A DNA stretch of 64,000 bases from NCBI RefSeq assembly GCF_016863275.1, contig NZ_BOOO01000037.1:124001-188000 (forward strand), written 5' to 3'. The notes beneath the pieces are model-generated. The model worked only from the letters and a program-made list of their open reading frames with translations, was not told where the DNA came from and made no database searches. Origin of the DNA: Planotetraspora mira (lineage in GTDB: Bacteria > Actinomycetota > Actinomycetes > Streptosporangiales > Streptosporangiaceae). Of the stretch, positions 1 through 64,000 are shown piece after piece (within the stretch, counting starts at the first letter, position 1; each line of letters opens with the position of its first letter). The translations under genes and the position numbers were made by a program.

Positions 1-643
1 TGACGTAGGTGCCGAGTGACAGATCGTGGGTGACGAACAGGACGCCCAGCCCGCGCGCCTTCAGGTCGGCGAGCAGGTTGAGCACGTCGATGCGGGTCGA
101 GGCGTCGAGCATGCTGGTGATCTCGTCGGCGACCAGCAGCCTGATGTCTAGCAGCAGCGCCCGCGCGATCAGCAGCCGCTGGAGCTGGCCGCCACTGAGC
201 TGGTGGGGATACTTGCCCAGCACCTGGCCGGGGTCGAGCCGCACGTCCTCGAGCGCGGCCGCGACCCGCTCGGACCAGCCCGCGGCCCTGGGGAAGAACT
301 GGTCCCTGATCATCGTCAGGACGCGGTCTGCCGGAAAGATCGGGTTGAACGAGCTGAACGGATCCTGGAAGACGCCCTGGACCTGGCGGTAGTACGACCT
401 GCCCAGGGTGGAGACGTCCGTGCCGTCGAAGGTGATCGTGCCGCCGCTGACGGACGTCAACCGAAGGATCATCCGGGCGAGGGTGCTCTTCCCGCTCCCG
501 CTCTCGCCGATGAGGGAGACGACCTCGCCCCGCCTCACCTCGAAACCGACGTCGGACACCGCGGCGAGCTCCCTGCCGCCGAACGCCCCGACCTTGTAGA
601 CCTTGGAGACCCGGTCGAGCCTGAGCAGCACGTCTTCGGCCAT
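1..643 (-). CDS. ABC transporter ATP-binding protein (oligopeptide/nickel type), 3' end cut by window edge
   Basis: Cytoplasmic ATPase of a peptide/oligosaccharide-type (Dpp/Opp) importer; it would hydrolyse ATP to drive the two permeases upstream. The ATG at 641-643 overlaps the stop of the preceding ATPase gene (TGATG), so the two are translationally coupled. About 214 residues are visible: Walker A GESGSGKST near residues 45-53, signature LSGGQLQR near 149-156, Walker B LLVADEITSMLD, and the H-loop VTHD close to the edge. The family's C-terminal oligopeptide-binding extension lies outside the window. It is the last visible gene of a minus-strand operon running from 5260. The family is clear; the substrate is not. 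Confidence 0.9.
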   Translation of the reverse strand, partial: MAEDVLLRLDRVSKVYKVGAFGGRELAAVSDVGFEVRRGEVVSLIGESGSGKSTLARMILRLTSVSGGTITFDGTDVSTLGRSYYRQVQGVFQDPFSSFNPIFPADRVLTMIRDQFFPRAAGWSERVAAALEDVRLDPGQVLGKYPHQLSGGQLQRLLIARALLLDIRLLVADEITSMLDASTRIDVLNLLADLKARGLGVLFVTHDLSLGTYV

Positions 644-1587
644 CACATCGCCTTCCAACAGGCCACGAAGTGATCGGGCGCCACCTCCGCGAACGGCGGT
701 TGCTCCGCGCAGCGCTCGAAGGCGAGCGGGCACCGGTCCCTGAACCGGCAGCCGGGCGGCGGGTCGAGCAGTGCGGGCGGGCTCCCTGGAATGCCCTGCA
801 GCCGCTTGTCCGCATGCCGCACCCCCGCCTCGGGCAGCGAGGAGATCAGAGCCCGCGTGTACGGGTGGCGCGGTGAGGTCGCCACGGCGTCCGCCGGAGC
901 CTTCTCCGCCAGCCGCCCGCCGTACATGACCATGATCGTGTCCGCGATCTGGTAGACGAGCGAGATGTCGTGCGTCACCACGATCATGCTGCCGACGAGG
1001 CCGCCGTCACGAAGACCGAGAAGGGTGCGCGCCACGGCCTTCTGGGTGGAGACGTCGAGTGCCGAGGTGACCTCATCGGCGATGAGCAGCGACGGGTTCA
1101 GCAGTGTGGAGACGACCATGACCACCCGCTGCTTCATCCCGCCGGACAACTCGATCGGATAGCGGCCGAGCACCTCCGCGGAGAGCCCGACGAGCTCGAG
1201 CCGCCGTTCCAGCTCCGCGGTCTCCAGCCGCACACCGCGGGAGGCCAACAGCTCGCCGACCATCCGGCCGATCTTCCTGGTGGGATTGAGGGCGCTCATC
1301 GAGTACTGCGGGATGATCGAGATCTTGTGGAAGCGGAAGGCGTTCATCCGCCGCTTGTCGGTCACGGGCACCACGGTCCCGTCGAGCTCGACGGTGCCGC
1401 CGACGTGCCGCATCCGGCTGTCGAGGCGGATCAGGCTCTTCCCGAGTGTGGACTTGCCGGAGCCGGACTCCCCGGCTAGCCCCATGATCTCGCCGTCGGC
1501 GACGGAGAAGGTGACGCCGTCCAGGGCCTTCACCTCGCCCCGGCGCGTCCGATAGTGGACCTTGAGGTCGGTCACCCTCAGAGCCAC
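643..1587 (-). CDS. ABC transporter ATP-binding protein, DppD/OppD type
   Basis: First ATPase subunit of the importer, 314 residues, usual length for DppD/OppD. Walker A GESGSGKST lies at residues 39-47, the signature LSGGMKQR near 146, Walker B LLIADEVTSALD near 165, and the switch histidine in VVTHD. The C-terminal oligopeptide/dipeptide domain is present, with PYTRALISSLPE followed by a cysteine-containing PGCRFRDRCPL segment that in some family members binds an Fe-S cluster. It lies one base downstream of the permease gene and overlaps the next ATPase gene. Oligosaccharide rather than peptide import is possible because a LacI regulator is divergent from the operon, but this is inference. 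Confidence 0.93.
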   Translation of the reverse strand: MALRVTDLKVHYRTRRGEVKALDGVTFSVADGEIMGLAGESGSGKSTLGKSLIRLDSRMRHVGGTVELDGTVVPVTDKRRMNAFRFHKISIIPQYSMSALNPTRKIGRMVGELLASRGVRLETAELERRLELVGLSAEVLGRYPIELSGGMKQRVVMVVSTLLNPSLLIADEVTSALDVSTQKAVARTLLGLRDGGLVGSMIVVTHDISLVYQIADTIMVMYGGRLAEKAPADAVATSPRHPYTRALISSLPEAGVRHADKRLQGIPGSPPALLDPPPGCRFRDRCPLAFERCAEQPPFAEVAPDHFVACWKAM

Positions 1588-1588
1588 G

Positions 1589-2449
1589 TCACATCTCCCT
1601 CAGCTTCGGGTTGAAGACCTCGTCCAGGCCGACGTTCATCACGTAGAGGGCCCCGACGATCGCGGTGATGCCGGCCCCCGGCGGGATGAACCACCACCAC
1701 ATCCCGAGTTGGAGCGCGCTCCACCGGGCGGAGTTGTTCAGCATCAGCCCCAGGGAGACGCCCTCGGTGGGACCCAGCCCGATGAAGTCGAGCGACGCGG
1801 CGATCAGGACCGATCCCCCGAAGAGCAGGATGAACGTCATGAAGAGGTAGGAGCTCATGTTCGGCGCGATCTCCCGGCGAATGATCTTCGCTGTGCGCAC
1901 GCCGCTGAGTCTGGCCAGATCCACGAAGTCCCGGGAGCGCAGTGAGAACGTCTGCGCGCGGATCGCCCGCGCCGCCCACGGCCACGAGGTCAGACCGATG
2001 AACAGCGCCTGCAGGCCGATGCTCCGCACGCCCAGGTACGCATTGATGATCAGCAGGACCACGAGGGCGGGCAGCACGAGGACGATGTTCGTGATCATGT
2101 TGAGCACCTCGTCGACCAGGCCGCCGCGGTACCCCGCGGTGAAACCCACGACCATGCCGATGACGGCGGCCAGCCCGCCGCCGAGGATTCCCACAAGGAA
2201 GGTCGCACGCAGGCCGTACACGAACTGGGCGAGGACGTCCTGCCCGAACGTCGTCGTGCCGAACCAGAACTCCCCCGACGGCGGCGAGGCGGCGGGTCCG
2301 ACGTAGTCGTTGGGACCGTAGTCAATGATCAGCGGTCCGGCCACCGCGGCGATCAGGAAGACCCCGACGACGACCAGCCCGGCGAGCAGTTTCCCGTTGC
2401 GCAGCGCGAAGTGCAGCGCCTCCCGGCGCGCGGTGGGCACGGCGGTCAC
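1589..2449 (-). CDS. ABC transporter permease, DppC type
   Basis: Inner-membrane permease of 286 residues. It shows a short cytoplasmic N-terminus, a first membrane helix (GKLLAGLVVVGVFLIAAVAG), the periplasmic FGTTTFGQDVLAQ segment typical of DppC/OppC, and the EAA-like loop ending in ARLSGVRTAKIIRREIAPN that contacts the ATPase. Its start overlaps the end of the DppB-type gene by four bases (GTGA-style coupling), so both permeases should be made in equal amounts. Family assignment is firm; the transported compound cannot be read from the sequence. Confidence 0.93.
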   Translation of the reverse strand: MTAVPTARREALHFALRNGKLLAGLVVVGVFLIAAVAGPLIIDYGPNDYVGPAASPPSGEFWFGTTTFGQDVLAQFVYGLRATFLVGILGGGLAAVIGMVVGFTAGYRGGLVDEVLNMITNIVLVLPALVVLLIINAYLGVRSIGLQALFIGLTSWPWAARAIRAQTFSLRSRDFVDLARLSGVRTAKIIRREIAPNMSSYLFMTFILLFGGSVLIAASLDFIGLGPTEGVSLGLMLNNSARWSALQLGMWWWFIPPGAGITAIVGALYVMNVGLDEVFNPKLREM

Positions 2450-3438
2450 GCCGCTCCTCCCATCCCGGTCCTGGTACGCGGATCGACCAGGACGTACACG
2501 ATGTCGATGACGAAGTTGGCGATCAGAACGCCGATGACGACGAACAGGAAGGTCCCCTGCAGGAGGAAGAAGTCCTGGTTCTGGATGGCCTGAAGGATCA
2601 GATGGCCGAGCCCGGGATAGGAGAAGACGATCTCGGTGACCAGGGCGCCGGCCACCAGCACGCCCAACTGGAGGGCGAGCCCGGTGATCTGCGGCAGTAT
2701 CGCGTTCCTGAAGGCGTACCGCCGGACCAGCCGTCTCGACGCACCGAGAGCTTCCAGATAGTGCACGTAGTCGGCCTCCAGCTCATAGATGATCATGTTG
2801 CGCATGCCGATCGCCCATCCTCCGAACGCCACCAGGAAGAGCGAGGCGAATGGGAGGAACCAGTGCTGCGCGAGGCTCGCGAGGAAGGCCGGCGACCAAC
2901 TGGGCTCCATCGCGAAGCTGTACGCCCCGGCGACCGGAAAGATCCCGGCGACGATCCCGAGGGCCCAGGCCAGCAGGATCGCGAGCCACATGTAGGGGGT
3001 GGCGGTCAGCACGTAACCGACCGGCAGGACGGTGTTGTCGAGCCACGTGCGACGTGCGGCGAACGCCCCGAACCGGTTGCCCGCCACCCAGCTCAGCAGG
3101 ATGGCCGGAATGAGGAGCGCCAGCGTGTACGGCACGGCCCGGACGATGACGTCGGTCACCGGTGTCGGGAACAGCCAGATGCTGATGCCGAGATCACCTT
3201 TGAGTAGCGCCCCCCAGAAGTTCAGGTACTGCTTCCACAGTGGGAGGTCCAACCCGAACAGATTCGTGTAGTGGACCCGCATGGCCTCGACGGCTTCTGG
3301 CTGGGAGATGTTCGCCCGCGAGAGCATGCTCTGCACGGGGTCCCCCGGCATGAACCTCGGGATCGACCAGTTGATCGTGACGGCAACGAAGAAGGTGAGC
3401 CCATAAATCAGGAGCTTTCTGCCGAAATAGCGGCGCAA
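2446..3438 (-). CDS. ABC transporter permease, DppB type
   Basis: Partner permease of 330 residues with six predicted membrane helices. The N-terminus (RRYFGRKLLIYGLTFFVAVT) and the PRFMPGDPVQSML motif are characteristic of DppB/OppB proteins, and the C-terminal half carries the EALGASRRLVRRYAFRNAI coupling loop. The gene follows the solute-binding protein by 73 bases; a strong hairpin lies in that gap. It overlaps the DppC-type gene by four bases. Confidence 0.93.
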   Translation of the reverse strand: MRRYFGRKLLIYGLTFFVAVTINWSIPRFMPGDPVQSMLSRANISQPEAVEAMRVHYTNLFGLDLPLWKQYLNFWGALLKGDLGISIWLFPTPVTDVIVRAVPYTLALLIPAILLSWVAGNRFGAFAARRTWLDNTVLPVGYVLTATPYMWLAILLAWALGIVAGIFPVAGAYSFAMEPSWSPAFLASLAQHWFLPFASLFLVAFGGWAIGMRNMIIYELEADYVHYLEALGASRRLVRRYAFRNAILPQITGLALQLGVLVAGALVTEIVFSYPGLGHLILQAIQNQDFFLLQGTFLFVVIGVLIANFVIDIVYVLVDPRTRTGMGGAA

Positions 3439-3461
3439 ACTGACCTCCCGGTCACAGAGTG

Positions 3462-3504
3462 GCGCCCCCCTTCCCGGGAGACCTTCCCTGGGGAAGAGGG
3501 GCGC
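3462..3504 (-). terminator. Intercistronic hairpin between binding-protein and permease genes
   Basis: A 14-bp stem with one mismatch (3462-3475 pairs with 3491-3504) and a 15-base loop sits between the binding-protein stop and the first permease start. No T-run follows, so full termination is unlikely. Such hairpins in importer operons usually stabilise the upstream message or reduce read-through, giving more binding protein than membrane complex. The structure is seen directly; the effect is inferred. Confidence 0.55.
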
Positions 3505-3511
3505 GAGAAGG

Positions 3512-5260
3512 TCAGCCGGCTGCGGGCTGGAGCTCGGTCAGCATCAGGACGCCGCCCATCTCCAGCCAGTTGCGCCAGACGGTCGGGGCGTACTTCGGTG
3601 TCCCCTGCGCGCTCGACGGCCAGTTCTTCCACACGGAGTTGGTGGTCTGCGACCAGAGGCCGTTGTACCAGAGCGGGATCACCGGCATCTCCTCGAGCTG
3701 AACCTCTTGGAGCTGGGAGGTGATCTTCTGCATGCCCGCGACGTCGTCGGGCTTGACGGCGTCGAGTTGCTGGGTGAGCCCCCAGCCCTTCTTGCTCTCG
3801 TACCGGCCGAAGTTCGTCACGGTCTGCAGCTTCTGAACCGGCAACCGGAAGATGTAGTCGTAGTACAGCCACGGCGTGTTCGAGAGTTGCTTGTCGTTGT
3901 TGATCACCATGTCGTACTTGCCGGAGTTGCGGCTGTCCACGAGCGCGTTGTAGTCGGGGAAGTCGGCCTCGACGTTGATTCCGACCGCCTTGGCGCCCGC
4001 GCTTATGACGCGGCTCGCCTCCATCCAGTCGGTCCATCCGGCGGGGACGATGAGCTTCAGAGAGATCTTCGACCCTGTCGGCGACTCGACGTACCCGTCG
4101 CCGTCCCCGTCCTTGTATCCGGCGTCGGCCAGCAGCTTCTTGGCCTTGTCAGGGTCGTAGGAGAAGCCGAGCCTGCTGACGACGCTCTGGTCGATGTACT
4201 TGTCCCACTGGGGCAGCAGGCCTGTCGGGCTGGATGCCTTGACCAGGTTGCCGTACACGCCTTCGACGATCTTCTTCGTGTCCACCGAGTACGCGACCGC
4301 CTTGCGGAAGGCCACGTCGTCCATCGGCTTCTTCGTCGTGTTCAGCCACAACCACGCGGTGTTGGCCGGCAACATGAACGGCGGCTCGTTGTAGTACGTC
4401 TGGATCCCGAAGTTGCCCTTCACGAGGTTGGCCATCCCCGGAAGGAAGTTGGTGCTGAGGTCGAGCCCCTTCTGGAGAAGCATGCCCATCGCCACCTCGT
4501 TGCTCGAGTTGACGATGTCGACGATGTACTTCGGCTTGACGTCCTTGCCCAGCGCCTTCGTCGCCCACCACCCGTCCCGCTTCACCCAGACCATGCGGTC
4601 CTGGTCATGGGACTGGTACGCGTAGGGGCCGGTGCCGACGGGCTTCTCGTTGACCCCGTTCATCACCTCGTCCTCAGATCGGCCCTCCCAGATGTGCTTG
4701 GGGACGATCGCCCTGCTGTAGAGGTTGTTCGCCCACTGCTGGTAGTTGGCCTCGGTGAACGTGAACTTCACGGTGAGGTCGTCGACCGCCTCGGCGCTCT
4801 TCAGCCAGGACCAGACCGGGTGGTAGGGAACGGTCTCCATCTTGCCGAGCTCGAATGTGAAGGCGACGTCCGCCGCCGTGAGCGGTTTGCCGTCCGCCCA
4901 GGTGATGCCTTGCCGGAGCTTGAGCGTGTATTCCGTGTCGCTGGTCCAGTCGCCGCTCTCCGCCAGCCAGGGAGTCAGCTTGTCGGTGTTCGGGTCATAG
5001 AGGAACAGGGTCTCGTAGACCAGGCCCTTGGTGCCCGTCGCGAAGTCCCACTCCCGCAACGGGTTCCAGTTCGCCGGCGGGCCCCACTGCGTGCCGCTGG
5101 TGTAGAGAGTCTCGTTACGAGGGAACGAGCCTCCTCCCCCACCTGGCGCCACGGCGGTCCCGGCCTGAGGGCCCTGCGTCGGCGTGCCCCCGCCACCCGA
5201 GCAGGCCGCGATCAGACCGGCCGCGAGGAGGGGGATCAAAAGCCGTGTTCGTCTTCGCAT
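3512..5260 (-). CDS. Extracellular solute-binding lipoprotein, family 5 (SBP_bac_5)
   Basis: Substrate-capturing lipoprotein of the importer, 582 residues. The N-terminus RRRTRLLIPLLAAGLIAAC is a lipoprotein signal whose lipobox cysteine lies near residue 20, followed by a Ser/Gly-rich linker. The body has family-5 landmarks: a DFATGTKGLVYETLFLYDP segment near the N-terminus, a LRQGITWADGKPLTAADVAF motif and a VAFRKAVAYSVDTKKI motif in mid-protein. It is the first gene of the operon and faces the LacI regulator across a 250-bp gap. The family includes peptide, nickel and oligosaccharide binders; the LacI neighbour favours a sugar ligand. Confidence 0.93.
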   Translation of the reverse strand: MRRRTRLLIPLLAAGLIAACSGGGGTPTQGPQAGTAVAPGGGGGSFPRNETLYTSGTQWGPPANWNPLREWDFATGTKGLVYETLFLYDPNTDKLTPWLAESGDWTSDTEYTLKLRQGITWADGKPLTAADVAFTFELGKMETVPYHPVWSWLKSAEAVDDLTVKFTFTEANYQQWANNLYSRAIVPKHIWEGRSEDEVMNGVNEKPVGTGPYAYQSHDQDRMVWVKRDGWWATKALGKDVKPKYIVDIVNSSNEVAMGMLLQKGLDLSTNFLPGMANLVKGNFGIQTYYNEPPFMLPANTAWLWLNTTKKPMDDVAFRKAVAYSVDTKKIVEGVYGNLVKASSPTGLLPQWDKYIDQSVVSRLGFSYDPDKAKKLLADAGYKDGDGDGYVESPTGSKISLKLIVPAGWTDWMEASRVISAGAKAVGINVEADFPDYNALVDSRNSGKYDMVINNDKQLSNTPWLYYDYIFRLPVQKLQTVTNFGRYESKKGWGLTQQLDAVKPDDVAGMQKITSQLQEVQLEEMPVIPLWYNGLWSQTTNSVWKNWPSSAQGTPKYAPTVWRNWLEMGGVLMLTELQPAAG

Positions 5261-5456
5261 CGTGACTCTCCTTCCCCCACGCGTCGTCGCCGCGCGGGGT
5301 CCGCACTTCGGCCAGGCCCCGATGGGTCGTGCGCCGCCGGATGAACCGGTCTACGAAAGGCCGCACCCGGAAGGTCATCCTCTTGCGCTGAACCGGATAA
5401 GTACCGAGACCGTAAATTCGAAATGTCAGCTGTGTCAATAGCCGAACAAAGTAGGT

Positions 5457-5471
5457 CAGTGAGCCTCACTG
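5457..5471. promoter_or_regulatory. Candidate LacI operator, CAGTGAG-C-CTCACTG
   Basis: A perfect 7-bp inverted repeat around a single central base lies 44 bases upstream of the chosen regulator start and in the divergent promoter region of the importer operon. Position and symmetry suit an autoregulatory operator shared by both directions. Binding is inferred. Confidence 0.4.
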
Positions 5472-5514
5472 GTATATGGTGGCGGACACTGGACCGGTTC
5501 AGTTGAGGGAGCAT

Positions 5515-6528
5515 GTGAGACGACCGACGATCACGGACATCGCCCGGCAGGCGGGCGTCTCCAAGGGCGCGGTCTCCTACGCCTTGAACGGCCAGCCCGG
5601 AGTGTCCGAAGCGACCAGAGCCCGCATCCTCGCCATCGCGGAGGAGATCGGCTGGCGGCCGAACATCGCCGCCCGCGCGCTCAACGGCGCCCGGGCCAAC
5701 GCCATCGGCTTAGCCCTGTGCCGGCCGGCGCGCATCCTCGGCATGGAGCCGTTCTTCATGGAGCTCATCAGCGGGATCGAGGCCGAGCTGTCCGCCCGTT
5801 CCTGCGCTCTCCTGCTCCAAGTGGTCGCCGACCACGATGCCGAAATGGCGGTCTACCGCCGGTGGTGGGGTGAGGGCAGGGTGGACGGGGCGATCCTCGT
5901 CGACCTCCACGTCGACGACCGTCGCGTACCCGAAATAGAGTCCCTCGGCCTTCCCGCGGTCGTGATCGGGCACCCGTCCGCGGCGGGCTCTCTCGTACCG
6001 GTCTGGTCCGACGACGGCGCAGCCGTACGGGAAACGGTGGAGTACCTGGCCGCGCTCGGCCACCGGAACATCGCCAGGGTCGCGGGGTTGCCCCGCCTTG
6101 TGCACACCTCGATCAGAGACGAGGCGTTCGGCAACATATGCCGGCAACTCGGGCTTGCTGAGCACACGACCGTCCACACGGACTACACCGGCGAGGAGGG
6201 CGCGCGGGCTACTCGACGGCTGCTCAGCTCGTCTCGGCGGCCTACCGCGATCGTCTACGACAACGACATCATGGCCGTGGCCGGGCTGTCGGTAGCTCAG
6301 GAAATGCGGCTCAGTGTCCCTGCGGACCTGTCGATCGTCGCGTGGGACGACTCTCCGCTCTCCCAAGTCGTCCGGCCATCGCTGACCGCACTCACCCGGG
6401 ACATCCCGGCATACGGTGCACATGCGGCCGCGCGCCTGCTGGCGCTCATCGACGGCGACCGCGCGGCCCCGCTGGAGGACGCTGCCGCCCGCCTCACCCC
6501 TCGCGGCAGCACCGCGCCTCCCGGGTAG
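5515..6528 (+). CDS. LacI-family transcriptional regulator
   Basis: Sugar-responsive repressor, about 337 residues. The GTG at 5515 is chosen because it follows a GAGGGA ribosome site and puts the DNA-binding domain at the very N-terminus (RRPTITDIARQAGVSKGAVS, helix-turn-helix with hinge LNGQPGVSEATRARI), as in the family; an ATG at 5476 is possible but has no good ribosome site. The rest is a periplasmic-binding-protein-like ligand domain ending in LSIVAWDDSPLSQVVRPSLT, the usual LacI C-terminal signature. It is divergent from the importer operon and probably controls it. Confidence 0.93.
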   Translation: MRRPTITDIARQAGVSKGAVSYALNGQPGVSEATRARILAIAEEIGWRPNIAARALNGARANAIGLALCRPARILGMEPFFMELISGIEAELSARSCALLLQVVADHDAEMAVYRRWWGEGRVDGAILVDLHVDDRRVPEIESLGLPAVVIGHPSAAGSLVPVWSDDGAAVRETVEYLAALGHRNIARVAGLPRLVHTSIRDEAFGNICRQLGLAEHTTVHTDYTGEEGARATRRLLSSSRRPTAIVYDNDIMAVAGLSVAQEMRLSVPADLSIVAWDDSPLSQVVRPSLTALTRDIPAYGAHAAARLLALIDGDRAAPLEDAAARLTPRGSTAPPG

Positions 6529-6599
6529 GTCCAGCGACGCTCGCTCATGGGGCTCGCACGCTTGGCCAGACGGCACTCACACTCCTATCTGTCCAGAGC

Positions 6600-6757
6600 G
6601 TGGACGGAAACCAGTTGTTGTGGTCGGCGACCCTGAGACTCGACCTCTCTTCGTCGCCGGCGACCGCGACCTTCTCAAGATCTTCGCTGACGAAGTTCAG
6701 GCCATAGCCCAGACTGACGATGGCGGTCACCACCACATTGAACCGCCCCGGCTTTGA
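6600..6757 (+). pseudogene. Possible remnant of an Imm32-like small protein
   Basis: Between the LacI gene and the insertion sequence one frame reads RPLFVAGDRDLLKIFADEV, then a short linker, then GGHHHIEPP. This resembles immunity-type (Imm32-like) proteins, which have a 'G..E.L..LA..L' helix followed by an HHHLD-like segment. No start codon or ribosome site fits, and it stops beside the insertion-sequence end, so I treat it as a fragment. Low confidence. Confidence 0.25.
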
Positions 6758-6835
6758 TGGAGAGCTTGATGTTCACCGGCTTTCGTAGAGTCGCTTTGGT
6801 TGACTTGCATGTCTCGATCCTCAGGAGAGGTCAGC

Positions 6836-7138
6836 ATGCCGAGGAGCTATCCCCCCGAGTTCCGTCGTAAGGTTCTGGACCTGCTCAAGGGTGGCCGGAC
6901 CGTTCAGCAGGTGGCCGCGGATCTGCAGATCAGCGACCAGACGATCTACAACTGGCGCAAGCAGGACCGCATCGACGCGGGGCTCGAGCCCGGCATTACG
7001 TCTTCAGATCAGGTCGAACTGGTTGCCGCCCGGCGACGGATTGCGGAGCTGGAGGCCGAGCTGGCGGTGACCCGGCGGGCCAGTGAGCTGCTGCGAGAGG
7101 TGGTGTCCCCAAAAGGCGGTTCGAGGCCATCGCGGTGA
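6836..7138 (+). CDS. IS3-family transposase OrfA (HTH protein)
   Basis: DNA-binding subunit of 100 residues. The ATG at 6836 follows an AGGAGAGG ribosome site. It begins RSYPPEFRRKVLDLLKGGRT and carries the typical IS3 OrfA helix-turn-helix (VQQVAADLQISDQTIYNWRK), followed by a leucine-zipper-like helix (ELVAARRRIAELEAELAVTR) that mediates multimerisation. Its last codons contain the slippery heptamer used to enter OrfB. It recognises the inverted repeats and can act as a competitor of the fused transposase. Confidence 0.95.
   Translation: MPRSYPPEFRRKVLDLLKGGRTVQQVAADLQISDQTIYNWRKQDRIDAGLEPGITSSDQVELVAARRRIAELEAELAVTRRASELLREVVSPKGGSRPSR
7108..7114 (+). other. Programmed -1 frameshift site C CCA AAA
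   Basis: The heptamer reads C CCA AAA in the OrfA frame and is followed by G. OrfB lies in the -1 frame and is open upstream through this site (reading VPKRRFEAIAVMAAEG), so a -1 slip here would create the full OrfAB transposase. This is the standard IS3 mechanism; only the sequence is observed. Confidence 0.7.
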
Positions 7139-7983
7139 TGGCCGCCGAAGGCTTCCCGGTCCAGGTCTGCTGCCGGGTGATGGGCGTCTCGGAGTCGGGC
7201 TACTACGCCTGGCGCACTCGCCCGCCCTCAGCCAGGGCGCTACGCCATGCCTGGCTCACTGACATGATCCGCGAGGTCCACACCGCCTCTCGAGGCGTCT
7301 ACGGCGGCCGCCGGGTGCACGCCGAACTCACGCTCGGCCGCGGCATCGCGGTCGGATACGGCGCCGTCGCCATGCTGATGCATCGTGCCGGCATCAAGGG
7401 CCTGCCCGGCAACCACCGCCGGCGCCCGATCCCGCAGGTGCCGACCGCGACCGACATGGTCGATCGGCTGTTCGCCAGGGGCGGGCCAAACCAGTTGTGG
7501 GTCACCGACATCACCGAACATCCGACCCGCGAAGGCAAGGTCTACTGCTGCGTCGTCTTGGACGTCTACTCCCGGCGGGTGGTCGGCTGGTCCATCGACT
7601 CGACCCAGACCGCAGCGTTGGTGACCAACGCGCTCGGCATGGCCATCCACAACCGCACCCCGCAGGCCGGCACAGTGATCCACTCCGACCACGGGGTTCA
7701 ATACACCTCCTGGGCCTTCACCGAACGCGCCAAAGCATCGGGGCTGGTCCCGTCGATGGGATCGATCGGCGACTGCTACGACAACGCGGTCATCGAGTCG
7801 TTCTGGGGCCGCATGCAGACCGAGTTACTCAACCGCCAACGATGGAAGACCCGCATCGAACTCGCCAACGCGATCTTTGAATACCTGGAGATCTTCCACA
7901 ACCGGCAACGACGCCACAGCGCCCTGGGGATGCTCACCCCGATCGAATACGAGATGCTTCACTCAAACACCCAGCTGGCATGA
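7135..7983 (+). CDS. IS3-family transposase OrfB (DDE catalytic part)
   Basis: Catalytic part, 282 residues if read from the GTG at 7135, but probably made mainly as an OrfAB fusion. It has the IS3 HTH_21 segment (REVHTASRGVYGGRRVHAEL), then an rve-type integrase core: first aspartate in QLWVTDITEHPT, second in VIHSDHGVQYTS, and the glutamate in GDCYDNAVIESFWG, ending with the family's FHNRQRRHSALGMLTPIEYE. All three acidic residues are present, so the enzyme looks functional. Confidence 0.95.
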   Translation: MMAAEGFPVQVCCRVMGVSESGYYAWRTRPPSARALRHAWLTDMIREVHTASRGVYGGRRVHAELTLGRGIAVGYGAVAMLMHRAGIKGLPGNHRRRPIPQVPTATDMVDRLFARGGPNQLWVTDITEHPTREGKVYCCVVLDVYSRRVVGWSIDSTQTAALVTNALGMAIHNRTPQAGTVIHSDHGVQYTSWAFTERAKASGLVPSMGSIGDCYDNAVIESFWGRMQTELLNRQRWKTRIELANAIFEYLEIFHNRQRRHSALGMLTPIEYEMLHSNTQLA

Positions 7984-8023
7984 CAGCCAACCAACCCGGC
8001 TCCACGGAACTCGGTGAACATCA

Positions 8024-8445
8024 GAGCCTCCATCGAAGCCGGAGCGATTCACGCGTGCGTGGTCGTATTCGGGCATCGGTGGCGCCATGCTCCCGAGCTC
8101 GCTCGGGAACATGAGCGGCTCGACGAGCGTGACATGCACGCCGTACTCCGCGACCTCCGCCGCCAACGCTTGGCTCAACGCCTCCAGGGCCCACTTGGTC
8201 GCGTGGTACGTCCCCATAGTTGGAAGCGCCACGACCCCGCCCATTGAGGAGATCTGGATGATCCGACCGCTGCGACGCTTCCTCATGTGCGGCACGACTG
8301 CCTGCGACGTGTAGAAGGCGCCGAAGTGGTTGACCTCCATCTGCTCACAGGCCTGGGCGGCCGTTACTTCCTCTACCGCTCCCATCACGGCCTGTCCCGC
8401 GTTGTTGACGAGGATGTCGATCCCGCCGAACCGCTCTTCGGCAGA
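8024..8445 (-). pseudogene. Short-chain dehydrogenase remnant, truncated at both ends
   Basis: Reading right to left, an SDR core is recognisable: FGGIDILVNNAGQAVMGAVE, then SGRIIQISSMGGVVALPTMG and TYHATKWALEALSQAL (the catalytic Ser, Tyr and Lys). The N-terminal NAD-binding glycine motif is missing because a stop occurs just upstream of PGSAEERFGGID, and the C-terminus runs into the insertion-sequence end near 8030. It is therefore a dead fragment, cut on one side by the IS and on the other by an earlier deletion. Confidence 0.8.
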
Positions 8446-8546
8446 GCCCGGTCAGTCCCACGACAGAGGCCGAGGCGCTCTCCGTTTCCCGGGACGGAGA
8501 GCGCCACTTCGGAGGTAGGGGATAATTTGCTCCGGTTCGGCGCTCG

Positions 8547-11408
8547 CTAGTGGCGGACTTCCACGGAGACCTTTGGCTGCGAGCCCGCTACGGAGCCGAC
8601 CAGAATCCTGATGGACTCGGGTGCCAGCACAAGTCCATCCGCCGCGTGGTCGAAGGTTGTTGTGCCCTCAACGATGGAGGGGTTCAGCAGTCCGTAGTCG
8701 TAGGTCTTCAACGTGCCGCCGTGACCAATACCGTTGACCCGGAAGGTGACCGGGTTGACATCGTCGGTGTTGACCAGGCAGATGGACTGGGTACCGTCCA
8801 GGTAAGACGCGAACGCGCGCACCGTGCTGGGCGACGAGGGCGTCACTTCCGTCAGATACGCGCCCGGCTTCGTCATCAACGATGCCAGCACGAAGCCCCA
8901 GTAGGCCGGCATCGGCGTGTTCAATGGGGGTTCCTTCAAACCCAGCTCGTTCACGGTGGCACCGGCCGGGTGTGCGTTGCCCAGCGCCGGAGTGAACGTG
9001 ATCCCCGTGCTCACCACGGCCGCTGCCGTGTCGTGCGCCGATGTGAGGGCCTCGGACAGGGTGATCCCGGTCCCCGGTGTGCTCACTGTCGCGCCGTCGG
9101 GGTGGTTCTTGTGTAGGGGTTTGGTGAGGGTGAGCCCGCTGCCGGCGTCGCGGGTCGGTGTTCCGATGGGGTGGGCCTGCTTGAGCGGGGCCGACAGGGT
9201 GATCCCGGAACCGATGTCCTGGGCGGCCACGCCGGCCGCGTGGGCCACGGTGACCGGGTGGGACAAAATTACCCCGGTGCCGACATCGACCGCCGCGGCA
9301 CCGAGAGCGTGGGCCAGGGTCAGCGGGCCGGACAGGCTGATACCGCTACCGGTGGGCCCGCCGGAGCCGACCGACGAAATGGTGAAGGTCTCGCGGTTGG
9401 CGCCGGTGTCTATGGTGATCAGATGCCCGGCGAGCAGGCCAGCGTTGCTGGTCACCTTGACATTCGTGGCGCCGGCGGCCGCCGCCGCGGCCAGGGTAGT
9501 GGCGGTCTGGGCACCCACCGAGGCGATCGTGCTCACGATCTCCTGATCGGCGCCGGTGTCAACCATGAGCGGATGGCCCACCGTGACGCCGGTGACGCTG
9601 GCCAGGAAGACGGTGCGGGTGCCGGCACTCAGCGGCGCGACGACGGTGGTCACGGCCGCCGCACCGGAGCCGACGCCCGTGATGGTTCGAACCTCCTCGG
9701 TCGCCGCGGAACCGATCGTGATCGGATCACCCACATAGTTGGCGATCCCGTTGTTGGAGTTGGAGACGCTGGCGACATAGAGCGTCTTGTCGCCGACGGA
9801 TGCCGGCGCGACCAGCGTCGTGCCCAGGCTCGACGACGTACCCACGGATTCGATGGTCGCGGTCTCCGCGTCCGTACCGGTTCCGACGGTGACCGTGCCC
9901 CCGGGCGCGAATCCGATCGGCATGAACACCGGGATGGACTGTCCGCCCATACCCCGGCCGACGATTCTGATGGTCTTGTCACCTGCGGACGCCGGCGCGG
10001 CGAGCAGGCCGGAGTCCGCGCCCGTGCCGACCGATGCGACAGTACGTGACTCAAGGCCGGAGCCGGTGTCGATCGTGATCGGCGTACCCGGCGCGAACGG
10101 GACGATGCTGCTCACCTTCAGGTTCTTGTCGCCCTTGGCCACCGGCACGGCCAGCGTGGCACTCCCACCGATGGCGGTGATCTTCCGGGATTCCAGCGTC
10201 GCGCCGGTGTCGACCGTGAACTGGTGTCCATAGTAGAACCCCGCCGTGGAGGCCACGGCGATGTTCCGCGCGCCGGCCGTGACCGCAGTGGCCAGCGTCG
10301 TCGCGCTCGGGCCGGGATTGCCGCTACCGTTGGAGAGGAAGCCGAAGTCGCCGTTCATGTTGTCGCTGTTGTGGACCTGCCACCACATGTAGGAGTCCGC
10401 TCCCTGTGACAACCAGGTGAGTGCGGTGGCGACCGCGTAGAGGGCGGCGACGGGCTGGCAGTTGTAGACGATCTCCGACTGCGAAATGTTCGACTCACTG
10501 ACCACGATCGGTGTGTTGGGGTCGTATTCGTCGATGATGGACCGTAGGTAGTCCATCGCGTGCGGGATCCGATCAACCGTCTCGAACAACTGCGCGTTGG
10601 AGAGCACAGGGATGCCGAAGATCGGGTACCAGTGGAAGTCGATGAAGTCGACCTGGTCGGCGTTCTGTTTCAACACGGTGCGGTTCCACAGGTCCGGGTC
10701 CGCGACCCACGTCCCGGTCCCCGCGGCCACCGTGCGGTCGATGGTCATCGGGAAACCCACTCGCGTGGCGGGATCGACAGCGTGCATGGCCACAAAGTAC
10801 GGCCGCACATTCGTCGCGTAGGACGCGGGCGTGTGGGGGTCCGGGTGCTGGTCGCGTTCCCACGGTCCATAGCCTTCGTTGCCGAGCACCCAGATGGCAG
10901 TCGTGCTGTCGTAGTTCGGGAAGGTGAGCGCGCTGCCGACCCAGGCCGCCGCCGAGTCGGGGCCCTGGGCCAGCGTCCCGTAGTTGATCGTGATCATCGG
11001 TGCGGAGCCGATCTGAGCCATTAACGCCATGTACTTCGGCCAGGGCAGCGAGCCCGTCGGCGCCTTCCAGTTGGCATTGTCCGCGCCAGAGCCACCCGGG
11101 TACCGGATCAGTCCGATGTGGGCGTCGGCGAGCAGTCCGGGCACGACCGCATCCGCGAAATTGCCGTCACCTGAGGTGGTGTTGACGCCCAGTGCCTGGG
11201 CCGTCATCCGGTAGCCCCGGCTCGGCTTCGAGCGCTTGTTCCACTTGCCGCCGTCGTCCGTCCGTTGTGCCGTGGCTGCGCTGGCCGCCGGCGCAGCCAG
11301 CCCGCTGAGCACGACGGCGGTCCCGGCCGCCGCCCCTACGCCGAGGAACCCGCGACGATTCAGTTTCGGCAGCGGAAGATGATGCTGTTCGTCAAACGTC
11401 GAAGTCAT
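8547..11408 (-). CDS. Secreted glycoside hydrolase (GH39/51-like barrel) with inserted beta-repeat region
   Basis: Exported enzyme, 953 residues from the ATG at 11408, which follows a GGAAGGA ribosome site. The N-terminus has a twin-arginine signal (NRRGFLGVGAAAGTAVVLSG, residues 18-37). Residues 75-365 form a TIM-barrel like alpha-L-arabinofuranosidases, with probable acid/base Glu178 (WVLGNEGYG) and nucleophile Glu305 (VVSESN). Residues ~365-815 are six 45-60-residue units ending in TIxSVG-like motifs and then six ~23-residue GSGITLSxPLxxAH units. The C-terminus (from YWGFVLASLMTKPGAYL) returns to an arabinofuranosidase-like beta-sandwich, so the repeats sit inside the enzyme. Substrate unknown; alpha-arabinosides are plausible. 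A LacI-type operator lies upstream. Confidence 0.8.
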   Translation of the reverse strand: MTSTFDEQHHLPLPKLNRRGFLGVGAAAGTAVVLSGLAAPAASAATAQRTDDGGKWNKRSKPSRGYRMTAQALGVNTTSGDGNFADAVVPGLLADAHIGLIRYPGGSGADNANWKAPTGSLPWPKYMALMAQIGSAPMITINYGTLAQGPDSAAAWVGSALTFPNYDSTTAIWVLGNEGYGPWERDQHPDPHTPASYATNVRPYFVAMHAVDPATRVGFPMTIDRTVAAGTGTWVADPDLWNRTVLKQNADQVDFIDFHWYPIFGIPVLSNAQLFETVDRIPHAMDYLRSIIDEYDPNTPIVVSESNISQSEIVYNCQPVAALYAVATALTWLSQGADSYMWWQVHNSDNMNGDFGFLSNGSGNPGPSATTLATAVTAGARNIAVASTAGFYYGHQFTVDTGATLESRKITAIGGSATLAVPVAKGDKNLKVSSIVPFAPGTPITIDTGSGLESRTVASVGTGADSGLLAAPASAGDKTIRIVGRGMGGQSIPVFMPIGFAPGGTVTVGTGTDAETATIESVGTSSSLGTTLVAPASVGDKTLYVASVSNSNNGIANYVGDPITIGSAATEEVRTITGVGSGAAAVTTVVAPLSAGTRTVFLASVTGVTVGHPLMVDTGADQEIVSTIASVGAQTATTLAAAAAAGATNVKVTSNAGLLAGHLITIDTGANRETFTISSVGSGGPTGSGISLSGPLTLAHALGAAAVDVGTGVILSHPVTVAHAAGVAAQDIGSGITLSAPLKQAHPIGTPTRDAGSGLTLTKPLHKNHPDGATVSTPGTGITLSEALTSAHDTAAAVVSTGITFTPALGNAHPAGATVNELGLKEPPLNTPMPAYWGFVLASLMTKPGAYLTEVTPSSPSTVRAFASYLDGTQSICLVNTDDVNPVTFRVNGIGHGGTLKTYDYGLLNPSIVEGTTTFDHAADGLVLAPESIRILVGSVAGSQPKVSVEVRH

Positions 11409-11435
11409 GAAGCGTCCTTCCCGATCGGTGTTGTA

Positions 11436-11449
11436 TGACAACGTTGTCA
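11436..11449. promoter_or_regulatory. LacI-type operator TGACAACGTTGTCA
   Basis: A perfect 14-bp palindrome centred on CG, the classic LacI/GalR-family operator form, lies 28-41 bases upstream of the secreted hydrolase start. A nearly identical site (13 of 14) precedes the GH2 gene. The regulator is not identified. Confidence 0.65.
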
Positions 11450-11640
11450 GGACTCGCGCGGCATACCGTATATCGGCACGGTCGATCTCGTCGAGAGCCG
11501 AGCACACGGAGAATCCATCTGTCCTGGTCAGCAGCAGGCTGTCTGCTACCTCGGACACGCCAACCCGGCATCAACGCACTGGCACCTGGCTGAATCGCCG
11601 GAATTGCTGTCCGCAGCGGGACGACGATGACGGCGCATCA

Positions 11641-11925
11641 TGACCCTGCTTGCTCCCATGCCGGAGGCGTTGTTCACTAGGCGACAGCTCACGCAGCGTC
11701 GGGCCAGTCCGAACACCGTCGCCGCCTACCGGGACACGTGGCGGCTCCTCACCCGCGGATCGCCTGAGCGATGCAACCTGGTCGCGGTGCCGCGTGCCAG
11801 GTAAAACGGCTGACGACGGTACGCGGGTTCACGACCACCTGCGCGGCATCGACCCGGCCACCGAGGTGCCTCCGGCCGATCCGATCCGCCCGGGCCACGC
11901 CGGGCAACCCCTACCTCTCCCGCAT
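11641..11925 (+). pseudogene. Tyrosine recombinase (integrase) N-terminal remnant
   Basis: The ATG frame reads EALFTRRQLTQRRASPNTVA, then AYRDTWRLLTR, the SAM-like core-binding start of a transposon-type integrase. It soon hits a stop. After a gap another frame gives VRGFTTTCAASTRP/HLRGIDPATEVPPAD, resembling the next helix of the same domain class. The catalytic domain is missing; the sequence merges into a transposase remnant on the other strand near 11930. Confidence 0.55.
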
Positions 11926-11929
11926 CGAG

Positions 11930-12437
11930 GAACTCCTGCGCCATGCTGCTGATGTGCCGGAACTCGGCATCGCGGTCTTGGTGCTGGTCGCCTTCCTTCG
12001 TCTTGAACACCGACTACAGCCGGTACCGCCTGCTCCAGCAACCTGGCCACGGTCTTCTTACTCACCGGAAACCTTCGCGACCAGGCCTTTCGACAACTGG
12101 GCCAACGGCTTCGTCGTCCACCGCAACGGCGAACACCGATCACCCGCGTTTCCGGCGACACCGACGCCTCCACGTCGCCGACTGGTCTGCTCCACGGCCG
12201 GCCGACCAGCACCGATCGCCCGGACCGCACATCCATCCCGGCCCCGGCCCGGATCGCGGCCACGCCCGACGGCACCGTCGTCCGCGACGCACCAGACATC
12301 CTGGCCATCAACGCGATCCCACCCCGCCCCAACGCCTCGGCCTCCGCACCCAAGACCAGCCGGCACTGACGCTCGTTCAGATGCGGACGCAATACAGCCA
12401 GCCTCTCAGCCAACACCTCGTCGGTAACTATCACCAC
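11930..12437 (-). pseudogene. ISAzo13-type transposase N-terminal remnant
   Basis: Starting near a GTG at 12437, the minus strand reads VTDEVLAERLAVLRPHLNER, then CRLVLGAEAEALGRGGIALM and ARMSGASRTTV, typical of ISAzo13 transposases. At least two frameshifts follow; pieces SPLRWTTKPLAQLSKGL, VSKKTVARLLEQA and VFKTKEGDQHQDRDAEFRHI can be picked up in other frames. It ends at the integrase remnant, and the DDE core is absent. Confidence 0.7.
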
Positions 12438-12649
12438 GAACCGACAAGGAAACGACCATAAAGACCGACGGACCAACCAAATCAGCGCTGAGCCCTAATC
12501 CCAACAACGACACCGGTCCCTGTGCCTCCTCGGATCCACCAGGGCCTCCGACGCCGCCGGCTGCGGGTCGGCCTGCACCCAAATTTCTTGCGACCACCCG
12601 GGCACTACTTGACGGCCCATACTCGGTCGGGGAAGCTTCCTGCTGTGAT

Positions 12650-12663
12650 TGACAACGTTGTCC
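12650..12663. promoter_or_regulatory. LacI-type operator TGACAACGTTGTCC
   Basis: Matches the operator at 11436 at 13 of 14 positions, implying that one LacI-family regulator controls both secreted hydrolases. It is about 370 bases upstream of the GH2 start. Confidence 0.55.
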
Positions 12664-12734
12664 GCGAGCGGGGCGGCCGTCGTTGCGATGCGCGTGTCGA
12701 GTCACCGAGGCGGACTCCTCTCCACCGGCGGCCG

Positions 12735-12766
12735 ATCGACAGGGTGTCGGTGGGCACCCTGTCGAT
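12735..12766 (+). promoter_or_regulatory. 12-bp perfect hairpin in GH2 leader
   Basis: ATCGACAGGGTG pairs perfectly with CACCCTGTCGAT around an 8-base loop. It lacks a T-run, so it is not an ordinary terminator. It could be a second operator, an RNA stabiliser or an attenuator of the downstream hydrolase. Confidence 0.4.
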
Positions 12767-13032
12767 GTGTGGTGCGGTGGCGGCTGGGCCGCCGAACGTC
12801 CGTCTCGCCGACCCCCGGGCCCCGTGAGGCGTCCGTCGGCGGAGTGCGCGCTCGCGAGCGTCGCCTTCGGGAGTAGCGGCGACCCGATTGCCGATATCGG
12901 TGCGGCGGTAGTAGGGCGTGATGTCGTTGGCAGGTCGAAGTCAGCCGCCGGTTTCCTACTACACGTGGGCAGGGCCGACTTTCTGAACAAGTTTCTAGCT
13001 GACAAGCAATCCAGCGTAGAGAAGAGCAGTTG

Positions 13033-16000
13033 ATGACACGTTTTTCTCGGCGGCAGGTTCTTACCGTCGCGGGGCTCACAGTGGGCGTGGGCGTGGCGGA
13101 GTTGGGCGGATTCACGTCGTCGGCCTCAGCTTCTCCGTCCGGCTCCCAAATCCTCTCTCCTGAAGACCATCGAAATGTCAAAGGCCACCGAAACATCGCG
13201 CTGCGTCGCGCAGTCCTGCAGTCGAGCTATGCCGCCGGCAACTTCAACAACGTCGGCCACCTGACGACGGACGGTCTCTTCACCGATCCGACGGCTACGC
13301 CCGTGGCGAGGCCAGTGGTAACGGCGTCGAGCGCCGACGGGGCCAACCTGGCGGTCTACGGCTTCGACTACCACCTGAACGGCCAGTACTGGCAGTCTAC
13401 GGGCACGCTCAGCACGTCCAATCCGCAGTGGCTCGCCATCGATCTGCTCTCGCCGACATCGCTGCGGTCCTACCGAGTGCAGCCGGAATACAATCCTTTG
13501 GGGAACAGCAACGGCCTCGCCCAGAACTACCCCACCGCGTGGGAGTTCCAGGGGTCTCATGACGGCGCCGCCTGGACGACTCTCGACAGCCGCACCGGCA
13601 TGACCGGGCTCGACCAGCTTCCCAGCCAAGGAAGAACCTTCCCGCTCAGCGGCGCCAACTACCAGAACTACCGCATCCTGGTGACTGCTGCCTCGGCCAC
13701 GACCGTCCGCATCGCCGAGCTCTACCTGTTTGGCGACGACGGCTACCCGGTAGTGCCCAAGCCCGCGTTCGCCAGTTACTGGCAGTCCTCCACAGCGGCC
13801 ATACCGCATTCACTGACAGTAGATCTCGGCGCCCCCTCCAACTTCGACACCGTCAAGTTGATGTGGCTGTCCGACACCACTCAGTACGCCACCGACTACC
13901 ACATCTCGGTGTCGGCCAACGGCACCACCTTCGACACAGTCAAGACCGTCACGGGCGCGTCGGGCTGGAATCAGAGCGTCACCCTTCCCACGCAGAGCGG
14001 TAAGCGCTACGTCAAGGTGGAGTTCACCGCGCGGGTCGGCACGGATTACCGCCTTCAAGCGTTCGAAGTCTGGGGCACCAACAACCTCCACTACACCCTC
14101 CCGCCGGCACCCGCGGTCCGAGCCGACGAGATCCAGTACCTCACCGGAGGTAGTTGGAAGCTGGCGCGTGCGTTCAATACGAACAGCAGGGGCGAAGAAC
14201 TTTCGACTCAGGCGGGCGCGGCCACAACCGCAGATTGGCTGCCCGCGACAGTCCCGGGCACCGTACTGATGTCCTTCCTGAAGGCGGGCGCCATCGTCGA
14301 TCCGGCATTCTCCGACTATCAAACGCAGGTTTCTGATTCCTACTTCACCGACTCTGACTGGTGGTACACCAACACCTTCACCATTGCGGCGTCGCTGCGG
14401 GGCAAGCGCACCTGGCTGAACTTCCAAGCCATCAACTGGAAGGCCAACATCTACCTGAATGGCCACCGCCTCGGCACCGAGGCCCGCTCCATCGCAGATG
14501 GCGACTACGACCTCGAAGGCGCCTACACACCGGGAAAGTTTGATATCACCCGGTTCGTCAAGTACGGCGGCACCAACTATCTGGCCGTCCTGATCAAGAA
14601 GAATGACTACCCCGGCAACGTCTCCCTTCAGACCCTTGCGAATGCCGGCAGCAACGGCGGATACCTGGGCGCCGACAACGCGACGATCGAGGCATCGGTG
14701 GGCTGGGACTGGCTCCCGACCATCCGCGGCCGCAACATCGGCATCTACGAGGACGTCTATCTGTCGTGCTCGCAGGACGTCCTCATCGAGAACGCATGGG
14801 TGGTCACCGATTTCGAGGACAGTCGCTTCTCCCGCGCGAGACTGACGCCCAAGATGGATCTGACGAATGCTTCCGACATCACGAAGTACGTGCGCGTGTC
14901 CGGCACGATCGGCGACATCAAGGTGTCCTCGGACCGCTCATACGCGGTCCCCGCACACTCGACCATCTCGGTCTCACTGCCAACGGTGACCATGCGCGAT
15001 CCCAAGCTCTGGTGGCCCAATGGGTATGGCGATCAGCCGTTGTACGACACGCGCCTCACAGTGAAGGTCGCCTCCTCGCAGTCCGGGTCCTATGTGGTTT
15101 CGGACGAGGCCAACTTCAAGACGGGCATCCGCGAGCTCAGGTTCGCATGGACAGAACAGCCCGACCTGGATGCGTATGACCCCACGCCGGCTCGCAACCC
15201 GCACGCCGGGATGAATATCTATGTCAACGGTACCCGCATCGTGGCCAACGGCGGCAACTGGGGTCTGTCCGATCAGAACATGGCCAACACCTCCGAGGAT
15301 TACGACCTGAAGATGCGGTTGCACAAGGAGGCCAACCTCAACATCGTCCGCAACTGGGTAGGTATGACCGGCAATCCGGCCTTCTACGACGCGGCCGACA
15401 AGTACGGGATCATGATCATGGATGACTTCTGGTTGGCCAACCCGTTCGACGGCCCCAACGCCCACAACGAGCAGATGTTCATGGCCAGCGCCATCGCCAA
15501 GGTGAAGCGGGTCCGCTCCCATGTGTCCGTTGCGTTCTACTGCGGCCGCAACGAGGGCATCCCGTCGCCCACCTTGGAGCCTCAACTCCGCGCCCTGACC
15601 GCAACTGGAACCGGTACGCTCGACCCGACGCGGACGTATGTGTCAAGCTCGGCGAGCCCAGCAGAGGGCATGGACGGCAACGGTCCGTACGGCGTCCGTG
15701 ACGCGCTCTGGTACTTCGACAACACCCCCGCAGCGTCCGGCTACAACGGCAACGGCAATGGCGCGAAGAACCTGTCGTCCGAACGCGGGCAGCTCAACAT
15801 ACCAACCATCGAGTCGATGCATCGGATGCTGGGTGACGTCATCCCCTGGCCGCCCGTCACCTCCACCCCGGGCGTCGACGTGTGGGGCGTGCACGACTTC
15901 ACCACGAGCGGTGCTACCGAGGCATCCCGCGAACTAGATCACATCAGTCACACCTACGACCCGAACTGGGTGGCTAACGGCTTTGAGGAGTTCATCAAGA

Positions 16001-16977
16001 CCGCGCAGCTGATGAACTACGACAACCACCGGTCGATGTTCGAGGCCGTGTTCGTCAACGACACCCCAGGCTTGATGCAATGGATGAGCCAGTCCGCCTG
16101 GCCGTCGATGGCGTGGCAGACCTACGACTACTACTACGACCTCAACGGCGGATTCTACGGCGAGAAGCTGGCCAATCAGCGCATCAACCCCATCCTCGAC
16201 ATACGCGACCAGACGGTATTCCTCTCCAACGAGTCGAGGAAGAACCTAACGAACGTGACGGTCAAGGCCGAGGTCTACAACCTCAGGGGGGTCAAGGTGG
16301 GCGAGGACTCCGTGGTCACCTCGCTTCCGGCCGGCGGGCGCTCCAGCCAGTTCACCCAGGCAGAAAGCATCGCCCAAGGTGGAGTGGCCGTCTCGGATCT
16401 GCTGTACAAGCGGGTAGGGCTGCCGTTGCTAACGGTCTCGCCGGTTGAGGGCTTATCGGGCACCCGGTTCGTCCGCACGTCGGTTGTCTCGTCGGACGGC
16501 AAGGTGCTCGGGTCCAACTTCTACTGGACCAACCCGGACACCAAGTCGGTCTGGCCCGCGCGCAGCCGCACCAACCGTGGCACCAATGCACCGACCACCT
16601 GGACCGACTACACCGACATCCGCACAACTCTCAAGGGCACCGCAGGTGCGCCTGTGGCGCCTGTGGTGGTGACCGCGGAAGTCACGCAGGCGCCCTCGCC
16701 GGAACCTGGCTGGGCGGCCCTGACGGTGAAGCTCACCAACACCGGCGACCTGCCGGCAATGCAGATCCGCATCAAGGGGCTCGATGAGAAGGATGAACAG
16801 ATCCTGCCATTCATCGCCGACGATAACTACATCACCCTGATGCCGGGCGAGTCCCGCACCCTTCGTGCGCAGTACAAGGTGGCCACTCGCAAGGCCCACT
16901 CGACCTTTGTCGGTATCGACGGCTTCAACGTGGCCGACGGCAAAGCCGCGCTAGCGCATCGTAACCGCGACCGGTAG
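13033..16977 (+). CDS. Secreted GH2 glycosidase with two discoidin domains (exo-beta-D-glucosaminidase/mannosidase-like)
   Basis: Large exported enzyme of 1314 residues. A twin-arginine signal (SRRQVLTVAGLTVGVGV) is followed by two F5/8-type-C (CBM32-like) domains, about residues 50-235 and 240-355. The GH2 sugar-binding, immunoglobulin-like and barrel domains occupy about 370-1100, with a further beta-rich C-terminus. The probable acid/base is Glu841 (YCGRNEG) and the nucleophile Glu917 (LSSERGQ, then IPTIESMHRML); the 76-residue spacing is close to that of the exo-glucosaminidase CsxA. ATG 13033 is preferred over the adjoining TTG; GAGAAGAG is a weak ribosome site. Activity on chitosan- or mannan-type chains is plausible but unproven. 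Confidence 0.85.
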   Translation: MTRFSRRQVLTVAGLTVGVGVAELGGFTSSASASPSGSQILSPEDHRNVKGHRNIALRRAVLQSSYAAGNFNNVGHLTTDGLFTDPTATPVARPVVTASSADGANLAVYGFDYHLNGQYWQSTGTLSTSNPQWLAIDLLSPTSLRSYRVQPEYNPLGNSNGLAQNYPTAWEFQGSHDGAAWTTLDSRTGMTGLDQLPSQGRTFPLSGANYQNYRILVTAASATTVRIAELYLFGDDGYPVVPKPAFASYWQSSTAAIPHSLTVDLGAPSNFDTVKLMWLSDTTQYATDYHISVSANGTTFDTVKTVTGASGWNQSVTLPTQSGKRYVKVEFTARVGTDYRLQAFEVWGTNNLHYTLPPAPAVRADEIQYLTGGSWKLARAFNTNSRGEELSTQAGAATTADWLPATVPGTVLMSFLKAGAIVDPAFSDYQTQVSDSYFTDSDWWYTNTFTIAASLRGKRTWLNFQAINWKANIYLNGHRLGTEARSIADGDYDLEGAYTPGKFDITRFVKYGGTNYLAVLIKKNDYPGNVSLQTLANAGSNGGYLGADNATIEASVGWDWLPTIRGRNIGIYEDVYLSCSQDVLIENAWVVTDFEDSRFSRARLTPKMDLTNASDITKYVRVSGTIGDIKVSSDRSYAVPAHSTISVSLPTVTMRDPKLWWPNGYGDQPLYDTRLTVKVASSQSGSYVVSDEANFKTGIRELRFAWTEQPDLDAYDPTPARNPHAGMNIYVNGTRIVANGGNWGLSDQNMANTSEDYDLKMRLHKEANLNIVRNWVGMTGNPAFYDAADKYGIMIMDDFWLANPFDGPNAHNEQMFMASAIAKVKRVRSHVSVAFYCGRNEGIPSPTLEPQLRALTATGTGTLDPTRTYVSSSASPAEGMDGNGPYGVRDALWYFDNTPAASGYNGNGNGAKNLSSERGQLNIPTIESMHRMLGDVIPWPPVTSTPGVDVWGVHDFTTSGATEASRELDHISHTYDPNWVANGFEEFIKTAQLMNYDNHRSMFEAVFVNDTPGLMQWMSQSAWPSMAWQTYDYYYDLNGGFYGEKLANQRINPILDIRDQTVFLSNESRKNLTNVTVKAEVYNLRGVKVGEDSVVTSLPAGGRSSQFTQAESIAQGGVAVSDLLYKRVGLPLLTVSPVEGLSGTRFVRTSVVSSDGKVLGSNFYWTNPDTKSVWPARSRTNRGTNAPTTWTDYTDIRTTLKGTAGAPVAPVVVTAEVTQAPSPEPGWAALTVKLTNTGDLPAMQIRIKGLDEKDEQILPFIADDNYITLMPGESRTLRAQYKVATRKAHSTFVGIDGFNVADGKAALAHRNRDR

Positions 16978-17173
16978 AGAGGACGGCTGACCGACCGCGA
17001 TGGTACGTCCAGGTCGGTCGCTGTCGCCACAGTACCGGCTTGCCGAGACATCGCGGTCCACCGACGTGACCAGGTCCGTTACGACGATCGGCTGTTCGAG
17101 ACACTGTGGTGTGTCCAGAACCAGGCGCCGAGGGGCCGGAGTCCAGTACTGCGAAGGCATTTATGTAGCAAAT

Positions 17174-17204
17174 GCCCGCGTCGGCGGTAGTGGCTGACGC
17201 GGGC
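17174..17204 (+). terminator. Candidate transcription terminator
   Basis: A 9-bp GC stem (GCCCGCGTC with GACGCGGGC) and 13-base loop is followed by TTGCCTTT, about 200 bp downstream of the GH2 stop. It could terminate that transcript; the T-run is short. Confidence 0.5.
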
Positions 17205-17497
17205 TTGCCTTTGCCCACGGCGGCGGAACCAGGACCGGGCCTGGACCTGCTTCCATGTGTTCGTCAACGACACGAGTCGAAGGCGAGGAGCAGTCGTCGG
17301 ATCTGGGTACGGTTGGTGCGATCATCATGTCCGCGGCTGGGTCGGTTCTCTTTTGCTACCCTCACCAGAGAGCTTGCGCCGTGGTGCGCAATGGTTGTGC
17401 CTTTCACCAGGTGATGGTGCGGTCGGGGCGAGGGCGCTGTCCGGTCGGTGTCCCTGCCCCGCGTTGGGGTGCTGAAGGTGAGGGAGCAATCAATAGC

Positions 17498-17735
17498 TCA
17501 AGCCGTGAGAAGGCAAGTGTTCAGGTAGGGGTTGTGGAACTTGCCGATGGGGTCGTACTTCGCGGCGAGAGCGACGAAGTCGGGAACCATCGGGTACGCC
17601 TCGCGAAGGGTGGCGGCGTCGATCGTCGATGCAGTACCGCTGGCGATGATGAAGCACCACCACAGCGGGAAGATTGATCCCAGCAGGATCGCGGCCAGGA
17701 AGCCGTAGCTCATCCAGCCCGGTCTCAAAGAACTC
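17498..17735 (-). pseudogene. Fused fragments: sugar ABC permease N-terminus joined to FAD-linked oxidase C-terminus
   Basis: One minus-strand frame reads RPGWMSYGFLAAILLGSIFP plus PLWWCFIIASG, the first helix of a MalG-type sugar permease, and continues without a stop into MVPDFVALAAKYDPIGKFHN and PYLNTCLLTA. The latter is the C-terminal signature of sugar-lactone/FAD oxidases (berberine-bridge-like). No single family has this order, so two broken genes were joined near 17610. Function is lost. Confidence 0.75.
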
Positions 17736-17739
17736 GCCC

Positions 17740-18227
17740 GGGACCGTCGACGCGTCCGTGTACGTGCCGCGGTCGTATCCGCCTCTCCCGAGATCAAGCT
17801 CGGCTGGATCGGCGGAGGCGGCATGGCTGCCTTCCTCACCCACAGCATCGGTCCCTCCAATGCGGCGATGATGATCTACACCGGCGACCCGATTGATGCC
17901 CGGCAAGCGCTGGCGTGGGGACTGGTGTCTGCGCTCTACCCGGCTGAAGAACTCCTGCCGTTGCTGCGCCCGGTCATCGCGACCGCCACCATCCTCATCT
18001 GCCTGTACGTCTGGAACGACATCTTTTACTCGTTCTTCGTACTCGGAGGCGGGACCTACACAACGCTCCCCTTGAACCTCTACTCGGTGGCCAGTAGCAA
18101 CCTTTACCAGAACAACTGGAACCTCGTCTTCGCCTACGTCGTGCTCATGAGCCTCCCACTGATCGTCATCTTCGTCGTCGCACAGCGGAGGATCATCGCC
18201 GGAATCACGGGCGGCGCCGTGAAATGA
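17740..18227 (+). pseudogene. Fused fragments: enoyl-CoA hydratase joined to sugar ABC permease C-terminus
   Basis: The plus strand reads SPEIKLGWIGGGGMAAFLTH, then ARQALAWGLVSALYPAEELL, an enoyl-CoA hydratase/isomerase core. It then runs in frame at about 17960 into RPVIATATILICLYVWNDIF, VVLMSLPLIVIFVVAQRRII and AGITGGAVK, the last two helices and C-terminal tail of a MalG-type permease. A permease N-terminal fragment lies just upstream on the opposite strand, so one permease gene may have been split and partly inverted. Confidence 0.75.
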
Positions 18228-18770
18228 GCGGTCGCCTTAAATCGTGGGACAACGCTTCTCAGTTCAGACGCACACGTCCTTCTTGACGGTGGGATCAGCA
18301 AGGGGTGGACGCCGGCTACTTGAGCCTCTGTCGACCGCTGAGGCCCGGCATCCGCTATCGCTGCACGGGCAAGGCAGCGCGCTCCACCGGTGCGCCATGC
18401 GAGCACGTTGAATGCACCAAGACCTGGAGAGAGTTCACCGACTTCGACGCCGACAGTCGCGCCTACCCCCCAGCACGCTCCGCCTTGGACGGTCATGACG
18501 CCAATCCCTCCAGGCGCCTACGCTCTCGGGCGTAACTGGCGACCCTCAACGTGGTGGGCTGGAACCACATCGCTCGTCGGGGCAGGACCCCGAGACTCTT
18601 CGTTTTATCAACATAGTTCCATCGCAATGCGGGCCACAGTAATTCAAGGCGAAGCGGATACCACGCCGAATCGAATGACCGCCATCCTGGTCCCGCATGA
18701 TCGGCAATACGTCGCCGTCTCGGCGGTTAAATCGGAGCGTCCTAGCATCTCCGGCCTTTGAAGGACGACC
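18228..18770. other. Intergenic region without a recognisable gene
   Basis: No frame resembles a protein family. GGGACAACGCTTCTC near 18246 vaguely recalls half of the LacI-type operator. The part next to 18771 should hold the promoter of the SDR-cupin operon. Confidence 0.4.
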
Positions 18771-19571
18771 GTGAGCAAGCAGAGCAAGCACGTTCCCATG
18801 GTGTCCGAAGCGATGGGCTCTGCCGCCAAGCGCCAGGATGCCGCCCCGTCAGACGGGCTGGGATCGGACACGGTCCGTACTGTCGTCGTCATCGGTGGCA
18901 CCAGCGGGATCGGTACGGCGATAGCGGAGCGGTTCGCCGGGTCAGGCGCCCGCGTGATCGCGGCAGGGTTGCGAGCCGCCGACGCCCCGGCCTCGCTGGG
19001 AAATGTCGCGCGTGCCGTCGAACTGGATATCACACACGGTAACGATCTGGAGGATTTCATCACAAGCCTTCCCGAGTTGGATGTCCTGGTGAACGCCGCC
19101 GGAGTCATTCACCGTGGTGACGAGTATCAGCCTGAGGTCTTCGCGCGGGTGGTCGAGGTCAACCTCACGGGCACGATGCGCGCCTGTATCGGTGCCAAGC
19201 CCTTGCTGCGTCGTGGCGGGGGCTGCATCGTCAATGTGGCGTCGATGCTGAGCTTCTTCGGCGGACCACTGGTGCCGGCGTACACATCCAGCAAGGGCGG
19301 CGTGTTACAGCTCACCAAGGCGCTGGCCGTCGCCTGGGCGTCGGAGGGCATCAGGGTGAACGCTGTGGCCCCCGGGTGGATCCGCACCGGTCTCACCGCC
19401 GAGTTGCATCAGAACGCCGATGCGTCCCAGCGCATCATTGACCGCACTCCGATGGGCCGCTGGGGTGAGCCAGCCGATGTGGCAGGTGCTGTCGCGTTCC
19501 TGTGCGGGCCCGACGCCGGATTCATCACTGGTGTTGTCCTGCCCGTCGACGGGGGCTATCTCGCCGCCTGA
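18771..19571 (+). CDS. Short-chain dehydrogenase/reductase
   Basis: NAD(P)-dependent oxidoreductase, 266 residues from a GTG after AAGGACGACC. Cofactor motif GGTSGIG lies at residues 42-48, VNAAGV near 107-112, and the catalytic set is Ser158, Tyr171 and Lys175 (YTSSK); it ends with ITGVVLPVDGGYLAA as in classical SDRs. The ~35-residue N-terminal extension is longer than usual, and a later start is possible. A cupin gene follows 57 bases downstream, and a LysR gene after that. Probably a sugar or hydroxy-acid dehydrogenase; substrate unknown. Confidence 0.9.
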   Translation: MSKQSKHVPMVSEAMGSAAKRQDAAPSDGLGSDTVRTVVVIGGTSGIGTAIAERFAGSGARVIAAGLRAADAPASLGNVARAVELDITHGNDLEDFITSLPELDVLVNAAGVIHRGDEYQPEVFARVVEVNLTGTMRACIGAKPLLRRGGGCIVNVASMLSFFGGPLVPAYTSSKGGVLQLTKALAVAWASEGIRVNAVAPGWIRTGLTAELHQNADASQRIIDRTPMGRWGEPADVAGAVAFLCGPDAGFITGVVLPVDGGYLAA

Positions 19572-19627
19572 TACCTGCTTGTCCCTTCTGGGGCACACGC
19601 TGCGCCGACCGAGGAAAGGTGGAAATC

Positions 19628-20131
19628 ATGTTCAGCGCCAAAGGCCCCGTTATCGCGGTGTTCGGGGACGTCCCACTGGAGATCGCTGTCGCGGCGCTTC
19701 CGGATGACGAGCGGATCTGGGTGCCCCAGGCCCCTAACGTGTGGTTTCGCCCTCTGATGTTCAACACGATCACCGGCCAGTGGTGCAATCTGCTCAAGGT
19801 GACCGCATCCGGCATCGTCTCCCGACACCGGCATCCCGGCGCCGTCTTCGGCTATGTGATCAAGGGTAAGTGGCACTATTACGAACACCCGTGGGTCGCC
19901 GAGGCCGGTCATTTCGTGTACGAGCCGCCGGGAGAGATCCACACCTTGTCCGTGCCAGACGACTGCACAGAGATGATCACTTTCTTCAACATCTCCGGTG
20001 CCATGGTCTACGTCGACGAGGCCGGCGCTCAGATCGGTTTCGAGGACACTTTTACCAAGATCGACATGTGTCGAGCGCACTACGAGAAAGTTGGTCTCGG
20101 CGCCGATTACGTGCGTCAGTTCATCCGCTGA
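19628..20131 (+). CDS. Cupin protein of the 2,4'-dihydroxyacetophenone dioxygenase-like family
   Basis: 167 residues from the ATG at 19628, preceded by GAGGAAAGG. A single cupin barrel has the metal motif VSRHRHPGAVFGYVIKGKW (two His, about residues 60-78) and a second motif GHFVYEPPGEIHTLSVP with another His. The C-terminal FEDTFTKIDMCRAHYEKVG segment is typical of the 2,4'-dihydroxyacetophenone dioxygenase family, non-haem iron enzymes that cleave C-C bonds. With the upstream SDR it may act on a small aromatic or keto compound; the real substrate is unknown. Confidence 0.8.
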   Translation: MFSAKGPVIAVFGDVPLEIAVAALPDDERIWVPQAPNVWFRPLMFNTITGQWCNLLKVTASGIVSRHRHPGAVFGYVIKGKWHYYEHPWVAEAGHFVYEPPGEIHTLSVPDDCTEMITFFNISGAMVYVDEAGAQIGFEDTFTKIDMCRAHYEKVGLGADYVRQFIR

Positions 20132-20189
20132 CCCCGCGCCAGAAAGTAGTTCGAGGGTGGGGGTCGATTGCGGGTTAGGCTCGTGCCCG

Positions 20190-21173
20190 ATGGACATCAG
20201 GAGCGTCTACCACTATCGGATCGAGTGGATCGTCAGCTTCGTCGCGGTCGCTCACTACGGCGGGTTTTCCGCAGCCGCCAAGTCCCTCTACCGCTCACAG
20301 CCGCGTGTGAGCAGCCACATCGCCGACTTCGAACGGGAACTAGGTACCAAACTCCTCGACCGTTCCGTGCACCCGGCTGTGCTCACCCCCGAAGGACGTG
20401 CACTCCTGCCGCACGCGGAGGAGGTCCTTCGCCGTCTGAACATGTTGACCGACCTGACCGGGGGTGTCGTGCGTGGGGACGTGCGGCTGGGCGCCTACCC
20501 CAGCGCCGCCGCGTACCTGTACCCCCTTGCCGTACGGGCCCTGCAACGCTCCCATCCGCAGGCGCGACTGGTGCTGCGCGAGGGGCCTAGCGTCGCGCTC
20601 GGCAGCGCCCTCATCAGCGGCGACGTGGACCTCGCGATCCGGCCGTTGCTGCCACTGATCAACGCTGACCAGGTCGCCCATCGGATCCTGTGGCGCGAAC
20701 CGCTGGTCGCGGTGTTCCGTGAGGACCATCCCCTTGCCCGATCACGCGTCGTGTGGCTCAGCCAGATCGCGGCGCTACCGGTGATCAGCATCGGCGAGAG
20801 CGACGAGGGATACGGCCGGCAGTACGAGACCAATTTCGCCTTCGCCAACGCCGGCCTCACACCGACGATCACGGCGCAAACCAATCAGCCGCAGACACTG
20901 ATCTCCCTGGTCCGCCACGGCCTGGGCACCGGCGTCACCAATAGCCTGGCCATGACCACCGCCAACATCGAGGGGGTCCGGCTCGTGCCGATCGCCGACC
21001 CGCACTGCGAGCGGGTGGTCGCGTTGTGGTGGCGGAGCGACGAGGTCAGGTCGCCTGCGGTCGACGCGGTACGCGAGACGATCGGACCGCTCCCCTCACC
21101 TCAGTGGCCCTGGAGTGACGAGTCGCCCCCGTCGCCGCCTTCCGATCAGCGCCGGAGTCAGGGACACCGCTGA
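20190..21173 (+). CDS. LysR-family transcriptional regulator
   Basis: 327 residues. The winged-helix domain occupies residues 8-68 (WIVSFVAVAHYGGFSAAAKS, LYRSQPRVSSHIADFERELG), followed by an inducer-binding domain (GDVRLGAYPSAAAYLYPLAV onward, with LISLVRHGLGTGVTNSLA). The ATG at 20190 has only a weak ribosome site. It lies on the same strand downstream of the SDR and cupin genes, an unusual position for LysR but consistent with control of that pair. The Ser/Pro-rich C-terminal tail is probably disordered. Confidence 0.92.
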   Translation: MDIRSVYHYRIEWIVSFVAVAHYGGFSAAAKSLYRSQPRVSSHIADFERELGTKLLDRSVHPAVLTPEGRALLPHAEEVLRRLNMLTDLTGGVVRGDVRLGAYPSAAAYLYPLAVRALQRSHPQARLVLREGPSVALGSALISGDVDLAIRPLLPLINADQVAHRILWREPLVAVFREDHPLARSRVVWLSQIAALPVISIGESDEGYGRQYETNFAFANAGLTPTITAQTNQPQTLISLVRHGLGTGVTNSLAMTTANIEGVRLVPIADPHCERVVALWWRSDEVRSPAVDAVRETIGPLPSPQWPWSDESPPSPPSDQRRSQGHR

Positions 21174-21187
21174 GGCCTCAGCGGCGT

Positions 21188-22231
21188 TCAGGGCGCGTCG
21201 TTCACCTTCACGAGGATCTTCGCGTGTCGGTCACGCTCGGGGCCGACGAGGACGTCGAACCCATGGGTGACGGTGTCGGCGAGGGCGATGCGAGAGGTCA
21301 CGATCCGCTCCGCCCGCTCGCTGTGAGCGGCGAGGATCTCCATGGCTGGGACCATATCGGTGTCGGCGAGGTGTGACATGCTCCCGACGATTCGGATCTC
21401 GCGCAGCGCCACGTCGGCGAGGTCGAGACTACTGGGACCGCCGGGCAATCCGACGATCACCACGACGCCGCCGGGTTCGGCGAGCCGTATAGCCGTGTCA
21501 CCCGCGACCGCCGCGCCGGAGCACTCGATCACGATCGGCGCTTGGAGGCCGGAGGTGCGGGCGTCGGTTACCTCGCGCGCCTCGAAACCCAGGTCGGCGG
21601 CATGCCGGATCCGCTCCTTGGCGATGTCCAGCACGGTGACAGTGTTGCCATCCGCATCGAGCACGGTAGCGGTGGCCAGGCCGATGGTGCCGGCGCCGAT
21701 CACCACGCATGGCCTGCCGGTCGGCCGGCCTGCCCGCCGTACGGCCCGCATGGCCACGGCGAACGGCTCCGCGAGTGCGGTCGCCTCGGCGCTCATACCG
21801 GGGAGCGCGGGCACGGCCATCGCAGCTGGAACGGTGAGGAGGTCGGCCAGCCCGCCGTCGGCGGACTGGCCCAGATGGCCGAGAGTCAGGCAGAGGTGAA
21901 AGTCCTTGCGCGTGCACGGAGAACAGGCACCGCACGGCAGCAGCGCGTTAAGGGCGACGAGATCGCCCACAACCAGCCCGGTCACGTCGTCGCCGACCGA
22001 CTCGACCCATCCGGAGATCTCATGCCCCATGGTTAGCGGTGCCGATCGCCCGGTGACCGGATGCGGACGTATCGAGACGTGCACCGGCCCGAAGCGGTAT
22101 TCGTGCACGTCCGTGCCGCACAGCCCGCACCAGGCGACGCGGACCCGGACCTCGCCCGCACCCGGGGACGCCGGTGGCGCGACCTCCTCGACTCGGACGT
22201 CACCCGCGCCGTGCCAGCGAACGGCTCGCAT
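21188..22231 (-). CDS. Zinc-dependent alcohol dehydrogenase (butanediol/sorbitol dehydrogenase-like)
   Basis: Medium-chain dehydrogenase of 347 residues. Catalytic zinc ligands are Cys38 (CGLCGTD), His70 and Glu71 (MGHEISG); structural zinc cysteines are at 100, 103, 106 and 114. The Rossmann motif VVIGAGTIGLATATV follows. It oxidises a secondary alcohol or polyol with NAD. It is divergent from the sugar importer operon that starts at 22513 and likely acts on the imported sugar or its derivative. The similar Zn-dehydrogenase remnant at 60.3 kb is not adjacent. Confidence 0.92.
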   Translation of the reverse strand: MRAVRWHGAGDVRVEEVAPPASPGAGEVRVRVAWCGLCGTDVHEYRFGPVHVSIRPHPVTGRSAPLTMGHEISGWVESVGDDVTGLVVGDLVALNALLPCGACSPCTRKDFHLCLTLGHLGQSADGGLADLLTVPAAMAVPALPGMSAEATALAEPFAVAMRAVRRAGRPTGRPCVVIGAGTIGLATATVLDADGNTVTVLDIAKERIRHAADLGFEAREVTDARTSGLQAPIVIECSGAAVAGDTAIRLAEPGGVVVIVGLPGGPSSLDLADVALREIRIVGSMSHLADTDMVPAMEILAAHSERAERIVTSRIALADTVTHGFDVLVGPERDRHAKILVKVNDAP

Positions 22232-22512
22232 GTGGCCGACCTTCCTCGTTCATACGGCGGACCTGCCCCAGTGAATCGGGTGGCGCCCGGCCTTCATGAG
22301 TGTAGGTGCCCCGCCGACGAGGCGAACGTGATGCGAGAGCGGTTCGAATAGCTCCGATACGCCGCAGAAATGTTTCGTTGACGTCCCTGTCACGCCGGTA
22401 TGGACTGCCGTTTCAACATCCCTCATCGTTTCTTCGTCTCATGACATCGGCTCTCGGGGGCGAGACCGGCCGACACCGCGGTCAATCGATCATCCAAGGG
22501 AAGGACGCCGCC

Positions 22513-23868
22513 ATGGTCCAGGGATCCCCCGGTAGCGCCGAGACATCGCCCAGCAGACCTGTCGCCGCCGTGAGCCGGCGAAACCTCCTGCGCACAAGTC
22601 TGCTCGGCGCCGCCGCGCTCGCGGCGCCCGGTCTGCTCAGCGCCTGCGACGCCGACACATCCACAGGAGGCGGCACCACCGCCGGAGGCAAGGCCAGGGT
22701 GCGTCTGTGGCACTGGTACAGCCAGCAGCGCGATCAGTGGGGGCCGCTGATCCAGGAGTTCCAGGCAGCGCACCCGAACATCGTCGTGGAGAACCGACTG
22801 TTCGGCGACCCAGACTCCTATCTGCCCGCGCTGCAGGGAGCGGTCGCGGCGAACGACCCGCCGGAGATCTTCGCGCCACACGTGCTCGCCATCGAGTACG
22901 GCAAGGCCGGCGTCTCCGCGGACCTGCACGCCGAGCTGGGTCCGGACTTCCTGAAGGACTTCTTCCAGTCCGCCAACGACGAGTACACCGACAACGGCAA
23001 GCAGTACGCGCTCGGGTGGATGGCGCAGACATTCGGCATCTTCTACGATCCGGACATCTTTGCCCGGGCCAAGGCCGATGTGCCGGAGACATGGGACGAC
23101 CTTCTAGCGGTAGCCGCCAAGATGAAGGATGCAGGTGTGCTCCCCTGCGTGCTGTCCAATAATCCGGGCAGCAACGGACTGGACTTCTTCCTGCCCTTGG
23201 TCACCCAGGCGTCCGACGATCCGCGACTGGTGCTCGACATCGACCAGCAGCGCAACGGCGCCAAGTGGGACCACCCCAAGGTCATAGAGGCGCTGACCAA
23301 GCTCGACGAGCTGATCAAAGGTGGTGCGTTCGCCCCCAACTCCAACGGGATCACCACCCCACAGGGCGAAACGATGCTCTACACGGGCAAGGCGGCGATG
23401 CTCTTCATGGGCTCGTGGGTGCCGCAGGACTTCATCCAGAACGCCCCCAAGGAATTCGTTCAGCGCTACAAGGTCATGCAAACCCCCGCATGGGTTGACG
23501 GCAAGCGACACTGGTGCGCCAATCAGGCGGGAGCCGGCTTCGCCGTGAGCCAGAACAGCAAGAACAAGGACGCGGCGCTGGAGTTCGTGAAGTTCATGTA
23601 TGAGCCGTCCCGATATTCGAAGATCATGAACGACTCGGCCAGTATGCCGTCCACCCAGTCGGCAGGCAGTCAGGTAACCGACCCGATCCTCAAAGAGATG
23701 ACGTCCTGGCTGCTCAACGGTGACGGGGCTCCGCACATCCTGTTCGGCAAGGGCTCGTCCGCGTCGGCCGCCAACGCGGTGGCCGCACTGATCGGCGGTC
23801 AGGCGACCCCGGACCAGACCGCGGCGAAGATCCAGGCCGATGTCGTACGTGCCAGAGGCGGCAACTGA
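22513..23868 (+). CDS. Sugar ABC transporter substrate-binding lipoprotein (family 1)
   Basis: 451 residues from the ATG at 22513, chosen because GGGAAGGA precedes it and the signal peptide then sits near the N-terminus. The signal carries a twin arginine (SRRNLLRTSLLGAAALAAPG) and ends in a lipobox, LLSAC. The mature protein reads VRLWHWYSQQRDQW at its start and has the family-1 pattern YALGWMAQTFGIFYDPDIF and ETWDDLLAVAAKM. It is the first gene of a six-gene sugar operon and delivers the ligand to the two downstream permeases. The ATPase is probably a shared MsiK-type protein encoded elsewhere, as usual in actinomycetes. Confidence 0.93.
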   Translation: MVQGSPGSAETSPSRPVAAVSRRNLLRTSLLGAAALAAPGLLSACDADTSTGGGTTAGGKARVRLWHWYSQQRDQWGPLIQEFQAAHPNIVVENRLFGDPDSYLPALQGAVAANDPPEIFAPHVLAIEYGKAGVSADLHAELGPDFLKDFFQSANDEYTDNGKQYALGWMAQTFGIFYDPDIFARAKADVPETWDDLLAVAAKMKDAGVLPCVLSNNPGSNGLDFFLPLVTQASDDPRLVLDIDQQRNGAKWDHPKVIEALTKLDELIKGGAFAPNSNGITTPQGETMLYTGKAAMLFMGSWVPQDFIQNAPKEFVQRYKVMQTPAWVDGKRHWCANQAGAGFAVSQNSKNKDAALEFVKFMYEPSRYSKIMNDSASMPSTQSAGSQVTDPILKEMTSWLLNGDGAPHILFGKGSSASAANAVAALIGGQATPDQTAAKIQADVVRARGGN

Positions 23869-23870
23869 TC

Positions 23871-24794
23871 ATGTCGATCGTCCGCGCCGCCGGACCTGGA
23901 GCGGTTCTCCGGCCACGGAGCCGAGAAGCCGTGATCGGCTACATCTTCATCGCCCCGATCGTCGCCTTCTTCGCGGTCTTCGTCGGCTATCCCTTCCTGC
24001 GCTCGCTCTACCTGAGCCTGTCGGAGTGGTCCGGCTTCGGCGAGCCGAGGTTCGTCGGACTGGACAACTTCCAGTTCATGGTCGGCGACCCGGTTTTCTG
24101 GAAGGCCGTGGGCACCACGTTCATGTTCACGGCCGCCACGACGATCCTGCAGACGGTCCTGCCGCTGCTGCTCGCCGTGCTCATGAACTGCCGGTGGCGC
24201 GGAACGGTGATCTACCGGACATTGTTGTTCGTCCCGGCCGTGATCTCGTTCGTCGTCACCGGCGTGCTCTGGCAGCTCATCTACGAGCCGAACCTCGGCA
24301 CGCTGAACGAGGCGCTGCGGACCGTCGGCCTGGACGGGCTCGCCCAGCCATGGCTGGCCGACCCGCATCTCGTCGTGCCGGCGCTCATTGTGGTGTCGCT
24401 GTGGCAGTCCGCAGGCCTGTACATGCTGATCTTCCTCGCCGGCCTGCAGGGCATCGACCCGACGCTGTACGAGGCCGCGCGCATCGACGGCGCGGGACCG
24501 GTTCAGCAGTTCCGGCGAGTGACCGTACCGACGCTTCGCACGGTGACAGGCGTGGTGGTGCTGCTCAACCTGATCAACGGGTTCAAGACGTTCGACCTGA
24601 TCTACGTCATGACCGGAGGTGGTCCCAACCGGGCCTCCGAAGTGCTCGGCACCTATCTGTACGGCCTGGCCTTCGGCAACGAGTCCGGCGGCACCCCGTC
24701 TTTCGGGTACGCCACCGCAATCAGCATGGTGATCTTCGTACTCTGCATGATCGTGACGCTCGCCCAGCTGCGGATCTCACGGAGGGCCTCGTGA
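23871..24794 (+). CDS. Sugar ABC transporter permease (MalF type)
   Basis: 307 residues with six predicted helices. The N-terminal IGYIFIAPIVAFFAVFVGYP and DNFQFMVGDPVFWKAVGTTF segments are typical of MalF/UgpA permeases, and the coupling loop reads LYEAARIDGAGPVQQFRRVT. It starts two bases after the binding-protein stop, and its own stop overlaps the next GTG. Confidence 0.95.
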   Translation: MSIVRAAGPGAVLRPRSREAVIGYIFIAPIVAFFAVFVGYPFLRSLYLSLSEWSGFGEPRFVGLDNFQFMVGDPVFWKAVGTTFMFTAATTILQTVLPLLLAVLMNCRWRGTVIYRTLLFVPAVISFVVTGVLWQLIYEPNLGTLNEALRTVGLDGLAQPWLADPHLVVPALIVVSLWQSAGLYMLIFLAGLQGIDPTLYEAARIDGAGPVQQFRRVTVPTLRTVTGVVVLLNLINGFKTFDLIYVMTGGGPNRASEVLGTYLYGLAFGNESGGTPSFGYATAISMVIFVLCMIVTLAQLRISRRAS

Positions 24795-25702
24795 CGACAG
24801 CCGACACACAGGTCCCCGCGGGCCGAGCCCGTCCCCGTTCCCGTCCAGGACCGGCATGGCATAGCGCCTCCACGATGCGCACGAGACGGAGGATCTGGCG
24901 ATCCACCGGCTACCTGCTGCTCATCGCGATCTCCGCGGCGACCGTCTTCCCGTTCGTGTGGATGGTGCTGACCTCGGTACGCCGAAGGGACACCGTCTTC
25001 GGCGGCGGGATCATCCCCGACGAGATCACCTTCGACGCCTACCAGCGGTCATGGTCTCAGCTCGACTACCCGTCGCACTTCCTCACCACGCTGGTGATCA
25101 CCACGATCACCGTGGCGGTCGTGGTCGCGCTGGCCACGCTCGGGGGGTACGCATTCGCGAAACTGCGCTTCCCGTTCAGGAACCTGCTCTACGTAATCCT
25201 GCTCAGCACCCTCATGCTGCCCGTGACGGCGATCATTCTGCCGCTGTTCCTGCAACTGCGTTCGCTGCACCTGCTGGGCACCCGACAGGGCCTGATCCTT
25301 GTGTACATCGGTACGTCGCTGCCGTTCGCGATGTTCCTCATGCGCGCCTTCTTCACGACTCTGCCCGACGAGCTGATCCAGGCGGCCCGCGCGGACGGTG
25401 CGGGCGAGTTCACGATCTTCCGTAAGATCATGCTGCCGCTCGCCGCGCCCGGGGTGGCGACCGTGGTCATCTTCCAATTCATGACCACCTGGAACGAGTT
25501 CCTCTACGCCCAGACGTTCCTTCAAAATCCGGACTACCTCCCATTACAGCCCGTGCTCTACACCATCGTCGGACAGTACTCGACCGACTGGCCGCTGATG
25601 TGCGCGTCGCTGACCATGTCGGTGCTGCCCATCGTGCTCGTCTACATGCGGATGCAACGCCGATTCGTCGCCGGCCTGACCCTGGGGGCGGTCAAGTCAT
25701 GA
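24791..25702 (+). CDS. Sugar ABC transporter permease (MalG type)
   Basis: 303 residues from the GTG at 24791, which overlaps the preceding TGA. After a basic, proline-rich N-terminus come six helices and the coupling loop LIQAARADGAGEFTIFRKIM; the C-terminus MQRRFVAGLTLGAVKS is the standard MalG tail. The stop overlaps the start of the VOC gene, so the operon is tightly coupled. Confidence 0.95.
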   Translation: MTTADTQVPAGRARPRSRPGPAWHSASTMRTRRRIWRSTGYLLLIAISAATVFPFVWMVLTSVRRRDTVFGGGIIPDEITFDAYQRSWSQLDYPSHFLTTLVITTITVAVVVALATLGGYAFAKLRFPFRNLLYVILLSTLMLPVTAIILPLFLQLRSLHLLGTRQGLILVYIGTSLPFAMFLMRAFFTTLPDELIQAARADGAGEFTIFRKIMLPLAAPGVATVVIFQFMTTWNEFLYAQTFLQNPDYLPLQPVLYTIVGQYSTDWPLMCASLTMSVLPIVLVYMRMQRRFVAGLTLGAVKS

Positions 25703-26556
25703 CCGCCCGACCTGACGAAGGGAAACACGTGCCCGATCACCCCATCGGCATCCACCACGTCGAAATCGGAGTCGGCGACCTGGACCGCTCGCTCGACTTC
25801 TACCAAGGCCTCCTCGGTCTTCAGCGGGCCGAGGTCCCGGAACCGCCCGGCGTCCGCTGGCTGTCAGCCGGCTCCGCGCTGCTCAAACTGGTCGAGACCG
25901 TTTCCGGCGACCTCGGCGGCTGGATCAACGACGACCTGCAGCGCGGCATCCGGCACGTCGGATTCACCGTCGGCGACGTCGACCTCCAAGCAGACAGGAT
26001 CCGCGACGCCGGAATCCCCTTCACCCTGCCCCCGCTCGACGCCGTCGGCGGCGTACGCCTGGCTTTCTTCCAAGACCCGGACGGGACACACCTCGAAATC
26101 ATCGACAAGCATCTGCAATATCACAAGGTGTCCTCGCCAGAACTCGCCGACCGTGAACGCGCCGCCGCTGAAGCTCGTCCCCGGACCGCGGGACCGTCCT
26201 TCGGTCATGTCGCGGTGACCGTTGACGACCTCGACGCGACACTGGCGTTCTACCGCGACACCCTCGGATACCAGGTGATCGGGCAGATCTCGCAGAACCA
26301 GGATCCCCGCGGATTCCTGCTGACCTACCTGCAGGCGGGCGAGTCCGTGCTCGAAGTGTTCACGTTCACCGCACCCACGACGCCCAGCCCCTGGGCACCG
26401 GAGGCGAACCGGCACGGCTTCCGCCACATCGCCATCGCCGTCGACGACGTCGACAAAGCGAGAGCACGACTCGTTGCTGCCGGTGCGCGCGAGACCGTCG
26501 ATGGCCTGCTCGTCGATGCCGACGGCATTCCCCTCCGCCCTGTGGACGGCCGATGA
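25699..26556 (+). CDS. VOC-superfamily protein with two glyoxalase-type domains
   Basis: 285 residues from the ATG at 25699 (ATGA overlap with the permease). A GTG at 25729 with a GAAGGGAAA ribosome site is an alternative. Domain 1 (residues ~15-135) starts GIHHVEIGVGDLDRSLDFYQ and ends in FFQDPDGTHLEIID. Domain 2 (residues ~170-285) starts FGHVAVTVDDLDATLAFYRD. His at the start and Glu at the end of domain 1 match metal ligands of the superfamily. It may be a dioxygenase, epimerase or glyoxalase-like enzyme; its place in a sugar operon suggests processing of a sugar-derived intermediate. Function not assigned. Confidence 0.85.
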   Translation: MTARPDEGKHVPDHPIGIHHVEIGVGDLDRSLDFYQGLLGLQRAEVPEPPGVRWLSAGSALLKLVETVSGDLGGWINDDLQRGIRHVGFTVGDVDLQADRIRDAGIPFTLPPLDAVGGVRLAFFQDPDGTHLEIIDKHLQYHKVSSPELADRERAAAEARPRTAGPSFGHVAVTVDDLDATLAFYRDTLGYQVIGQISQNQDPRGFLLTYLQAGESVLEVFTFTAPTTPSPWAPEANRHGFRHIAIAVDDVDKARARLVAAGARETVDGLLVDADGIPLRPVDGR

Positions 26557-27512
26557 CGCCTCCGGTCGCTCCGTTGTCCCGGCAGCCGCTAGGCAGCACC
26601 GGCCTTGACGTCACCCCGGTCTGCATCGGCGGTGGTCCCCTCGGGAGCATGCCAGAGAATTTCGGCTACGAGGTGAGCTCCGAGCGTGGGATCGAGACCG
26701 CAGCGGCAGCGCTTACCGGGCCCTTTAACTTCCTCGACACCGCGGCTGGCTACAGCGGCGGAGACAGTGAGCGTCGTATCGGCGCGGCTCTGGCCCGGGT
26801 CGGCGGGCTGCCGGACGGTTTCGTTCTCGCCACCAAAGTCGACCGTGACGGCGCGACCGGGGACTTCTCCGCCGACCAGGTGCGCCGCTCGGCGGAAGGT
26901 AGCCTGCGCAGGCTCGGCATCGACCGGCTGCAGCTTGTCTACCTGCACGACCCGGAGCACATCACCTTCGAAGAGGGCATGGCGCGTGGTGGCCCTGTCG
27001 AGGAACTCCTGAAACTCAAGGACGAAGGCGTCATAGGCCATCTCGGCGTGGCCGGCGGGCCGGTAGAGCTCATGGCCCGGTACCTACGCACCGGCGTGTT
27101 CGAAGTGCTGATCACGCACAACAGATGGACCTTGGCCGACCGGTCGGCCGGCGACCTGCTCGACGAAGCGAAAGCGCTCGGTGTGGGCACCGTCAACGGG
27201 GCCCCTTTCGGTGGCGGCATCCTCGCGAAAGGCACCGCGCGTTCCGCCAAGTACGCCTACCAGAAGGCCGGTGAGGAGGTGCTGGACCGCATCCGGGCGA
27301 TGGAGGCGGCCTGCGCCGAGCATGGGGTCCCGCTTGCGGCCGCTGCGCTGCAGTTCTCCATGCGCGACCCGCGCGTCACCTCGACGATAGTCGGCATCTC
27401 CAGGCCTGAGCGGATCGCGGAAACGGCCCGGCTCGCCGCTTGGGAGATACCTCCAGAGCTATGGGAGGTCCTCGAATCAATGGCCGTACCCGCCGCGTCT
27501 TGGCAGTGGTGA
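26553..27512 (+). CDS. Aldo/keto reductase (sugar dehydrogenase-like)
   Basis: 319-residue NAD(P)-dependent (beta/alpha)8 oxidoreductase. The start overlaps the VOC stop. Landmarks are PFNFLDTAAGYSGGDSERRI with the catalytic Asp and Tyr, the catalytic Lys in VLATKVDRDG, and DRLQLVYLHDPEHI with the catalytic His. Similar proteins include L-fucose/D-threo-aldose and pyridoxal dehydrogenases. Probably oxidises or reduces the sugar imported by this operon. Confidence 0.9.
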   Translation: MTPPVAPLSRQPLGSTGLDVTPVCIGGGPLGSMPENFGYEVSSERGIETAAAALTGPFNFLDTAAGYSGGDSERRIGAALARVGGLPDGFVLATKVDRDGATGDFSADQVRRSAEGSLRRLGIDRLQLVYLHDPEHITFEEGMARGGPVEELLKLKDEGVIGHLGVAGGPVELMARYLRTGVFEVLITHNRWTLADRSAGDLLDEAKALGVGTVNGAPFGGGILAKGTARSAKYAYQKAGEEVLDRIRAMEAACAEHGVPLAAAALQFSMRDPRVTSTIVGISRPERIAETARLAAWEIPPELWEVLESMAVPAASWQW

Positions 27513-27559
27513 CCGTGGCGTACCTCCCCCTCTTGCGACAACGTCAAAGGAGCTGACAT

Positions 27560-28978
27560 ATGACAGATATCGAGATCACCGGTGGACCGGCTGCCGCCGT
27601 TCATGATGAACCCGTGCGTTTCCCCGCGGGCTTCGTCTGGGGGGCCGCCAGCGCCAGCTATCAGATCGAGGGTGCGATCAGCGAGGACGGGCGGGGCCCC
27701 TCTATATGGGACACCTTCGCGCATACCCCCGGCGCAATCTTCGGTGGTGACACCGGAGACGTCGCCTGTGACCACTACCACCGCTACCGCGAGGATGTAG
27801 GGCTGCTCGCCGACCTGGGAGCAACCCACTATCGCTTCTCCCTGGCCTGGCCTCGGCTGCAACCGGGCGGGCGCGGGCCGCTGAACACCGCGGGCCTCGG
27901 CTTCTACGACCGGCTGATCGACGAACTGCTCGAGCGAAACGTCCAGCCATGGGTCACCCTGTATCACTGGGACCTGCCCCAGGAACTGGAGGACGCGGGC
28001 GGGTGGCCCGCACGCGACACCGCTCACCGATTCGCCGAGTACGCCGAACTCGTATATGTCCGGCTCGGAGACCGGATAGCGGACTGGACCACGCTCAACG
28101 AGCCGTGGTGTTCGGCTTACCTGGGATACGCCGGCGGGGTGCACGCGCCTGGGCGCCGGGATCCGGCCGACGCCGTACGCGCGGCCCACCATCTGATGCT
28201 CGGCCACGGCCTGGCCGTCCAGGCAATGCGCGCCCACGACGCAAGCAAGCGAGTCGGTGTCACGGTCAACCTGTACCCGGTCGACCCGGTCGGCGACTCT
28301 GAGGCCGACCAGGACGCGGCACGCCGCATCGACGCACTGATGAACCGGCAGTTCCTCGACCCTGTGCTACGCGGCGCCTATCCCGATGACCTGCTGCGTG
28401 ACCTAGCAACGGTGAGTAACTTCGCGCACATCCAAGATGGCGACGAGGCCGTGATCGCTCAGCCGCTGGACTTTCTAGGGGTGAACTACTACACAAGGCA
28501 CGTGGTCCGGGCCAGCGGCGGGCCGCGGCAGGCGCACGACTCGGTCTCGCCCTGGGTGGCCAGCAACGACGTGGAGTTCGTCAGCAGAGGCGTGCCCGCG
28601 ACAGATATGGGCTGGGAAATCGACCCGCAGGGACTACACGACGTGCTCACCCGGGTGCACCGCGAATACCGCCCGATCCCGCTGTATGTCACGGAGAACG
28701 GAGCCGCGTTCACCGACGAGATCGGCCCCGACGGCGTCATCGCCGACCAGCGTCGGGTCGACTATCTCGACAGCCACTTCCGCGTAGCGGCCCGCGCCAT
28801 CTTGGACGGAGTCGACCTTCGCGGATACTTCGTGTGGTCGCTGACGGACAACTTCGAATGGGCCTGGGGCTACTCGCGCCGCTTCGGCCTAGTGCACATC
28901 GACTACGGCACTCAGCAGCGCACGCCCAAGCAGAGCGCCCACTGGTTTGCTCAGGTCACCCGCCGGAACTGCCTTTGA
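27560..28978 (+). CDS. GH1 beta-glucosidase
   Basis: Cytoplasmic glycosidase of 472 residues, normal GH1 length, with no signal peptide. The start of the fold (FPAGFVWGAASASYQIEGA), acid/base Glu181 (WTTLNEPWC), nucleophile Glu379 (YVTENGAAF) and the C-terminal WSLTDNFEWAWGYSRRFGL are all intact. It should hydrolyse beta-linked di- or oligosaccharides (for example cellobiose) after import. AAAGGAG precedes the ATG. A half operator (GCGACAACGTC) lies about 30 bases upstream. Confidence 0.96.
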   Translation: MTDIEITGGPAAAVHDEPVRFPAGFVWGAASASYQIEGAISEDGRGPSIWDTFAHTPGAIFGGDTGDVACDHYHRYREDVGLLADLGATHYRFSLAWPRLQPGGRGPLNTAGLGFYDRLIDELLERNVQPWVTLYHWDLPQELEDAGGWPARDTAHRFAEYAELVYVRLGDRIADWTTLNEPWCSAYLGYAGGVHAPGRRDPADAVRAAHHLMLGHGLAVQAMRAHDASKRVGVTVNLYPVDPVGDSEADQDAARRIDALMNRQFLDPVLRGAYPDDLLRDLATVSNFAHIQDGDEAVIAQPLDFLGVNYYTRHVVRASGGPRQAHDSVSPWVASNDVEFVSRGVPATDMGWEIDPQGLHDVLTRVHREYRPIPLYVTENGAAFTDEIGPDGVIADQRRVDYLDSHFRVAARAILDGVDLRGYFVWSLTDNFEWAWGYSRRFGLVHIDYGTQQRTPKQSAHWFAQVTRRNCL

Positions 28979-29259
28979 CAAACACTTGCGCCGAAGACGC
29001 ACCATCGCCTTACAAGCCTGCGGCGTTGGCCTCCTGGCTGGCCAGCAGAATTCGCAACGGCGTCGCCGGGCTGCACTCGTAGCCCTTGCGGGCGGTGTCG
29101 GCGGACACCTGGAATCGGTTGCGCCATCGCTCTGTCTTCGCCTGTGCACTCAGCACCGCAGCCTGGTTCGCGCCGGCCTCTTCGGCACACAACTCCGCGG
29201 CGATGCCGTGAGTGATCGCTGCGCTGTCGTTGTGGAGATCACCGAGAAGGACCGGGTTC
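28979..29259. other. Region with only a weak open frame
   Basis: On the minus strand about 80 residues (reading LHNDSAAITHGIAAELCAEE and later TPLRILLASQEANAAGL) look protein-like but have no start signal of their own and run in from the LysR remnant region. I cannot assign a family. Confidence 0.3.
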
Positions 29260-29532
29260 CCCGGCCTCGGCCCCGCTCCCACGGGTCGGGAAGCACGACG
29301 TCGAATGTCGCGCAGACGAGGTCCGCGAAGGCCGCGCCGGCTGCCGTGAGTGGCCTGTGGGATGGCGCGATGAGCGAAACGCCCACTGCGGCAGGCCGGA
29401 CACCGGTCGCGACACCAGCTCACGCGACCGGACCAACCCTGACCTGGGCATGATGGCGACGCCGAACCCGGCCCGGACGAGTTCGGCGCACGTCACGATG
29501 TCAGCCACCTCGACCATGATCTTCCGTTGCAC
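29260..29532 (-). pseudogene. LysR-type regulator C-terminal fragment
   Basis: Minus-strand frames read KIMVEVADIVTCAELVRAGF, then GVAIMPRSGLVR, and after a frameshift near 29390 VSLIAPSHRPLTAAGAAFAD. Together these are the end of a LysR inducer-binding domain. The DNA-binding half is absent; at its upstream edge the sequence changes to a hydrolase fragment. Confidence 0.7.
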
Positions 29533-29555
29533 GCCGGCTTCCCAGAACGCCCGGT

Positions 29556-29803
29556 CGGAGAGTGCTCGGGCTCCTCGTGGGCCACTCCTACGGCGGCATG
29601 GTCATCACCAACGCTGCCGTGGGCAATCCCAATGTCAAGGCCTTGGTCTACGACGACGCCTACATCCCCGCCAAGGGCGAGACCGTATTCCAGATCAACG
29701 CCGCCAAGCCCGGTTCATGCGTCACCGCCGACCCATCGACGTTCCTGAATCTGGTGCAGTACCCCGGCTCCGCCCTGGGCGACTACGACGCCTACCTAAG
29801 TCA
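29556..29803 (+). pseudogene. Alpha/beta-hydrolase fragment
   Basis: The frame reads VGHSYGGMVITNAAVGNPNV and KALVYDDAYIPAKGETVFQI, the nucleophile elbow (GHSYGG) and following strand of an alpha/beta hydrolase. The fold's N-terminal strands and the region after the cap are missing. It is joined on both sides to unrelated fragments. Confidence 0.75.
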
Positions 29804-29804
29804 A

Positions 29805-30008
29805 GCGCGCGGCCGCCCTCATCGGACTCGACCAGGCCAGCTCCTTCAGTGCGCATGGGCTCCGCGCTGGCGGCGCCACCTCCGCGGCCACAGCGGGCGC
29901 TCCCATGTCGGCGATCACCGCCACGGCCGGTGGGCAGATGGCTCCCCCGTCGTGGCCGGCTACATCCATTTTCCAATGGCCGGTGTGCCGCTGGACCGGC
30001 ACACGTGA
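29805..30008 (+). pseudogene. Tyrosine recombinase C-terminal fragment
   Basis: The sequence reads LIGLDQASSFSAHGLRAGGA (the H-x-x-R box) and, after a one-base frameshift, RHGRWADGSPVVAGYIH with the second His and the catalytic Tyr. This is the last third of an integrase. The fold's first half is not nearby; the integrase remnant at 11.6 kb appears to be a different subfamily. Confidence 0.65.
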
Positions 30009-30202
30009 AGAAAGAGCTGTGCCCCGGTTGCATGCATCGCAGAGGCAGGTCCGGGGCTTATGCCGCCAAGTTTACAGCACCCGCCCGGGGCTGCTGCGGA
30101 TCTGAAGCGCCGCGGGTCGCGTGGCGTGATGCGATGCCGGTCCGTTCGCAGCCAAGGGTGGTTGTACCGGGTTCTGGACCTTGATCCTCTTCGGGGCCGT
30201 GT

Positions 30203-30883
30203 TCACAATTCGTGATACTGGAACGTCGTGCACTCACCAGAACGCCACGGGCAGCGGCTGTGATGGTGGTCCGCCCAGAGGTCTGCTACCTGGACGCCCC
30301 GCATGAATAGGTTTTGTCGGCCATCAGGCGTCTGCTCGGTCTGCGTGGATCGGTGCCCGGCGACGCGCACCTGCCACCTGTAGCGCCTGTGGCCGTGGCG
30401 GGTTTCATCACGGGTGTGTCGCTGACACGCGCGTGCCCGGCTCTTACCACCCGCGCCAGGCGCGGGTCCTGATTGCGCCGCCTCGAACATGGCCGTAGGC
30501 ATCAAGCACGCCGATCCGGGGGAATGCGGCGATGACATGGTGGAACGGGCCGTGGCGGGGCCGCGGTTCGTCTCCTGGTCGTGTGTGAGCACGATCCGGG
30601 CTGTTGGGTGGTTGACCTCCCATGCCGATGGTCGGGCTCTCGGGGATTCCAGGATGAGGCTGGCCTCCGCCGCGTCCTTGAGCAGCTGTGTTGCCGCTGA
30701 TTGCGCACGGAGTTCTTCGGCGAGATTCAGCTGCTTCCCGTGGATGAACTGCAGGACTGAGTGGATCTCTCCGGCGAGTTGAGCAGCGTGCTGCAGGAGC
30801 CAGGCGGGGGGCGGCGATCCGGTGGGGGCTGTTTCGGGCGGTGTAAGCCGCTCGCTGGATGCGTTACCGGTAACTGTGATCAC
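30203..30883 (-). CDS. Hypothetical protein, divergent from XRE regulator
   Basis: 226 residues from a GTG preceded by a very strong GGGAGGAGAG ribosome site, which is the best evidence that it is translated. Residues 25-80 are predicted helical (AWLLQHAAQLAGEIHSVLQF, then LNLAEELRAQSAATQLLKDA). The second half is Arg/His/Thr-rich and looks less like a folded protein, so a frameshift or premature extension past about residue 110 is possible. No family recognised. It shares an intergenic region with the XRE gene, including the palindrome at 30987. Confidence 0.5.
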   Translation of the reverse strand: MITVTGNASSERLTPPETAPTGSPPPAWLLQHAAQLAGEIHSVLQFIHGKQLNLAEELRAQSAATQLLKDAAEASLILESPRARPSAWEVNHPTARIVLTHDQETNRGPATARSTMSSPHSPGSACLMPTAMFEAAQSGPAPGAGGKSRARACQRHTRDETRHGHRRYRWQVRVAGHRSTQTEQTPDGRQNLFMRGVQVADLWADHHHSRCPWRSGECTTFQYHEL

Positions 30884-30986
30884 GGGCTCTCCTCCCTAGG
30901 GCTGCGCTATAGAGGCGTGGGACAAAGGCGGTGCTGAGGCAGCATTGCGGATACTCGTTGCGGGCGTCCGGCCACTTGCCGCGATA

Positions 30987-31004
30987 TGTACCAAACTTGG
31001 TACA
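30987..31004. promoter_or_regulatory. Palindromic operator TGTACCAAACTTGGTACA
   Basis: Perfect 8-bp arms around AC, 36 bases upstream of the XRE regulator start and 104 bases upstream of the divergent gene. The position suits autorepression and joint control of both transcripts. Confidence 0.6.
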
Positions 31005-31039
31005 GACCTTTGAGGATCATGCCCACCAGGTTTGGGTAG

Positions 31040-31282
31040 GTGCACGCATCGATCCCGCCACGCCTCGCCGAACTGCGAAGACAGTTCGGTCTGCGGCTAC
31101 GCGAGATACGCGAGGAGCACGATCTGACCCAGGAACGGCTGGGAGAACTGGCTGGCTTGGATCGCAAGACCATCAACCGCATCGAGAACGGGATGTACAG
31201 CCCGCGGCTGGACAACGTCTTCCAGATCGCTGATGCCTTGGGCATAGCCGCCTACGAGCTGTTGCAGCGCGCGTCACACTGA
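31040..31282 (+). CDS. XRE-family helix-turn-helix regulator
   Basis: 80-residue Cro/C1-type DNA-binding protein with no extra domain. The HTH occupies residues 11-70 (LRLREIREEHDLTQERLGEL, LDRKTINRIENGMYSPRLDN, VFQIADALGIAAYELL). It starts with GTG and has no clear ribosome site, so it may be leaderless or weakly translated. It most likely binds the palindrome just upstream. It is the first plus-strand gene ahead of the gene pair at 31.7-33.9 kb and is a candidate repressor of the transposition module. Confidence 0.88.
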   Translation: MHASIPPRLAELRRQFGLRLREIREEHDLTQERLGELAGLDRKTINRIENGMYSPRLDNVFQIADALGIAAYELLQRASH

Positions 31283-31728
31283 GGCGGCGCCCGGCGTCTT
31301 AGTTGCTTCCGCCCGCACCCAGTGAGCTCAGGCGCCGGAGACGGGGAGGGTGGGCCAGCGCACAGGAGCGGCATCACGGGCCGGCCTCCATACCCGGGAT
31401 TGACGCGTCCGTCTGGAGACGCACCGCCTATTCGGTCGCCCAGGCACATGAGTGCCGCGGTCAGCGTGCGACTACGCGTGCGTCTGCGCTTGATACGGTT
31501 CCACGCCGAACCCGTCACGATGGCAACCGTGTGTGCGATCTCGACTTGGCCCGATGGAGATATCGCGAATATCGGTCCACAGTCCTGCTCCGCGCCAGTC
31601 GCCTTCAGGAGATTACCCAAATAGCTGATCAGCTGAGCGATGCGCCATCAGGATTGGTAAGGAGACCCAAGCACAACTGTGCCTCGACTATGCCGAGCAC
31701 ACGGGCGGCAGCGATCAGAGGAGCAATT
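31283..31728. other. Gap between XRE gene and the large protein
   Basis: The frame of the following gene stays open upstream to 31303, but the extension is Arg-rich, unlike a folded domain, and has no ribosome site. I see no other gene. A promoter for the 31.7-33.9 kb pair is probably here. Confidence 0.4.
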
Positions 31729-33240
31729 ATGTCGTGGGCCAGCGATGAGCACGCTGACCTTCTCTGTGCTGCAAGCGCGCCGCCAGTGACAGTTCTACTG
31801 GATCCGCAGGACGAACGGGCTGTCATCGACGCGGCACTGGGGGCGCATGCGCCTCACCTTGGCTGTGTGACGGTGCATCCGACACCAGCGGCGAGTGGAG
31901 ATCTGGTCCTGGCCCATGATCTGCTGTTCGCCCTGGGGAAGCGGGCGATCCCGCTGACTGTCGAACAGTTGCCGGACTCCTCATCGGCTTGGGCGGCCGT
32001 GGCCACCTGGATACGTATCGCCCAAATCACGATGTTGGTCGTGCTGCGGGCTCATCTGCTGAGCGCTCGATGCTGGCGGCTGTTACTCGAGTTGCGCTCA
32101 GCGACCGGCGTGCACTTGGTCTTGGTGCATCATCGCCGTAACATCGCGACGGCGCTACGCGGCCAGTTGACAGGCGTTGACTACCGCATCAGCCTCGACC
32201 CCGGCAGCGAACTGCCGGCGCCTCCCACTGCCAGAGCTGCGACCGGACCCACCGACCCGCGCGGCGGCACGGAGGTGGGCGGCGCTTTCGATCAGCATGA
32301 CCAACGAGTTGCCGCCTTGCCCCACACGGTAGCCACATCTCTGCCCTGGTATCGCGCCGATGCCTACCGTCGATTGAGCGCCGCTGAGTTCGCCCGGGTC
32401 GATGCCGAGTATCGGCATGGCCTCCAGGCCGCTTGTCAGTGGCTGCGTCGCCACACCCCCTCGTCCCCGGCGCAGATTCTTCCTCACGGCATCACCACCG
32501 GCCTGTTCGACGATCTCACTCTGGCCGACCATGTTCTGGGACGGCTGCCCGCGATGGCGCTGCCGGCGCTGAACGGCTCTCCTGGCTGCTATCCCTACCC
32601 GACGGAGGACCTTGCTGGACTACAAGGGTTCTTATCCGGGCTAGTGGCGGACGCGCCCACCCCCGGCCACGCGGTGGCCCGCATCCGCGGCGCCCAGGCA
32701 GCATTTCTCCGCCACGGGTTGCTGCTGAGCCCGCCCGAAGATTTGACTACAGCACACGGCCCTGGCCTTGGCGTGCAAGGGTTCACTCACCTGGTGGCCG
32801 ACCAGATCCGCCGCCAGATAGCTCACCCCGGGGTGGCCGCCGCTCTTACTCTCGCCCTGATCACAGGAGCACCCGCGAGTGTTGTGGCCCAGCTGAGCAT
32901 CCAGGCAATGGACGATGAAGCCGGCACCGTGACGGTGGGCCGCGACCGCTTCGGCATCCCCCGTCATGGGCGCGATCTGGTCGTGGCTGCCAAACTCTTC
33001 GGCCGCCTGGCGCCTGTGCGAGCCGGTCAGCGCCTGGTAAAGGTCATCGGCCGCGACGGAGTCGGACTCGAGGCGGCCGCTGACGTGTGCGGCGTGCGGT
33101 TGGAAGGCGACGCCTTCGGTCGGCACGTCCACCGCCCCTGGCATGTTCTCACCGGCTGCTGGCGGGTAGGCCGATCGCTTCACGACCGCGACGGCGACAG
33201 CGGCCTGTGTCTTGCGGCAGATCAACAAGGACACCTATGA
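31729..33240 (+). CDS. Large accessory protein A: pseudo-AAA domain plus integrase-like C-terminus
   Basis: 503 residues from the ATG after AGAGGAG. By eye it is a paralogue of the protein at 36025-37659: both start with a VTVLLDPQDE/VTILLDPHDD strand and share VHPT, ALGK and LVVLRxHLL motifs. Residues 18-140 align in order with the TniB ATPase of this locus, but the Walker A loop is gone and the Walker B acidic residues (CDEAQW) are replaced by LRAHL. Residues ~370-470 resemble the core of a tyrosine recombinase (ALTLALITGAPASVVAQLSI, IPRHGRDLVVAAKLFG) without its catalytic Arg, His or Tyr. Likely a non-catalytic DNA- or protein-binding subunit. Its stop overlaps the next start. Confidence 0.6.
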   Translation: MSWASDEHADLLCAASAPPVTVLLDPQDERAVIDAALGAHAPHLGCVTVHPTPAASGDLVLAHDLLFALGKRAIPLTVEQLPDSSSAWAAVATWIRIAQITMLVVLRAHLLSARCWRLLLELRSATGVHLVLVHHRRNIATALRGQLTGVDYRISLDPGSELPAPPTARAATGPTDPRGGTEVGGAFDQHDQRVAALPHTVATSLPWYRADAYRRLSAAEFARVDAEYRHGLQAACQWLRRHTPSSPAQILPHGITTGLFDDLTLADHVLGRLPAMALPALNGSPGCYPYPTEDLAGLQGFLSGLVADAPTPGHAVARIRGAQAAFLRHGLLLSPPEDLTTAHGPGLGVQGFTHLVADQIRRQIAHPGVAAALTLALITGAPASVVAQLSIQAMDDEAGTVTVGRDRFGIPRHGRDLVVAAKLFGRLAPVRAGQRLVKVIGRDGVGLEAAADVCGVRLEGDAFGRHVHRPWHVLTGCWRVGRSLHDRDGDSGLCLAADQQGHL

Positions 33241-33944
33241 CCTCGCCCGCTGTCTACACGCTCGACCTCGCGCTGATCGAGGCGCGCGCCGCCGAGCTGG
33301 GCTGGGACAGCACCACCTTCGTGGCCGAAATCGGCGTCCATCCCCGTGAGCTGCATCGTGTGCTGCGCCCCGACCGCGTCACCCTCACGTGGCTGTGCGA
33401 GATTGCCAAACCTCTCGGGCTGCATCCGGCCGATCTGATCGCCGCTGTCCCGGCTGCAACAAGCGGACACGCTGCAGATGCCGACATACTTGAAGCACTG
33501 CTCGCCCCGCGTGCCCGACCCCGCCCAGTGTCGGTTGATACGTTGTCGATCGTGCTGCACTGGCCCGTGGATCGGGTCGTGACCGCCATGGATGCGCTCG
33601 CCCAGCGCCTGCAAAATAGCCCCTTCGCGTTGCTCCGTGAGCAGGACGGCTACCTCATCGCCAGCCGCTTTCCCAGCCCGTACGCCGCCAGCGCCTTACC
33701 CGCCATCCGCGCGCGAGCCAATCCACTTACCGCGGAAGACACCGTGCCCCTCATGGCGGCCCTGCATCAGGTGGGCCTGCTGATGCCGGAAGATGATCAG
33801 TCGTTGGAGGCCGCTGGTGTCGATCCGGTCATCTCCTCCTCCGTGCACCCCGACCTGCTATTCGCACTGTTGCTCACAGATGCACCCGCACCCTCCCGGC
33901 CCGACGGCACCAAGCCCGGAAATGGCCACGGTGGAGTTGCCTAA
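33237..33944 (+). CDS. Small accessory protein A: XRE-like plus winged-helix protein
   Basis: 235 residues, ATGA-coupled to the preceding gene. Residues 8-66 (IEARAAELGWDSTTFVAEIG, TLTWLCEIAKPLGLHPADLI) have the five-helix pattern of a Cro/C1-type HTH. Residues ~95-140 (LSIVLHWPVDRVVTAMDALA, then FALLREQDGYLIAS) look like a winged helix. Near the C-terminus SVHPDLLFALLLTD matches TLHPDVMFAFDLNE of the protein at 35075-36028, so the two small proteins are also paralogues. Probably a DNA-binding partner of large protein A. It ends 30 bases from a convergent gene. Confidence 0.6.
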   Translation: MTSPAVYTLDLALIEARAAELGWDSTTFVAEIGVHPRELHRVLRPDRVTLTWLCEIAKPLGLHPADLIAAVPAATSGHAADADILEALLAPRARPRPVSVDTLSIVLHWPVDRVVTAMDALAQRLQNSPFALLREQDGYLIASRFPSPYAASALPAIRARANPLTAEDTVPLMAALHQVGLLMPEDDQSLEAAGVDPVISSSVHPDLLFALLLTDAPAPSRPDGTKPGNGHGGVA

Positions 33945-33974
33945 TGGACCGCAATACGGCCATCCCGGCACCCA

Positions 33975-35078
33975 CTATGGCGGCTCTGCTGCACTGACAG
34001 CCGTGCAACCACCACCATGGCTTTTGATCGTCAAGGCGCCCCGACGCTGCGGAGCAACGGCGGGCTCCCCGCCGTCGTCTCCGTAAGCATTTGTCGTGCC
34101 GGGCAAGGGCCGGTCCGCTTCGGTGTGCCCAGTAGGGCATGGCGTGAGGCTAGCGCGGCAGGGCAGACCGCACTCAGCCGACAAGCGCGCCAAGATGTTG
34201 ATCACCTCCATGTCCGTCAGGCGCTGTTCGGGCGACAACCGGCGCGGCGCAGTGGCAAACAGCGGGCCGGACAACTGCTCAAGAGGCAGATGCTGGCGGG
34301 CCGCACGATGCGTGAGGTAGCGCAGCAGTAGGCATGCCGGCTGGGCGGTCAGCGGCAACCGGCCACCTTCATAATCGCCATGCCAGGCAACGCTTCGGTG
34401 CGGTGCCTGTTTGGTCTCTGGCGTCCATTGCAGGTCAGCCAGATCAAGGTCCAACAGCGGCGGGGGTGCGATGGCGGTGTGAAACCAGATAGCCACCAGC
34501 GCGGCGTCACGCCAATTCCTTTCGCTCCATGCCGTCTCATCGCCGTGCGTCAATGCGCGCCACTCGGCATAGTCGACAAGCGCCGCGCTAGCTGAGACGC
34601 AATGGGCGCCTGTCAGGTCAAGCGTCGGGGCGGCAGGAGCGCAGCGCAGGTCAATGGCGGGATGGCGAGTGCACAGGCCGCCGTGGTACAGACGGGAGTA
34701 CCAGGAACGCAGTGTGGCAAGAGCGCTGGAGACGGCCATCGGCGTCCGGTCGGGTGCCAGCGAGTCCAGCCATCGGATGACGTCCCACACCTGTGGATCC
34801 AGGGGATGCACGCCTTCACGTTCACAGTGATGTAGCCAGGAGCGTAGCTGTCGCAACTGGTCCGCACGGAGAACAGGGCTCTTGTTTCCCAGCCACGCTG
34901 CGGTGGCCGCCAGTGTCTCATCCAGAGCTAGTCCAGAGTGACGGTCACATGCCACCAAACGCACGCGGAACCGGCCGTCTGATGCGATGGTTTGCAGGAT
35001 CCTGCGGACCTCTTCCGCATTGTCCAAGACAGCGGCGGCGTCCGATTGGTAGGCCCGCTTGGGCAGATACGGCGTCAT
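33975..35078 (-). CDS. Tyrosine-recombinase-like protein lacking catalytic residues
   Basis: 367 residues from the ATG at 35078, coupled by ATGA to the upstream gene. Residues 68-140 resemble the SAM-like core-binding domain (LRSWLHHCEREGVHPLDPQV, AVSSALATLRSWYSRLYHGG). Residues 185-320 resemble the catalytic fold (WRDAALVAIWFHTAIAPPPL, LDLDLADLQW). The TGLR box that holds the first catalytic Arg reads TAIAPPP, the HxLR box reads LTPCPTGH, and no Tyr motif follows. It therefore should bind DNA but not cut it. Last gene of the six-gene tniA chain. A structural or target-choice role is inferred. Confidence 0.6.
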   Translation of the reverse strand: MTPYLPKRAYQSDAAAVLDNAEEVRRILQTIASDGRFRVRLVACDRHSGLALDETLAATAAWLGNKSPVLRADQLRQLRSWLHHCEREGVHPLDPQVWDVIRWLDSLAPDRTPMAVSSALATLRSWYSRLYHGGLCTRHPAIDLRCAPAAPTLDLTGAHCVSASAALVDYAEWRALTHGDETAWSERNWRDAALVAIWFHTAIAPPPLLDLDLADLQWTPETKQAPHRSVAWHGDYEGGRLPLTAQPACLLLRYLTHRAARQHLPLEQLSGPLFATAPRRLSPEQRLTDMEVINILARLSAECGLPCRASLTPCPTGHTEADRPLPGTTNAYGDDGGEPAVAPQRRGALTIKSHGGGCTAVSAAEPP

Positions 35079-36028
35079 GGTCGTTCCCGGGAGGCTGGCC
35101 AGATGCTGCGACGTGCCGGATGCCGCTGCACTAAATAGGAGAGGATCCGCAGTCCGTCTCTGAAGAACCGGATGAGCTCCCACTGCCAGACGACCTTGAT
35201 GGAGCGCAGCTCACCGGCCACGCTGTGGCAAGGGGCCCGAAACTGCGACACGGGCGTGCTCTGGACGGCGGTCGTTGGCGCCTTCCTGGGAACGGGCATC
35301 GGCCTCTCGTTCAGGTCGAAGGCGAACATGACATCGGGGTGCAGGGTGAGCCTGATGCGTCGGTTCTCATCCTGGTGCGGGCTGGTGTCATCGGTGTTTG
35401 CATCGGCAGTGGCGATGCCGCGTTGCTTGAGGAGCGCGTGACAGGCGGGAGACAGAGTCACGGGCTGCCAGGAGGACGGGCGCTGGTGCCGCCGCACGGC
35501 GGCGACGAGTATCCCTGCCTCGCGCGTCGACACCTCGCCGCGACGGTTCAGTTGCCGGGCGGCCAGGCGACGAGCCACCTGCCCTGATAGCGCGTGTTGC
35601 TCCGGTTGCAGCATCACCAAGTCTCCGGCGCGCTCCAGGTGGTGGCCGCTGCCAGTCAAGACACGGTCCAGCGTCTGCTCTGCGGCGTGACATTGATGGG
35701 CGTCCCAGCCGAAGGCGTCCGTGATGTCCGCATCGGTCAGCGGGCCGAACGCGGCCAATGCCACATGTAGCGCTCGCGCGTCGGCATAGGGCTGCAGCAG
35801 CGCGGTTGGAGTGAACTGACCCGGGTTGTTGCCAGCTACACAGTGCCTCGCCGGCATATTCAGCATGATCTGCAAAGTGATCATCTGGGTGGCGGTCAGC
35901 GAGTCAGCATCGATGGCAGCGGCTTCGGATGCCGGAGGCGGACCGATGATGGCCGCCACTGCTGCGGCGAATTCACCGTCACCCCGTTCATGAGCGCGTC
36001 GCCAGAGCCGGCTGGCGTCGATGTTCAC
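35075..36028 (-). CDS. Small accessory protein B: winged-helix protein
   Basis: 317 residues, ATGA-linked on both sides. Residues ~85-145 (LHVALAAFGPLTDADITDAF, LERAGDLVMLQPEQ) look like a winged helix, and the stretch RLTLHPDVMFAFDLNERP matches the paralogue at 33237-33944. The N-terminus differs from that paralogue and lacks the XRE-like domain; the C-terminus is basic (IRFFRDGLRILSYLVQRHPA). Probably a DNA-binding partner of large protein B. No known family recognised. Confidence 0.55.
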   Translation of the reverse strand: MNIDASRLWRRAHERGDGEFAAAVAAIIGPPPASEAAAIDADSLTATQMITLQIMLNMPARHCVAGNNPGQFTPTALLQPYADARALHVALAAFGPLTDADITDAFGWDAHQCHAAEQTLDRVLTGSGHHLERAGDLVMLQPEQHALSGQVARRLAARQLNRRGEVSTREAGILVAAVRRHQRPSSWQPVTLSPACHALLKQRGIATADANTDDTSPHQDENRRIRLTLHPDVMFAFDLNERPMPVPRKAPTTAVQSTPVSQFRAPCHSVAGELRSIKVVWQWELIRFFRDGLRILSYLVQRHPARRSIWPASRERP

Positions 36029-37659
36029 GGCTCCCTCCGCGAGCGACTACGGCGCGGCCGCTCGCCAGGACGGCGTGGGTGCGTCGGTTCAGCAACCCAG
36101 AAACAGCGGGCCTGCAAGTGCCAGCCCATGCCGGGCTCGACCGGCAGGGGTTGGTCTAGATGTATGTCAGACCATTGTGCGTTGAATTTCAGAGTCCTTG
36201 CGCGTGGCCCAATGCCTGCGGCAAGGAAACGCGTATCCGAGCCGCCGCCTTGCACAGTGATGAGCGTGCGGGCGGCGACGAGCAGGTCCCTCCCGCACGC
36301 CGGAATGGGATAGTAGATCGTGGTCTCCCCTCGCTGACGCAGAGCTGACCCATCCGGGGCCAGGTCAGCTGCTTGGGCCAGGCTCAGCTCCCAGGCGGTC
36401 AGACCTGTGGACAGGTACGCCGCCAAGGCTCCGGCAGCGGCGGGATCGGAGACGTGCGTGCGGATCTGAGCTGCTGTTTCGGGTGTCAGCCGTGTCTGCC
36501 TCGTTTCCAGACCGCCTGCCTTGTCCACGTCGGGAGGCAGGTGCAGGTGCACACCGTGCAGCAGCAGCCCGGCCTGGGCGCCGCGCAGCAGCGCGATGGT
36601 GTGCTCATCGGAGCTGGCCTCCGCGATGAGAGCGAGGATGAAGCTGACGACCGCACCCTGATCCGGCCATGAGCGTGGCAGGTCGGAGGCCGTCGCCGGA
36701 AGCAGACCGATGGTGTGCTCCTCATCGTCAGCGTCGACGGGTTCGCCACTACGTGTCCGGGTGGCGGGAGATCCTGGAACGGCATGGCCGCCACGGGCAC
36801 GAGTCTCAGCGTTGTCCGTGCCGGAACGCTCACCTTGATCAGGCACCTCAAGGGACTGGCCGACCATTGCGTTCATCGGTGTGCCGGAAGACGGGCCAAC
36901 GTGCGAGCCGGCGCTTCTGAATGCGGGATGGGCAGACAAGAACCTGCATGCGGAGTCCATTGCCGAGGCATACAGCAGATCGACCCAGGCGAAGTTTTCG
37001 CGACTGAGCTCGCGCCGGGCATCGGCACGGAAGCGGAGCAGGCCGCTTCGGGGCACGCGCGGCAGCGGCTGGTTCATGAGGAGGTCCAGGTCCCGACGTT
37101 TCCAGTCAGGCACGATCGCACTGCACTCCATCGCTGGGGCGGCACACGGTGCGGCCTCGGACTCAGGTCCGGGCGCGAGGGCGTCCTCCAGCGATCGGCC
37201 CTGCTCCAGTCGCCGCAATGTGGCCTGCGGGATCAGATCGGACCAGTTCGCCGGTGGGCTAGCGTGCCAGACCAGCGTCAACGCCGCTCCTGACTCGGCG
37301 GCCAGGTGGGTGAGCCGCGCCACGACGGCTGCGGTCAGGAGGTGCGTCCGCAGCACCACGAGTCGGCGAATCTTTGCTGCGATCACCCACGCGGTGGCGG
37401 AGTGCCAAGCGGCGGCTGCCGCAGACCGGCCGTGGAGCACTACCGTCGGGCTCTTGCCCAACGCGACCAGGATATCCTGCGCGAGCGCGCTAAAGTGCTT
37501 GTGGCCCACTGTCGGATGAACGATCAGGACGCCGCGCACCGGGTCGTGAGCGGCCAGGATGGCGTGCGTGAGATGGTAATCATCGTGTGGATCCAGCAGG
37601 ATCGTCACTGATGTTGTGTCCGCAAACGGCTCCTGAACACCAGCGGCCGGGGTACTCAT
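36025..37659 (-). CDS. Large accessory protein B: pseudo-AAA domain plus integrase-like C-terminus
   Basis: 544 residues from the ATG at 37659, which overlaps the TniB stop. Residues 18-135 follow the TniB ATPase strand for strand (VLIVHPT, LAQDILVALGK, RRLVVLRTHLLTAAVVARL, ALTLVWHA), but the phosphate-binding loop reads LLDPHDDYHL and the Walker B carboxylates are lost. A variable middle segment (about 200-380) is followed by an integrase-like C-terminus (ALAAYLSTGLTAWELSLAQA, YPIPACGRDLLVAARTL). A duplicated, degenerate TniB fused to a recombinase fold is my reading; structure prediction would settle it. It occupies the operon slot where TniQ or TnsD is found in related transposons. Confidence 0.6.
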   Translation of the reverse strand: MSTPAAGVQEPFADTTSVTILLDPHDDYHLTHAILAAHDPVRGVLIVHPTVGHKHFSALAQDILVALGKSPTVVLHGRSAAAAAWHSATAWVIAAKIRRLVVLRTHLLTAAVVARLTHLAAESGAALTLVWHASPPANWSDLIPQATLRRLEQGRSLEDALAPGPESEAAPCAAPAMECSAIVPDWKRRDLDLLMNQPLPRVPRSGLLRFRADARRELSRENFAWVDLLYASAMDSACRFLSAHPAFRSAGSHVGPSSGTPMNAMVGQSLEVPDQGERSGTDNAETRARGGHAVPGSPATRTRSGEPVDADDEEHTIGLLPATASDLPRSWPDQGAVVSFILALIAEASSDEHTIALLRGAQAGLLLHGVHLHLPPDVDKAGGLETRQTRLTPETAAQIRTHVSDPAAAGALAAYLSTGLTAWELSLAQAADLAPDGSALRQRGETTIYYPIPACGRDLLVAARTLITVQGGGSDTRFLAAGIGPRARTLKFNAQWSDIHLDQPLPVEPGMGWHLQARCFWVAEPTHPRRPGERPRRSRSRREP

Positions 37660-38435
37660 GCGGTGTCCTGGTCGCCAAGCTTGTCCAACGCCCAGGCCAG
37701 CACCTCTTCGTCCACAGTGGTGCGCTGGAGGTGTTTCAGTGCTTTCACTGCCAAGACAGTGATGCTTGCCCACGCGCGGAAGTTGCCGTGCCCGGAGCGC
37801 CTGTTGGCCTGCAAGATGATCTCTAGGTCAGCCTTGGCCCAGATCGGGTGGTAGACCGGAATCACCGCCATCACCTCGGCAGGCGTCAGCGGAGCGAATT
37901 TCTGCCACAGCAGGATGCGTGAGGACAGCATGGGCTCGCGCCGCAGCACCTGGTAACAGTTCTTACCGCCGACGAAGACGATGGTGATGTCGGTTCGACG
38001 GTCATCCCATAGATGCCGCCACAGTTCGAAGCATTCGGTGGACAGCCACTGCGCCTCATCGCAGACCAGCACCCGGAACCGTTCCGACAGCGTGTCTTTG
38101 AGCAACGTGTCGAATTCCAGAGGGTGGGCCGGCTTGGGTCCCGGCAGTTCGAGAGCATCGAACAGAACGCCCCGGATGTCACGGGGGTAAGGGTGAGAGC
38201 GGAACTGCACGCGTATGGTGTCAGCTGGTGCCAGCTCGCGCAGCGAGGCGTTCACCGACAACGTCTTGCCGAGGCCAGCGTCGCCATACATGCACACCAT
38301 GGCACGCTCTTCGATCGCGATGGCCAGATTGTCCTGCGTGCGCTGCAGGGCCGCGGTGACCACCACGCTGGCGCCCTTCAAGCGGAGAAAATGATCATGA
38401 TCTTCACCTAGAGGATCCACGAAACCTGCGCTCAT
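37656..38435 (-). CDS. tniB: TniB/TnsC-type AAA ATPase of a transposon
   Basis: 259-residue ATP-binding target-selection regulator; in Tn5053/Tn7 relatives such proteins coat target DNA and activate the transposase. ATG 38435 follows GGAACGGAA. Walker A GDAGLGKT is at residues 51-58, Walker B RVLVCDEAQWL at 121-131 and sensor 1 IVFVGGKN at 152-159, so ATP binding and hydrolysis should be intact. The C-terminus (GNFRAWASITVLAVKALKHL) is the usual helical lid. It is coupled by ATGA overlaps to the short P-loop peptide upstream and to large protein B downstream. Confidence 0.88.
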   Translation of the reverse strand: MSAGFVDPLGEDHDHFLRLKGASVVVTAALQRTQDNLAIAIEERAMVCMYGDAGLGKTLSVNASLRELAPADTIRVQFRSHPYPRDIRGVLFDALELPGPKPAHPLEFDTLLKDTLSERFRVLVCDEAQWLSTECFELWRHLWDDRRTDITIVFVGGKNCYQVLRREPMLSSRILLWQKFAPLTPAEVMAVIPVYHPIWAKADLEIILQANRRSGHGNFRAWASITVLAVKALKHLQRTTVDEEVLAWALDKLGDQDTA

Positions 38436-38596
38436 GATGTTCCGTTCCGTCTGGTGCGGTACCACATAGCGGCTGACCATGTAGCGGTCGGCGCGGCGAG
38501 CGGCGCGTTCACCAACAGCGTCTTACCGAGCCCGGACTCGCCGAGCGCCCACGCGGTGCCGTTGTCATCGCGCAGGAGCCCCGAAACCACTTTCAT
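38432..38596 (-). CDS. 54-residue peptide with intact Walker A motif between tniA and tniB
   Basis: A short frame, easily missed, starts with an ATG overlapping the tniA stop and ends with a TGA overlapping the tniB ATG, so it is coupled on both sides. It reads MKVVSGLLRDDNGTAWALGE, then SGLGKTLLVNAPLAA, closely matching the P-loop region of TniB (GDAGLGKTLSVNASL). The remaining residues are not AAA-like. It is either the stump of a deleted duplicate of tniB kept in frame by the operon, or a small modulator. Its preserved coupling argues against simple decay, but nothing proves function. Confidence 0.5.
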   Translation of the reverse strand: MKVVSGLLRDDNGTAWALGESGLGKTLLVNAPLAAPTATWSAAMWYRTRRNGTS

Positions 38597-40314
38597 GGTT
38601 GGTCGCCCTGTTCACGTGTGGAGACTTGCTGTGTGGACTTCGGGAGAACCCAGCCCGGTGCTGGCGGCCTCAACGGGATGAGATTGGGACTGGCCTTCAG
38701 GGGCCGCTTGTCCCGCTCGGCCTGTTCCAACTCGATACTTGCTTCCAGCGAGGTCAGCGCGCCCAGCACACGTGGCGGCTCGGCCTGGGTGACGGCCCCA
38801 TAGCGGACCCTCCGCTTCTTTGCCGCCGCCTTGAGAATCTGGTTGACGCGTTTGCTCGCGGCGCGACGCGACGCCATTACCGCAGCGACCTGCTGCTTGG
38901 ACGCTTGGTCGGACAAGTAGGCCGGGCCTAGATGGCGGCCGGTAACCGCGTCGAACACCTCGACCTCATGGTCATGGTGTGGCATGTACCGCAGGCGCAC
39001 TTTCAGCCCAACACCGCACCTGCCCGTCATCCACTCCCCCGCGTACTTACGGCCACCCCACGACACTCCCTTGTCAGTGATCGTCCGCACGCGGCCGTCG
39101 TCCTCCAGCATGAACAGGCGCAGATCCTCGGCTGGGACGTCATCGATCGGCCAGGCATCTTCCTGCCATGCCTGGAGCGGGGTACGGCCGGACAGAGCGG
39201 GCTTGGGCAGGTCGACGTTCCATTCCCGCACCCAATCCAGCAAGTGCTCGACGAAATCCTCAAACATTAGCGCAGGCGCATCGGGATCGATGGGAGCGCC
39301 GTTCAGCTCAGTCGGCTGACCGGTGTAATGCGGCAGCGACTTGCAGAACATTGTCTGCACAGCCCCGTTCAACGCCTCCACCCGGCCCTTCAGGTGGGGG
39401 TGATAGCCGGGCAGGTCGCTCACGAGCACGGCGAAGCGGCCCAACGCCGTCCCCACCGTCTTGGACAAGAAATCCCGGCCCCGATCGATCCTCACGGCCG
39501 CCGGTACCCCCCCGAAGGGCCCGTACCGGTCATCACGCAGAATCGAGCTGCGCAACGCCGCCAGGATGTTACCCCGGTTGGGGTAGCTCGGCGTGATAGC
39601 CAGCCCGCAGATACCGTCGCTGGCACAGTCGATAAACCAGGTCACCCACGGCTTGCGCAACTGGCCATCAACGCAGACCTTCACCGGCAGCTCAACATGA
39701 TCGCCTTCCCAGACCGTGTTGCGGTGATGGCCTTCGCCGTCCGTCGGCCGCCGCAGGTAAACGTCGAAACGGCGGCGCGCCCGCTCACCTTTGCGGATGC
39801 CGGCCTTCTCCCCCGGCGTCAGCGCGGCGTCGACCGCTCGATACAAGGTGCGCAGGCTTGGGGCAGGCGGCCCGCCCCCTCGCTCCTGCTCAAGTAATTC
39901 CCGGTGGAGGCGAGCGCAGTTTCCCCCTAGCAACGCCAAGTGAGAAAGAAGGTCGTCGTTCATGGTGAACCGCCGACGCGACCGACGCTCCACCTCTCCC
40001 TCGGCCCGCGCACGAGCAAGCCATCGCCAAAGCGTTCGCGGCGCGGCTCCCACGCATGAGGCCATGAGCTCTATATGCGCGGACGACAATTCTTTGCGCG
40101 CATCCAACGCCATCAACCGCCGCGTCACCAGTCCGCGCAGCTCAAGCAAGGATTGCTGCTGCGGCTCGGCCTCTGATCCCCCAACGAAGGAGCCATCACG
40201 CGACCCAAGGACAGGGTCAGCTTCGAAAGGGAGACATCGCACAGGCCTCCGATCTGAGTGGCCGCACCACCACCGCTGGGGCAGCCACCTCGTCTGCCAA
40301 TAACCGCCAACCAA
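38593..40314 (-). CDS. tniA: TniA/TnsB/MuA-type DD(35)E transposase
   Basis: Transposase with an rve-fold catalytic core. In the longest frame (573 residues) the triad is Asp205 (EGDHVELPV), Asp277 (AVRIDRGRD) and Glu313 (GRVEALNG), exactly 35 residues between the last two. Residues 75-115 form an HTH (AHIELMASCVGAAPRTLWRW), and the C-terminal third has the Mu-type beta-barrel (GGRKYAGEWMTGRCGVGLKV, RYMPHHDHEVEVFD). The true start is uncertain: the first ~45 residues look non-native and a start nearer 40190 is possible. First gene of a six-gene coupled chain; transposase and ATPase thus come from one transcript. No tnsA-like endonuclease is visible, so replicative transposition as in Tn5053 is expected. 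Confidence 0.88.
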   Translation of the reverse strand: MVGGYWQTRWLPQRWWCGHSDRRPVRCLPFEADPVLGSRDGSFVGGSEAEPQQQSLLELRGLVTRRLMALDARKELSSAHIELMASCVGAAPRTLWRWLARARAEGEVERRSRRRFTMNDDLLSHLALLGGNCARLHRELLEQERGGGPPAPSLRTLYRAVDAALTPGEKAGIRKGERARRRFDVYLRRPTDGEGHHRNTVWEGDHVELPVKVCVDGQLRKPWVTWFIDCASDGICGLAITPSYPNRGNILAALRSSILRDDRYGPFGGVPAAVRIDRGRDFLSKTVGTALGRFAVLVSDLPGYHPHLKGRVEALNGAVQTMFCKSLPHYTGQPTELNGAPIDPDAPALMFEDFVEHLLDWVREWNVDLPKPALSGRTPLQAWQEDAWPIDDVPAEDLRLFMLEDDGRVRTITDKGVSWGGRKYAGEWMTGRCGVGLKVRLRYMPHHDHEVEVFDAVTGRHLGPAYLSDQASKQQVAAVMASRRAASKRVNQILKAAAKKRRVRYGAVTQAEPPRVLGALTSLEASIELEQAERDKRPLKASPNLIPLRPPAPGWVLPKSTQQVSTREQGDQP

Positions 40315-40426
40315 TACTCGGCACTACAGTGGCCCAGAGGACCACCTGACCACTGGTTGTGAAACCTCTGTCACAGTGAGCCACACTTTAGCTCCGCACA
40401 ACACCTGGTGCTAGGGAGGAACCAAG

Positions 40427-40801
40427 ATGGGGCGCCAAGAATCCTCCGCTGAATTCTCGGACCCAACACCCGTATTTCAGCCCCTCCAACTTCCTCCGCC
40501 CGCTTCCAACGCCTTCGACGTGCTGACCCGCCGCTGGGTGCCCCAAGTTCTCTACCTGCTGTGCCAACGCCAGGCGCGCTTCAGTGAACTTGCCCGTGCA
40601 CTGCCCACCATGTCACGCAGAGTTCTGATGCAGCGCCTGCGCCAACTTGAAGACGAACAACTGATCCAGCGCATCGTCACCCCCGGGCCTCCAACACGCA
40701 TCACATACGAGATCACGGATCTTGGCGCCGGACTGGGCGCCACACTCCGTCACGCCGAGATGTGGGGTGAGCGTTATCTCAAGGCCAGACCCTTGCCGTA
40801 A
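40427..40801 (+). CDS. HxlR-type winged-helix regulator
   Basis: 124 residues, ATG after GGGAGGAACC. The winged helix runs from ~30 to 115 (NAFDVLTRRWVPQVLYLLCQ, FSELARALPTMSRRVLMQRL, DEQLIQRIVTPG), matching HxlR/MarR-like repressors. The redox or ligand-sensing N-terminal cysteine common in HxlR proteins is absent. It is divergent from tniA with a 112-bp gap, so it probably controls tniA transcription. Confidence 0.85.
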   Translation: MGRQESSAEFSDPTPVFQPLQLPPPASNAFDVLTRRWVPQVLYLLCQRQARFSELARALPTMSRRVLMQRLRQLEDEQLIQRIVTPGPPTRITYEITDLGAGLGATLRHAEMWGERYLKARPLP

Positions 40802-41113
40802 CGCGAGGGACGCCCAGCGCCACCCGTGGATCTTCACACGCTAAGGGTGCACTTAGGCGCTTACCTCGTGCGGAGGTGCCGCCAACCGGCCGGGGGGCAC
40901 GTCCAGCGGGGCGAGGGGTCAAAGTGGTGCAGCCTCGTACACCTGGCCGGTTGCCCTGCGTGCCACCCGACCACCCGAGGTCCGCCGGCGTTTGCCTGGG
41001 TCGTACACGAACCGCTCCGCCTAGCATTAGGCAGTTGATCGACGTCACTGACAATTTCATGACACACGCCGCTGACATCAGATGGCAAACTGCCACGTCA
41101 GAAGGTGTTTTCT

Positions 41114-41153
41114 GTCTGTCAGTAGATGGCAGAACTGCCATCTACTGACAGAC
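41114..41153. promoter_or_regulatory. Perfect inverted repeat, 19-bp arms
   Basis: Bases 41114-41132 (GTCTGTCAGTAGATGGCAG) are perfectly complementary to 41135-41153 around an AA centre. A weaker copy of the inner part (GATGGCAAACTGCCA) begins at 41081. It lies about 100 bases upstream of the KfrA-like gene and is flanked by several TGACA/TGTCA words (41048, 41059, 41072). It may be the operator of that protein, a partition site or a transposon-end site. Confidence 0.6.
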
Positions 41154-41253
41154 GCACAGCATAAGTTTGGCCGCCCGCGAAAGATCAAATGATTGCCTCA
41201 TGCCTGACGCTTAGAATGTTGCGAACACGCGCGGCGGAGGGCAGCACTGGATA

Positions 41254-42336
41254 GTGCGCCCATCTAGGCAGTTCCGCAGTCAGAGAAAGCGCGCTGACCA
41301 GCGCACTGACATCGTCTGGCAAATCTGGACTGACAGTTACGTGGCAATTCGCAGTAAAGCGGCTGGTGGCCGGCTCTCAGAGGCGCTGCGCTCGTACTCT
41401 CACGCTGCTGAGGCTGCGTCCCCGGCTTCGCGCCCGCCCGCTGCTAGAGCTCGCCCAGGCCTTAGCGAGCTCACCACGGTGCTCGCTGAGCTGACTCATC
41501 AGCTCGAGCAGGCGCAAAGTGGCGCGTTGGCGCAGATCGACGCCGCAGAGCAGGAAGCCTCAGAGGCCCGCAACCTCGCAGAGACGGCAGAGCAACAGGC
41601 CGCACAGGCAGAGCGAGCTCGCCGCCAGGCGGTTGCGGCCGAGCGCGTCGCCCACAATAGACAGCTCGAGGCAGAGCGGCGGCTGGATGATACGCGCACC
41701 GATACCGAACGGATCCGGACCGTAGCGTGGCAACAGGTGGCCGAGCACGAGGCGGCTCGTGGCGGTGCGGAGGCTGCCCTTGATGCCGCCCGTTCTGCCC
41801 AGGCTGACCTAACTGACCAGCGAGATTCGGCCTTGCGAACCGCCGATGAGTTGCGCGCTTCTCAGCTGATCCAGGCAAAACAGCTCGAAGCACTGCGGCG
41901 CGCTCTCGCCGAGGCACGCGCCGCATACGATGCGCGCGCGGATCGGCTAACCCTCGCCGAGCAGGCTCTTGCCGAGGCCGCTGCCGATAAGGCAGCGCTG
42001 CGCGAGCAGGTGAGCGCCGCGCTGGCGCGAGCAGAAACTGCAGAGACCGAACGAGATCGCGCCCGAGCTCAGGCCGAGCAAGCCGCTGCAGAGGCCCGGG
42101 GAGACATCCACAATCTGCGCGCCGATGCGGATCGTCACTTGACCGTGATCACCACGTCCCATCAGGCTGAATTGGCGGCGCTGAGGGCGAGTGCCCAGGA
42201 CGCCCGTGTCCGGGCCGAACGCGCCGAGGCGCAGGCCGACGCCGCTGAACTTCAGCGCCAGATTTTCGCCCGTCAACTTCATGATCTTCGCGCTGAGCCT
42301 GACATCTCGTCAGCTGCAGCGGGCGGGCAGGCCTAA
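41254..42336 (+). CDS. KfrA-like coiled-coil DNA-binding protein
   Basis: 360 residues from a GTG. Residues 1-60 form a short globular head (TDIVWQIWTDSYVAIRSKAA), and residues ~70-345 are one long Ala/Glu/Arg heptad coiled coil (ERARRQAVAAERVAHNRQLE, AEQALAEAAADKAALREQVS). This head-plus-rod layout is that of plasmid KfrA and related DNA-organising proteins, although the canonical KfrA N-terminal domain is only partly recognisable. The array of hairpin repeats begins 55 bases downstream and the large palindrome lies upstream, so either is a candidate binding target. Function is inferred. Confidence 0.65.
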   Translation: MRPSRQFRSQRKRADQRTDIVWQIWTDSYVAIRSKAAGGRLSEALRSYSHAAEAASPASRPPAARARPGLSELTTVLAELTHQLEQAQSGALAQIDAAEQEASEARNLAETAEQQAAQAERARRQAVAAERVAHNRQLEAERRLDDTRTDTERIRTVAWQQVAEHEAARGGAEAALDAARSAQADLTDQRDSALRTADELRASQLIQAKQLEALRRALAEARAAYDARADRLTLAEQALAEAAADKAALREQVSAALARAETAETERDRARAQAEQAAAEARGDIHNLRADADRHLTVITTSHQAELAALRASAQDARVRAERAEAQADAAELQRQIFARQLHDLRAEPDISSAAAGGQA

Positions 42337-42390
42337 GCGTGGGCAAGGTCGCCAGGTGGAGACCGCGACGTGATCCGGGTGTCCCCAGAT

Positions 42391-44099
42391 GCCTCGATGA
42401 AGGACGGCGCGAACAAACGCCGCGATTGGCACAGCGACGTTCATCTACCCGGGCTGTGGCGAGCCTCAATGAAGGGCGGCGCCATAGAGCGCCGCGATCC
42501 GTACATTACGGCCATGCCGACCAGGTCAACGATGCCTCGATGAAGGACGATACAAACGAGCACCGCGATTCACTGGCCTCGGAACAACGTTCAACCTGCC
42601 GAAGCCTCGATGAAGGGCGGCGCGAACAAACGCCGCGACGCGAGCTTCTGGCCTGCACGCTGAATACCACGAGGCATACCTCGCGACACCGCTCACTCTC
42701 TGGTCTCGTAACACGTTTCCAGGCCTCGTTGAAGGACGGCGCCAAAAGCGCCGAGACTTCCTGTGCACGAGCATTGCCGTGACGCAGGTCTCTCCCTGAT
42801 GAAGGGCGGCGCCCAAGAGCGCCGCGATCGGGGGACGAAACCGAAGACGCCGGCACGGTCAAGCCTCGATGAAGAGCGGCACTAACGAGCTCCGGATTAG
42901 TCTCGTCCTCCGCGCCCCAGGATAAGGGTCTGACCTGGATGAAGGGCGTCGCACACGAGCGCCGCGACCCCGGCAGGCTGGCCAACCACTCGAGATAGGG
43001 CAAGCCTCGATGAAAGGCGGCGCCGATCAGCGCCGCAAGAACAGCCCCGTGAGATTGTCGCCAACCCCGTCCCCGCCTCGATGAAGGAAGCGAGCGCCGG
43101 GATGTGGTCCTGTAGTGGTCGTATGCCCATGCGCCCTCGCCTCGACTAAGGGCGGCGCCGACGAGCGTCTGCCGGGTGGACGTCAGTGGCCGGCTTGAAG
43201 CCTCGATGGAACGGCGGCGCCCACGGGCACCGCGATACCCGGGTGGCAGGTCGGACCTGCCCGCTTACAAGATGCCTCGATGAAGAGCGGCGCTCTGGAG
43301 CGCCGCGACCGGTCCATGAGGGAGGGTTGCATGGGCAGGAGTCGGCCTCGATGAAGGGCGGAGCTTTGGAGCGCCGCGACGTGTCGCCCACGGTAGCGAA
43401 CACCGCTGGAGCGTTATGCCTCGGTGGAGGGCGGCACCCAAGAGCGCCGTGACAACGTCTCGGAGCCGGCCGCACCGACGTAGAGGTTGCCTCGATGAAG
43501 AGCGGCGCTCTGGAGCGCCGCGACCTCCAAGACAGTGACCCTCTCTATGGATTATGTGACGCCTCGATGAAGGCGGCGCTCCCAAGCGCCGCGACGCCAC
43601 CGGACACAACACTGCCAGAATCGGCGTCTGGCCTCGATGAAGGGCGGCGCCAACAAGAACCGCGATAGGGCACCGGCACCGTCGCCACCACCGCCCGATG
43701 GCCGCCTTGATGAAGGGCGGCGCTCAGGAGCGCCACGACTGGGACGCCCGGATCGACTGGGTGGAATGGGACACCGCGCCTCGATGAAAGGGGCGCCGAC
43801 GAGCGCCGCCACTGGAGCTTGGGGTGCTGCTTGGGCCCATGGATCGGGCCTCGATGAAGGGTGGCGCCGCACAAGCGCCGCGACGGTCGACGGGGCCTCC
43901 ATGCGGCAGTGCGATAGTTGCCCTCGATGAAGGGTGGAGCCCGCGAGCGCCACGACCTCGGCGTCCTCCTGGTCGTGTACGGCTACTTCGCGCCTTGATG
44001 AAGGGCGGCGCCCACGAGCGCCCCGACGCGGTTCACCGTCGTGCACGTGGGTTCGGCCTGCGGGCCTCGATGAAGGGCAGCACCCACGAGCGCGCGCTT
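42391..44099. CRISPR. CRISPR-like array, 24 degenerate ~36-bp repeats, no cas genes
   Basis: Twenty-four units start with variants of GCCTCGATGAAG and end in variants of AGCGCCGCGAC with a dyad between (for example GCGGCGCT-CTGG-AGCGCCGC). First bases: 42391, 42463, 42534, 42604, 42723, 42793, 42863, 42933, 43004, 43075, 43139, 43200, 43274, 43345, 43418, 43489, 43561, 43631, 43704, 43778, 43848, 43921, 43992, 44064. Spacers are 34-38 bp except one of 83 (after unit 4, probably a lost unit) and one of 25; they look unrelated to each other. Repeats differ at several positions throughout, unlike ordinary CRISPR; units 13 and 16 are identical, and units 1 and 4 share a loop. No clear AT-rich leader and no cas gene are seen in the window. 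Orientation undetermined. Confidence 0.65.
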
Positions 44100-44228
44100 A
44101 ATCACACTTTCGTTGTGACTTACTAACGAATGGCCAAGACGGTCCCCGAAGTACGCTAACGCCGCGCGGCTTTTGGGCGATCTGCGTAGTGAACGGCATC
44201 AGGACCTTCGACCCGAAAGAGGGCTTGC

Positions 44229-44738
44229 ATGGCTGAAGACAGCAAGTCCGCCCGGTACAGCGAACACCTGGATGTTCTGCTTGCGTTGATTACCTACTTC
44301 AGCCTCGCGGAGTGGCGCAGCCGCTCTCCGTATTGGCTGGCCAAAGACCTCGGCCTCAGCATGCCGATGGTCATGTCGGCACTGGACGCGTTCCCTGGTC
44401 TCTTCCGGAAGAGTCGCAAGGTGCACCCGACCGACGTCGGCGACCAACCCGCCTACACGCTGCATGCACGTTACGCGCGTCGTCGAGAGCGGACGCCGAT
44501 GTCTCCCGGAGGGGACGAATCGACATCGAGTACCCCTACTCCCCCGCGGCGCGGGTCTAGCGAGGAACTCGATCCTGACACCCTTCGCGCGCTCCTGGAT
44601 TTCGTAGTCGAACAGGCCAGAGCGGAGCGCGAATCGGATAGGCACGCACGGGCTCAGATCTGGCTACGGGTGGGTGTGATCGTGGCCGCGGTCAGCAGTC
44701 TGCTCACCGCAGTCATCCAGCTGTTCATTGCGGCGTGA
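44229..44738 (+). CDS. Winged-helix-like protein with C-terminal membrane helix
   Basis: 169 residues. Residues 10-85 look like a winged helix (SEHLDVLLALITYFSLAEWR, YWLAKDLGLSMPMVMSALDA). A Ser/Thr/Pro linker (residues 95-112) leads to a helix and one predicted membrane segment at the end (VGVIVAAVSSLLTAVIQLF). GAAAGAGG precedes the ATG. It follows the repeat array by 130 bases and precedes the unknown three-gene operon on the same strand by about 290 bases. No family recognised; a membrane-tethered regulator is possible. Confidence 0.6.
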   Translation: MAEDSKSARYSEHLDVLLALITYFSLAEWRSRSPYWLAKDLGLSMPMVMSALDAFPGLFRKSRKVHPTDVGDQPAYTLHARYARRRERTPMSPGGDESTSSTPTPPRRGSSEELDPDTLRALLDFVVEQARAERESDRHARAQIWLRVGVIVAAVSSLLTAVIQLFIAA

Positions 44739-45029
44739 TCAGCAGCCCGGGGAGTGGATGGAGGCTGGTGCCGCCACTTACGACAACCTTGTACACACCC
44801 ACTCTTTTCCGGATTCCTAATCCTGTGCTACTTCGCCGACCGCGCCTCGGCCTGATCGCTGTAGTGATAGGCAATGTGTCCGCGCCTTGCTGGCCATGGC
44901 CGTTAATTTTACCGATGCGCGGTTTGTGCTGTTTAGTCCGAAGGCGTACGCGGCCTTTGAGCATGCGGTGGAACATCCAAATCAGTGACGCCTGACATTA
45001 TCTGTAACTGAAAAGAAAGAAAAGGATTC

Positions 45030-48000
45030 GTGGATAAGATCCACGGTGCGGCAAATAATGGTCCCATGTCGGCCGATGTCATCCGCGTTCCAATCGTCGA
45101 GTTCATGGTGGTCCGCTCTCCGGAGCCGGTCGGCACCCTGGCCTCCTACCGTCACTTCATCCGCGACGAGATCAGCCGCGCGCCGGTGCTCACCCATGTG
45201 CCGCCACCCGACGCCTATTCGGTCACCCGGGTCTCGCCGATCGGTCGGCTGGTCTATGACCTGGTCTTCTGCCGTGGTTTATCCGACGCCGACTTTCCGG
45301 GGGCGCTCAAGGCGGAACTGCTCGCCCGGCTGGAGCCCAGCCGGGCGCACTGCCCGAGGCAGGGAGAGGATCCCGGGCCGCTGCGGCTCGTCCTCGAAGA
45401 CCTTGAGCAGCACGCGTACCTGCTGGAAGGCGAGGACTACTACATCCTGCCCGACACGCTTCGGCAGCTGGCCGAGCACCCGTTCATCGCGGACCTAATC
45501 GCCCTGGGTCCGGTGCTGGAACGGGCGCTGGATCACGACGACATAGCCGTTCTGCTGAGCGACGTGACCGCCGTCCTGCGCGGGACGCCGGTCGACCAGG
45601 TGGTCTTCGAAAACGGCTACACCTCGCCCGGCTTCGCCGAGGCCAAGCGGAGCCTGTTCGACGTGCTCTACCTGCTCTACCTGCTGCGCAAGTGGACGCG
45701 GGTCAACCTGACCGGCATCCTCTCCGGTCTCCGCGTGCTCCACGTGCTGGAGGCGCTCGCCTTCGACGTGGTCTATGAGCGGGTACGCGCCGGAGGAACC
45801 GACCCCACCGACGGCACGATCCTTACGACGCTCGCGCAGTACGTGCCCGACCTGGCTGGCTGGGACCCCGCGTCCCCCGTGCCCGGAATGCCACTCGTCG
45901 CCGACAAGCACGCGCTGGAGACCCTGCTTACGGCCACCCCGGTGATCCATCCGCTGTTCTCCCGGCTTAACCGGTTCACCCGCCCCTTCAACGACATCAA
46001 GCCGATCGGCGTCGGCGACCTCAAGGTTGTCAAGCAGTGGCTGCGCGGCTACACCGTCGGCGAGATCGCGCACGTCGACACCGTCCTGCGCAGCGAATTC
46101 AAGTCGCGGGTACACCGCCGGCTGGAGAAGACCGAGGACGTCTTCTCACTCACCCGGGAGCAGCAGAACGACGTCCAGCGGGACACCCAGACCACGGACC
46201 GCTTCGAGCTCAAACGTGAGGCCGAGGACGTCGTGAAGACGGACCTCAGCGCCAACGCGGGGCTCAGCGTCAACGTCAACTACCAGGGCACCGGATACAA
46301 CATCGCGTCCAGCGTCACCGGCGGCTTCGCCTACGCCCGGTCGGCCACCGAGACCGCCCGGATCGCCACCACGTACGCCCGCGACGTCGTCGACAAGGCG
46401 GTCAGCCGGATCCAGAACAGGGTCGTGCAGCAGCGCACGACCACCCAGCTGTTCGAAACCGAGGAGACCAACACCCACACCTACGACAACCGCGAGGGCG
46501 ACGAGCACGTCTCCGGCCTTTACTACTGGCTGGACAAGAACTACCGCGCCCAGGTGTACAACTTCGGCAAGCGCATGATGTTCGAGTTCGTCATCCCCGA
46601 ACCGGCGGCCTTCCTCGTCGAGTCTCGCCTGCGGGCGTTCGAGGCCACCCTGGAGATGCCGACGCATCCCGTCGAGCCGCCCGAGGAGACACTCCCGCAA
46701 AGCGTGCTCGACCTCGACCCCGCCACGATCGACGAGGTGGAGTTCCGCCGCCTGTCCCGTGTCTACGACCTCACGGACTTCACCTACCCGGCCGAAGAAA
46801 TCAAGGTCGACTTCGTCAACGCGAGCACCGGCCGCAACTACTTCAACGACAGCCAGGTCGACTCGAACACCTGGCAGGCCAGGACGTACCAGTGCCGGCT
46901 CAACGCGAAGGACTACGTCATCACCAACCTGGTGGTGACGGGCTACATCTACTACTGGGGCGCCAACGACACGAGCCCCTGGTTCAACGAGCAGAACACC
47001 TTCGACGCGTACGTGGACGGCCACCGCTACGCGCACGACGTCGACAACGCCAGCGAGCGCTGGTTCCTCACCCCCAGGGTCTACCCCGGCGAGGACGCGC
47101 CGCCGCTTCGCGACCAGCAGGTCAGCCTGGTGCTGGGATTCTGGGACGTGGCGCAGTTCGACCTGAGCGTGTTCGCTGAGCTCAAGCTGTCGGACACCGC
47201 CCTCGGCGACTGGCGCGACAAGGTCTACCAGCACATCCGCGACATAGAGCAGAAGCGCGTGGACGCGATCAACGACCTGCGCAAGCAGACGTACCAGAGC
47301 GAACTGTCCGCCTACAAGGAGCGGGTCGCCGAGATCCGCTCGCTGGCCGTCAACGAGATCCTCCAGGGCCAGTCCGAGGCGGCCAACCGGCAGGTGATCC
47401 TCCGCGAGCTCAAGCGGCTCTGCCTGTCGATGCTCGCCAGAGAGTTCGACTTCGCGGCCGAGGACGACATCCTGACCGACCTCGACGACACCGGCAGCCG
47501 CCCGGTCAAGTCGGAGTTCCGCCGGTTCCGGGTCACCGAGGAGCCCGACGAGAAGGGCGTGCCGCAGCCGTCCGCGTTCTACGAGCTCGGGACGAAGCAG
47601 CTGGACTTTCCCGTGCCCATCGTCGCCACGGCACGCCAGAAGGGAAGGTACGTCCAGTTTCTGGAGCAGGCGTTTGAGTGGCACCAGCTCGCGTACATCT
47701 GTTACCCCTACTTCTGGGCGACGCCGCCACGGTGGATCGAGCTGATGAACCGCTCCGACCGCGCCGACCCGTTCCTCAGCGAGTTCCTGCAGGCCGGTTC
47801 GGCCCGCGTCCTGCTCGCCGTGACCCCCAAGTACGACTGCGCGGTCCAGCACTACCTCGAAACCGGCGAGCCGTGGTTCGACGACGACCCCCCGGTCATC
47901 GGCGACCCGCTGTTCATCCCGCTCCACCAGGAGCTGCGCCGCCGCCAGGACGACCGGGCCGGCGCCGAGCCCGACGGCGAGTACTGGGACTTCACGCTGC

Positions 48001-48065
48001 CGACCTCGCTGGTGTACCTCCAGGACAGCAGCACCGCGCTGCCGCCGCTGCTCGACGAGGAGTAG
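45030..48065 (+). CDS. Large protein of unknown function, first gene of a three-gene operon
   Basis: 1011 residues from a GTG after AAAGGA; an ATG at 45066 is an alternative start without a ribosome site. No signal peptide. Residues ~390-480 are helix-rich (EKTEDVFSLTREQQNDVQRD, ETARIATTYARDVVDKAVSR), followed by EHVSGLYYWLDKNYRAQVYN and KRMMFEFVIPEPAAF. Residues ~730-800 form another long helix (KVYQHIRDIEQKRVDAINDL), and the C-terminus is WH/Tyr-rich (LEQAFEWHQLAYICYPYFWA). No catalytic motif or Cas/RuvC pattern is visible. Two bases separate it from the next gene. Assembly or structural roles are possible; I do not recognise the family. Confidence 0.75.
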   Translation: MDKIHGAANNGPMSADVIRVPIVEFMVVRSPEPVGTLASYRHFIRDEISRAPVLTHVPPPDAYSVTRVSPIGRLVYDLVFCRGLSDADFPGALKAELLARLEPSRAHCPRQGEDPGPLRLVLEDLEQHAYLLEGEDYYILPDTLRQLAEHPFIADLIALGPVLERALDHDDIAVLLSDVTAVLRGTPVDQVVFENGYTSPGFAEAKRSLFDVLYLLYLLRKWTRVNLTGILSGLRVLHVLEALAFDVVYERVRAGGTDPTDGTILTTLAQYVPDLAGWDPASPVPGMPLVADKHALETLLTATPVIHPLFSRLNRFTRPFNDIKPIGVGDLKVVKQWLRGYTVGEIAHVDTVLRSEFKSRVHRRLEKTEDVFSLTREQQNDVQRDTQTTDRFELKREAEDVVKTDLSANAGLSVNVNYQGTGYNIASSVTGGFAYARSATETARIATTYARDVVDKAVSRIQNRVVQQRTTTQLFETEETNTHTYDNREGDEHVSGLYYWLDKNYRAQVYNFGKRMMFEFVIPEPAAFLVESRLRAFEATLEMPTHPVEPPEETLPQSVLDLDPATIDEVEFRRLSRVYDLTDFTYPAEEIKVDFVNASTGRNYFNDSQVDSNTWQARTYQCRLNAKDYVITNLVVTGYIYYWGANDTSPWFNEQNTFDAYVDGHRYAHDVDNASERWFLTPRVYPGEDAPPLRDQQVSLVLGFWDVAQFDLSVFAELKLSDTALGDWRDKVYQHIRDIEQKRVDAINDLRKQTYQSELSAYKERVAEIRSLAVNEILQGQSEAANRQVILRELKRLCLSMLAREFDFAAEDDILTDLDDTGSRPVKSEFRRFRVTEEPDEKGVPQPSAFYELGTKQLDFPVPIVATARQKGRYVQFLEQAFEWHQLAYICYPYFWATPPRWIELMNRSDRADPFLSEFLQAGSARVLLAVTPKYDCAVQHYLETGEPWFDDDPPVIGDPLFIPLHQELRRRQDDRAGAEPDGEYWDFTLPTSLVYLQDSSTALPPLLDEE

Positions 48066-48067
48066 CC

Positions 48068-49714
48068 GTGGAGGAGGCCGACGGCATCGAGATCGTCCCC
48101 GGCCCGAGCCGCTTCTTCGACGACGGCGCCCTGATGTCCTCGCCCGAGGCGGCGCCGCCTTCCGTGGGCGATTCGATCGCCTGGGTACGCCGGGTGGCCG
48201 TCTACGAAGCCGCGCTGGCCAAGGAGTACCGCCTGATCCGCATGTCGCTGCCGGACCGCCCCCGGCCGCACCACCCGGTCACCGTGGACGGCCGGACCGT
48301 GGACCTGGTGTACGACGCCACACTCGACCGGCAACTCCACGGCCTGTACGTCGGCCACGGCTGGCCGGCCATCCTGGCCGTACAAGCCGCCCTGGAACGA
48401 GCCGCCACCAGCTACCCCAGCCGGAAGCTGCATCCGTGGAAGGTGGTCAAGGACTTCGCCGAGTACGCGATCACGGCACTCTGGACGCGGGTCCGCGCAG
48501 CGCTGGCCCAACTGGACCGGATGGCCACCGACGAACTCGCCCTCCAGCTCAACCTGAGCGCCAACCTGGTCAACGAGACCTGGCAGCTGCTCGGCGTCAC
48601 CACGAGCGACAAGGACGAGCACGGGCAGGAGCACCGGACACCGAACATGACGGCGTCCTTGGACACCGTGACATGGACGAAGAAGACCTTCTACCGGCTG
48701 ACGGAACCGAAGCCGCTGCAGAGCATCATGGAGCTGATGCCGAGAGCGGTCGAGATGCGCCGGCGGCTCGGCGAGATCAAGCAGAGCCTGGTGGCCATCT
48801 CCGACACGATCGAGTGGGGCCGTCAGGAGGCCTCGGGAGCCAACTTCCCGGGCGACGTCAGCATGAAGCTGAGCCTGCAGCAACTGCTCGCCGAGGCGGA
48901 CCGGGTCACCGCTGAACTCGAGGGCGTGCTGACCCGGATCCACAAGGTGACCCCGCTCGCGATCCTCGTCCTGCCGTTCCTCCAGGAGCCGGTCACCCAG
49001 CTCGCCGTGGAACAGTCCGTCGGCGAGGTGCTAATCCAGTTCCTCGGCGAGGCCGAGCGCATCGTCAAGGGCCTGCCCCAGGAGGGGAGCTGGGTGGCGC
49101 GGATGACGCAGGACGAGCGGTCCCCGGAAACCCAGGTGCTCGACCTGGCAGTCACCGGAGCGATCGGTGACGTCCGCTTCCTGAGCATGCTCAGCGAGCG
49201 GACCCTCGACCGGCTCGTCGAGGCCGACGCCGTACCGAAGGACAGCTTCGAGTACGCGGTCTGGGCGCACTACAAACGGCAGCTGATCATCCGCCTGGCG
49301 ATCGAGAACAAGAAGGCGGAGTTCTGGCAGAGCATCGGCTCGTTCCTGGTCAAGGCGGCCACGCTGGTCACGCTTCTGCTGGTCAGAGCCCCTGTCGGGA
49401 GCTTCGCCGCCCGTGTCGCCACTGCCCTCAACGTCGGCATGATGCTGTTCCAATGCTTCACGGTGGCACATCAGCTCGCCCAGCTCGACCAGCAGCTCGC
49501 CCAAGCCATGGCCGAGGTGGACCGGCGCAGCGCGGCCGAGATCGCCCACGTGGCCGAACTCCTCGCCAGCCGGCGCGACTTCGAGCCGCAGCTGGAGCGC
49601 GCGATCGTGACCGAGATCGGGCTGATCGTGGTCGCCGGGGCCTGGCCGCAGTTCCGCGAGATGATGCACATGCGCGGCTATTACTTCGACCTCCAGACCC
49701 TCCTGGAACCATGA
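48068..49714 (+). CDS. Unknown protein with helical core and hydrophobic C-terminal region
   Basis: 548 residues from the GTG two bases after the previous stop. Mostly helical (KPLQSIMELMPRAVEMRRRL, LSLQQLLAEADRVTAELEGV). A hydrophobic stretch at about residues 435-475 (VKAATLVTLLLVRAPVGSFA, NVGMMLFQCFTVAHQLAQL) could be a membrane hairpin, followed by an amphipathic helix. Its stop overlaps the next start (ATGA). It probably forms a complex with its two operon partners. No family recognised. Confidence 0.72.
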   Translation: MEEADGIEIVPGPSRFFDDGALMSSPEAAPPSVGDSIAWVRRVAVYEAALAKEYRLIRMSLPDRPRPHHPVTVDGRTVDLVYDATLDRQLHGLYVGHGWPAILAVQAALERAATSYPSRKLHPWKVVKDFAEYAITALWTRVRAALAQLDRMATDELALQLNLSANLVNETWQLLGVTTSDKDEHGQEHRTPNMTASLDTVTWTKKTFYRLTEPKPLQSIMELMPRAVEMRRRLGEIKQSLVAISDTIEWGRQEASGANFPGDVSMKLSLQQLLAEADRVTAELEGVLTRIHKVTPLAILVLPFLQEPVTQLAVEQSVGEVLIQFLGEAERIVKGLPQEGSWVARMTQDERSPETQVLDLAVTGAIGDVRFLSMLSERTLDRLVEADAVPKDSFEYAVWAHYKRQLIIRLAIENKKAEFWQSIGSFLVKAATLVTLLLVRAPVGSFAARVATALNVGMMLFQCFTVAHQLAQLDQQLAQAMAEVDRRSAAEIAHVAELLASRRDFEPQLERAIVTEIGLIVVAGAWPQFREMMHMRGYYFDLQTLLEP

Positions 49715-50781
49715 TGGGCCTCACGAAGGCCGACGTGGCCGCGATCGCCAAGAACGCCGACAGCTCGATGTCCACCAAAATCGTCAAGACGCTCGCCCAC
49801 CACGGCACCAAACCGGCAGCCGTCGCCCACGCGCTGGCGCTCACCCCGATGTCGGCCCCGCAGCGCCGCAAGCTGCTGTACGCCCTCGTCAAAAGCTCCC
49901 CCGAGGGGGCGGCGCGCCTGAGCCTCCTCGCCAACGTGGACGCCCGCCTCCGCGTCGAACTGCCGACCCGGCTGGCGAACACCCCCCTCACCCTGGTGAA
50001 CTTCGGCGTCTCCACCACCGACGAGATGGCCGACCTCATCACCGCACGACTCACCCGCATGGAAACCGGGGCGGCTTCCCTGGCAGAGTTCCAGGCCGGG
50101 CTCGACGGCTGGCGCCGCAACATCGTCGGCAGCGTCCTGTTCGAGCGCCTGATCAAGTACGACCCCCACCTGAGCCTCTTCATCAACAAGTACGGCACCG
50201 ACTTCATCCGCATCATCAACAACGACATCGCCGACAAACCACGAGCCCTGCTCGGCGTGGACGGCAAAGCGCGCACCGTCTCCGAGCTGTTCGGCCCACC
50301 GCGGAAAGTCGTCAAGGTAGCCCTCGTCGGCCCCGACGACGTCACCCGGGAATTCACCGACTTCGGGCAACTCGCCGTTAATCCCCAAGACTGGTGGGCT
50401 TTCCTCCCCATTGAACTGAAACTGGAACGAGCGCTCGCGGGCGTGGCCGGCCAGTTCAGCGAGTTCCGCCCCCGCCTCTCCGTCGCCAAATCAATGATTG
50501 CCACGGTTATCGAGGGCGGCGAAGAGGTGCAACACATCATCAAACCAGCTCAGCTGGTGTTCCTCCGCCACGACCTCGGGCAAACCGTGATTGCCCCCAC
50601 CAGCGCCAAACAAATCGCCGCTATCCGCGCATCGGGCCCAATCGACCCTTCTTCAATAGCCTCCATCGTGGATTTTGGCCCCGCTTTCAGCCACAAACAC
50701 CAGTCGATGTACTACCGCGCCCGAGTTCTGGTCGACCGCCGCTGGCTCGAAGAGCTGATAATGCCGTTGACCGACCCATGA
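49711..50781 (+). CDS. Unknown protein, third gene of the operon
   Basis: 356 residues, ATGA overlap with the preceding gene. The N-terminal ~90 residues are helical with an Ala-rich, possibly DNA- or protein-binding pattern (KNADSSMSTKIVKTLAHHGT, SAPQRRKLLYALVKSSPEGA). The middle has FINKYGTDFIRIINNDIADK, and the C-terminus ends LVDRRWLEELIMPLTDP. No metal-binding or nucleotide-binding motif seen. Convergent with, and directly adjacent to, the ROK remnant. Confidence 0.7.
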   Translation: MMGLTKADVAAIAKNADSSMSTKIVKTLAHHGTKPAAVAHALALTPMSAPQRRKLLYALVKSSPEGAARLSLLANVDARLRVELPTRLANTPLTLVNFGVSTTDEMADLITARLTRMETGAASLAEFQAGLDGWRRNIVGSVLFERLIKYDPHLSLFINKYGTDFIRIINNDIADKPRALLGVDGKARTVSELFGPPRKVVKVALVGPDDVTREFTDFGQLAVNPQDWWAFLPIELKLERALAGVAGQFSEFRPRLSVAKSMIATVIEGGEEVQHIIKPAQLVFLRHDLGQTVIAPTSAKQIAAIRASGPIDPSSIASIVDFGPAFSHKHQSMYYRARVLVDRRWLEELIMPLTDP

Positions 50782-51254
50782 TTAGCTGATCGCGATGGTG
50801 GTGGGGTCGGACAGCACCCGCTCGATGACGACGTCCACGGTCTCCCGTGACGCCGCGCCGAAACCCAGATCGGAGGCGGCGAACGCACACCGGCCGATGG
50901 CGGCGGCCAAGCCAAGCCGGTCCAGCTCCGTCTGGGCGACGGGGATGATCCGGTCGGAGAGCCGGGCGCAGTAGTCGCCCAGGACGATCACCCGCGGGTT
51001 GAACAGGTTGACCGGGCTCGCGGCGCCTCGGCCGAGCCACCGGCCCACCTCGGTGATCGCCGCGTCGACCCGGAGGTCGCCCTCGGCGCGCCGTTGCTCC
51101 ATCTCGGCCAGCCGTTTCTCCGGGTCGCGTACGACCTGCTCCCCGATCCCATAGGCGTGGTCCGGGGTGGCCAGCCGTACCAGTGCGGCCAGGCCCACCT
51201 TGGTCTCCAGCAGCCGATTCGGCCGCCTCCTCCAGGGAGAATCTGCACCTTCAC
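50782..51254 (-). pseudogene. ROK-family protein C-terminal fragment
   Basis: Minus-strand residues GRGAASPVNLFNPRVIVLGD, YCARLSDRIIPVAQ and SRETVDVVIERVLSDPTTI are the C-terminal ROK sugar kinase/repressor signature. Upstream TKVGLAALVRLA remains, but the preceding zinc motif (CxCGxxGCxE) is broken by a frameshift near 51215 and the N-terminal two thirds are gone. The break coincides with the mini-element that begins at about 51.28 kb. Confidence 0.75.
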
Positions 51255-51281
51255 GATGGTGGACCAGTCCTACCAGCACAA

Positions 51282-51542
51282 ACGCAGAGTTTTGTCAGTA
51301 GTTACGCAGGGTTTTGTCAGTGCGGGCGCAAGGTTATGTCAGCAACTGCGCAGAGTTATGTCAGTGACTCCGAGCGGGGAGACCGCTCGTGCTGATGCTG
51401 GCCACGGTGGTCTCAGCGCGTCGGCTCTGCGCCGTGATCAACAGTGCGGCTGACTAGGGCAAACGTCTCACGGCTGAGTTGCTCGTAGCTGGCCCACTGA
51501 CAAAACTCTGCGCATTTACTGTCAGTAGCCCTGCGCTCAACA
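51282..51542. mobile_element. Mini-element with 22-bp-phased TnsB-like end sites (MITE-like)
   Basis: Four direct copies of an 18-bp motif (consensus GCGCAGRGTTWTGTCAGT) start at 51282, 51304, 51326 and 51348, exactly 22 bp apart. Two inverted copies lie at 51496-51513 and 51518-51536, again 22 bp apart, and the right end finishes with ...TCAACA (5'-TGTTGA on the other strand). Tn7-type ends contain arrays of 22-bp TnsB sites in inverted orientation, so this looks like a transposase-less derivative. It separates two truncated genes. The left terminal bases do not show TGTTGA, so the left end may be trimmed. Confidence 0.6.
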
Positions 51543-51544
51543 CA

Positions 51545-51720
51545 GGTGACCTGGCAGACCTGTGCCCACGTCAGCGGTATTCGGCTGTCGTCCAACTCGA
51601 CCGGGTGCAGGACACGGGCGTAGGCCGCGAAGCCGCGCGGCACCACCGCGCCGACCGTCCCGAGCGGCCCGCGCAGCCGCTCGGCGATCCAGTCGCCCAC
51701 GGACACGGACCGCCACAGGT
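51545..51720 (-). pseudogene. Truncated hypothetical gene cut by the mini-element
   Basis: The minus strand reads SVGDWIAERLRGPLGTVGAV, VPRGFAAYARVLHPVE and LTWAQVC, the N-terminus of a common actinobacterial protein of unknown function. Homology stops at the mini-element end (51542), and the remainder of the protein is missing. Confidence 0.55.
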
Positions 51721-51724
51721 CATT

Positions 51725-52474
51725 GCCCGGGCTGTCAGAGGGACAGGGCGATGTGTGACGTCGCCGGCAGGCCAAGAGGGACCGACCTCGGTCGAGGAGG
51801 TGCGGGACGGCGCCCTCAACGCCCATCGCGTCGTGCGTACGGCGTTTGACGGCCATCGCATGTCGCCGCGGGCGTAATCCGGTCGGTCACGTGCTTCTCC
51901 AGGACGACGCGGTCTCACGTGACCGCGCTTAGGAGTCGGGGTGGAGCGAGGCGATGGAACCCGACGTGGCCGACCACGATGCGGAGGCATGTGAAGCGCC
52001 TCCACACCCGCTGATGTGGTTCAAGCCACAGGGCGTCGAAAGGAGTGTTTCCCGGTGCTTAGTTACTAACTACGGTTTGCGCGATGGGACCCGTCAAGCC
52101 CTTAAGAACACTTATTTCAGGACACGCACACCAGAGCTCTGGCCGTTGTTGGCATTGCAGTTCCACTCACCTGCAGAAATCTGAATCCGTCTTGTCAGGG
52201 CGGATCGACCACCCTTGAAGTGAGCCACCCAAATATTTCGTACTCTTCGTACAGCCGGGAGGAGCTACAAGCGAAGGCGGAGCACCGGCGGCTCCTGGTG
52301 TGTCGGCTCCTGCCGCACCGCTGACACACCGGAGACGTGGCTCCGCGCCCAGCTCGACCTGCAGATCGTGTGCCGGGACGACTCGGGTTCCCGCCGGCGT
52401 GCGCCGCGCCCGGAGAGCCGCGCACGCACCGCCTCAGCGGCGAACCCCGGCTTCGCCGCAACCCAACAGTTCAT
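51725..52474. other. Non-coding stretch upstream of the GntR gene
   Basis: No convincing gene. It includes a 13-bp palindrome at 52060 and short disconnected frames. Its base composition is locally less GC-rich around 52060-52190, suggesting promoter-like DNA or old mobile-element debris. Confidence 0.4.
52060..52072. promoter_or_regulatory. Palindrome TAGTTACTAACTA
   Basis: A perfect 6-bp inverted repeat around one C in an otherwise gene-free region. Could be an operator; no adjacent gene start supports it strongly. Confidence 0.3.
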
Positions 52475-52494
52475 CATATGAATTACGTATGCGC
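52475..52494. promoter_or_regulatory. Candidate GntR (FadR-type) operator upstream of regulator gene
   Basis: CATATGAATTACGTATGCGC, whose reverse complement contains GCATACGTAAT, closely matches GCATACGTATTACGTGTGC in front of the importer gene at 60.2 kb. It is 41 bases upstream of the regulator start, consistent with autoregulation. Confidence 0.5.
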
Positions 52495-52535
52495 AAAGGC
52501 TATACTCAAGTTGTGACCATCTCCCTGGAGGCCCA

Positions 52536-53345
52536 GTGACTGCCGCGTCCTCTCAATCCGGTCTGGCCGCGGGCGCTTTCCGCGACTTGCTGGAGCCGAT
52601 CCGGCACAGGCGACCCCGCCGCCTGGGCGATACCGTTGTCACCTATCTGGTCGACCGCATCGTGTCTGGGGCCTATCCGGTGGACACCGTGCTCCCGACA
52701 GAGCCCGAGTTGTGCGAGGAGTTCGGCGTCTCCCGCACGGTGGTGCGTGAGTCGGTCAAGCTTCTCGAAGCGAAGGGCCTGGTCAAGGCAGTTCCTGGCC
52801 GAGGCACCCAGGTTCTGGAGCCCATTGGCTGGAACCTCCTGGACCCCGTCGTCCTGGAGGCGCAGATCCGGCACGACAGCGACCTGCGCATCCTCGACGA
52901 CCTCGTCAATGTCCGGGTGGCCCTCGAATGTGACATGGCGGCACAGTGCGCACGCGTGATCACGCCCGTCCAGGCCGAGGCGCTGACCGAGCAGGCGAAC
53001 GTGCTTGCAGAGAGCCTGGACGACCCGCTGCGCTATGCCACGGAGGACGTCGTCTTCCACGAGATGATCATGATCGCCTCCGGCAATCGTCTCGGTCATG
53101 CGATCATCCACGGCATCCACGCCAAGGCGCGACTGTCGAGCCAGTACAACGGCGACCCGAGTAAGGAAGAACTCGTCCAGTCGCTCGCTGAGCATCGGCA
53201 GATCGAGTCGATGATCCTTCAAGGCGACGCACAGGGAGCCGTGGCCGCGATGCGCGTCCACATAATGGGCTCGTGGGCCAGGCGCCGCCCCCGCGTCCTC
53301 GGGGCGCTCTCCGGTGGAGTCGGCGCCCGCGACACCCGCCCGTGA
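52536..53345 (+). CDS. GntR-family regulator, FadR subfamily
   Basis: 269 residues from a GTG after CTGGAGG. Winged helix at about residues 25-95 (YPVDTVLPTEPELCEEFGVS, RTVVRESVKLLEAKGLVKAV, PGRGTQV), then an all-helical FCD effector domain (VNVRVALECDMAAQCARVIT, EDVVFHEMIMIASGNRLGHA) with Asp/His residues of the metal site. Such proteins sense sugar acids and repress catabolic operons. It likely controls the sugar-acid operon on the opposite strand via sites at 52475 and 60275. Confidence 0.93.
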   Translation: MTAASSQSGLAAGAFRDLLEPIRHRRPRRLGDTVVTYLVDRIVSGAYPVDTVLPTEPELCEEFGVSRTVVRESVKLLEAKGLVKAVPGRGTQVLEPIGWNLLDPVVLEAQIRHDSDLRILDDLVNVRVALECDMAAQCARVITPVQAEALTEQANVLAESLDDPLRYATEDVVFHEMIMIASGNRLGHAIIHGIHAKARLSSQYNGDPSKEELVQSLAEHRQIESMILQGDAQGAVAAMRVHIMGSWARRRPRVLGALSGGVGARDTRP

Positions 53346-53685
53346 ACGACGGCTCCGATCGCACCCATTCCACCCCCAAGGTCAACGCGGCGAGTCGTAG
53401 TCACCGCGCCTGGAGCTGTGCCTCGCCGGATGTACGGCGAGCGGAATAAGTCATACTCTTGCAGGTGATCCCAAGAGGGGAGCACCGTGACCGACAGTCA
53501 CCGTGAGGGCGGATACCGGCCGGGCACCGGCGTGACCAGATCATGGCGCGCCGACATGGTCCGCGGAATTCCCACGGTCGCCAAAGCCACGTGTGCCTAA
53601 GTCTGAAACTCACCCTTGACGGCCTTCGAATCTCCTACGCTGATCTGTACCTAGAAGAGACGCGTCGCTGCACTAGAGTGCATCC
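53346..53685. other. Intergenic gap between the two GntR genes
   Basis: No gene recognised; a TTGACG near 53616 could be part of the promoter of the second regulator, but no good -10 box at standard spacing is seen. Confidence 0.35.
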
Positions 53686-54438
53686 ATGAGCGCTGAAGCG
53701 GACGCGTTCGCCTTCTCCTCCCGTCGGCCTGCCAAGCGGCTGAGCGTCGCGGTGGTCAGCGAGCTGGTCGAGCTCATCGTCACGGGTGAACTTGCCGAAG
53801 GGGAGCTTCTGCCTCCAGAAGGTCCGCTCTGCGAGCACTTCGGCGTCAGCCGGACGGTTCTCCGTGAGTCGGTCAAGCGGCTCGAGGAGAAGGGCCTGGT
53901 GGTCGTGGCGCAGGGCCGGGGAACCCAGGTGGCCCGCTCTGGATCCTGGAACATGCTCGACCCGATCGTCCTGTCCGCGCTCATCGACAACGACGAGTCC
54001 CTGGGCGTCCTGGACGAGCTGACGGTCGTCCGCGGCAGCCTCGAGTCCGCCATGGCGGGGGCGGTGGCGCTGCGGCGCACGGCGGAGGAGCTGACCCGCA
54101 TCGCGCATGCTCTGGAGTCGATGCGCGAGATGCAGCATGAAAGCGACTCCTTCCGGCAGGCGGATGTGGTCTTCCATCTCACCATCATGGAACTCTCCCG
54201 CAATCGTCTGGCCGAGAACATCGCAAAGCGCCTCTACCGGCGGGCGCTCGAAAGCAGCAGGTACCAGGGGATGAGGTACGAAAACGCCTTCCACTCCACA
54301 GTGGAGGAGCACACTCTGGTGGTCGATGCGATCTCCCGCCGGGATGCCGAGGCCGCGGAACGGGCGATGCGCGACCACATCGTCAGTTCCTGGAAGCGGC
54401 GTCGACTCGAGGCGCCCGACGAGGAGGCCGGACTCTAG
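53686..54438 (+). CDS. GntR-family regulator, FadR subfamily (second copy)
   Basis: 250 residues. The winged helix (LLPPEGPLCEHFGVSRTVLR, ESVKRLEEKGLVVVAQGRGT) and FCD domain (ADVVFHLTIMELSRNRLAEN) parallel the neighbouring regulator, including the following WNMLDPIVLSALI stretch (WNLLDPVVLEAQI in the other). The two are therefore paralogues lying in tandem, perhaps responding to related sugar acids. The stop overlaps the end of a convergent aldo/keto reductase fragment. Confidence 0.93.
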   Translation: MSAEADAFAFSSRRPAKRLSVAVVSELVELIVTGELAEGELLPPEGPLCEHFGVSRTVLRESVKRLEEKGLVVVAQGRGTQVARSGSWNMLDPIVLSALIDNDESLGVLDELTVVRGSLESAMAGAVALRRTAEELTRIAHALESMREMQHESDSFRQADVVFHLTIMELSRNRLAENIAKRLYRRALESSRYQGMRYENAFHSTVEEHTLVVDAISRRDAEAAERAMRDHIVSSWKRRRLEAPDEEAGL

Positions 54439-54601
54439 AGCTGCTCGGCGTCAGCGTCGAGGTAGCGGATGCCGCGATCCCACGCCCGGCGTACAGTCTG
54501 AGCAGCCTCGTCGTCGCTCACGGGCCGGCCGAAATCGCCGGGTGCCGATCCACCGAGACCGATGACACCATGTGCCGACCGGCCTCGGTTGAGCAGATCC
54601 G
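54435..54601 (-). pseudogene. Aldo/keto reductase N-terminal fragment
   Basis: The minus strand reads SAHGVIGLGGSAPGDFGRPV, then SDDEAAQTVRRAWDRGIRYL and DADAEQL before a stop. This is the first ~50 residues of an aldo/keto reductase (the strand ending in RYFDTA) with a deletion that fused it to the end of the GntR gene. As last gene of the catabolic operon it was probably the L-fucose (or similar) dehydrogenase. Confidence 0.6.
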
Positions 54602-54613
54602 CGACCGTGGCCG

Positions 54614-55444
54614 TCAGGGGCCGAGCCTGTAGAAGGCCGACGCGGTGCCGGACGTGATCGCGTGGCGCTCCGCCGGGCTCAGCTCGGCGATGAGCTCGTC
54701 CACGGCGCGTCGCCACGCGACCGGTCCGGCCCCCAGCTCGGCGAGCGGCCAGTCGGAGCCGAACATGAGCCGCTCCGGGCCGAACGCGTCGAGCGCCACG
54801 CCGACCACGCGGCGCAAGTGGGCTCCGTCGCCGCCGCTCATGACTCCGGCCAGCCCGGAGATCTTCGCGAAGGCGTTCGGCCGGGCGGCGAGCTCGCGCA
54901 GGCCGGCCTCCCAGCCGGCGTCGTCATCCGACTCGGCGATCCCGCCGAGGTGGTCGACGACGAAACGAACACCGGGGTGCGCGGCCACGACGGTCGCGGC
55001 CTGCGGTAGCTGCCACGACCGCACGACCAGGTCGAAGCCGAGGTCGCGCGCGCCCAGCTGCTCGAGCGCCGTGCCCACGTCGGGTCGTTCGAGCCAGGCG
55101 GGGTCGGGGTCGACATGGACCAGGTGACGGATCCCCACCAGCCTCGCGCGCACCGAGGGGTCGAGCTCGTCGAGCTGCTCCGCGACGTCGGCCGTGAGCT
55201 CGGCCCAGCCGACGACACCCACGATGCGCGAGCTCGGGTGCGCCAGCAGCCGCCGCGTCTCGGCGGCGCTGTTGCTCGACTGCACGACGACGGCGGCGTC
55301 CACGCCGGTGGCGTCGAGCATCCGCTCGAGGTCGGCGGGCGCGAAGTCGCGGTCGATGACCGCCATCGTCGTGGGGTCAATCCACGGCTGCGGGTCGGTG
55401 GCCCGGTTCCAGAGATGTACGTGCGCGTCGATCAAGCGGCTCAC
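54614..55444 (-). CDS. Amidohydrolase-2 family sugar lactonase (fuconolactonase-like)
   Basis: 276 residues from the GTG at 55444, which overlaps the mutarotase stop and gives the standard N-terminus SRLIDAHVHLWN (first metal HxH). Further landmarks are GVGWAELTA, ARLVGIRHLVH, FVVDHLGGIAE (metal His) and FGSDWPLAELG (metal Asp). Members hydrolyse L-fucono-, L-rhamnono- or galactono-lactones to the acids. This fits between the dehydrogenase and the dehydratase of the pathway. Confidence 0.88.
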   Translation of the reverse strand: MSRLIDAHVHLWNRATDPQPWIDPTTMAVIDRDFAPADLERMLDATGVDAAVVVQSSNSAAETRRLLAHPSSRIVGVVGWAELTADVAEQLDELDPSVRARLVGIRHLVHVDPDPAWLERPDVGTALEQLGARDLGFDLVVRSWQLPQAATVVAAHPGVRFVVDHLGGIAESDDDAGWEAGLRELAARPNAFAKISGLAGVMSGGDGAHLRRVVGVALDAFGPERLMFGSDWPLAELGAGPVAWRRAVDELIAELSPAERHAITSGTASAFYRLGP

Positions 55445-55785
55445 GACAGATGCCAGATCTCGTCGAGCGGCTGCCACAGGGCCCCGGGATCCCGCTCTTC
55501 CACGATGCGCACCTGGCACGGGTCGGTATGGGTCCACCACTCGCGCGTCACGGGGTCCTCGGCGATGCGGGCCATGTCGACCGCGTGATCCTCGCCGACG
55601 TACTCGTAGTAGGCGAACAGGGTGTCGCCGACGATGAAGATCGAGTAGTTGGTGACGTTCGCGTCGCGCAGCGTCTGCTCGACCTGCGGCCAGACGTTGC
55701 GATGCAGCTCGAGGTACGCCTCCCGGCGCTCCGGCCGAACGCCGACGACGAGGGCGTGGCGCTCGATGCGGTGCCGTGCGCTCAT
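55441..55785 (-). CDS. L-rhamnose/L-fucose mutarotase (RhaM family)
   Basis: 114 residues, normal length. The family motif (RREAYLELHRNVWPQVEQTL) and the conserved FAYYEYVGEDHAVDMARIAE, VTREWWTHTDPCQ follow. It interconverts alpha and beta anomers of the sugar before oxidation. ATGA overlaps join it to the dehydratase and the lactonase genes. Confidence 0.92.
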   Translation of the reverse strand: MSARHRIERHALVVGVRPERREAYLELHRNVWPQVEQTLRDANVTNYSIFIVGDTLFAYYEYVGEDHAVDMARIAEDPVTREWWTHTDPCQVRIVEERDPGALWQPLDEIWHLS

Positions 55786-56969
55786 GACCTCACCTGCTCC
55801 GCCGCCGGCCCGCCGATCCGGTCCTGCTGACGCAGGTCGGGAACGAGGCGCAGCCCCGCCCGTGCGGGACGGACATGCGGCCCGGCGAGTGCGGCCGACG
55901 GGTTGGCGGCTCGCACGATCTTGATGCGATCCTCATCCACCCGGATGCCGAGGCCAGGCTGATCGCCGAGAACGATGCCGCCGTCCTCGAAGTCCTGGTC
56001 GACCTGGAGCCCGATGGGAGACGAGAGGTCCTGAACCTCGAAGGCGAGGTGGTTCGGCACCGCCGTGGCGGCATGCGCCAGAGGGTTGGCGTGGTACGCC
56101 ACCGGGCTCACGGGCAGGTCGTAGCCATGGGCCACCGCGGCCACCCGGAGGAAGTGCGTGAAGCCCCAGACGTTGCCCACCTGGACGATGTCGACCGCGT
56201 CGGCGTTCAGGAGCGGCCGGTACTGCTCAAGTCCGGTGAGGTTCTCACCGGTGGCGACGGCGGCGCGGATGCCGCTCCGGACCGAAGCCAGCCCGGCCGC
56301 ATCCCATCGCCGCACCGGCTCCTCGACCCAGGCGAGGTCGACCGCACGCTCCAGCGCCGTAACGAATCGCACCGCCTGCGAGCGGTTCCACGACTCGTTG
56401 GCGTCGAACATGAGGGCCGGGTGCGCCGAGTTGCGGGCGAGGACGTCCCGCAAAGCCTCCAGCCGACGCAGGTCGTGCTCGAGATCACGCCCGCCCTTGA
56501 GCTTGGCGGCGCTGAAGCCCCGGTCGGCGAAGCGCTCGTAGAGGAGCACGAGGGCCTCGTCGTCGAGGGCGATGTCCAATCCGGAGGCGTAGCCGGGGAC
56601 GAACCGGTCCCGGCCGCCAAGGGTGCGCCAGAGCGGCTCGTTCGCCGCCTTCGCCTTGAGGTCCCACAGCGCCATGTCGATCGCGCCGATCGCGCCGAAC
56701 GTCGCACCTGAGTGGCCGGTCTTGAAGACCCAATCCAGCATCCGGTCGTAAAGGGCGGTGACGGCCCGCGGGTCCTCACCCTCGACGGCGCCGAAGACGC
56801 GGTCGATGTCGCCGTGCGGACCGAGCCCGACGCCCTCGAGACCGCTGTCGGTCTCAAGGATCAGCACGTGCACATCGGTGCGCGGTTCCGGCATCACCCC
56901 GTTGGCGTCGCCGATCAGCCGTCCCCAGTCGTGCACCGTCGTGAGGCTGCGGTATCCGGTGACCTTCAA
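55782..56969 (-). CDS. Enolase-superfamily sugar-acid dehydratase (mandelate racemase type)
   Basis: 395 residues. The mandelate-racemase residues are visible: the KxK motif in FSAAKLKGG, metal ligands Asp (MFDANESWNR), Glu (WVEEPV) and Glu (VATGENLTG), and the general acid/base His in SPVAYHANP. Such enzymes dehydrate L-fuconate, L-rhamnonate or galactonate to 2-keto-3-deoxy acids. The operon context (mutarotase, lactonase, sugar importer) supports L-fuconate or L-rhamnonate. The last ~40 residues are proline/arginine-rich and unusual. Confidence 0.88.
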   Translation of the reverse strand: MKVTGYRSLTTVHDWGRLIGDANGVMPEPRTDVHVLILETDSGLEGVGLGPHGDIDRVFGAVEGEDPRAVTALYDRMLDWVFKTGHSGATFGAIGAIDMALWDLKAKAANEPLWRTLGGRDRFVPGYASGLDIALDDEALVLLYERFADRGFSAAKLKGGRDLEHDLRRLEALRDVLARNSAHPALMFDANESWNRSQAVRFVTALERAVDLAWVEEPVRRWDAAGLASVRSGIRAAVATGENLTGLEQYRPLLNADAVDIVQVGNVWGFTHFLRVAAVAHGYDLPVSPVAYHANPLAHAATAVPNHLAFEVQDLSSPIGLQVDQDFEDGGIVLGDQPGLGIRVDEDRIKIVRAANPSAALAGPHVRPARAGLRLVPDLRQQDRIGGPAAEQVRS

Positions 56970-56997
56970 GATTGCTCCTTATTCACAATGGTCCGAC

Positions 56998-57909
56998 TCA
57001 CTCCTTGGTGCCGCCCGCCGTCATGCCCGCGACCAGGAAGCGCTGTGCGAAGAGAAAGACGATCAGCACGGGCAGCACCGAGATGACGGTCGCGAGCGCG
57101 AGCGTCGGCAACTGCACGGACTGGGCCCCGGCGGAGCTGGGGTTGAACGCCGGAGTCGAGGCGAGCAGGGACGTCAGACCGACCTGGACCGGGTAACCGT
57201 CGCTCGAAGGGAGCATCACGAAGGGCAGGAAGAAGTTGTTCCAGCTCTGCACGAAGCTGAAGAACGCGACCAGCGCGACGACCGGCGCCGCCAGCGGCAG
57301 CGCGACCCTGGTGAACACCTGAAGCTCGGTGCACCCGTCGAGGCGCGCCGCCGCGAGCAGATCACGCGGGACGCTGGTGGAGAAGTAGATGTACGTGAGG
57401 TACACCCCGAACGGGAAGAACGACATCGGGAGGATCACCGAGAGCGGGCTGCCGATCAGCCCGACCACGTTGAGTTCGAGGAAGATCGGCAGTACCAGCG
57501 CGGTGTTGGGGATCAGCATGACGATCAGCGTCAGCACGAGGAGCGACCGCCGGAACCGGAACTCCGTCAGGGCCATCGCGTAGCCCGCCGGGATGCTCGC
57601 GATGATCGTGATGATGAGCGCGCCCACGGCGTACAGCGCCGAGTTGCCCACCCACGCGGTCACCGCGCCGTCCTGGAAGCCGAACAACTGGTCCCAGTTG
57701 GCGGCCAGGTCGCCGAGACTCCCGGGCAGGAACGGATGGTCGACGATGAGCCCGTGTGCCGACTTCGTCGTCGCCAGCAGCAGCCAGACCATCGGGATGA
57801 CGAAGAACAGCACGAAGATCGCGACCACGACCGCGACGATCGTCCGTCCGCTCCAACCGCTGACACCGCTCGGTCGCCTCGCGTGGCGACCGGCGTCCAC
57901 TGTTGTCAT
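56998..57909 (-). CDS. Sugar ABC transporter permease (MalG type)
   Basis: 303 residues with six predicted helices. Loop LLAAARLDGCTELQVFTRVA is the EAA-type coupling motif, and FAQRFLVAGMTAGGTKE is the standard C-terminus. It lies four bases from the preceding permease stop and 28 bases ahead of the dehydratase gene. Confidence 0.94.
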   Translation of the reverse strand: MTTVDAGRHARRPSGVSGWSGRTIVAVVVAIFVLFFVIPMVWLLLATTKSAHGLIVDHPFLPGSLGDLAANWDQLFGFQDGAVTAWVGNSALYAVGALIITIIASIPAGYAMALTEFRFRRSLLVLTLIVMLIPNTALVLPIFLELNVVGLIGSPLSVILPMSFFPFGVYLTYIYFSTSVPRDLLAAARLDGCTELQVFTRVALPLAAPVVALVAFFSFVQSWNNFFLPFVMLPSSDGYPVQVGLTSLLASTPAFNPSSAGAQSVQLPTLALATVISVLPVLIVFLFAQRFLVAGMTAGGTKE

Positions 57910-57913
57910 GACC

Positions 57914-58846
57914 TCAGCCCCTCTCGAACAGGCCGCCGCGCGTCACGAAGACGGCCGACAGCGCGAGGGCGACGACGAGCAGCAACAGGGAGATGGCCGC
58001 CGCTCCGTTGAAGTCGTTTTGCTGGAACGCGTACTGGTAGGCCAGCTGGTTGAGCGAGTAGTCGTTGGGCACGACCGCGTTGCTGGCCTGTGAGAGCAAC
58101 TGTGGCTCGACGAACAGCTGCGTACCGGCGGCGAGCGACATGATCCCCATGTACGAGATCCACTTGCGCAGCAGCGGGAGCTGGATGCGCCAGGCGATCT
58201 GCACGGTGCTCGCGCCGTCGATGCGCGCGGCCTCGATCACGTCGCGACTGATGTTGTTGAGCGCGCCGTACATGATGACGATCCAGCCGCCCGCGCCGGT
58301 CCAGAACGCGATGACGGCGAAGACCGGCGGCAGGTTGGCCGGCACGATGACCTGCACGAAGCTGGAGAAGCCCATCAGGTGCAGCAGGCCGGAGACCGGG
58401 CTGGCGGTCGGGTCCAGCACGAACAGCCACAGCAGCACGCTCGACGCGCCCGCCAGGGCGCCCGGTAGATAGAAGACGAGCCGGAGCGTCTTGCTCAGCC
58501 AACGCACGCGGACCGTGTGAACGACGATGGCCAGGAACGAGACCAGGACCACCAAGGCCACCAGCCACATCACCAAATAGAGTGCGACGTGCGCGACGGC
58601 GGGCAGGAAGCGGAAGTCGCCCATGACCTTGGTGAAGTTGGCGATTCCCGCGAAGCGCCCATCGCCGTCGGTGAAGGCGAGGTAGACGGCGTACAGGGCG
58701 GGAAGGATCCCGAACGCGATTGTCAGCACTGCGTAGAGAGCGATGAAGGCGTAGCTCATCGCGCTACGTTCACCGCCGTCACCCCGGCCGGCCGGCCGCC
58801 CGCGCGGTATCACCGCAGACCGGGCGGCCTCATCCATAACCGTCAT
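57914..58846 (-). CDS. Sugar ABC transporter permease (MalF type)
   Basis: 310 residues from the ATG at 58846, two bases past the binding-protein stop. After a ~30-residue cytoplasmic start come the helices SYAFIALYAVLTIAFGILPA onward and the coupling loop VIEAARIDGASTVQIAWRIQ. It forms the membrane channel with the MalG-type neighbour. Confidence 0.94.
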   Translation of the reverse strand: MTVMDEAARSAVIPRGRPAGRGDGGERSAMSYAFIALYAVLTIAFGILPALYAVYLAFTDGDGRFAGIANFTKVMGDFRFLPAVAHVALYLVMWLVALVVLVSFLAIVVHTVRVRWLSKTLRLVFYLPGALAGASSVLLWLFVLDPTASPVSGLLHLMGFSSFVQVIVPANLPPVFAVIAFWTGAGGWIVIMYGALNNISRDVIEAARIDGASTVQIAWRIQLPLLRKWISYMGIMSLAAGTQLFVEPQLLSQASNAVVPNDYSLNQLAYQYAFQQNDFNGAAAISLLLLVVALALSAVFVTRGGLFERG

Positions 58847-58847
58847 G

Positions 58848-60215
58848 TCACTTGACCGTGTAGCCGTTGACCTGGGCCTGGTTCTTGATCGCGGTCTCCC
58901 ATTCGGGAAGCAGATCGACCAGACTCTTGCCGCCGGCAATCGCGGGGGTCATCGTCTTGGCCCAGATCGCCTCCTGGCTGAAGACCCCGGAGCCCCACCC
59001 GCTCCAGATCTGCGGCCCGGCCTTGATCAAGGCCTGCAGATCCGTGGCATAGTAGCCGCTCGACTCCTGCTTCTTGATCCACTTGTCCGCCGCGGGTGCG
59101 TAGGCCGGGTAACCGGGAGCAAGGTTGACCTGGTAGTCGTCGGCCGTCGTGACGAACTCGACGAACTTCTCGGCCGACTTGAGGTTCTTTGAGTGGCTGC
59201 TGATGAACCAGGTGCCACCGCCGACGTTGCCCGTAACGGCGGTGTCGCCCTGCCAGGCCAGCGGTGCCGCGACGCCGAGCTGGCCCGCGGCGACGTTGAG
59301 CGACTGCGGGTTGTTGAAGATGGCGCCCGCGTACCACGCCGGGCCAGGCATCAGGAGCACCTTGTCGGAGTACTTCTTCACGAACTCCGGCGTGAAGACG
59401 CTCACGTTGGGGGCGGTGCCGTTCTTGATCAGGATGTCGAGCATCGACGCGACGCGCTTGCACTCCGTGCTGTCGGTGTTGACCGTCACCGTCTTGGGGC
59501 CGGTGATGTCGTTCGCCTGGCACTTACTGCTCCAGAAGTAGATTTCCGAAGCGAAGGAGTCTCCGACGGCGCCGACGATGTAGCCGGGGTGCTCCTTGGC
59601 CACCTTCTCGCCGATCGCCTGGTACTCCTCCCACGTGGCGGGGACGGAGTAGCCGAACTTGTCGAGCAGGGTCTTGTTGTACCAGAGCACCACCTGGGAG
59701 AGGTCGTTGCGGAGGCAGTAGACCTTGCCCTCGACGGTGCACGGGTTCAGCGAGCCCTGGGTGAAGTCGTCGAGCGTCGTCTTCGGGACGAGCCCGCTGT
59801 TGAGGACGGCCGCGAACGCCTGCTTGCCGTTGCTTTTCTGGCTCGCCCACGCCGCGTCGTTGTTCTGCGTTGAGAACACGACATCGGGCCAGCCGTTGCC
59901 TGCCCGGTCGAAGAGTTGAACCTTCGTCCGGAAGGAGTTCGAACCGTTCGCCGAACCGTCGTACGTGACGACGTTGAGCTTCACGTCGGGGTTGGCCTTC
60001 TTGAAGGCGTCGACCGCGCTCGAACGGTCGGAGTCCACCCACACGGTGATCGGGGCCTTGTCATCCTGTGTGAGCTGCGGAAACCCGTATGAGCCGACCG
60101 AGGAACCGCCATTGCCGCCACAGCCGGCCAGCGTGAGGACGATGGCGAGCGCACTCGCGCCGCCGATCGCACGCATCCGTCGCTCGGTATATCCGTGATG
60201 TTTGTTACGGACCAT
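58848..60215 (-). CDS. Sugar ABC transporter substrate-binding lipoprotein (family 1)
   Basis: 455 residues from the ATG at 60215, preceded by AAAGGAC; this start places a lipoprotein signal (RAIGGASALAIVLTLAGC) near the N-terminus, while longer upstream readings give no signal. The mature part has PDVVFSTQNNDAAWASQKSN and PATWEEYQAIGEKVAKEHPG, typical for family-1 binding proteins. First gene of the minus-strand operon; a GntR-type site lies 60 bases upstream. Confidence 0.93.
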   Translation of the reverse strand: MVRNKHHGYTERRMRAIGGASALAIVLTLAGCGGNGGSSVGSYGFPQLTQDDKAPITVWVDSDRSSAVDAFKKANPDVKLNVVTYDGSANGSNSFRTKVQLFDRAGNGWPDVVFSTQNNDAAWASQKSNGKQAFAAVLNSGLVPKTTLDDFTQGSLNPCTVEGKVYCLRNDLSQVVLWYNKTLLDKFGYSVPATWEEYQAIGEKVAKEHPGYIVGAVGDSFASEIYFWSSKCQANDITGPKTVTVNTDSTECKRVASMLDILIKNGTAPNVSVFTPEFVKKYSDKVLLMPGPAWYAGAIFNNPQSLNVAAGQLGVAAPLAWQGDTAVTGNVGGGTWFISSHSKNLKSAEKFVEFVTTADDYQVNLAPGYPAYAPAADKWIKKQESSGYYATDLQALIKAGPQIWSGWGSGVFSQEAIWAKTMTPAIAGGKSLVDLLPEWETAIKNQAQVNGYTVK

Positions 60216-60274
60216 GTTGGTGTCCTTTGTCCTGTCACCCACATTGACGACCCCCGAGATGTGATGAAAATAGA

Positions 60275-60293
60275 GCATACGTATTACGTGTGC
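60275..60293. promoter_or_regulatory. Candidate GntR operator GCATACGTATTACGTGTGC
   Basis: Shares GCATACGTA(A/T)T with the site at 52475. It lies in the divergent promoter region between the sugar operon and the broken dehydrogenase gene, so one FadR-type regulator could control both. Confidence 0.5.
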
Positions 60294-60333
60294 AAGCGAT
60301 ATGAAGCGCCGCTTGAGCACAGTGAGGACAGCC

Positions 60334-60675
60334 GATGAACGATGCTGCATACATGGGCGAGGGTCGCCTGGGGACGGTGTCCGTGGACGTCGGGCCGCCC
60401 GGTCCGGGCGAGGTACAGGTCGCCGTCGCCTACTGCGGGCTGTGCGGGACCGACCTCCACATCGTGCACGGCGACTGGATGCCAGGGTGCGCACGCCCCT
60501 CGTGTTCGGCCATGAGACGTCGGGCACCGTGGCGGCGATCGGCGCGGGCGTGGAGGGCTGGAACGTGGGCGACCCCCTGACCGTCATGCCGCTGGTCTGG
60601 GACGGCACCTGCCCCGCCTGCCTCTCCGGGCATCAGCACATCTGCCAGAACCTCGTCTTCGTCGGCATCGACTCT
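60334..60675 (+). pseudogene. Zinc-dependent alcohol dehydrogenase fragment
   Basis: The plus strand reads VAVAYCGLCGTDLHIVHGDW, then after a frameshift near 60490 TPLVFGHETSGTVAAIGAGV and VWDGTCPACLSGHQHICQN. It covers the catalytic Cys, His and structural-zinc cysteines of a medium-chain dehydrogenase but stops at the insertion-sequence end near 60675; the cofactor domain is missing. It was probably a pathway dehydrogenase of the adjacent sugar cluster. Confidence 0.8.
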
Positions 60676-61914
60676 GCGCCTGCCGAAAACCCTATCCATG
60701 CATTTCAAGCGGCATGCGAGTACTCGTGGAGGACTCCGCCGAGCCGGTCTCGTCGGCGTATCCTCAGGTCGGCGATTCGCTCTGGATCTGTGATCGAAAC
60801 CGGGACGCTACGCAACGGGGCGGCTTGGGCCAGGGCCTCATGGGCTCGGTGCTGGTTGTAGAACCGTTCGTACTCGCGCAAGGCGTTCCGCAGGTGGCGT
60901 TCGTTCCATAGCAAGCAGCAGTCGAGAAGCTCGCGGCGGCACGACTGCACCCACCGCTCCATGATCGAGTTCATGCGCGGCATCCGGATACCGGTGAGCA
61001 CGCTCTGGATGCCGGCCTCGGCGAGGATCTCGTCAAGGAGGGCAGGGAACTTCCCATCCCGGTCACGGATCAGATAGCGCGCCCGACAGCCCGCATCTTC
61101 CAGATCCATCACAAGATTCCTCATTGCCTGCAGCACCCAGCTCGCGGTCGGGTGGGCGGTGGTGCCCAGCACGCGCACACGCCGGGTGGCGTGCTCGATG
61201 ACGGCCAGGATGTACTGACGCTGCCCACCCAGGGTGACGGTCTCGATGAAATCGCAGGCCAGAAGAACTTCGGCTTGCGAACGCAGGAAGGCGGCCCACG
61301 TGATGGACGCCCGCTCGGGAGCCGGATCAACACCTTCCTGCTTGAGGATCCCCAGACGGTGGAAGGAGCCACCGTGACGCCGAGCGTGGTCAACTCGCCG
61401 TGCACACGCCGATATCCCCAGGACGGGTACTCCCGGACCAGGCGCAGGATGAGAGCGCGGATGGAGCGGACGGTTGGCGGGCGCCGGGCCGCTTCGGCCG
61501 GCAGGTACGGGCGTGACGCTGTTTCATCAGATCGCGGTGCCAGCGCAGGACGGTGTCTGGGCGAACGAGGAGCCGCACTCGGCGTAGGACGTCGCGGGGC
61601 AGCGACGCCAGCAGGGCGGCGAGAAAGGCCCGGTCTTCGGGGGCGAACCTCACCCTGGTGCCAGCGCCGAGTTGCCGTTCAAGGACGCCGATCTGGTGAC
61701 GCAGGGCGAGAATCTCGGCATCCTTGCCCCGATCGCCTATCGGCAGCAACCGCAGTGCGGCGAAGGCGTTCGTGACGGTCAGGTAGGCCAGGCGAAAGAG
61801 CACGAGTGATCATTCTGCCGCGATCGGCCCCTCCTGAAAGCCGAAGCGGTCGCACGCCAAGAGAGTCGGCAAGCCGGATGCCCTGCGCGGATGGCATTAT
61901 CGGCAGGCGCAGAG
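60672..61914 (-). mobile_element. Decayed insertion sequence with rve-type transposase
   Basis: CTCTGCGCCTGCCG at 60672-60685 is inverted at 61901-61914, with further imperfect matches inward, giving an element of about 1.24 kb. It carries one frameshifted transposase. It has cut an alcohol dehydrogenase on the left and abuts a Tn7-like end copy on the right. No clear target duplication is seen. Confidence 0.7.
60705..61803 (-). pseudogene. Frameshifted transposase (integrase core domain)
   Basis: N-terminal frame: GKDAEILALRHQIGVLERQL, VRPDTVLRWHRDLMKQR. After a shift near 61490 the next frame gives VHGELTTLGVTVAPSTVWG, and after another near 61345 a third gives ASITWAAFLRSQAEVLLACD and later RYLIRDRDGKFPALLDEIL and RMNSIMERWVQSCRREL. 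The DDE residues are present but split over frames, so the protein is inactive. Confidence 0.8.
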
Positions 61915-61978
61915 TTGCTCGTAGCTGGCCCACTGACAAAACTCTGCGCATCTACTGTCAGTAGCCCGGCGCTCAACA
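61912..61978. repeat. Second copy of the mini-element right end
   Basis: 67 bp match 51476-51542 with only two differences (at 61951 and 61968), and similarity stops sharply after CAACA. It includes the two 22-bp-phased sites. Its left side is occupied by the decayed insertion sequence. Confidence 0.75.
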
Positions 61979-62165
61979 TGTATAGCTCCGAGGGGTCGTC
62001 GGCCGTAGGGGCAGCAGCGTGCACGAATGGCCTGGCGGGCGGGACTCGATCGCCGTCTATGTGGGGTCGTTCAGCGCGGCGGTGTCCTCCAGCCCGGCCG
62101 CCTTGAGCTCGTATCCGTCAGGGATTGGTCACCCTGCCTGGTAGGCACCGACCCCGGCGCCCGTG
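61979..62165. other. Short spacer right of the end copy
   Basis: No gene or regulatory motif recognised between the transposon-end copy and the HEAT-repeat gene stop. Confidence 0.3.
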
Positions 62166-64000
62166 TCAGTTCCCGAGTTCGGCCAACACGTCAAGGAGCT
62201 GACGGCGCTCCTCATCGTCCCGGCGGGCCTGCCGGCCGTAGACGCCGGTGCCTTGTATCGCGGCATTGCCGTGCCCCAGTTCACGCAGCTCAGGCAGCAG
62301 CGGGGCGGCGTCCTCCCCCAGTTCCCGTAGCGACTCGACAACCCATTTCCCGGCTCCTGTCCACGCGAGGCGCCGCCGTACGGCATCGACGAGCGGTGCG
62401 GCCTCGCCGGTCACGCGGCGGATCGCCAGCGCGGCGTTGGCGAAGTCGTGACGGTCGTCGAGTAGGTCCCGCAGTCGCGGAACGAAATCCGCAGCGGCCG
62501 GTCCGATCAGGCCGGCGAGTTTGGCCGCGTCCGCCACGTGTCTGCCGCTGTCGAGCGCGGCGGCGGCGGCACGGAGCGGCGCGTGCGTCTCCCCGGCGTC
62601 CAGCAGCAGCCAGGCCGCCTCGATCTGGACCCCGATGGCGGACGCGTCGTCCCTCCCGGCGGTGACGGCGATATCGCGCAACGCAGGAAGAAGACCGTCC
62701 AGGGGTAGCCCGTGACGCAGCGCCGTCCGCGCCGCCGCCACGGGTTCGCCGCCGGCGGCGGCCTCGGCGACGCAGGCGCTCAGCTGGCCGATGCCATCGG
62801 TTATCGCGGCGAGCGCCTCCGCGCATTGGAGGCGACGCCCCCAGGACGCCTCCGGGTCGTCGCGGACCTGGGTCAGCGCGGGCACCGCCGCCGCGGCCGC
62901 GGGGCCGATCGCGGCGAGCGCCTGGACGGTCCACCACTGGTCGTACGGGATGAGCGGGATGAGTTCGGGCACCGCGTCGGCGGCATCCGGACCCCAGTGG
63001 CGCAGCATCCGGGTCAGGGCGTTGCCCTCGTTGTGCCACCAGTTCCTGGCGAGCAGCGCGTCGTAGCCCCCTGACTGCTCCGGCCGCTCCTGAGGCAGCG
63101 CCGCCAGACGTCGTCGGACCACCGTGAGCAGGCCGGGATCGCAGGTGACGCCCGTGTCGATGAGCAGTCCCAGGACGTCGGGGGCGATCCGGCCCGCGGT
63201 GAGCGCGGTCGTGAACGGTTCACGCCAGCGCGGATCGCCGAGCGAGATCAGGATCTCCATGCCCGAGCCGAACAACCGCGCCTCGTTCGAGTTCACGTCC
63301 TCGGCGGCCGCAGGTGGCGGGTCGGCGACATAGGCCGCGAGGGCATCGGCGGCCGCTGGAGCAGCCGCGGGCACGTCCTGTATCGCTGTGGCGGCGGCGA
63401 CACGTACGGAAAAGTCGGGGTGGTCGATCCCCGCGGCCAGCAGGGGCGCCGACTCCGCGCGGGCGGAGCGTGACCGCACGCACCGCTCGTAGGTCGTCTG
63501 GATCGCCGCCCGGGCGGCTTCGGCCGTCCCCCGCTCGAACAGCGTGCGGCACAACTCGGAGAACGGCGCGTTGCCGATTCGCGAGACGACGTCCCTGAAG
63601 GGGTCTCCCGACCAGATCCAGTCCTTCAGCGGCTTGCCGTTCAGCCAGCAGTCGACGACCGCCTCGGTGGCCGCGTTCGACCACGGGAGCGCGGCGTCGG
63701 CGATCGCCCACAGAGCACCGGCCCGGACGGCGGCCGGCCGGCCCGGTTCCAGCTCCGCGGCCAGCCACGCGGACGTGTTCGACGGGTCGAGGCGTCCGGC
63801 CGCTGCCAGCAGGCCTGCCAGCACGCGCGGCGACCTCTCGCGCCCCCGCCGTGCCCGCAGTGCGGGCACGACCTCGGCCGCGGACTCAGGCGGAAGGTTG
63901 CCGAGCAGGTAGGTGGCGGCGTGCCGGATCTCCACATCCGGGTCGTCCAGCAGCGGCAGCAACCGCCAGGTCTCCCGGGCCAGGGCCCTACGCACGTCCG
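62166..64000 (-). CDS. HEAT-repeat protein, N-terminus beyond window
   Basis: At least 609 residues of repeated helical pairs such as PDVEIRHAATYLLGNLPPES, PDFSVRVAAATAIQDVPAAA and ESLRELGEDAAPLLPELREL, typical of HEAT/PBS-lyase-like solenoids that scaffold protein complexes. The frame is open to the right edge, so the true start is outside. No catalytic domain is visible in this part. The C-terminus ends QLLDVLAELGN. Confidence 0.85.
   Translation of the reverse strand, partial: DVRRALARETWRLLPLLDDPDVEIRHAATYLLGNLPPESAAEVVPALRARRGRERSPRVLAGLLAAAGRLDPSNTSAWLAAELEPGRPAAVRAGALWAIADAALPWSNAATEAVVDCWLNGKPLKDWIWSGDPFRDVVSRIGNAPFSELCRTLFERGTAEAARAAIQTTYERCVRSRSARAESAPLLAAGIDHPDFSVRVAAATAIQDVPAAAPAAADALAAYVADPPPAAAEDVNSNEARLFGSGMEILISLGDPRWREPFTTALTAGRIAPDVLGLLIDTGVTCDPGLLTVVRRRLAALPQERPEQSGGYDALLARNWWHNEGNALTRMLRHWGPDAADAVPELIPLIPYDQWWTVQALAAIGPAAAAAVPALTQVRDDPEASWGRRLQCAEALAAITDGIGQLSACVAEAAAGGEPVAAARTALRHGLPLDGLLPALRDIAVTAGRDDASAIGVQIEAAWLLLDAGETHAPLRAAAAALDSGRHVADAAKLAGLIGPAAADFVPRLRDLLDDRHDFANAALAIRRVTGEAAPLVDAVRRRLAWTGAGKWVVESLRELGEDAAPLLPELRELGHGNAAIQGTGVYGRQARRDDEERRQLLDVLAELGN

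Follow-up and report, generated by a model that had tools for sequence, protein, structure and literature searches.

Within the 64,000-nt stretch of Planotetraspora mira DNA analysed here (the window) lies a CRISPR array of type I-G, the reading strand of which is the minus strand. It is most likely silent and decaying, since the genome yielded no I-G protein. Very probably it was left behind when the interference operon, together with any adaptation genes and leader still next to it, was deleted between 44099 and 44100. We call the array an orphan because Csb1, Csb2 and Cas1 are absent from the genome and the cas operon is missing between the array and its right flank. The original prediction was borne out in part, namely for an old CRISPR array with diverged repeats and no adjoining cas genes.

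Geometry of the array

42391-44099, minus strand (inferred crRNA strand): orphan type I-G CRISPR array with 24 diverged repeats of ~36 nt and 23 spacer intervals
42640-42722, minus strand: 83-nt interval between repeats r04 and r05
44064-44099, minus strand: last repeat (r24), its 3' end lost at the right-flank junction, where the cas operon is absent

Both counts given in the original prediction, 24 units of ~36 bp and spacers of 34-38 nt in 21 of 23 cases, were reproduced, and the array has the direct repeats and unique spacers of regular length expected of CRISPR (36, 35, 34, 83, 36, 34, 35, 35, 35, 35, 26, 37, 35, 37, 35, 36, 35, 37, 38, 35, 36, 35 and 36 nt). The repeats are not near-identical, as 23 distinct sequences occur among the 24 and the mean pairwise identity is 0.79 (79%). 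This is not decisive against CRISPR, because the repeats of four cas-bearing relatives are not near-identical either. The minus-strand repeat consensus is GTCGCGGCGCTCGTGGGCGCCGCCCTTCATCGAGGC; when both strands were scanned, the best match to this 36-nt consensus elsewhere in the window was just 22/36, and all 23 matches in the window genome to R1, a covariance model built from the 24 window repeats, fell inside 42391-44099 (E up to 1e-4). Repeat r10 carries an internal deletion, and the 83-nt interval, judged from its length and a reading of its sequence by eye, probably consists of two spacers flanking a mostly deleted repeat. The array had no match in Rfam and, taken as a whole, none in plasmid sequences.

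Type I-G genes beside the same repeats in relatives

R1 was searched in five genomes of the genus and matched two, the window's own and that of P. phitsanulokensis NBRC 104273 (G002). In P. phitsanulokensis, R1-type repeats occur in three arrays, and cas7g, cas5/6g, cas3g and cas8g lie between the first and the second; the search for the same repeat beside cas genes in relatives, proposed earlier as a check, thus found a type I-G effector set. The 3' end of the minus-strand consensus is CCCTTCATCGAGGC, and the I-G repeats of Dactylosporangium, Phytohabitans, Actinoplanes and Salinispora end in CCCTTCATTGAGGC or CCCTTCATCGAGGC, so that the array belongs to the repeat family with the conserved I-G 3' end on the crRNA strand. 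We infer that the crRNA strand is the minus strand from the side of the protospacer flank and from the direction of the cas operon in relatives.

Csb1 and Csb2 were both found in five genomes (G002, G078, G142, G165 and G336). The first four have the four effector genes (split over two contigs in G165), no local cas1, and repeats with a pairwise identity of 0.79-0.86. Their effector genes contain no internal stops and are under purifying selection, with dN/dS of 0.10-0.30 in 21 gene pairs; eight effector pairs with G336 gave 0.44-0.54, with synonymous sites near saturation. The array in G078, G142 and G165 begins 10-17 nt past the cas8g stop, which leaves no space for the usual leader; in P. 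phitsanulokensis a cas4-like fragment lies in the interval from cas8g to the array. The loci with cas1 have ~170-273 nt from the cas2 match to the array in 9 of 10 cases, the tenth (L218) showing 29 nt with the same crude boundary. In G336, cas4, cas1 and cas2 matches lie beside one array, and 26 identical repeats are found on two contigs. On its MAG contig (L103:14026-15874) the cas4-cas1 fusion occupies two different reading frames despite the uniform repeats, which may reflect a recent loss or an assembly error.

Spacers and their phage targets

42570-42603, minus strand: spacer s3, whose plus strand encodes TGLGTTFNLP, a motif of phage major head protein genes
42758-42793, minus strand: spacer s5, with three changed residues relative to its G165 relative
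42829-42862, minus strand: spacer s6 (DETEDAGTVK), with a homologous spacer in P. phitsanulokensis; 5 viral contigs, best protospacer identity 28/34
43525-43560, minus strand: spacer s16 (SKTVTLSMDYVT), with a homologous spacer in G142; 4 viral contigs, best protospacer identity 29/36

Among 238 spacer entries from ten arrays or array remnants, a set that includes post-array ends and over-long intervals with repeat pieces, 36 pairs reached a local score of 16, whereas none is expected from shuffles and the reverse-complement control gave none. Six spacer-derived codon patterns were scanned against IMG/VR and four matched (92, 5, 4 and 5 contigs). Three of these come from the five window motifs scanned (s3, s6 and s16 matched; s17 and s19 had no viral match in IMG/VR), and the fourth, SYKGFGLRVVM, comes from the relatives' arrays. 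The s3 motif was present in 92 viral contigs, 91 of them usable, with a best protospacer identity of 31/34. Two of the encoded proteins were compared with PHROGs, and each proved to be a major head protein. The motif of s5 is presumably integrase-like, and its residue changes are probably drift.

On the plus strand, the 3' flank of the protospacers is NTA in four unrelated motif families: T occupies +2 in 91/91, 5/5, 4/4 and 5/5 contigs and A occupies +3 in 78/91, 5/5, 4/4 and 5/5, the remaining 13 of 91 s3 contigs having NTT. This shared flank suggests a PAM of 5'-TAN on the crRNA strand, with evidence that counts as four sites and not as more than 100, because the 91 contigs are related and, in our own reading, the TA falls within a Tyr codon in each family. 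The array thus holds mobile-element spacers whose targets lie next to a candidate PAM, among the five window motifs scanned, and the earlier proposal to compare spacers with phage sequences bore fruit. We also noticed that in the G002 and G165 arrays (L064 and L101, from two genera) several spacers match one major head protein site (SYKGFGLRVVME-like), on the same strand and, in ungapped cases, with the same end base.

The original prediction had also raised a non-CRISPR array of protein-binding sites with CRISPR-like geometry. A structural, centromere-like or protein-binding array would fit the diverged repeats, the adjoining coiled-coil gene and the ten neighbouring proteins, none of which had a Cas match. 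However, cas genes adjoin the same repeats in relatives, the 36-nt repeat has the I-G ending, and the phage motifs in several spacers have one common flank. The relatives' cas genes and the phage motifs led us to reject centromere-like, attachment-site and protein-binding arrays alike, and we consider the chance that the array is not CRISPR to be minute.

Flanks and the missing cas operon

41254-42336, plus strand: gene for a coiled-coil protein, on the side inferred to be leader-distal; its C-terminal 294 aa share 81% identity with the P. phitsanulokensis counterpart
44100-44380, no strand assigned: right flank, 284 aligned columns, 90% identical to the region upstream of P. phitsanulokensis cas7g
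44229-44738, plus strand: flanking ORF of 169 aa, function unassigned, its start region common to P. phitsanulokensis

In P. phitsanulokensis, ~7.1 kb including the whole cas operon lie between the array and the sequence that corresponds to the right flank, and these are absent from the window. Genome-wide searches of the window genome gave no match for Csb1, Csb2 or Cas1 and two weak matches for Cas3g below the cut-off, so that none of Csb1, Csb2 and Cas3g was found over the cut-off; the Csb2 search was positive in 6 of 13 genomes. For the Cas4-Cas1/Cas2 adaptation module the searched gene was Cas1, which is absent genome-wide.

The coiled-coil gene is 87% identical to its P. phitsanulokensis counterpart over 936 bases, its N-terminal part differs, and the protein (41254-42336) had no Pfam match. 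We rejected the idea of a conserved coiled-coil neighbour, since in G078 and G142 the ORFs closest to the arrays have no similarity to this gene. Beside the I-G locus of P. phitsanulokensis (L064:542-2257 and 11669-14271) an AbiJ-NTD3/DUF559 gene adjoins the small third array; a DUF3800 gene is present as well, and so, judged by eye, is another partial copy of the coiled-coil gene. This arrangement suggests a segmental duplication of the array plus the gene.

Several other genes lie near the array. A Mu-type transposase (38593-40314) and an AAA ATPase (37656-38480) have adjoining unassigned ORFs at 33975-37773, one of which likely has a second copy at 31303-33240 (by eye); the gene at 40427-40801 encodes an HxlR regulator. 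The coiled-coil gene loses its homology near 41449, and the transposase element (31303-40801) may therefore have truncated it. The Mu-type transposase and AAA genes (37656-40314) led us to consider a CRISPR-associated transposon, which would combine transposase genes and an array with a nuclease-deficient Cas effector; in a search that covered I-G effectors, the genome gave none over the cut-off. The interval 45030-50781 holds three large ORFs (1011, 678 and 442 aa) that follow and overlap one another and possibly form an undescribed defence operon; the 1011-aa ORF had no Pfam match, and the first two gave weak PADLOC matches (PglZ, 0.0089; LeoBC, 0.078).

Constraint on the repeats

42391-42402, minus strand: the conserved 12 nt in the example repeat r01; positions 1-12, assigned as the 8-nt crRNA 5' handle plus the 4-nt linker to the hairpin base

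Relative to the consensus, the repeats carry 105 substitutions, 9 deletions, and insertions in 2 repeats. Decay of the array is dominated by substitutions, about ten per indel, and therefore preserved lengths alone are no proof of selection; the earlier argument that unselected decay would have blurred the lengths is weak for this reason.

The handle and linker were assigned to positions 1-12 of the plus-strand repeat with the lengths given for Csb2 in the portions of PMC9638904 available to us. The share of sites that depart from the consensus is 5% (5.2%) at these positions, ~10% for the stem and 30% for the loop (Fisher p 0.047), with conservation at positions 1-12 biased upward as units were located partly through them, a bias that the few over-long gaps bound. 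Four relatives show the same contrast between positions 1-12 and the stem (p 0.00023 to 0.016).

The dyad described originally is recognisable, but pairing in the array alone is not clearly above that of shuffled columns: 76 of 500 shuffles reached its paired fraction and 51 of 500 its double changes, and on a MAFFT alignment 9 of 500 and 43 of 500 did so. The suggested check for compensatory changes gave a divided answer. P. phitsanulokensis shows significant stem covariation, and so do the four cas-bearing relatives when pooled (13 double changes in a 7-bp stem where 5.2 would be expected, reached in 1 of 500 shuffles); the window array does not, nor do G078, G142 or G165 taken singly.

Toward the end inferred to be leader-distal, the window repeats become more diverged (rho -0.55, p 0.005), and such a gradient was significant in two of six arrays tested, the other being one P. 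phitsanulokensis array (-0.40). Slow acquisition with errors building along the array was tried as an explanation and rejected, as neighbouring repeats have no lag-1 similarity (p 0.10-0.64, five genomes).

These patterns bear on whether the array still works, that is, whether it gives rise to transcripts that a nuclease not recognised here processes in trans, with the handle and stem under present selection. Such a reading gains from the greater conservation of positions 1-12 and from the length of the array, which has one over-long interval only. Yet handle conservation is equally expected as an inheritance from a cas-bearing stage, the stem pairing is as ambiguous as described above, and no sigma-70-type promoter-like site was found at 42300-44800, which is a weak test in this phylum. 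Given also the lack of Csb2, Csb1 and Cas1 matches and the weak, sub-threshold Cas3g, maintenance for processing in trans, as originally proposed, is unsupported in the window genome, and we think it quite improbable that the array is functional.

Cas1 and repeat uniformity

Diverged repeats are not peculiar to the window array. In the family, Csb1 was found in 41 of 341 genomes and the R1 repeat in 10 of 341 (E up to 1e-8). Up to 20 kb around Csb1 were sampled, Cas1 was searched genome-wide in all 41 Csb1 genomes, and arrays with at least 5 repeats were parsed in 35 of them (G036, G206, G228, G235, G254 and G298 left out), those within ~10 kb of Csb1 being counted as associated with it. With the window genome, the values of which were entered by hand, this made 36 genomes.

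The median fraction of repeats identical to the consensus was 0.81 where a full-length Cas1 match exists (13 genomes), 0.10 where the Cas1 matches are low-scoring only (13 genomes) and 0.06 where there is no Cas1 match (10 genomes); in a test that ignores phylogeny, genomes with full-length Cas1 differ from the rest with p=6e-6 (p 6e-5 via mean mismatch). Three genera (g2, g55 and g58) hold both states, and each Cas1-bearing genome there is more uniform than every other. There are exceptions: G009 and G210 are diverged despite a full Cas1 (0.28 and 0.33), and among genomes without one G020 is fairly uniform (0.62) and G092 and G261 are intermediate (0.48 and 0.44). The association suggests that I-G arrays in this family stay uniform mainly where the genome keeps a full-length copy of Cas1, the enzyme responsible for inserting new spacers. 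Because Cas1 lies near Csb1 in just 3 of the 13 genomes (G053, G333 and G336), a causal role for Cas1 in trans is something we infer; in the other ten, either Cas1 would work at a distance from the I-G locus, or its presence and the uniform repeats would have a common cause. The best match of the full-length Cas1 in G041 is Cas1b, not Cas1g.

The low-scoring matches could have been divergent Cas1 proteins serving the I-G arrays in trans. We rejected this: all nine low-scoring proteins scanned are Cas1 by Pfam, and five of five of these are Cas1e, of type I-E, by PADLOC. Genomes with low-scoring Cas1 only have diverged I-G repeats, like genomes without any Cas1 match. Of the four cas-bearing relatives, G142 and G165 have a low-scoring Cas1 elsewhere, and G002 and G078 have none.

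A comparison set of 11 cas1-bearing I-G loci, namely ten from outside the family (one scan of named genomes) and G336, had mismatches of 0-0.08 per site throughout, and in 8 of 11 over half the repeats are identical to the consensus (exceptions L221, 3/7; L223, 2/4; L225, 11/28). The four relatives without a local cas1 had mismatches of 0.075-0.149, and at most a quarter of the repeats per array equal the consensus. As these operon-bearing relatives are as diverged as the window array, its divergence would date mainly from before the deletion. Among the family's Csb1 loci L232-L263, many showed no cas1, cas2 or cas4 match in the fetched stretch, and their arrays are diverged and often lie on both sides of the operon.

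Spacer drift and shared repeat-spacer units

43561-43630, minus strand: unit r17+s17, common to P. phitsanulokensis, with an identical repeat including its own 1-nt deletion, a spacer matching at 34/35 and different neighbours

Although the flanks are 87-90% identical, spacers are scarcely common to P. phitsanulokensis: one of the 22 single-length spacers is shared at 85% identity or more. The window spacers are thus not the fixed block that had been named as a sign of a structural repeat.

Five spacer pairs reach at least 93% identity, and in each the repeats match too (0.94-1.00, against a random mean of 0.79 and a 95th percentile of 0.92), while 0 of 8 comparable neighbour pairs match (0.39-0.60). 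Three of these pairs are duplications within a genome, and the other two link one genome with another. At 85-88% spacer identity there are three more pairs, and their repeats are unlike (0.58-0.68). The pattern suggests that repeat variants can travel together with their spacers. Hypermutation specific to repeats was rejected, since the five most similar spacer pairs carry matching repeats.

In the cas-bearing relatives, 61 of 103 differences between homologous spacers fall in one codon position (50.4 expected, p 0.0002, 13 pairs). As the differences follow codons, the spacers of those relatives have drifted little, and the pattern is as expected from independent capture from related phages with little change since. 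For the window spacers the figure is 25 of 44 (21.9 expected, p 0.07, 6 pairs), with no significant difference between the two patterns (p 0.20). Simulated drift of ~0.10-0.12 per site had fitted an earlier cut of 23 spacer pairs, some of them misaligned. Repeats beside spacers with recognisable homologues have diverged as much as other repeats. If decay had been neutral once adaptation was lost, spacers should have drifted as much as repeats; neutral decay does not account for all of these observations.

One could therefore ask whether divergence is favoured where Cas1 is missing, with unlike repeats blocking recombinational spacer loss and the arrays acting as exchangeable repeat-spacer cassettes. 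The five closely similar spacer pairs with matching repeats and unmatched neighbours point this way, as do the spacers of cas-bearing arrays, which seem less drifted than the repeats; moreover, degenerate repeats prevent spacer loss in CreTA-derived constructs, according to the sections of PMC9458426 that we could consult. However, drift by itself also yields divergence, the repeats are unlike in the three spacer pairs at 85-88%, duplication inside one genome accounts for three of the five shared units, and the drift estimate comes from 13 non-independent pairs, with no effect in the earlier cut. We regard favoured divergence as possible, though rather doubtful.

Discussion

The account that we prefer for the window is an array stranded by deletion. 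In a functional stage, the minus strand of the array would have been transcribed, a Csb2 cut 4 nt past the hairpin would have produced the 8-nt handle ATCGAGGC, and the crRNA would have been loaded into an I-G Cascade that recruits Cas3 to phage DNA at 5'-TAN. With the loss of a fitting Cas1, new leader-repeat copies would have ceased, and we propose that for want of such fresh copies the repeats accumulated substitutions. Selection on crRNA processing would have preserved the handle, the linker and partly the stem while the loop drifted. The deletion would then have removed cas7g, cas5/6g, cas3g and cas8g from beside the array.

A broader reading, which we put forward tentatively and think rather unlikely, is that a large set of the family's I-G systems is interference-only, with libraries of diverged cassettes copied and exchanged without Cas1, the window array being an end state. 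It would be similarly speculative to say of these systems that adaptation genes and leader were lost, that effectors were kept under purifying selection and that divergence shields the spacers from deletion. If true, immune memory would spread and reshuffle between arrays as whole cassettes with no need for Cas1.

On its own, an orphan and probably decaying I-G array is a modest find. The wider pattern, in which I-G loci are interference-only and their repeats are diverged yet constrained, is worth testing, as it offers a natural experiment on repeat likeness within one family and one effector type in both Cas1 states, and makes testable the tolerance of Csb2 for repeat variation, immunity without adaptation and the advantage of repeat divergence. 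Array finders that require identical repeats may overlook or split diverged arrays, and diverged natural repeats, if still working, would be useful in stable multiplex guide arrays.

Comparison with known systems

The array resembles type I-G systems in that Csb1, Csb2, Cas3g and Cas8g adjoin it in relatives. For the I-G system of Thioalkalivibrio sulfidiphilus, the consulted parts of PMC9638904 describe a 36-nt repeat, an 8-nt handle and Csb2 cleavage 4 nt beyond the hairpin, in agreement with the handle and 4-nt linker assigned here. In contrast to type I-G, the window holds an array alone, its nearest relatives have no adjoining cas1 or cas2, and the repeats are diverged. The PAM also differs, 5'-TAN being suggested here and 5'-TTN being given for I-G in the same portion of PMC9638904.

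Our literature search, with subscription journals mostly outside it, returned no paper on diverged repeats in I-G loci lacking adaptation genes. As far as searched, the association of Cas1 with uniformity within I-G and the recurrence of repeat-spacer units in new contexts are new. Type VII systems, whose hosts are archaeal, have Cas14 as their effector, whereas the effector of the relatives here is I-G and Cas1-bearing relatives allow a direct comparison. Type VII arrays are a precedent for diverged repeats without adaptation, as they have no adaptation module and their repeats carry multiple substitutions, by the account in the accessible part of PMC12669027.

Degenerate leader-distal repeats, as treated by CRISPRDetect in the passages seen of PMC4869251, are comparable in that divergence here is higher at the inferred leader-distal end; unlike them, the window repeats are diverged along the whole array and not in the trailer alone. 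Recombinational spacer loss and terminal-repeat polymorphism are reviewed in PMC8047081, as far as its available text goes. Finally, the array is like CreTA, for which the excerpted text of PMC9458426 reports degenerate CRISPR repeats that lie beside a Class 1 system and resist recombination. In CreTA, by the same excerpts, one or two such repeats guard a toxin, whereas here they separate dozens of spacers, several of them with phage motifs.
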